DNA from: Clostridiales bacterium UBA735
GTDB taxonomy: Bacteria > Bacillota > Clostridia > Oscillospirales > Oscillospiraceae
Length of the DNA: 20,458 bases
Direction of reading: 5' to 3'
Assembly (NCBI GenBank): GCA_002298695.1
Contig: DBLB01000058.1
Span: 11,469-31,926, forward strand
The notes under the pieces were generated by a model. That model did no database searches and had not been told where the DNA came from. It saw only the letters and a program-made list of their open reading frames with translations. Position 1 is the stretch's first letter. Every line of letters starts with the position of its first letter. This document shows positions 1 to 20,458 of the stretch, piece after piece. Made by a program: the position numbers and the translations under genes.

Positions 1-585
1 ATCATTCTGAAGACCAGCTATCTGGGCGTGGATGCCGGCATCAGCGGCGTACCGCGTCTGCCCTTTGCGGGATCTGACAATGCAATGTATCTGCTGACGG
101 TCGTGGTTGTCTGTGTTGCGATGCTGCTGATCTATCTGCTGTCGAAGTCCCAGTTTTCCTGGATTTTCCGGGCAGTTCGGGAGAATAAAGAGAAGGCTTC
201 CTGTATTGGCGTTGACATCGTGCGGATCCAGCTCATGGGCTATGTGATCAGCGGCCTGTTTGCCTGCATTGCGGGAATGCTCTATACCATGAAGAATAAC
301 GGTGCTTACACCTATTCCTGCTCCGTGCAGCTGTCTATGGAGGCACTGATCATGTGCCTGCTCGGCGGCATGAACAACTTCTGGGGCCCTGCTTTGGGCG
401 CGATGATCGTCACGCTGTTCAACACGCAGGTCACCAATTCGACAATTTACGCAAACTTCTGGCTGGGCATTTTGACGCTGTTCGTTGTGATGTTCATGCA
501 GAGCGGCATTTTGGATGAGGGCCTTCGGGATCAGATCAGGACAGCACTCGTCAAGTATCGCAGAAAGGGAACGGAAAAGTCATGA
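1..585 (+). CDS. livM: Branched-chain amino acid-type ABC transporter permease, LivM family (5' truncated by window edge)
   Basis: This is the C-terminal part of an inner-membrane permease of the LivM family; the reading frame is open from base 1, so the true start lies upstream. The visible part holds several hydrophobic spans (the strongest around YLLTVVVVCVAMLLIYLL and the segment ending in FVVMFMQSG). The stretch FRAVRENKEKASCIGVDIVR matches the cytoplasmic coupling loop typical of LivM/LivH permeases (RAxRENExxAxxxGI), followed by the conserved GLFACIAGMLY and LLGGMNNFWGPALGA segments. Its stop overlaps the livG start as ATGA, showing translational coupling. Family members import leucine, isoleucine and valine, but many paralogues carry aromatic acids, amides or other small acids. 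Because the genes are immediately followed by a catabolic operon, the true cargo may be that operon's substrate; this is inference. The family call is secure, the substrate is not. Confidence 0.92.
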   Translation: MILKTSYLGVDAGISGVPRLPFAGSDNAMYLLTVVVVCVAMLLIYLLSKSQFSWIFRAVRENKEKASCIGVDIVRIQLMGYVISGLFACIAGMLYTMKNNGAYTYSCSVQLSMEALIMCLLGGMNNFWGPALGAMIVTLFNTQVTNSTIYANFWLGILTLFVVMFMQSGILDEGLRDQIRTALVKYRRKGTEKS

Positions 586-1331
586 GCGAGCAAAGGTATA
601 TTCTCAGAACAGAGGGTCTGACAAAAAACTTTGGCAGCCTCAAAGCAGTGGACGATATTTCCATTCAGGTTCCCTATGGCCAGATGCGGGCGGTGATCGG
701 CCCGAACGGCGCAGGAAAATCCACGCTGATGAATCTGATCATTCAGAAGACCGCCCCCTCCAGCGGCAAGGTATTCCTGATGAATCAGGAGATCACCGGC
801 AGACCGACGCATCATATCTCCAATATGGGCATGAGCAAATGCTTCCAGATTACGCAGGTCTTTACAGCCCTGACCGTATTTGAAAATGTGCGGATGTCTC
901 TGATCGTGGATCGTAAAAAGACGTATAGCTTGCTTCCGGTTTCCGAAAGCTATCTCCGGGAGGAGGTCATGGAGATCCTTCGGCTGATCGGGATTGCCGA
1001 TCTGGCGGACGAGGTCGTCAAGAATCTGTCTTACGGTGATCAGCGCCGGCTGGAGATCGCCATTACCCTGGCGAAACATCCGAAACTTATGATCCTGGAC
1101 GAACCTGCGGCCGGTGTAGCCCGGAAGGAGAGCTATGTGCTTATGGACATGGTTCGGGAACTCCGCGATAAGCTGGATATGACGATGCTGTTCATTGAGC
1201 ATGATATGGATATCGTCTGGAACTATGCAGAGGAGATCACCGTGATGAACCTGGGCCAGTTCGTAGCCTCCGGAACTCCGGACGAGATCCGGCACAACGA
1301 TTTTGTGCAGAAGGCATATTTGGGAGGCTGA
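582..1331 (+). CDS. livG: Branched-chain amino acid-type ABC transporter ATP-binding protein, LivG family
   Basis: This cytoplasmic ATPase subunit drives the LivHM permease. All ABC motifs are present in order: Walker A GPNGAGKST (residues 40-48), Q-loop in KCFQITQVF, signature LSYGDQRRLEIA, Walker B LMILDEPAAGV and switch histidine in IEHDMDIV. The LSYG-Q-RRLEIA form of the signature and the C-terminal region around VASGTPDEIR are characteristic of LivG rather than LivF. At 249 aa the length is normal for the family. The ATG overlaps the livM stop (ATGA), and the stop lies five bases before the livF start, so the three genes are translated as a unit. The substrate is set by the periplasmic-type binding protein, which is not in this window. 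Confidence 0.95.
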   Translation: MSEQRYILRTEGLTKNFGSLKAVDDISIQVPYGQMRAVIGPNGAGKSTLMNLIIQKTAPSSGKVFLMNQEITGRPTHHISNMGMSKCFQITQVFTALTVFENVRMSLIVDRKKTYSLLPVSESYLREEVMEILRLIGIADLADEVVKNLSYGDQRRLEIAITLAKHPKLMILDEPAAGVARKESYVLMDMVRELRDKLDMTMLFIEHDMDIVWNYAEEITVMNLGQFVASGTPDEIRHNDFVQKAYLGG

Positions 1332-1335
1332 TGGT

Positions 1336-2049
1336 ATGATTCTTGAAGTAAAAGATGTACACGCATACTATAAAGACTCCCATGTGCTGTTCGGCATGGA
1401 TTTCGGCGTGGACGAGGGAGAATCCGTCTGCCTGATCGGCAGAAATGGCGCGGGCAAAACAACGACGATGAAATCCATCATGGGCATGATGAACCCGATC
1501 CAGAAATGCACGACCAAAGGCAGTATCCTTTTTGACGGAAAAGAGATCTGCGGAAAGCCCACCTATGCCATTTCCAAGTCCGGTATGGGCTATGTTCCCC
1601 AGGGACGGCATATCTTCTCCCTGCTGACAGTGCGGGAGAATCTGGAAATTGCCGAGCGCAAGGGCGTCAACGGGGAAATGACCTGGACAATGGACAAGAT
1701 CTTCGAACTCTTCCCCCGGCTGAAGGAACGTCTGAATTTCAAAGGCCCCAGCCTTTCCGGCGGTGAACAGCAGATGCTTGCTGTGGCCAGAGGACTGGTG
1801 CAGAATCCCAGGATTCTGCTGCTGGATGAGATCACCGAAGGTCTGGCGCCGATCATCGTGGACGAACTGGCGGAGATTATCGGCGAGCTGCGCAGGCAGG
1901 GCGTCACCGTCCTGGTCGCCGAGCAGAACATGAAGTTCGCGCTGAAGGTCTCCGACCGCTGCTGCATCCTGGAAAAGGGAAAGATCGTCTACAGTGACAA
2001 GACTTCCGAAATTCCGCAGGAAATCTTCACAAAATATCTTGGCGTATAA
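1336..2049 (+). CDS. livF: Branched-chain amino acid-type ABC transporter ATP-binding protein, LivF family
   Basis: This is the second ATPase subunit of the importer, 237 aa from the chosen ATG, which lies 8 bases after GGGAGG (1322-1327); an upstream in-frame ATG at 1303 lies inside livG and has no ribosome site. Motifs are Walker A GRNGAGKTT, the LivF-typical GYVPQGRHIFSLLTVRENL, signature LSGGEQQMLAVAR, and Walker B LLLDEITEGLAP followed by VAEQNM. The usual proline after the Walker B glutamate (DEPSEGLAP in most LivF proteins, from memory) is isoleucine here, a mild variation that leaves the catalytic glutamate intact. It is the last transporter gene before a 92-base gap with a hairpin. 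Function as a transport ATPase is confident; cargo is unknown. Confidence 0.94.
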   Translation: MILEVKDVHAYYKDSHVLFGMDFGVDEGESVCLIGRNGAGKTTTMKSIMGMMNPIQKCTTKGSILFDGKEICGKPTYAISKSGMGYVPQGRHIFSLLTVRENLEIAERKGVNGEMTWTMDKIFELFPRLKERLNFKGPSLSGGEQQMLAVARGLVQNPRILLLDEITEGLAPIIVDELAEIIGELRRQGVTVLVAEQNMKFALKVSDRCCILEKGKIVYSDKTSEIPQEIFTKYLGV

Positions 2050-2055
2050 GAACAT

Positions 2056-2100
2056 CGTGCCCGGGGCGGCAGAGGCGATACCTCGGCGGCTCCGGGCACG
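2056..2100 (+). terminator. GC-rich hairpin between livF and the glycyl radical enzyme gene
   Basis: Bases 2056-2064 (CGTGCCCGG) pair perfectly with 2092-2100 (CCGGGCACG), and a smaller GAGG/CCTC hairpin (72-75 with 81-84 of the same block) nests inside. Only three T residues follow, so it is a weak intrinsic terminator at best. Its position suggests partial termination or mRNA processing that sets different levels of transporter and enzyme mRNA. No convincing promoter was seen in 2050-2141. Confidence 0.5.
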
Positions 2101-2141
2101 TTTCCGCTGCATCTGCATCTGACAAGAAAGGAGCAAAACAC

Positions 2142-4541
2142 ATGTATCAATTCAAACCGGTCAGCGACCGGGTCGCATACCTTCGGGAGCGCTACCGTAC
2201 CTCTCCTGTGATCCTGGATTCGGAGCATGCCCGTCTGGTGACGGAAGCCTACCGGAAATATTCCCATGAAGTCGCCATCCTCAAGCGCGCAAAGACCCTT
2301 TACTATGTCTGCGAACACAGAACGCTCCGGGTGGAGGATCGGGAGCTGCTTGTGGGAAATCTGGGGCTGAATTATCGGGGCACCAGTATTTCTCCGGATT
2401 ACGGTATGGGCTGGCTGATCGACGAGCTGGATACCGGCCTGTTCGACCAGCGCGATACCCAGCTGGAGCACATGGAGCTGTCGGAGGAAGACCGGAAGGT
2501 TTTCCGTGAGATCGCTCCATTCTGGGCGCAGAACAGCGCCTCGACCTTTATCGATAAAGCGATCCCCAGCCTGTTCTCCGACGTGCTGGCAGGGGGCGTC
2601 CTGTCCTACCGGGAGAAGGGCAACGCGGATATGCCGACCGGTCACTTCAATGCAAACTATTCCAAGCTGATCAATCGGGGCCTGGCGTCCATCCGGCAGG
2701 AAGCCCAGGAGAAGCTGGACGGGCTTATGGGACATATCGGGCCGGACGATCCCGAACGGTTTTTCTTCTATCAGGCAATTATGATCTGCTGTGATGCGGT
2801 GATTTTGCTTTCCAAACGCTATGCAAAGGCCTGCCGTGAAAAAGCGGAAACCGCCGAGGAGCCGCGGAAGGCAGAGCTTCTCATGATGGCCGATTCGCTG
2901 GATCATATTATGGAGCACCCGTGCCGGACTTTCCATGACGCGGTACAGGCATGCTATCTGTACCAGATCGTGATGGCCCTGGACGGCAGTCTGCATGGGA
3001 TCTCGTTTGGGCGGTTCGATCAGTATGCGTATCCGTTCCTCAAAGCGGACCTGGAAAATGGCCGTATCACGGAGGACGAAGCGCAGGAACTGGTGGACTG
3101 TTTCTTCCTGAAGATCAGCGACATGTTCAAAGGACGTTCTCACTTCGTTTCCATGGGCGGCGGCGGGTATACGTCCGGCCAGCAGATGAGTCTGGGCGGC
3201 GTGGATGCCGCGGGCAATGATGCCTCCAATCCGCTGTCTTATATGATGCTCCAGGCGTCCGCACGCCTGAAGCTGCATACGCCGCCGCTGTCTCTGCGAA
3301 TCCATAAGAATACCCCGCGGGAGCTGTGGGAGGCGGCAACTGCCTGCACCAGCCAGGTGGGCGGAATCCCCACCTTCCAGAATGATGATGTGATCATCCC
3401 AATGATGGTAGAAGCCGGTTATTCGCTGGAAGACGCCCGGGATTACTGCATCATTGGCTGTGTGGAGCCGGCCGGTTCCGGAAATGATTTCCCTGCCTGC
3501 GGCGGGCCCCATGCCAAGTGCTACATCAATATGGCAAACTGCCTGATCGTGGCGCTGAACGATGGCGTCAATCCTCTGAACGGAGTCCAGAGCGGACCGC
3601 ATACGGGAAGACTCTCAGAGATGACGGACTTCACGCAGGTATTGGAGGCATTCAAAAAACAGGTTGAATTCTACATGGATTGGAAGATCTCTCTGACTAA
3701 CATGATGGAGTACATTACCCAGAACGTAATGCCGCTGCCGGTGCTGTCCATGACCCTGGATGGCTGTATGGAGTCTGGTATAGACTGCACTTCCGGCGGG
3801 GCAAAGTACAATGGCTGCGGCAGCGCGTCTGTCGGAACCGGTACGGTCGGCAACAGCCTGGCCGCCATCAAATGGGCCGTTTTTGATGAGAAGGTCTGCA
3901 CCGCGCAGGAGTTCTACGATGCCTGGATGGCAGGCTGGAAGGGGCATGAAGAACTGCGGCAATTGCTGATCCACAAGGCACCGCACTATGGAAATGGTGT
4001 GGAAGAAGTGGACGAGCTGGCCTCCTGGGCTATGGATGTCTATGCCCAGAAGTACAATTCCGGCAATTTCCGCCGCGGCAGGATGAAAGCCGGCCTGTTC
4101 TCTGTTTCCGGCCATATTCCCATGGGAAAGAGCACCATGGCGACGCCGGACGGACGCCTGGGCGGTACGCCTCTGTCCGATGGGATATCTCCCTCTCAGG
4201 CTACCGACAAACAGGGGCCGATTCCGATTTTGCAGGGAGCTGCGAAGCTGAAGCAGAGCCATGACTATAACGGCACGCTGCTGAATATGAAATTCCATCC
4301 CAAATCCGTAGAAGGGCAGGAGGGGATCGACAAACTGATCCGGCTGGTGCAGACCTATTTCCGGGAGGGCGGTATGCACATTCAGTACAATGTGATTGGC
4401 TCCGAAACGCTGCGGGATGCGCAGAAGCATCCGGAAAAATATCGGGACCTGGTCATTCGGATCGCAGGCTTCTCTGCCTACTTCGTAGAACTCTACAAGG
4501 AACTGCAGGATGATCTGATCTCCCGAACGGATCAGCAGTAA
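2142..4541 (+). CDS. Glycyl radical enzyme of the Cys-x-Glu (eliminase/decarboxylase) class, substrate unknown
   Basis: An oxygen-sensitive cytoplasmic enzyme that uses a protein glycyl radical to start radical chemistry on its substrate. The 799 aa length fits the diol dehydratase, choline lyase and arylacetate decarboxylase group. The active-site loop GCVEP places the thiyl cysteine at Cys440 and a base at Glu442; the glycyl radical motif RIAGFSAYF gives Gly776, 23 residues from the C-terminus. The adjacent Cys-Cys of pyruvate formate-lyase is absent. Other family marks are TGHFNANY (165-172), GRFDQY (290-295), GGAKYNG (552-558) and MATPDGR (666-672). There is no N-terminal microcompartment-targeting extension. 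Start chosen at ATG with AAAGGAG 8 bases upstream. The activase gene follows 12 bases downstream. The segment after the active-site loop (GNDFPACGG) does not match what I remember for glycerol dehydratase or choline lyase, so no substrate is assigned. Class is certain; reaction is open. Confidence 0.93.
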   Translation: MYQFKPVSDRVAYLRERYRTSPVILDSEHARLVTEAYRKYSHEVAILKRAKTLYYVCEHRTLRVEDRELLVGNLGLNYRGTSISPDYGMGWLIDELDTGLFDQRDTQLEHMELSEEDRKVFREIAPFWAQNSASTFIDKAIPSLFSDVLAGGVLSYREKGNADMPTGHFNANYSKLINRGLASIRQEAQEKLDGLMGHIGPDDPERFFFYQAIMICCDAVILLSKRYAKACREKAETAEEPRKAELLMMADSLDHIMEHPCRTFHDAVQACYLYQIVMALDGSLHGISFGRFDQYAYPFLKADLENGRITEDEAQELVDCFFLKISDMFKGRSHFVSMGGGGYTSGQQMSLGGVDAAGNDASNPLSYMMLQASARLKLHTPPLSLRIHKNTPRELWEAATACTSQVGGIPTFQNDDVIIPMMVEAGYSLEDARDYCIIGCVEPAGSGNDFPACGGPHAKCYINMANCLIVALNDGVNPLNGVQSGPHTGRLSEMTDFTQVLEAFKKQVEFYMDWKISLTNMMEYITQNVMPLPVLSMTLDGCMESGIDCTSGGAKYNGCGSASVGTGTVGNSLAAIKWAVFDEKVCTAQEFYDAWMAGWKGHEELRQLLIHKAPHYGNGVEEVDELASWAMDVYAQKYNSGNFRRGRMKAGLFSVSGHIPMGKSTMATPDGRLGGTPLSDGISPSQATDKQGPIPILQGAAKLKQSHDYNGTLLNMKFHPKSVEGQEGIDKLIRLVQTYFREGGMHIQYNVIGSETLRDAQKHPEKYRDLVIRIAGFSAYFVELYKELQDDLISRTDQQ

Positions 4542-4553
4542 GGGGGAGAAGCT

Positions 4554-5513
4554 ATGGAAGACCGGGAAATCATCGGTCATTTATATGATATTCAGGGATA
4601 TTCCGTGCATGACGGCCCGGGGATCCGCACAACAGTATATCTGAAGGGCTGCCCCCTTCGCTGTCTGTGGTGCCACAGCCCGGAATCTCAGACATTTACA
4701 GATGAACTGGCCTATATGAAGCTTCGATGCGTCGGGGCGGAAGACTGTGGGGCCTGTCTGCGGGCGTGTAAGCATGGGGCCATTGCGCTTTGCGAGCCGG
4801 AGCAGTCCCCGCTGGACAAGACGGTGTACCTGACGAAGATCCGGGTGCTCCGGGAGAAATGCGTCGGCTGCATGGACTGCGCCAGGGCCTGTAACGCGGA
4901 GGCGCTGTTTTGTGACGGCTATGACCTGTCCGTTGAGGAGACCTTTCGCCGGGTCATGCGGGATAAGCTGTTTTTTGGAGAAGACGGCGGCGTGACCATT
5001 TCCGGCGGCGAAGCCATGAGCCAGCCCGAGTTCACATATGCGCTGGCAAAAAGGTGCAAAGAGGCCGGCGTGAGTGTTTGCCTGGATACGACAGGCCAGT
5101 GCGAATGGCCGCTGCTGGAGAGAATGATCCCTGTAACGGATCTGTTCCTCTATGATCTGAAGCAGATGGACAGCGCCAAACACAAGGCGTTTACCGGCGT
5201 CCCGAATGAGCGGATCCTGGAGAATGCCAGACGGCTGGCTGCTGCGGGCGGGAAACTTCAGATCCGGATCCCGGTGATCCCAAAGCTGAATGGGGATCTG
5301 AAAAATATCCGGGATACCGCTGCATTCTGCCGGGAGCTGGGAGACGCAGTGACGCTGGTTCAGGTGCTTCCCTACCATAGAATGGGATTGGCCAAATATG
5401 AGCGGCTGGACAAGCCTTATCGATTGACCAATATCGACCCGCCGGATGACGACTACATGAATGAACGTTTGCAGGTGATGCTGGATGCAGGTTTGAAAGC
5501 ACAGCTGCACTAA
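4554..5513 (+). CDS. Glycyl radical enzyme activating enzyme (radical SAM, two extra 4Fe-4S clusters)
   Basis: This protein installs the glycyl radical on the enzyme encoded just upstream, by reductive cleavage of S-adenosylmethionine. The radical SAM motif CPLRCLWC gives cluster ligands Cys33, Cys37 and Cys40, and SAM contacts are in SGGE (150-153). Between them sits a ferredoxin-like insert with two cysteine sets, Cys59/65/68/72 and Cys103/106/109/113, the layout of activases for glycerol dehydratase, choline lyase and 4-hydroxyphenylacetate decarboxylase, and absent from pyruvate formate-lyase activase. The opening HDGPGIRTTVYLKGCPL is a family hallmark. Length 319 aa is normal. The ATG has AAGGGGGAG upstream and the gene lies 12 bases after the glycyl radical enzyme stop, so partnership is close to certain. 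Confidence 0.95.
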   Translation: MEDREIIGHLYDIQGYSVHDGPGIRTTVYLKGCPLRCLWCHSPESQTFTDELAYMKLRCVGAEDCGACLRACKHGAIALCEPEQSPLDKTVYLTKIRVLREKCVGCMDCARACNAEALFCDGYDLSVEETFRRVMRDKLFFGEDGGVTISGGEAMSQPEFTYALAKRCKEAGVSVCLDTTGQCEWPLLERMIPVTDLFLYDLKQMDSAKHKAFTGVPNERILENARRLAAAGGKLQIRIPVIPKLNGDLKNIRDTAAFCRELGDAVTLVQVLPYHRMGLAKYERLDKPYRLTNIDPPDDDYMNERLQVMLDAGLKAQLH

Positions 5514-5527
5514 GGAGGTTCCGTAAA

Positions 5528-6505
5528 ATGAAAAAAATCGTTTCGCTGTTTGCCAAGGGCAATCCTCTGTATCAGATGCTCAATGATCGGGCGGCCGGGT
5601 ATGCCGCTGAAAAGGGCTTGGAATATGTCTGGGTGCCGATGGATCCGTTCACCCCGGAGAAGGCCATTGCCGCCCTGAAGGATGCGGATGCCGGTATTAT
5701 CGATGTGGAAAAGTATGACAAAGAGATTTTTTCCCAAATTTGTGACCGAACGAAGCTTCTGATTCGCTTCGGCGTCGGTTTCGATGCCGTGAATCTGGCA
5801 GACGCAGCGCAGTACGGCATCAGAATTGCCCGTACCCAGGGGGCAAATGCAGGTGCTGTGGCAGAAGATGCACTGCTGCTGATGATGGCGCTGCGCCGAA
5901 AGCTGAACCAGGGACAGCTTGGTGTCAGGACCGGAAACTGGGTCAAGGAGATCGGACATGAAATGATCGGAGCCACCGTAGGCATTCTGGGCTTCGGTGC
6001 CGTGGGCAAGACGCTGGCACGGCTCCTGAGCGGCTTCAGATGCCGCATTCTGGCGTATGATACCTACCATGATGAGAAAGCTGCCGCTGAGTTGGGCGTG
6101 GAGTTTGCAGATGCCGATACCATCTTCCGGGAGTGTGATGCCATCAGCATTCATCTTGCCCTGAATGAGCAGACGCAGGGCTATGTCAATGCGGAGCGCC
6201 TGGCCATGATGAAGCCGGATGCGATCATTGTCAACACGGCCCGCGGCCCGCTGGTGGATGATGCGGCAATGGTAGCGGCCCTGAAAAATCATCAGATCGG
6301 CGGCGCGGGTCTGGACGTATTTGCAGAGGAACCCCTGCCTGTGACGAGCCCCTACATTGGCCTTGACAATGTGATCCTGACGCCCCATGTGGCCAGCTCC
6401 ACGGTGGAATCTCTGTGGAATATCTATGCGATGGCCATTGACGTGGCAGCGGACTTCTTTCACGGCACGGAAAGCGCGCAGACAAAGCGCTGCTGGCTGA
6501 ACTGA
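5528..6505 (+). CDS. D-isomer-specific 2-hydroxyacid dehydrogenase (phosphoglycerate dehydrogenase-like)
   Basis: An NAD-linked oxidoreductase that interconverts a 2-hydroxyacid and a 2-oxoacid. The N-terminal catalytic domain is followed by a Rossmann domain with GFGAVG (155-160) and an acidic residue Asp178 after the second strand (LAYDTY), which favours NAD over NADP. The catalytic triad is visible: Arg239 in NTARGPLVDD, Glu268 in GLDVFAEEP and His287 in TPHVASS. At 325 aa it lacks the C-terminal ACT regulatory domain of long serine-pathway SerA proteins. A very strong AAGGAGGT ribosome site lies in the 14-base gap after the activase. In context it could reduce a 2-oxoacid formed from the imported substrate, regenerating NAD, or oxidise a hydroxyacid before the radical step. 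The substrate cannot be read from sequence. Confidence 0.9.
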   Translation: MKKIVSLFAKGNPLYQMLNDRAAGYAAEKGLEYVWVPMDPFTPEKAIAALKDADAGIIDVEKYDKEIFSQICDRTKLLIRFGVGFDAVNLADAAQYGIRIARTQGANAGAVAEDALLLMMALRRKLNQGQLGVRTGNWVKEIGHEMIGATVGILGFGAVGKTLARLLSGFRCRILAYDTYHDEKAAAELGVEFADADTIFRECDAISIHLALNEQTQGYVNAERLAMMKPDAIIVNTARGPLVDDAAMVAALKNHQIGGAGLDVFAEEPLPVTSPYIGLDNVILTPHVASSTVESLWNIYAMAIDVAADFFHGTESAQTKRCWLN

Positions 6506-6518
6506 GCGGAGGAGATCC

Positions 6519-6986
6519 ATGCTTTATAATCAGCTGTGCTTACATGACCGGTATGATCTGGACAGCCCGGAATTCCGCGCGGGCTTTGCCTTTCTGCGGC
6601 GGAAGGATCTGGCGGAGCTCGCCGAGGGGGAATACTCGGTGTGCCAGGGTGTCACCGCCTACATTCAGCTCTATACCACCGCTCCAAAGGAAACGCTGCT
6701 CTTTGAAACCCATGAGAAATACTTTGATATTCAGTATGTGGTCACAGGCCGGGAGGGCATCGGCGTCCTCCCGCGGGAAGGGCTGACGCCGCAGACCGCC
6801 TATGACGCCCAAAGGGACATTCAGTTCTGGAAGGAGCCGGAATATGCGGGGATGGTGGTGCTGCATCCGGGCGACTATGCGCTGCTGCCGCCGGAGATGG
6901 CCCATAAGCCGCGGATATCTCTGGGAGAGGATCGTCCGCTGCGCAAGCTGGTAGTGAAAGTACCCGCCGTATCCCGAACGAAATAA
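6519..6986 (+). CDS. YhcH/YjgK/YiaL family (DUF386) cupin-like protein
   Basis: A 155 aa single-domain beta-barrel protein. The hallmark ETHEKYFDIQYVVTGRE (residues 63-79) corresponds to the family pattern E-x-H-x-x-x-D-I-Q-x-x-x-x-G-E, and the second conserved block HPGDYALLPPEMAHKP carries His129. These acidic and histidine residues form the presumed metal or ligand pocket. Known relatives are YhcH (sialic acid operon), YiaL (diketogulonate operon) and EbgC (beta subunit of evolved beta-galactosidase), so the family usually accompanies sugar or sugar-acid catabolism. The ATG has GGAGGAG six bases upstream and the gene begins 13 bases after the dehydrogenase stop. Its presence hints, weakly, that the operon's substrate or an intermediate is carbohydrate-derived or polyhydroxylated. 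Family secure; biochemical role unproven. Confidence 0.88.
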   Translation: MLYNQLCLHDRYDLDSPEFRAGFAFLRRKDLAELAEGEYSVCQGVTAYIQLYTTAPKETLLFETHEKYFDIQYVVTGREGIGVLPREGLTPQTAYDAQRDIQFWKEPEYAGMVVLHPGDYALLPPEMAHKPRISLGEDRPLRKLVVKVPAVSRTK

Positions 6987-7017
6987 CCGGATATAAAAGG
7001 AAAGGAACAGAACTGCA

Positions 7018-8013
7018 ATGCTTACCAAAAGACAGAACCTGCTGGAAACCATTCACGGCGGCAAGCCTGATCGCTATGTCAACATGTTTGAGGCGTTCGG
7101 GTTTACAAGCTATATTCCGTTTTCCATGCACGACCATCGCCCCAACCCCGGAGATATGAATGTGGTCAATTCCTGGGGGATCACCCGTTCCTGGCCGGTC
7201 GGCAATCCCGGCCCGTTCCCCGTTCACACGGCAGACCGCCTGGTTGTCAAGGACATCGCCGACTGGAAGAAGTATGTGAAAGCCCCGCAGGTAGTTTTTG
7301 ATGCCAAAGAGTGGGAACAGGCCATTGCCTACGCCGAGAAAATCGACAGGAACGAGCAGTTTGTAACGGCAACCTTTGCGCCCGGTATTTTTGAAAATGT
7401 GCATTATCTCTGCGAGATCCAGAACACGCTGATGGCCTTTTACGAAGAGCCGGAAGCGCTGCAGGAGCTGATTGACTTCCTGGGAGAGTGGGAGATCAGC
7501 TATGCCAGAGAGGTCTGCAAGTATCTGAAGCCGGACTGCCTGTTCCAGCACGACGATTGGGGCAGCCAGATATCCACCTTTATCGCGCCGAGCATGTTTG
7601 AAGAGTTCCTGCTGCCGATTTATAAAAAGGTATATGGCTACTATAAGAGCCACGGCGTGGAGCTGATCGTGCACCACTCTGATTCCTACGCGGCAACGCT
7701 GGTGCCCTATATGATCGAGATGGGCATCGATATCTGGCAGGGCGTTATGACGACCAACAACATCCCGGAGCTCATTGAAAAGTATGGCGGCCAGATCTCC
7801 TTCATGGGCGGCATTGACAGTGCCGCAGTGGATCACGAAGGCTGGTCCGAGGAGGAGATCCGGGAAAAGGTCTTCGCGGCCTGCGATGCCTGCGGCAAGC
7901 ATTATTTCATTCCCTGCGCCTCCCAGGGCGGCGCCATGGCGACATATCCCGGCGTGTACGATGCATTGACCCGGGCGATTGACGCCAAGAGCGCGATCGA
8001 TTTCGCAAAGTAA
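7018..8013 (+). CDS. Uroporphyrinogen decarboxylase-fold protein (URO-D/methyltransferase superfamily), non-heme type
   Basis: A 331 aa cytoplasmic TIM-barrel protein of the superfamily shared by HemE and the corrinoid-dependent methyltransferases MtaA/MtbA/CmuA. Visible family marks are the N-terminal KRQNLLETIHGGKPDR, HDDWGSQ (178-184), HHSDSY (219-224), a GIDIWQG strand and the C-terminal IPCASQGGAMATYPGVYDAL. The HxCG zinc motif of methylcobamide methyltransferases is replaced by HHSDS; only a cysteine in FIPCASQ remains. No corrinoid-binding protein or reductive activase is nearby. It is therefore unlikely to be true HemE and not clearly a methyltransferase. It may act on an intermediate of the pathway, as a decarboxylase, lyase or methyl-transferring enzyme; this is inference. 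Start is the ATG with AAAGGAA upstream; the gap to the previous gene is 31 bases. Confidence 0.85.
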   Translation: MLTKRQNLLETIHGGKPDRYVNMFEAFGFTSYIPFSMHDHRPNPGDMNVVNSWGITRSWPVGNPGPFPVHTADRLVVKDIADWKKYVKAPQVVFDAKEWEQAIAYAEKIDRNEQFVTATFAPGIFENVHYLCEIQNTLMAFYEEPEALQELIDFLGEWEISYAREVCKYLKPDCLFQHDDWGSQISTFIAPSMFEEFLLPIYKKVYGYYKSHGVELIVHHSDSYAATLVPYMIEMGIDIWQGVMTTNNIPELIEKYGGQISFMGGIDSAAVDHEGWSEEEIREKVFAACDACGKHYFIPCASQGGAMATYPGVYDALTRAIDAKSAIDFAK

Positions 8014-8022
8014 TTATAGTCC

Positions 8023-8065
8023 CGCGGCCTGTGCAGCAAGGAAGCATTGTGCTGCCCAGGCCGCG
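8023..8065 (+). other. Long intercistronic hairpin upstream of the ene-reductase gene
   Basis: Bases 8023-8031 (CGCGGCCTG) pair perfectly with 8057-8065 (CAGGCCGCG). After one mismatch the stem continues with 8033-8038 (GCAGCA) against 8050-8055 (TGCTGC), leaving an 11-base loop. There is no T-tract, so it is not a standard terminator. The structure ends about 10 bases before the ribosome site of the next gene (AAGGAG at 8076-8081), a position suited to translation control, RNase processing or protection of mRNA ends. Confidence 0.6.
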
Positions 8066-8093
8066 TCTGGCGGAAAAGGAGTTCGATTCGTTT

Positions 8094-10067
8094 ATGTATC
8101 AGAAATTGTTTCAGCCTCTGCAGATCGCCGGTATGCATGTTCCGAACCGCATTGCCATGACTGCAATGGGGAACCATCTGGCAAACCCGGATGGCACGGT
8201 CTCCGATGCCGACGTGGCATTTTATGCCGCCCGCGCGAAGGGCGGTGTGGGCCTGGTGATCACGGAGTGCGCCTGTGTGGACTTTGCCTCCGGAAAGGGA
8301 AATCTCCGGCAGATGGCCGTAGATGACGACAAGTATCTTCCGGGCCTGAGGAGACTGGCCGATGCGGTCCATGCCCAGGGGGCAGCGCTTTGCGTGCAGA
8401 TTTATCATCCCGGCCGCCAGGGAATTGCCGCCGTCAACGGTGTGGAGACGATGGCCGCGCCCAGCGTTACGGAATGCCAGTGCGTGCACCAGCCGACCCA
8501 TGCAATGACCGCAGAAGAAATCAGGGACATGGTCCGGCGCTTTGCCATGGGGGCCTATCGGCTGAAGCAGGCAGGCGTCGACGCGGTGGAGTTCCATGGT
8601 GCCCATGGTTATCTGATCGGGCAGTTCCTCAGCCCCTATACCAACCACCGAACCGATGCCTACGGCGGTTCTTTTGAAAACCGGATGCGTTTCCTGGACG
8701 AGATCATTCTGGAGTCACGCCGCCTGTGCGGAGACTATCCGATGCTTGTCCGCTATTCCGTAGACGAGCATATGGACTATGCAGGCCAGCCGGACGCCGG
8801 CTTACATCTGGCCGATGGGATCGAGATTGCGCGTCATCTGGAAAAAATGGGCGTGGATGCGCTGGACGTGAGCAGCGGCATCTATGAGACGATGAATACA
8901 GCCTGGGAGCCGGTAGGCTTTGACGAGGGATGGAAAATGGATGGCCCCGCCGCCGTAAAGCGCGCTGTATCGATCCCGGTCATCGGTGTTTCCGTGATAC
9001 GGGAGCCTGCCTATGCGGAGCAGATCCTGGCCGAGGGAAAGGTGGATATGGTTGGTTCCGCCCGTGCGTTTCTGGCGGATCCGCAGTGGGGAGAGAAGGC
9101 ACGGGAGGGCCGAGATGGAGAAATTCGCAAGTGCATCTCCTGCCTGTACTGTATGGAAACCCTGATGGCGGCGGATATGAGCCCTGTGCCCATGGGCTGC
9201 GCCATCAACTTTGAAGCCTGCCGGGAGAATGAGTGGCAGACGGAGAGACTGGAGAAGGATGGAAACGGCCGCACCGTGGCTGTCATCGGTGCCGGCCCTG
9301 CCGGAATGGAAGCGGCCCGGGTACTGGCGCTGCGCGGCTTCCGGCCTGTGATTTTCGAGAAGACCGCCCATGCAGGCGGCCAGGTCCTGCTGGCTTCCAA
9401 GCCGCCGAAGAAGGAGAAAACCGGCTGGCTGATCGACTATCAGCTGGGGCAGCTGGAGAAACTGGGTGTGGAGCTCCGGCTGAATACACCGGCCTCCCTG
9501 GCGGCCATAAAGGAGATCGACCCGTATGCCGTATTTGTGGCGCAGGGTTCCGACAGCGTAAAGCCCCGGTCGATCCCGGGCCTGGATGGCCCCAACGTGT
9601 GGGTGCCCGGAGATGTGCTCATGGGCCGCGTTAATTTCCGTGACCAGGATGTCTGCGTAGTCGGCTCCGGCATGACCGGCATTGAAACTGCGGAACTGCT
9701 GGGCAGTCAGGGAAATCGGGTCACGGTCTTTGAAATGGCGGATGAGATCGGGCCCGGGGTGTTTTTCCAGAATCTGATTGACGTGATGCGCCGGGTAGCC
9801 GCCCATGGCACAAAGCTCTGTCCGAAGCACAAGCTGCTGCGGGTGGATGGCAATGAAGTTACCGTGGAAACGACGGATACGCAGCAGCAGAAGACCTTCC
9901 GTTTTGATGGGATCGTTCTTTCCCTGGGGGTCGCGCCGAACAAAACCCTTGTGGAGGACCTGAAGGCGGCGTTTACGCATGTGGTATTGCTGGGTGACGC
10001 AAGCAAAGGCGGACGGATCGCAGATGCCATTGGCAGCGCCTATCAGGCCGCTGCGGAGTTGAAATGA
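8094..10067 (+). CDS. NADH:flavin oxidoreductase/2,4-dienoyl-CoA reductase-type ene-reductase (OYE-FMN, 4Fe-4S, FAD/NAD domains)
   Basis: A 657 aa modular flavoenzyme that reduces carbon-carbon double bonds next to a carbonyl, passing electrons from NAD(P)H through FAD, a 4Fe-4S cluster and FMN. Residues 1-340 form the Old Yellow Enzyme barrel (YHPGRQG at 104-110; EFHGAHGYLIGQFLSP at 166-181; GSARAFLADP at 321-330). Cys347, Cys350, Cys353 and Cys369 are the probable cluster ligands. The FAD motif VIGAGPAGMEAA and a second nucleotide motif VVGSGMTGIETAE follow, and the C-terminus has the GDASKGGRIADAIGSA FAD-binding strand. Relatives include FadH, BaiCD, enoate reductases and trimethylamine dehydrogenase. 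The chosen ATG has AAGGAG at 8076-8081; an in-frame GTG at 8031 would run through the upstream hairpin and adds no conserved sequence. In context it likely reduces an unsaturated product of the radical reaction, or feeds electrons to it. Confidence 0.9.
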   Translation: MYQKLFQPLQIAGMHVPNRIAMTAMGNHLANPDGTVSDADVAFYAARAKGGVGLVITECACVDFASGKGNLRQMAVDDDKYLPGLRRLADAVHAQGAALCVQIYHPGRQGIAAVNGVETMAAPSVTECQCVHQPTHAMTAEEIRDMVRRFAMGAYRLKQAGVDAVEFHGAHGYLIGQFLSPYTNHRTDAYGGSFENRMRFLDEIILESRRLCGDYPMLVRYSVDEHMDYAGQPDAGLHLADGIEIARHLEKMGVDALDVSSGIYETMNTAWEPVGFDEGWKMDGPAAVKRAVSIPVIGVSVIREPAYAEQILAEGKVDMVGSARAFLADPQWGEKAREGRDGEIRKCISCLYCMETLMAADMSPVPMGCAINFEACRENEWQTERLEKDGNGRTVAVIGAGPAGMEAARVLALRGFRPVIFEKTAHAGGQVLLASKPPKKEKTGWLIDYQLGQLEKLGVELRLNTPASLAAIKEIDPYAVFVAQGSDSVKPRSIPGLDGPNVWVPGDVLMGRVNFRDQDVCVVGSGMTGIETAELLGSQGNRVTVFEMADEIGPGVFFQNLIDVMRRVAAHGTKLCPKHKLLRVDGNEVTVETTDTQQQKTFRFDGIVLSLGVAPNKTLVEDLKAAFTHVVLLGDASKGGRIADAIGSAYQAAAELK

Positions 10068-10081
10068 TGGGAGGAACCTTT

Positions 10082-11236
10082 ATGAGACATGATCCTTATT
10101 TCCAGCTGGCCCCGGTGCTGTTTGGCTGGGGCGTTTCGGCGCAGGCCGGAGAGGTCGTTCAAAAGCTGGGCTGCGGCAATGCGATTTTGATCACGGATGC
10201 AGGCGTTGCCGCTGCCGGTGCGGCAGAAAAGATCCGTACATCCCTGGAGGCGTCCGGGGTTGACGTTACCGTGTGGGATCAGGCACAGACGGATTGCCCG
10301 GAGGGGACCGTTCGCGTTGCTGCGGCGCTTGCCCGGGAGAAAAAGGCAGATTGTGTCGTCGGTGTTGGCGGCGGAAGTGTGTTGGATACGGCAAAGGCAG
10401 TCGCCGCTGTTGCAGTAAACGGCGACGGGGTGTTGGGGGAAATGCCGCTGTATCTCACGGGACAGAAGCAGTATGCGGCAGCTCCGCTGCCGGTAATTGA
10501 GATCCCCACCACCTCCGGCACGGGCTCTGAGAGCACCTTTGTGGCCGTGGTCACCTCGGATGCCCTGGATTGTAAGATCGGTCTGCCGGTGAATCCGGCC
10601 TATGGCATTGTGGATCCCCAGCTGACCCTGACTGTGCCGCCGGATGTGACCGCCTATACCGGCATGGACGCATTCTCGCATGCCAACGAGGCCCTGACCG
10701 AGCAGAAGGCGTCCCGGCATTCAGACCTGCTGGCTTATGAGGCGATCCGGCTGATCCGGGAGAATCTGCCGGCGGCAGTTGCAGATGGAAGCAATGCCGA
10801 GGCGCGGGAAAACCTGGCCTTTGCCAGCAATCTTGCAGGGATTTCCTTTAATGAATCCGGCACCCATATCGGCCATTCCATCGCGCACGCGCTGGGACAT
10901 CGGTATCACCTTCCGCATGGTATCTGCTGTGCCAACGTGACCCCGGCGGTCATTGCGTTCACGGCGCGGACCTATCCGGAAAAAATCAAAAAGCTTGGAA
11001 CATGGATGGGCGCCGTGTATTCTTCCGACGAGCCGGAAGCGATCGGACAGGCCGCGGCGAAAGCCGTTCGGGATTTTGCGGCCCGGGTGGGGGTGCCGAC
11101 GTTCCGCCAGCTGGGCCTTGATGCAGAAAAAGTTCTGGCGGTGCGGGATGCTGTATGGAATGACGGCCTGGCCCATGCCTACGGCGGCGACTTGAAGCCG
11201 GAGGATCTTGAGCACATTTTACTGGATACACTGTAA
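10082..11236 (+). CDS. Iron-containing (group III) alcohol dehydrogenase
   Basis: A 384 aa NAD(P)-dependent dehydrogenase that interconverts an alcohol and an aldehyde or ketone. The nucleotide motif GGGSVLDTAK (96-105) and the IPTTSGTGSE block (141-150) are diagnostic. Metal ligands inferred by comparison with FucO are Asp196 and His200 (GMDAFSHA), His265 (HIGHSIAH) and His279 (LPHG); all four are present. The chosen ATG has GGGAGG 6-7 bases upstream (10069-10075). Two earlier ATGs at 10064 and 10067 overlap the previous stop and lack a ribosome site. Relatives include FucO, 1,3-propanediol dehydrogenase DhaT and lactaldehyde reductases, enzymes that often dispose of the aldehyde made by glycyl radical dehydratases. 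That role here is plausible but not proven. Confidence 0.92.
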   Translation: MRHDPYFQLAPVLFGWGVSAQAGEVVQKLGCGNAILITDAGVAAAGAAEKIRTSLEASGVDVTVWDQAQTDCPEGTVRVAAALAREKKADCVVGVGGGSVLDTAKAVAAVAVNGDGVLGEMPLYLTGQKQYAAAPLPVIEIPTTSGTGSESTFVAVVTSDALDCKIGLPVNPAYGIVDPQLTLTVPPDVTAYTGMDAFSHANEALTEQKASRHSDLLAYEAIRLIRENLPAAVADGSNAEARENLAFASNLAGISFNESGTHIGHSIAHALGHRYHLPHGICCANVTPAVIAFTARTYPEKIKKLGTWMGAVYSSDEPEAIGQAAAKAVRDFAARVGVPTFRQLGLDAEKVLAVRDAVWNDGLAHAYGGDLKPEDLEHILLDTL

Positions 11237-11246
11237 GGGGATCGGC

Positions 11247-12245
11247 ATGACACGATATCTGGAAGGAAAAGTGGCTGTTGTGACCGGTTCCGGGCAGGGA
11301 ATTGGCCGGGCTGTCGCAGCGGCACTGGCCCGCCAGGGCGCGGCGGTCGTGACCAATAACCGCAAACCCGGGGCAGCGGGAACCACGCAGCTGACGCCGG
11401 AACGTCTTGCGCGCCTTACCCCGGAGGAACGGGCCTGGGTCGCAGAGGAAATGCAGCGCTTTGGCGGTGACGCGGAGCGTACCGCCGAGATGATTCGCCG
11501 GGAGGGCGGTCAGGCAAAGGCCTGCTTCGCGGACATTACGGATTACGATGCGGCGGGATACCTGATCGATACCGCCGTGGAGCATTTTGGCGGTGTGGAT
11601 ATTCTGGTCAACGTAGCGGGGGCTTTCGGTTTTTCGCCGTTTGAAAAAATGTCGCCGGAGCTGTTTCGAAAGGTGACCGCCGTTAAGCTCGACGGGTATT
11701 TCAATACCTGCCGCCACGCCGTCCCGCATATGCTGGAAAGAGGGTGGGGGAGGATCATCAACTGCACCTCCAGAGCCTGGCTGGGAGACATCTTCCGCCA
11801 TGCGGAATACTGCGCCGCCAATGCCGGCGTGGTGGGTCTGACCCGGGCCCTGGCGGTGGAATACGCCGATAAGGGAATTACGTCCAACTGCTTTTCCCCA
11901 TTTGCCCGCACAAGAGCGGCAGTTGATTTACAGATGTTTGACAAAACGGTGGATCAGGAGGATCGCGTCATGGCAATGGGCGGCCCGACCCCCACAGTGG
12001 ACAGCGCTCCATTGCCGGAAGAACTGACACCGCTGGTCTGTTACTTATGTACGGATGCCGCTGCAAGGGTCAATGGGTCTGTCTTCAATGTCGGCGGCAA
12101 CAAGATCGGCCTGTACTCAAACCCGGAGATCGTTCGTCAGATCTGCAAATCATCGGGCGAGGGCTGGACTGTGGAAGAACTGGTCAGCTCCGCAGACCGA
12201 ATGCTTCTGCAGGGATACCATAGTGTGGTAGAAAATTACCGCTAG
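11247..12245 (+). CDS. Short-chain dehydrogenase/reductase with altered catalytic tetrad
   Basis: A 332 aa Rossmann-fold protein, the last gene of the catabolic operon. The coenzyme motif TGSGQGIG (13-20) and NVAGA (122-126) are normal. Of the usual Asn-Ser-Tyr-Lys tetrad, Ser175 and Tyr188 are present with normal 13-residue spacing, but the Asn position (TAVKLDGYF) carries Lys147 and the Lys position (YCAANAGVVGL) carries Asn192. An inserted segment of about 45 residues (roughly 38-82) after the second strand resembles the loop of MFE-2/HSD17B4-like 3-hydroxyacyl dehydrogenases. The chosen ATG follows AAGGGG at 11235-11240, ten bases after the alcohol dehydrogenase stop; an upstream in-frame ATG at 11208 lies inside that gene. 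It may be an active variant, or a binding or structural pseudoenzyme. SDR fold is certain; activity is not. Confidence 0.88.
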   Translation: MTRYLEGKVAVVTGSGQGIGRAVAAALARQGAAVVTNNRKPGAAGTTQLTPERLARLTPEERAWVAEEMQRFGGDAERTAEMIRREGGQAKACFADITDYDAAGYLIDTAVEHFGGVDILVNVAGAFGFSPFEKMSPELFRKVTAVKLDGYFNTCRHAVPHMLERGWGRIINCTSRAWLGDIFRHAEYCAANAGVVGLTRALAVEYADKGITSNCFSPFARTRAAVDLQMFDKTVDQEDRVMAMGGPTPTVDSAPLPEELTPLVCYLCTDAAARVNGSVFNVGGNKIGLYSNPEIVRQICKSSGEGWTVEELVSSADRMLLQGYHSVVENYR

Positions 12246-12328
12246 GGTGCCACACGGTAGGGGCAGCCCGCTGAGACTGTCAAAAAACGATGAAATGCAG
12301 CTTTGCGACAGAGGAGCGGGGGAAGCGT

Positions 12329-12351
12329 GAAGGGGGCAAAAAGCCCCCTTC
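12329..12351 (+). terminator. Probable terminator hairpin of the catabolic operon
   Basis: GAAGGGGGC (12329-12337) pairs perfectly over 9 bp with GCCCCCTTC (12343-12351) around an AAAAA loop. It lies 84 bases after the SDR stop codon. The downstream bases (GCGTTCAATC) lack a T-run, so efficiency is uncertain; on the - strand the loop would read TTTTT. Confidence 0.55.
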
Positions 12352-12364
12352 GCGTTCAATCAAG

Positions 12365-12397
12365 CAGTTTTCTGAACTTCTCAAGTTCAGAAAACTG
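12365..12397. repeat. Perfect 15-bp inverted repeat
   Basis: CAGTTTTCTGAACTT (12365-12379) and AAGTTCAGAAAACTG (12383-12397) are exact reverse complements separated by CTC. The perfection, symmetry and AT content differ from the GC-rich surroundings. It could be a bidirectional termination element, a dispersed palindromic repeat of the host genome or a remnant of a mobile element; copy number in the genome would tell. Confidence 0.75.
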
Positions 12398-12406
12398 GAC
12401 ACGCTG

Positions 12407-12436
12407 AGCGGGCCGATGCTTCTGCACCGGCCCGCT
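12407..12436 (-). terminator. Hairpin just past the hydrolase stop codon
   Basis: AGCGGGCCG (12407-12415) pairs with CGGCCCGCT (12428-12436), a 9-bp GC-rich stem with a 12-base loop, six bases beyond the - strand hydrolase stop. On the - strand no T-run follows; on the + strand TTCTGGCTTATTTTA follows, so it could serve either direction of this convergent pair. Confidence 0.45.
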
Positions 12437-12442
12437 TCTGGC

Positions 12443-13363
12443 TTATTTTACCGCTGGACGAAGTGCCTCCAGCCAACTGAGAATATCGCCGTAGACGGCT
12501 TCATGGTTGCTCTCATTGAGCATCTCATGCCGCCCCTCGGGGTAGATCCGGATGGCCACGCGCTTCATGCCCGCGCGCTTGAACGCGTCGATGCAGGCCA
12601 GTACGCCGCGGCTCATCCCGCCGACCGGGTCCTTCCCGCCGGACACGAACAGCACCGGCAGCTGCTTGTTCATCTTTTCCAGATTCTCACGTTTCTCGTT
12701 CATCTCCACGCCCGAAAGCAGATCGCGCGCCAGCCCGACCGTCGCGTCAAAGCCGCACCACGGATCCGCCGTGTAGGCGTCGACGACCTCGTCCACGCTG
12801 CAGATCCAGTCATTCTTCGTCCGCACCGGCGCAAACGGCTTGTTGTAGCTGCCGAACATCAGCTGCGTCACCAGCTTGCTCGTGTTCTGCGCGCCGACAC
12901 GCTTTTCCTCAATTTTGCAGACGAGCTGCCCGGCCTTGACCTTCGGCATTGCTTCCCAGCCCGTGCCGGAGATGACTGCCGCGTCCAGCGCATCCGGATA
13001 CGTGTACAGATACGTCCGCAGCAGGAACGATCCCATGCTGTGCCCGAGGATATAGTAGGGGATCCCCGGAAAATCCGCCGCCATCTTGTCGTGCAGCGTT
13101 TTCTCGTCGGCCATCGCCGCCAGCCATCCGCCGCGGAAATAGCCGTACACACCGTCCGTCACCGAACCGCCGTGTCCCATGTGGTCGTCCGCTGCCACGA
13201 CGAAGCCGCGCGCCGCCAGAAACTTCGCAAAATCGTCATACCGTCCGATGTGCTCCGCAATCCCGTGGATGATCTGCACCACCGCCCGCGGCGCGCCCTC
13301 CGGTGTCCAGAGTCCGCAGCGCAGCTGCCCGCCGCCTTTCGACGCAATATAAAATTCCTGCAT
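12443..13363 (-). CDS. Alpha/beta hydrolase, monoacylglycerol lipase/lysophospholipase-like
   Basis: A 306 aa serine hydrolase without signal peptide, so probably cytoplasmic. The oxyanion region HGIAEHIGRY (33-42) and the nucleophile elbow GHSMG with Ser109 are typical of the monoacylglycerol lipase/PldB-like subgroup. Asp245 (SGGKDPVGG) and His279 (EGRHEML) complete the triad. A cap segment of about 80 residues (140-220) lies between strands 6 and 7. The start ATG is preceded on the - strand by AAAGGAGCAGC. The gene stands alone, divergent from a small + strand gene, and converges with the catabolic operon. Likely substrates are monoglycerides, lysophospholipids or other esters; specificity is unknown. 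Confidence 0.9.
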   Translation of the reverse strand: MQEFYIASKGGGQLRCGLWTPEGAPRAVVQIIHGIAEHIGRYDDFAKFLAARGFVVAADDHMGHGGSVTDGVYGYFRGGWLAAMADEKTLHDKMAADFPGIPYYILGHSMGSFLLRTYLYTYPDALDAAVISGTGWEAMPKVKAGQLVCKIEEKRVGAQNTSKLVTQLMFGSYNKPFAPVRTKNDWICSVDEVVDAYTADPWCGFDATVGLARDLLSGVEMNEKRENLEKMNKQLPVLFVSGGKDPVGGMSRGVLACIDAFKRAGMKRVAIRIYPEGRHEMLNESNHEAVYGDILSWLEALRPAVK

Positions 13364-13409
13364 TTTTTGCTGCTCCTTTCTAATTGTCCGAATTATCGTA
13401 CATATCTTC

Positions 13410-13418
13410 TGCTATACT
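13410..13418 (+). promoter_or_regulatory. Extended -10 promoter for the 73-aa protein gene
   Basis: TGCTATACT at 13410-13418 fits the extended -10 form TGnTATAAT with one mismatch. No good -35 box sits 17 bases upstream (GAATTA). Transcription would start about 13425, leaving a short leader before AGGAGGT at 13436-13442. The inter-start region (13364-13449) also must hold the divergent hydrolase promoter; TACGATAAT on the - strand (about 13391-13399) is a possible -10. Confidence 0.5.
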
Positions 13419-13449
13419 GACCTCAGAAACCAAACAGGAGGTCACTGCA

Positions 13450-13671
13450 ATGCAAAACAACATCATATACCTTGATCTGCGCTCCGGCATTGACGCAGCT
13501 GAATGCAGCCGCCCTGCCGCTGACGCCGCCGAATTCCGCCGCCGTGCCGACCTGCGCCTGCGCGCCGCCGAACGCCGCCGGAATCTGCTGAATCTCGTGG
13601 AGACCGCCGTCACGGCGCTCATCGGCGTGGGCTTCGCGCTCTGCATCGCCCTGGTGTTCACCATGCTTTAA
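13450..13671 (+). CDS. Small single-span membrane protein, function unknown
   Basis: A 73 aa protein I do not recognise. Its first 45 residues are hydrophilic and rich in Arg and Ala (RRRADLRLRAAERRR), likely a charged amphipathic helix. Residues about 50-73 form one hydrophobic membrane span ending at the C-terminus (LIGVGFALCIALVFTML). The positive charge before the span predicts the N-terminus inside the cell. A near-perfect AGGAGGT lies 7 bases before the ATG and an extended -10 promoter is upstream, which supports a real gene. A longer reading from 13384 has no ribosome site and would start upstream of the promoter. The gene is alone on its strand between two - strand genes, and its end is nine bases from the end of the decarboxylase-like gene. 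Confidence 0.7.
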   Translation: MQNNIIYLDLRSGIDAAECSRPAADAAEFRRRADLRLRAAERRRNLLNLVETAVTALIGVGFALCIALVFTML

Positions 13672-13680
13672 GCGCGAGAA

Positions 13681-14805
13681 TCAGAACCGCAGCGCCCCGT
13701 CTGCCCAGACGGCCTCCGGAATTTCCGTTGGCAGATGGACGCCGACCGCCTCCAGTACCATCAGATCGCCCGCCTTCACCGGCGGCAGCACCTGCCGCTC
13801 GCTGATCCGGTCGTGCAGCGACGGCCCGCAGCCCGAAACGTCGCACAGCCGCAAACTGCGCACCGCATCCATCCGCCGTCCCAATACCCGCATCGCCTGC
13901 CGGCCGCTTCCCGGCAGCTGTACCGGCCCCGGCACATCCAGAACCACATGCGGCCGTTCCCGCTCCTTCACGGTGAGCACCCGCGTTACCAGCATACCCG
14001 CCCGGCCCGCCAGCCATGCGCCCGGCGCGGCAGAAAACGGTATACCACTCTGGCCCGCCGCCTCACGCACCAGCGCGCCGATCTGCGAAAGCTCCGTCTC
14101 CGGCGCTTCGCCGCACCCGGAGACTCCGGGCCCCGCGCCAAGATCGCAGCATGCCAGCTGCTTTCCGGTTATTTCGTAAAATTCCCGCATCCAGTCCAGC
14201 AGCAAGCGCGCCTCCGCCGGATAAAGCCCCGCATCGCAGCCGCTCTCTGCCAGCCAGAGGCCAAATCCGACCTCTGTGCCCTGCGCCAGATAATAGTCCG
14301 CCAGATAGAACGCCTCGCGTTTCGTCATGCCGAATTTGCTTTTTCCGCACTGCGCGACGGTCCTCCCGTGCCAGCAGAGACGCTCCCCGGGCCAGACACG
14401 CAGCACCACACGCTGCGGCACAAATCCCGGCCGCAGCGCCGGATCGTCCAGCACGACCTCCGCGCCCAGCCGCGCGGCCAGTTGCTCACCTGCCGCATCC
14501 ACCCGGCGCGGCGCATAGCGCAGCGCGCCGCCGGAAAAGCCGCACCGCTCCGCCAGCGCAAGTTCTGCGCGGTCCGAACATTCCGCGCCGCACCCGCTCT
14601 CACGCAAAATCCGCAGAACTTCTGCGTTCCGGTTCCAGCGCACCGGAAAATACAGCGAAAATCCGCCGTTCCACGAAAATGCTGCAAGGGCCTGCGCCGT
14701 ATTCCGCCGCAGGCCCGCCTCGTCATACACATAAAACGGCGTGCCGTACTGCTTTGCCGCCAGCCGGAGCGTCTGCGCCGGCACGAACAGCGCCCCGCCG
14801 CTCAT
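13681..14805 (-). CDS. Group IV decarboxylase-fold protein (diaminopimelate decarboxylase-like) lacking the PLP lysine
   Basis: A 374 aa protein with the overall layout of diaminopimelate/ornithine/carboxynorspermidine decarboxylases: alanine-racemase-like barrel, then a C-terminal beta domain. Recognisable blocks are GTPFYVYDEAGLR (21-33), GCGAECSDRAELALA, SKFGM, LGAGPGVSG and PPVKAGDLMVLEAVG. The segment that should read A-V-K-A-N-x-N with the Schiff-base lysine reads FPVRWNRN, so Arg56 (codon CGC) replaces the lysine. The EPGR phosphate-side motif reads APGAW, and the catalytic cysteine block GPxC is GPSLHD. Several active-site positions have thus changed together. The start ATG overlaps the coaX stop (ATGA), so the two are translated together. 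Probably a pseudoenzyme or an enzyme with new chemistry; not a working lysine-pathway LysA. There are no frameshifts, so it is not a decayed pseudogene. Confidence 0.8.
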   Translation of the reverse strand: MSGGALFVPAQTLRLAAKQYGTPFYVYDEAGLRRNTAQALAAFSWNGGFSLYFPVRWNRNAEVLRILRESGCGAECSDRAELALAERCGFSGGALRYAPRRVDAAGEQLAARLGAEVVLDDPALRPGFVPQRVVLRVWPGERLCWHGRTVAQCGKSKFGMTKREAFYLADYYLAQGTEVGFGLWLAESGCDAGLYPAEARLLLDWMREFYEITGKQLACCDLGAGPGVSGCGEAPETELSQIGALVREAAGQSGIPFSAAPGAWLAGRAGMLVTRVLTVKERERPHVVLDVPGPVQLPGSGRQAMRVLGRRMDAVRSLRLCDVSGCGPSLHDRISERQVLPPVKAGDLMVLEAVGVHLPTEIPEAVWADGALRF

Positions 14806-15569
14806 CGGCGGTTGTTCTCGTACAGCGCGACCAGCCCCTTGAGCAGCAGATCGCGGTCGTAGATGATCTCCCTGCGGCACATCGGCAGAACGAACCGAGC
14901 GATGCCGCCCGTGGCGACCACGGTCGCCTTCTGCCCGAGCTCCTCTTCAAACCGCTCGATCATCCCGTCGAGCATGCACGCATTTCCAAGCATGATGCCG
15001 CTGCGCATCGCATCGACCGTGTTGCGCCCGATGGCGCGCTTCGGCGTGTCGAGGCTGATGCCCGGCAGCTGCGCCGTCCGCCCGGTCAGCGCCTCCGCCG
15101 ACACTTTCACACCCGTACAGATGCTGCCGCCGATGTATGCGCCGTTTGCGTCCACCACGGCGATCGTCGTCGCCGTGCCCATGTCGATCAGAATGATCGG
15201 CGGCTTGTATTCCCGCAGCGCCGCGACCGCGCCGGCCACCAGATCGCTGCCGACCGAGGCCGGATTGTCGAGCAGGATGTTCAGCCCCGTTTTGATCCCG
15301 GGCCCGACCACGAGCGGCCGCTTGCCCGTCAGCTTCCGCACGGCTGTCCGCACCGAGTTGAGCACCGGCGGCACGACGGACGAAATGATCACACCCTCCA
15401 CCGCGCCGCAGTCGATCTCGTAGAACGACAGCAGATTTTTCAGATCCATGCAGTACTGGTCGGATGTCTTCAGCAGTTCCGTTGCCAGCCGCGCCTCCTG
15501 CTGGATTTTTCCGCCCTCATAGCAGCCGACCACAATATTCGTGTTGCCAATATCGATCAAAAGCAGCAT
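14802..15569 (-). CDS. coaX: Type III pantothenate kinase
   Basis: Catalyses ATP-dependent phosphorylation of pantothenate, the first step of coenzyme A synthesis, in the cytoplasm. The ASKHA-fold signatures are clear: DIGNTN (6-11) as phosphate loop 1, GSDLVAGAVAA with Asp109 as likely catalytic base, DMGTATT (129-135) as phosphate loop 2, then GGSICTGVK and the NTVDAMRSGI helix. Length 255 aa is normal for CoaX. GGAGGT lies five bases before the ATG, and the gene begins 12 bases after the phosphodiesterase-like gene on the same strand. Its stop codon overlaps the next gene's start. Type III enzymes are common in Firmicutes and resist feedback by CoA. Confidence 0.96.
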   Translation of the reverse strand: MLLLIDIGNTNIVVGCYEGGKIQQEARLATELLKTSDQYCMDLKNLLSFYEIDCGAVEGVIISSVVPPVLNSVRTAVRKLTGKRPLVVGPGIKTGLNILLDNPASVGSDLVAGAVAALREYKPPIILIDMGTATTIAVVDANGAYIGGSICTGVKVSAEALTGRTAQLPGISLDTPKRAIGRNTVDAMRSGIMLGNACMLDGMIERFEEELGQKATVVATGGIARFVLPMCRREIIYDRDLLLKGLVALYENNRR

Positions 15570-15581
15570 GCCAGACCTCCA

Positions 15582-16052
15582 TTATTCCGCCCGGAGCAGC
15601 CGGCAGGCGAATCCGCCCCGGCCGTCCGTGATGATTTCTCCATACTCCGACCGTCCCGCGCCGCACGCGCCCGGATTCATCAGCCAGAGACCGTCTTCCC
15701 GCCGTTCCAGCAGCGCCCGGTGCGTGTGCCCGAACAGCGCGATCTGCGCGCCGACGCGCCGCGCCTCCAGCGCCAGCCGCTCCACGCCGCTCTTCACGCC
15801 GAACAGATGCCCGTGCGTCAGAAACATCCGCACGCCGTCCAGTTCGAGCGTCAGACTCTGCGGTCCGGCTGTAAAATAGTCGCAGTTTCCCGGCACGCGG
15901 TAAAATTCCGTTTCCGGAAACGCCGCTTCCAGATCTTCCGCGTCGCCAATATGGTCGCCCAGATGCAGCACAGCGTCCGGCTGCGCCTGCTCCACCGCGT
16001 CGTACATCGTGCCGAGCGCGCGGTGCGAATCGGAAAACACCAGCAGTTTCAT
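15582..16052 (-). CDS. yfcE: YfcE/MJ0936-family metallophosphoesterase
   Basis: A 156 aa compact calcineurin-like phosphodiesterase. All five metal-ligand motifs are present in order: DSH (8-10), GDH (37-39), GNCD, THGH and GHTH. Small family members hydrolyse phosphodiesters in vitro with Mn; the physiological substrate is generally unknown. In clostridia such genes often lie beside the Ham1/RdgB pyrophosphatase gene, which is not present here. The - strand ribosome site is a weak GGTGAT close to the ATG. It is the first gene of a three-gene unit with coaX and the decarboxylase-like gene, and is divergent from the small-protein triad with 74 bases between starts. Confidence 0.92.
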   Translation of the reverse strand: MKLLVFSDSHRALGTMYDAVEQAQPDAVLHLGDHIGDAEDLEAAFPETEFYRVPGNCDYFTAGPQSLTLELDGVRMFLTHGHLFGVKSGVERLALEARRVGAQIALFGHTHRALLERREDGLWLMNPGACGAGRSEYGEIITDGRGGFACRLLRAE

Positions 16053-16080
16053 TTTTTCATCACCTTTTCCGTCCCTCCCG

Positions 16081-16088
16081 CATAGACT
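16081..16088 (+). promoter_or_regulatory. Possible sporulation-sigma -10 element before the small-protein triad
   Basis: CATAGACT fits the CATAnAnT form of the -10 box used by the mother-cell factors sigma-E and sigma-K. An AC dinucleotide at 16062-16063 lies 17 bases upstream, near the spacing of a sigma-K -35. The expected start near 16095 would give a leader of about 30 bases with AAAGGAGG at 16113-16120. A single 8-base match is weak evidence. Confidence 0.35.
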
Positions 16089-16126
16089 GAAGGAGACATC
16101 CGTCAGACCCGGAAAGGAGGAACGTT

Positions 16127-16360
16127 ATGGATTCTCATTTCAATGCCAATTCGTCCATCCCGCTGAACGAGGCGCAGCTGCGCGCCATTCTCGCCAGCGA
16201 GAGCGGCCGCAGACTCGTTCTGCTTCTGCAAAAAACAGACCCCAGCGCCCTGCGCGAGGCTGCCCGCGCCGCCAAGGCCGGCGATTACGTCGCCGTGCAG
16301 CGCATTCTCGGCCCCTTCCTGCAATCGCCCGAGGCCGCCGCGCTCTTTTCGCAGGACTGA
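16127..16360 (+). CDS. Small helical protein, first of a conserved-looking triad, function unknown
   Basis: A 77 aa soluble, mainly helical protein. It starts with a short polar segment, followed by LNEAQLRAILASESGRR, then an Ala-rich helical pair (ALREAARAAKAGDYVAV) and the ending LGPFLQSPEAAALFSQD. The layout, two helices around AAKAGDY and a closing LxSPEAAAL, resembles short uncharacterised proteins of clostridia that I recall from sporulating species; this memory is not proof. AAAGGAGG lies six bases before the ATG. The next gene starts three bases after the stop, so they are translationally coupled. No signal peptide or membrane span is present. The reverse-strand frames here are shadows. 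Confidence 0.75.
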   Translation: MDSHFNANSSIPLNEAQLRAILASESGRRLVLLLQKTDPSALREAARAAKAGDYVAVQRILGPFLQSPEAAALFSQD

Positions 16361-16363
16361 GCC

Positions 16364-16714
16364 ATGCGTGATCTCGAACAGGCCCTCCAGGCCCTGCTCC
16401 GCGACCCGAAGCAGCTCGCGGAGCTTTCCGCGCTGGCCTCATCGCTCGGCTTTCCGCCGCCCGAACCGCCGGCAGAGACGCCTCCGCCGTCCGTTCCGGC
16501 CCCGGAACCGCCGCCCGCGCCGCCGCCTCTGCCGAACCAGCCGCCGGCCATGCCGCCGCCGCGCCTGCCGGATCCGCTTGGCCGGCAGAAGCAGCTCCTG
16601 CTTGCCCTCAAACCCTTTCTCAAGCCGTCCAGCCAGGAAAAGCTCGACCGTGCGCTGCGCGCCGTCCAGCTCTCCGCCCTGGCCGGTTCCGCCTTTCACG
16701 GCGGAAAACCCTGA
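16364..16714 (+). CDS. Small protein with proline-rich linker between two helical ends, function unknown
   Basis: A 116 aa protein in three parts. Residues 1-29 form a helix (DLEQALQALLRDPKQLAELS). Residues about 30-70 are a proline-rich linker, with roughly half of the residues proline. Residues 71-116 form a basic helical end containing LGRQKQLLLALKPFLKPSSQ, then KLDRALRAVQLSALAG. The D-P-x-x-L start and L-L-x-A-L-K-P-F-L end resemble a clostridial family of unknown function that lies next to short hydrophobic proteins; I cannot name it. The start has no strong ribosome site and sits 3 bases after the preceding stop, implying coupling. Proline-rich spacers usually join two binding ends, so a scaffold or adaptor role is possible. 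Confidence 0.75.
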   Translation: MRDLEQALQALLRDPKQLAELSALASSLGFPPPEPPAETPPPSVPAPEPPPAPPPLPNQPPAMPPPRLPDPLGRQKQLLLALKPFLKPSSQEKLDRALRAVQLSALAGSAFHGGKP

Positions 16715-16727
16715 AAGGAGGCCCGCC

Positions 16728-17024
16728 ATGTACCAACGCTACATTGCAAACCCGGACGGAACGTTCCGCAAAACGGTCGTAGACGATCCGCCCGCGCCCG
16801 CAGCGCCCTGCGCGCCGGAAACGCCGCCGAACTGCCCGCCGCAGCCGCCTCCGCCGCCCTGCGTGCCGGAACCTGCGCCGTTTTCGCTGCGCAGCCTGCT
16901 GCCGCAGAGCCTCGACGTCGGCGATCTGCTGCTCGTGCTCATCCTCCTGCTCCTGCTCATCGACAGCGAGGAGGACGACGCACGCAGCGTCCTGTTTCTC
17001 CTGGCCGCATTTGTCCTCTTCTGA
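16728..17024 (+). CDS. Small protein with proline/cysteine-rich segment and acidic-loop hydrophobic hairpin
   Basis: A 98 aa protein, last of the triad. Residues 1-20 (MYQRYIANPDGTFRKTVVDD) look like a short ordered head. Residues 21-52 are proline-rich with three evenly placed cysteines (Cys28, Cys36, Cys45). The C-terminal part has two hydrophobic runs, GDLLLVLILLLLLID (66-80) and VLFLLAAFVLF, split by the acidic loop DSEEDDARS. Short hydrophobic hairpins with an acidic turn of this kind are frequent in unannotated clostridial proteins and could insert into a membrane or self-assemble, for example in the spore envelope; this is inference. AAAGGAGG lies eight bases before the ATG. The gene ends 13 bases from the end of a convergent gene. 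Confidence 0.75.
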   Translation: MYQRYIANPDGTFRKTVVDDPPAPAAPCAPETPPNCPPQPPPPPCVPEPAPFSLRSLLPQSLDVGDLLLVLILLLLLIDSEEDDARSVLFLLAAFVLF

Positions 17025-17037
17025 AAATGCGGGTATC

Positions 17038-17799
17038 TCAGAACGGGGCGCTGCCGTCCGGCAGCTGGAAAATCCCGTCCAGCGCCTCGTCGCCGTCCGC
17101 CAGCTCTTCGAGGAACGTCTGCTCCGCCTCGTAGACGACCGTGCCCTCCACGGTCGTCGTCTGCCGGTACAGCAGTCCGGAATCTGTGCTTACCCAGTAC
17201 TGCCGCTCGCCATCTGCCTCCACGGTGCGCACATAGATCCGCTTCTCCGCGCCGTCGGCCAGAAAGCCGCCCTCGCGGACACAGTCGGCTGGTTTTGCGA
17301 TCAGATCCTCATAGGTGGGGAGACCTGCCAGCGCCTCAAATGAGACGTCCTCCCGCGCAGCGAGCGCCACAGGCGTCTCCGCGTCCTCATACCAGAGGAA
17401 GACCGTCTGTCCGTCCGTCAGATAATTCTTTGTCTCATACGCATCCGAGATCCTGGCCCGCATCCGCGTGCCGGATGTCCAGATGTCCACAACGGCGGCC
17501 CGCGTCTGCGCGCCGGAGCGCCGTGTCACGGCGAACGTCTGGTGATACGCCGTCAGCCGCGTCATGCTCTGCAATACGACCTGCACATTGTCTGCCGTCA
17601 CGGTCAATACGGCCTCCTGCTCATGCGTTGAGTTGGGCTGTTCCTCTTCCGCCGCTGTATAGGCGTCCGGCAGGACGATTTCTTCGTGCTTCTGACCAGA
17701 CCGGCCAGAGAGATACAGCAGCAGCAAAATGGTGATGGCAGCCAGAGCCGCAGCGCTCGCCGCGGCCAGCAGCCTGCGGTTTCTGCGTTTTTCCTCCAT
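17038..17799 (-). CDS. Membrane-anchored extracytoplasmic protein, LolA/lipoprotein-sorting-like fold suspected
   Basis: A 253 aa protein with a basic start (MEEKRRNRR) and one membrane span (about residues 10-31, ending LLLLYLSG), then a domain expected outside the cell. No lipobox cysteine is present, so it is an uncleaved anchor rather than a lipoprotein. The outer part is beta-rich with repeated Thr-Val-x-x-D strands (VRTVEADGERQYWVSTDSG; LLYRQTTTVEGTVVYEAEQT), which suggests the half-barrel of LolA/LppX-like or YcnI-type carriers; this is a fold impression, not a match. It begins 65 bases after the UDP-GlcNAc epimerase stop on the same strand and may belong to that cell-envelope unit. 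A weak GGTGAT precedes the ATG. Function unknown. Confidence 0.72.
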   Translation of the reverse strand: MEEKRRNRRLLAAASAAALAAITILLLLYLSGRSGQKHEEIVLPDAYTAAEEEQPNSTHEQEAVLTVTADNVQVVLQSMTRLTAYHQTFAVTRRSGAQTRAAVVDIWTSGTRMRARISDAYETKNYLTDGQTVFLWYEDAETPVALAAREDVSFEALAGLPTYEDLIAKPADCVREGGFLADGAEKRIYVRTVEADGERQYWVSTDSGLLYRQTTTVEGTVVYEAEQTFLEELADGDEALDGIFQLPDGSAPF

Positions 17800-17864
17800 C
17801 TGTCATCACCATCCTTTTTCCGGAGATCCAGCAGTTCCACCGCTTCGGCTTCCGCCGGGCGGCG

Positions 17865-19016
17865 TTATTCCGGCCGGAAATCTTCCGGCTTTTCCGCGCG
17901 CCGTCCGAAGTGCCACAATATGGCCTCCACAATGCGCTCGCTGGCATGGCCGTCGCCGTAGGGGTTGACGGCCTTTGCCATTTTTGCATAGGCTTCCTCG
18001 CTGTGCAGCAGTGTATTCGCCTCACGCAGGATGTCCTCCTGCTCCACGCCGACAAGCTTTGCCGTGCCCGCGGCGATGGCCTCGGGCCGTTCGGTCTCGC
18101 GCCGCATGACAAGCACGGGCTTGCCCAGCGCCGGCGCCTCTTCCTGCAAGCCGCCCGAGTCGGTCAGCACGAAGAAGCAGCGGGCCATCAGATTGTGCAT
18201 CTCCTCCACGTCGATCGGGTCGATCAGGTGGATGCGCGGATGGCCGCCCAGGATCGGGAACGCGCACTCGCGCACGACCGGGCTGAGATGCACTGGATAG
18301 ACGACCTCAATGTCCGGATTTTCCTCCACCAGCTGCAAGATCGCGTGCATGATATTTTGCATCGGCTGGCCGTAGTTCTCGCGCCGGTGGCACGTGACGG
18401 CGAGAATGCGGTGATGTTCGAAATCCAGTTCATTGAGGATGGGAGTCGAGAAGGTGTAGTCCGGGCGCACCGTATAGCGCATGGCGTCGATGGCGGTGTT
18501 GCCGGTGATGAAGATATCGCCCATGATGCTCTCGCGCCTGAGATTTTCGGCGTTGGCCTTCGTCGGCGAGAAGTGCAGGTCGGCAATGTCGCCGACAAGC
18601 GTCCGGTTCATCTCCTCCGGGAACGGGGAATATTTGTCCCACGTGCGCAGCCCTGCCTCCACATGGCCGACCTTGACCTGATGGTAGAACGCGGCCAGCG
18701 CGCCGGCAAACGTCGTCGACGTGTCGCCGTGTACCAGCACGAGATCCGGCTTCGCCTGCGCAAACACCTGCTCCATCCCGAGCAGCGTCTTGCAGGTGAT
18801 GGTGGAGAGCGTCTGCCGCTTTTCCATAATGTCGAGGTCATAGTCGCCGTGCAGCCGGAAGATCTGCATGACGGAATCGAGCATCTCGCGGTGCTGCCCG
18901 GTCAGGCAGACGATGCTCTCTGTCTCCTCGCAGCGCTCCAGCGCCCGCACCAGCGGGGCCATCTTGATGGCCTCGGGCCGTGTGCCGAACACGGACATCA
19001 CTCTAAGCTTTTCCAT
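17865..19016 (-). CDS. wecB: UDP-N-acetylglucosamine 2-epimerase (non-hydrolysing)
   Basis: Interconverts UDP-GlcNAc and UDP-ManNAc, supplying ManNAc for teichoic acid linkage units or other surface polymers; Firmicute names are mnaA/yvyH. The 383 aa protein shows SVFGTRPEAIKMAPL (8-22), HGDTSTTFAG, HVEAGLRT (118-125) and PFPEEMNR (131-138), then TDSGGLQEEAPALGKPVLV and RETERPEA at the UDP site, all diagnostic of the non-hydrolysing GT-B-fold family. The chosen ATG has AGGAGG on the - strand seven bases upstream. A much longer in-frame extension to 19238 would add 74 Arg-rich residues that are only the antisense frame of the preceding gene's low-complexity tail. The gene overlaps the transferase gene by 14 bases, so the two are co-expressed. 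Confidence 0.95.
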   Translation of the reverse strand: MEKLRVMSVFGTRPEAIKMAPLVRALERCEETESIVCLTGQHREMLDSVMQIFRLHGDYDLDIMEKRQTLSTITCKTLLGMEQVFAQAKPDLVLVHGDTSTTFAGALAAFYHQVKVGHVEAGLRTWDKYSPFPEEMNRTLVGDIADLHFSPTKANAENLRRESIMGDIFITGNTAIDAMRYTVRPDYTFSTPILNELDFEHHRILAVTCHRRENYGQPMQNIMHAILQLVEENPDIEVVYPVHLSPVVRECAFPILGGHPRIHLIDPIDVEEMHNLMARCFFVLTDSGGLQEEAPALGKPVLVMRRETERPEAIAAGTAKLVGVEQEDILREANTLLHSEEAYAKMAKAVNPYGDGHASERIVEAILWHFGRRAEKPEDFRPE

Positions 19017-20259
19017 CCGAATCCTCCTTCGCGGCCTGTCCTGTCTGACCGCCCTCCGGCTTTGCCGCCGATCCTGCCTGCGCTGCCGGTTCCGTCTCGC
19101 TTCCTGACGGTTCAGACCCCGCTTCGGCCAACGGTCCGGCCAACGGTTCACTTCCCGGTTCAGCCCCCGGTTCCGCATGTCCGGCCTGCGCTGCATCCGC
19201 CTGTTTTTCCGCTGTGCCTGTCCGTTCCGGCGCCGCAAAAATGTGCCGGAATCCGATCATACTCACCACAAATACCGCGCCGATCAAAATCAGCGCCTTC
19301 AGCTCGCCGGACGACGTCAGCAACACCGCCGCCAGCCCCAGAATGGCCGTCAGCATGTACGCGATCGCCACCGACTGCTTCTGCGAAAAGCCCATATCGA
19401 TGAGCCGGTGGTGGATGTGCCCCCGGTCGGCATGCATCGGACTCTGCCCATGCGCCACGCGGCGCAGCACCGCAAAGCAGATATCAAAAATCGGAACTCC
19501 CAGAATCAAAAACGGAACCGCAAACGAGATAATTGCGTACATTTTGAACAATCCGGTCACAGAAAGCGTCGCCAGAATATAGCCGAGGAACGTCGAGCCG
19601 GTGTCACCCATGAAGATTTTTGCCGGGTTGAAATTGTACGGGATGAACCCGAGGCACGCGCCGAACAGCGCGCACAGAATGATCGCAATATTCACCTCCG
19701 CAACCATCAGCGCGATCACAATCAGCGATGCCGTCGAAATGGCTGACACGCCGACGGCCAGCCCGTCCAGCCCGTCGATGAAGTTGACCGCATTCGTGAT
19801 CGCCACGATCCAGATGATCGTGATCGGCACCGACAGCCACCCGAGATTGACATATGTCATGTCCGAAAACACGTTCGGATTCGACAAAAACTGGATGCGG
19901 CATCCGTAATAGACCGCCACGCCTGCCGCTGCGATCTGCACGAACAGCTTCGGCAGCGCCTTGAGCGCCATGATGTCGTCCATCACGCCGAGCACCACGA
20001 TCATGATCGCGCCGAGCAGAACGCCCCGCAGCTGCCGGTCGATGTCCGCAAACACGAGCGTCGACAGCAGAAACGCGAGGAAAATCGCCAGTCCGCCCAG
20101 CCGCGGGATGGGCACCTTGTGCATCCGCCGGTTGTCCTTCGGCACGTCGATCGCGCCGACTTTGTAGGCCAGCGCCTTGACCATCGGCGTCGCCAGAAAT
20201 GACACCACTGCCGCCACGGCCATGGCCAGCAGCATATACACCACTTGCTTTGTGGTCAA
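19003..20259 (-). CDS. tagO: Undecaprenyl-phosphate N-acetylglucosaminyl-1-phosphate transferase (WecA/TagO type) with long C-terminal tail
   Basis: A polytopic inner-membrane enzyme that transfers GlcNAc-1-phosphate from UDP-GlcNAc to undecaprenyl phosphate, the first step of wall teichoic acid or similar polymer synthesis. Motifs in order are DD at 94-95 (MDDIMALKALPK), NFIDGLDGL (159-167), IFMGDTGST (215-223) and the WecA-type HADRGHIHHRL (276-286), which separates it from MraY. About ten membrane spans are apparent. Residues from about 342 to 418 form a soluble tail of Ala, Gly, Glu, Pro and Ser with repeats such as AEPGAEPGSEP; typical relatives stop near 320-360. The start is TTG, supported by AAGGAG eight bases upstream and no better codon. 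It lies 13 bases after trpS and overlaps the epimerase gene, which uses the same sugar nucleotide. Confidence 0.92.
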   Translation of the reverse strand: MTTKQVVYMLLAMAVAAVVSFLATPMVKALAYKVGAIDVPKDNRRMHKVPIPRLGGLAIFLAFLLSTLVFADIDRQLRGVLLGAIMIVVLGVMDDIMALKALPKLFVQIAAAGVAVYYGCRIQFLSNPNVFSDMTYVNLGWLSVPITIIWIVAITNAVNFIDGLDGLAVGVSAISTASLIVIALMVAEVNIAIILCALFGACLGFIPYNFNPAKIFMGDTGSTFLGYILATLSVTGLFKMYAIISFAVPFLILGVPIFDICFAVLRRVAHGQSPMHADRGHIHHRLIDMGFSQKQSVAIAYMLTAILGLAAVLLTSSGELKALILIGAVFVVSMIGFRHIFAAPERTGTAEKQADAAQAGHAEPGAEPGSEPLAGPLAEAGSEPSGSETEPAAQAGSAAKPEGGQTGQAAKEDSDGKA

Positions 20260-20267
20260 GCCAATCT

Positions 20268-20273
20268 CTCCTT
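20268..20273 (-). promoter_or_regulatory. Ribosome site that fixes a TTG start for the transferase gene
   Basis: On the - strand AAGGAG lies eight bases before TTG at 20259. It overlaps the trpS stop codon (20273-20275), so ribosomes finishing trpS may re-initiate. The first in-frame ATG is eight codons in, inside the first membrane span, and has no ribosome site. Confidence 0.7.
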
Positions 20274-20458
20274 TACCGGGCTACGAAGCCGACCTTTTTA
20301 TAGACCTTGCGCAGCGTCTTCTCTGCGAGCCAGCCCGCTTTCTGTGCGCCCTCTTTGTAGATGCTCTCAAGATATGCCTTGTCGCCGAGGAGCTTCTTCG
20401 CTTCTTCCTGGATCGGCCGCACCAGCTCGACCACCGCCTCGCCGACGGCGGGCTTGAA
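20273..20458 (-). CDS. trpS: Tryptophanyl-tRNA synthetase, C-terminal end (gene runs past the window)
   Basis: The last 61 codons of a class I tRNA synthetase are readable on the - strand, ending in a TAA stop. The sequence begins FKPAVGEAVVELVRPIQEEA, continues with LLGDKAYLESIYKEGAQKA and closes with AEKTLRKVYKKVGFVAR. This Ala-rich helical end, with A-x-K-T-L-x-K-V-Y-x-x-V-G-F, is typical of bacterial TrpRS, whose last helices contact the tRNA anticodon arm. The catalytic HIGH and KMSKS motifs lie outside the window. The gene is immediately upstream of the transferase gene, 13 bases apart, so a shared transcript is likely. Confidence 0.88.
   Translation of the reverse strand, partial: FKPAVGEAVVELVRPIQEEAKKLLGDKAYLESIYKEGAQKAGWLAEKTLRKVYKKVGFVAR

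Follow-up and report, generated by a model that had tools for sequence, protein, structure and literature searches.

The window, by which we mean the whole 20,458-nucleotide stretch of Clostridiales bacterium UBA735 DNA analyzed here, derives from a bacterium that probably inhabits an animal gut. ORF calls and Pfam matches place eight co-directional plus-strand genes between positions 2142 and 12245, running from a glycyl radical enzyme (GRE) to a short-chain dehydrogenase (SDR) and separated by gaps of 12, 14, 13, 31, 17, −4, and 10 bp (Table 1). The ORFs, the Pfam families, and the gaps all agree with a prior sequence-only reading of this DNA, which had described eight adjacent, closely spaced plus-strand genes and named their families. 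The SDR gene more likely begins at the ATG at 11247 than at the TTG at 11208 that opens the longest ORF, and the OYE gene begins at either the GTG at 8031 or the ATG at 8094. ABC transporter genes at positions 1 to 2049 are co-directional with the operon and syntenic in its relatives. The segment that follows them, from 2045 to 2141, folds with a free energy of −44.5 kcal/mol (z −5.1); the core pattern of its hairpin occurs once in each of genomes G001 and G003, and an Rfam search returned nothing above the gathering score.

Table 1. Features of the window, with coordinates, strand, and the evidence for each
Feature	Position	Strand	Evidence
ABC permease (BPD_transp_2), cut by window edge	1..585	+	Pfam; syntenic in L001, L003
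LivG/UrtD-like ABC ATPase	582..1331	+	Pfam, NCBIfam; L001/L003 comparison
LivF/UrtE-like ABC ATPase	1303..2049	+	Pfam, NCBIfam; L001/L003 comparison
RNA hairpin between livF-like gene and GRE gene	2056..2100	+	Core sequence also in L003, L001
Glycyl radical enzyme (GRE), clade A, 799 aa	2142..4541	+	PFL-like 7e-178, Gly_radical 7e-33 (Pfam)
GRE-activating radical SAM enzyme with 4Fe-4S insert	4554..5513	+	Pfam Radical_SAM and 4Fe-4S matches; TIGR02494 306 bits, cut-off 174
D-2-hydroxyacid dehydrogenase family protein	5528..6505	+	Pfam 2-Hacid_dh; counterparts in L001, L002, L003 85, 71, 92%
YhcH/YjgK/YiaL family protein (DUF386), accessory-looking	6519..6986	+	Pfam; TIGR00022 above cut-off
URO-D superfamily protein, probable corrinoid-dependent methyltransferase I	7018..8013	+	Pfam URO-D
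OYE/FAD/4Fe-4S ene-reductase	8031..10067	+	Pfam Oxidored_FMN/Pyr_redox_2; NCR 279 bits; BaiCD 480 bits
Iron-containing alcohol dehydrogenase (Fe-ADH)	10064..11236	+	Pfam
Short-chain dehydrogenase (SDR) with insertion	11247..12245	+	Pfam; 50-54% homologs in GRE loci L014, L026, L035

In two Oscillospiraceae MAGs the same neighborhood, which the sequence-only reading had proposed to seek in other genomes, keeps its gene order at ~80% DNA identity. Synteny extends over 12,291 bp with locus L003 (80.8%) and over 8,728 bp with locus L001 (78.7%, the L001 contig stopping inside the OYE gene), which indicates that the eight-gene grouping is not a product of chance. Seven of the eight L003 proteins are 83-93% identical to those of the window, and YhcH is 73% identical. 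Upstream in L003/L174 the plus-strand set extends as far as a LacI regulator, and a second GRE and OYE are encoded on the opposite strand. A Blautia MAG (L002) carries the core genes in reshuffled order, with a single stretch encoding a pterin enzyme, a corrinoid protein, a clade B GRE, OYE (65% identical to the window protein), Fe-ADH (61%), activase (66%), 2-hydroxyacid dehydrogenase (71%), a clade A GRE (76%), and URO-D (61%). The pterin enzyme gene is cut by the locus edge, and a PF00809 match lies at that place in the Blautia genome. A MatE gene also stands within this cluster. No relative was found among the viral contigs searched, and the plasmids searched yielded only relatives below 60% identity (~37% for the best of the five matches listed).

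The GRE has every feature of its class: PFL-like and Gly_radical domains, an active-site cysteine in a Cys-x-Glu motif (C440-V-E442), a radical glycine (G776, in the motif RIAGFSAY), and a cognate activase. We looked for clustering of the GRE with a characterized subfamily, the finding that the sequence-only reading had set against its own claim of a gene set distinct from known GRE operons, and found none. Its identity to GREs of solved structure does not exceed 35%, and it scores under the cut-off of every NCBIfam model that it matched, including those for CutC, HypD, HpsG/HpfG, and the 4-hydroxyphenylacetate and indoleacetate decarboxylases (373-564 bits against equivalog cut-offs of 1000-1150). 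These sub-cut-off scores and the 35% ceiling lead us to reject assignment to a known characterized subfamily. The nearest miss, TIGR01774, falls short by less than 33 bits (645.7 against 678.2), which favors a subfamily already described; this model covers a broad PFL2/glycerol dehydratase subfamily, however, and we consider such membership very improbable. By sequence comparison, the operon belongs to a large GRE group separate from the characterized subfamilies tested, and a search of the literature, mostly open-access papers, turned up no recognized description of this eight-gene set.

The best fold matches of the GRE are glycerol and 1,2-propanediol dehydratases (1r8w, 9rco, 5i2g), to which it is only 33-35% identical. 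Its H168 and H285 align with H164 and H281 of glycerol dehydratase, whereas Ser282 and Asp447 of that enzyme are replaced by Gly286 and Ala458 (residue numbers and roles in glycerol dehydratase being those that we presume), so that a plain 1,2-diol dehydratase pocket does not appear to be retained. The aromatic residue that those dehydratases have at the GYxxY/F position is Gly346 here, and, unlike their systems, the window lacks a shell gene and adds OYE, URO-D, and hydroxyacid dehydrogenase genes. CutC, HypD, HpsG, and IseG/IslA share the superfamily and the activase type with the window GRE but are 30-33% identical to it and have different accessory genes. CutC, IslA, and the arylacetate decarboxylases cleave C-N, C-S, and C-C bonds, respectively, and the window enzyme might likewise break a bond other than C-O: CutC is its second-ranked PDB sequence match (512 bits), and sequence does not reveal the leaving group. 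We regard this as quite unlikely, given that H168 is invariant and H285 present in at least 90% of 69 aligned sequences, that the scores fall far below the cut-offs for those enzymes, and that the window has no amine or sulfite genes.

Some Oscillospiraceae-type genomes show a strong expansion of the GRE group, to as many as 29 matches in a 2-Mb genome, and also encode URO-D methyltransferase-like proteins. Two GRE types, assigned by score, co-occur in 20 of 27 genomes, and neither occurs alone in any: clade A, the window type, has the active-site motif GCVE, and clade B has GCQE. We excluded a defective or regulatory clade B enzyme, as the GCQE and radical-glycine motifs are intact in all 15 clade B members examined. 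The encoding of a second, different GRE near the first in relatives makes two radical steps likely. It is conceivable, if unlikely, that the two types attack O-methylated plant compounds, either sequentially or as a mixed enzyme, and break C-O/ether bonds of large substrates after or along with corrinoid demethylation; paired GREs would then constitute an anaerobic radical deoxygenation route for methoxylated phenylpropanoids or hydroaromatics.

The URO-D protein, to which the sequence-only reading had assigned no role, is probably a corrinoid-dependent demethylase, judging from its family, its fold, and the neighbors of its relatives. According to PMC13222342, the UroD superfamily includes the O-demethylases MtvB, OdmB, and VdmB. 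The window protein shares that superfamily with these methyltransferase I proteins and with CdmB, which acts on haloalkanes, but it differs from them in being encoded among the genes of a GRE operon, and the window shows no corrinoid partner for it. It has a URO-D/MtaA fold, a comparison that cannot tell methyltransferases from true UROD and that returned no CdmB or other demethylase among the matches listed. Against PDB sequences it matched nothing at 0.01 as a single sequence, and its best profile E value was 0.5, so that its link to characterized methyltransferase I proteins runs through family, fold, and neighborhood only. We dismissed a heme UroD (HemE) identity: the protein has no R-x(2,3)-GR, the N-terminal RxxGR being what we take to be the HemE arginine motif, and its relatives lie in methyltransferase loci. 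Scores against the soluble CoM methyltransferases (MtaA/MtbA) reached 19-34 bits against NCBIfam cut-offs of 235-600, and the protein reads H-S-D where those enzymes would have H-x-C, presumably their metal motif.

Within five genes of 16 of 45 URO-D relatives (at least 50% identity, in the loci collected here) lies a corrinoid, pterin-methyltransferase, or RACo gene; the other 29, some in short loci, have none of the three. Two of the partner types occur in the Blautia cluster. The window itself has no corrinoid, pterin, or RACo gene. In two MAGs of unstated completeness, G003, the closest relative, has two RACo-type matches and neither a PF02607 corrinoid protein nor a PF00809 pterin enzyme, and G001 has a corrinoid protein with no PF00809 or RACo match. 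Among 78 loci, neither URO-D (13/297 versus 9/356, p = 0.20) nor OYE (5/297 versus 9/356, p = 0.59) showed significant enrichment at a distance of up to two genes from a GRE; of six families tested for GRE adjacency, only activase and SDR were enriched. The frequent placement of URO-D relatives in corrinoid methyltransferase loci makes a methylated substrate at least as well supported as a sugar acid.

A polyhydroxy or sugar-acid origin had been proposed for the substrate on the strength of YhcH, which is present in L001 and L003 and was not detected in L002 or in L006 (a locus of just 5 kb). YhcH looks accessory, so this origin is not supported as stated. In a fuller version, the GRE would dehydrate a carboxylated polyol, YhcH would swap anomers, the hydroxyacid dehydrogenase (nearest PDB entry phosphoglycerate dehydrogenase/glyoxylate reductase) and Fe-ADH would finish, and URO-D would either be no demethylase or take a methyl from a sugar, for instance a methylated uronate. 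LacI regulators in L002, L003, and L006 speak for it, as do the L174 upstream genes (an FGGY kinase, a weakly LigI-like amidohydrolase, and a methylisocitrate-lyase-like protein), MFS_2-type transporters beside several URO-D relatives, a YhcH-type gene adjoining two URO-D genes in L125, and K459 of the close GRE clade, which could hold a carboxylate. The window transporter is of Liv/Urt type, however, the L002 cluster has its MatE gene, and the OYE/4Fe-4S ene-reductase would be out of place, since to our knowledge plain sugar-acid pathways are not expected to have one. We find this pathway unlikely.

The OYE protein shares domain order and Cys cluster with BaiCD, NCR, and FadH, yet scores 479.6 bits where BaiCD membership requires 825. 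That its nearest PDB entry is NCR is consistent with an aromatic or hydroaromatic pathway (methoxylated hydroxycinnamate, lignan, arylglycerol, or quinate type), in which O-demethylation would be followed by elimination at a C-O bond of the ring or side chain and by reduction of an enone. Liv-type transport agrees with this, as do FAD_binding_2-related flavoproteins in seven loci with these GREs (L022, assigned by Pfam, and L026, L052, L057, L063, L066, and L075, by blastp). The L022 flavoprotein starts with RRDFFKG. Family members also occur in records of Sporobacter, Acetobacterium, Sporomusa, Alkalibaculum, and rumen/gut Oscillospiraceae, a line of support that depends on the presumed growth habits of these organisms. 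URO-D paralogs are numerous in Acetobacterium paludosum, Acetobacterium tundrae, Alkalibaculum, Alkalibacter, and Sporobacter genomes; Sporomusa, by contrast, has no URO-D match at 1e-8. LacI and YhcH are atypical of such a pathway, and the window lacks genes for ring reduction, a CoA ligase, or ring opening; we hold it to be as unlikely as the sugar-acid pathway.

The reading that we prefer, at slightly less than even confidence, combines demethylation, radical C-O elimination in one or two steps, reduction of a C=C bond, and the interconversion of carbonyl groups on a methylated, polyoxygenated, probably plant-derived substrate. The compound would switch on the operon for its own anaerobic catabolism and enter through the Liv/Urt-type ABC transporter, and the URO-D protein, to judge by its family and the neighbors of its relatives, would pass the methyl group to a corrinoid protein. 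The activase would install the glycyl radical, Cys440 would take a hydrogen adjoining the C-O leaving group, and water (or alkoxide) would depart to leave an aldehyde or ketone. The OYE/4Fe-4S enzyme would reduce a conjugated C=C; Fe-ADH, SDR, and 2-hydroxyacid dehydrogenase would interconvert carbonyl and hydroxyl groups; and the clade B GRE encoded nearby in relatives may perform a second radical step. YhcH and LacI, which are suggestive of a sugar, speak against this demethylation-elimination model. The earlier remark that no CoA-acylating aldehyde dehydrogenase is present holds for the window but not for L077, a kin locus at greater distance (GREs 42-43% identical), arranged GRE-GRE-activase-aldehyde dehydrogenase-PTA_PTB acyltransferase-Fe-ADH-OYE, in which the aldehyde dehydrogenase is of the acylating PRK15398 subfamily (512 bits, cut-off 403). 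An acylating-type enzyme and a phosphate acyltransferase beside GREs point to an aldehyde product in the L077 pathway.

The chemistry of GREs is matched by few other anaerobic enzymes, and many abundant gut GREs are of unknown function, as stated in PMC11574389. Sporobacter termitidis DSM 10068 has both GRE types, by score, and the URO-D family, which opens the question to testing in a named strain. Acetobacterium tundrae DSM 9173 likewise encodes both GRE types, by score, along with numerous URO-D proteins. The identity of the substrate could explain how anaerobes deoxygenate and demethylate plant phenolics or methylated sugars.

The operon in the window is real, and its glycyl radical enzyme (GRE) is uncharacterised. 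ORF calls and Pfam matches recovered the eight plus-strand genes of the sequence-only reading with the families it had named for them, separated, in operon order, by gaps of 12, 14, 13, 31, 17, −4 and 10 bp. Downstream lie minus-strand genes that are apparently unrelated to the operon; the GC skew of the window flips at ~12,000. A strong RNA hairpin (−44.5 kcal/mol, z −5.1; no match in an Rfam search) precedes the GRE gene; L003 and L001, the two syntenic loci described below, retain its core sequence, and each of their genomes contains a single occurrence of the pattern.

Features of the window and of two other loci
Feature	Position	Strand	Remark
Liv/Urt-type ABC genes	1-2049	+	upstream, same direction as operon; 92 bp before GRE
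RNA hairpin	2056-2100		between livF-like gene and GRE gene
Operon: GRE, activase, 2-hydroxyacid dehydrogenase, YhcH, URO-D, OYE, Fe-ADH, SDR	2142-12245	+	eight genes
SDR start (ATG)	11247	+	most likely start
Alpha/beta hydrolase, PLP decarboxylase-like, type III pantothenate kinase, phosphoesterase, UDP-GlcNAc 2-epimerase, GT4	within 12443-20259	-
253-aa ORF	17038-17799	-	no Pfam match
YhcH-family protein	L125:7716-8249		adjoins two URO-D genes
Another clade-B-type GRE	G002:C35:27301-29742		upstream of L002, same contig

Synteny with the window block extends over 12,291 bp (80.8%) in L003, from a Candidatus Avoscillospira stercoripullorum MAG of the family Oscillospiraceae, with protein identities of 93, 87, 92, 73, 92, 85, 83 and 86% in operon order, and over 8,728 bp (78.7%) in L001, an Oscillospiraceae MAG locus that stops inside the OYE gene. 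On this basis the window itself probably stems from a related member of the Oscillospiraceae. The Candidatus Blautia faecipullorum MAG locus L002 keeps the operon core in a different order (percentages are identity to window proteins): a pterin-binding protein truncated where the locus ends, a corrinoid protein, GRE (42%), OYE (65%), Fe-ADH (61%), a gene of opposite orientation whose start looks LysR-like on inspection, activase (66%), 2-hydroxyacid dehydrogenase (71%), GRE (76%), a MatE transporter, URO-D (61%) and LacI. The Lachnospiraceae locus L006 carries GRE (79%), URO-D (63%), LacI and Fe-ADH (39%). Because YhcH and SDR were detected in neither L002 nor the 5-kb L006, both look accessory to the core. 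For P0006 and P0011, two close relatives of the window GRE (84 and 76%), the longest contig has the same length, 46,068 bases, so the two perhaps share one contig.

The upstream side of the Avoscillospira locus (L174/L003) adds a LacI regulator, a Peripla_BP_6 binding protein, permeases, a weakly LigI-like amidohydrolase and two methylisocitrate-lyase-like genes below family cut-offs. On its other strand are an OYE (31%) and a GRE (46%), separated from the LacI gene by an FGGY kinase.

A FastTree phylogeny of 108 GREs placed the window GRE inside a large clade A, apart from a clade B of 15 members, all of which carry GCQE and the radical-Gly motifs; GCVE occurs in 90/108 GREs and GCQE in 15/108. 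The loci had been fetched with an A query, and 27 genomes, picked for URO-D or GRE content, were therefore searched additionally with both types, each listed place being typed by its higher-scoring query. By score, 20 hold A and B together, none holds one type alone and seven hold neither (five without a match at 1e-90, two with distant GREs only). The "A" gene of genome G407 falls outside clade A in the tree, so that the tree-based tally is 19 with both and one with B alone. B genes lie within 5, 10 and 15 kb of an A gene in 7, 12 and 18 of 59 cases, vs 2.1, 3.5 and 4.8 expected under uniform placement, a null that ignores shared ancestry and contig breaks; coordinates were hand-typed, and the G407 pair counts once at each distance. 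GRE expansion is unusual in G203 (29 matches at 1e-90 in 2.0 Mb) and G064 (22 in 2.4 Mb). One Lachnospiraceae MAG locus packs six GREs of the window GRE's family inside 20 kb.

Across 78 GRE loci, with "near" defined as within two genes of the GRE and multiple tests uncorrected, activase (p < 1e-9) and SDR (p = 0.03) were enriched. URO-D (13/297 near vs 9/356 far, p = 0.20), OYE (5/297 vs 9/356, p = 0.59), Fe-ADH (p = 0.18) and corrinoid protein (p = 0.59) were not, and the coupling of demethylation to GRE chemistry is therefore firm in the close clade alone, loci L127 and L177 adding isolated further cases. Locus L125 is a second YhcH/URO-D link, its URO-D genes accompanied by a RACo/pterin/corrinoid set. 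FAD_binding_2-related flavoproteins accompany these GREs at L022, L026, L052, L057, L063, L066 and L075; that of L022, a Pfam assignment, has an N-terminal twin-arginine-like stretch, RRDFFKG.

The window OYE has its FMN domain, FAD/NAD domain and Cys cluster; its nearest PDB match is NCR (279 bits), and it scores below the NCBIfam BaiCD cut-off. Among the matches listed, neither Fe-ADH nor the 2-hydroxyacid dehydrogenase reached an NCBIfam cut-off. Besides GRE-GRE-activase, the more distant locus L077 encodes an acylating-type aldehyde dehydrogenase of the PRK15398 subfamily (512 vs a cut-off of 403), a PTA_PTB acyltransferase, an Fe-ADH and part of an OYE, a gene set that supports an aldehyde as product in the wider GRE family.

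The GRE reaction is likely an elimination giving a carbonyl, and the URO-D protein probably acts as a demethylase. It is plausible that the two act jointly on one substrate.
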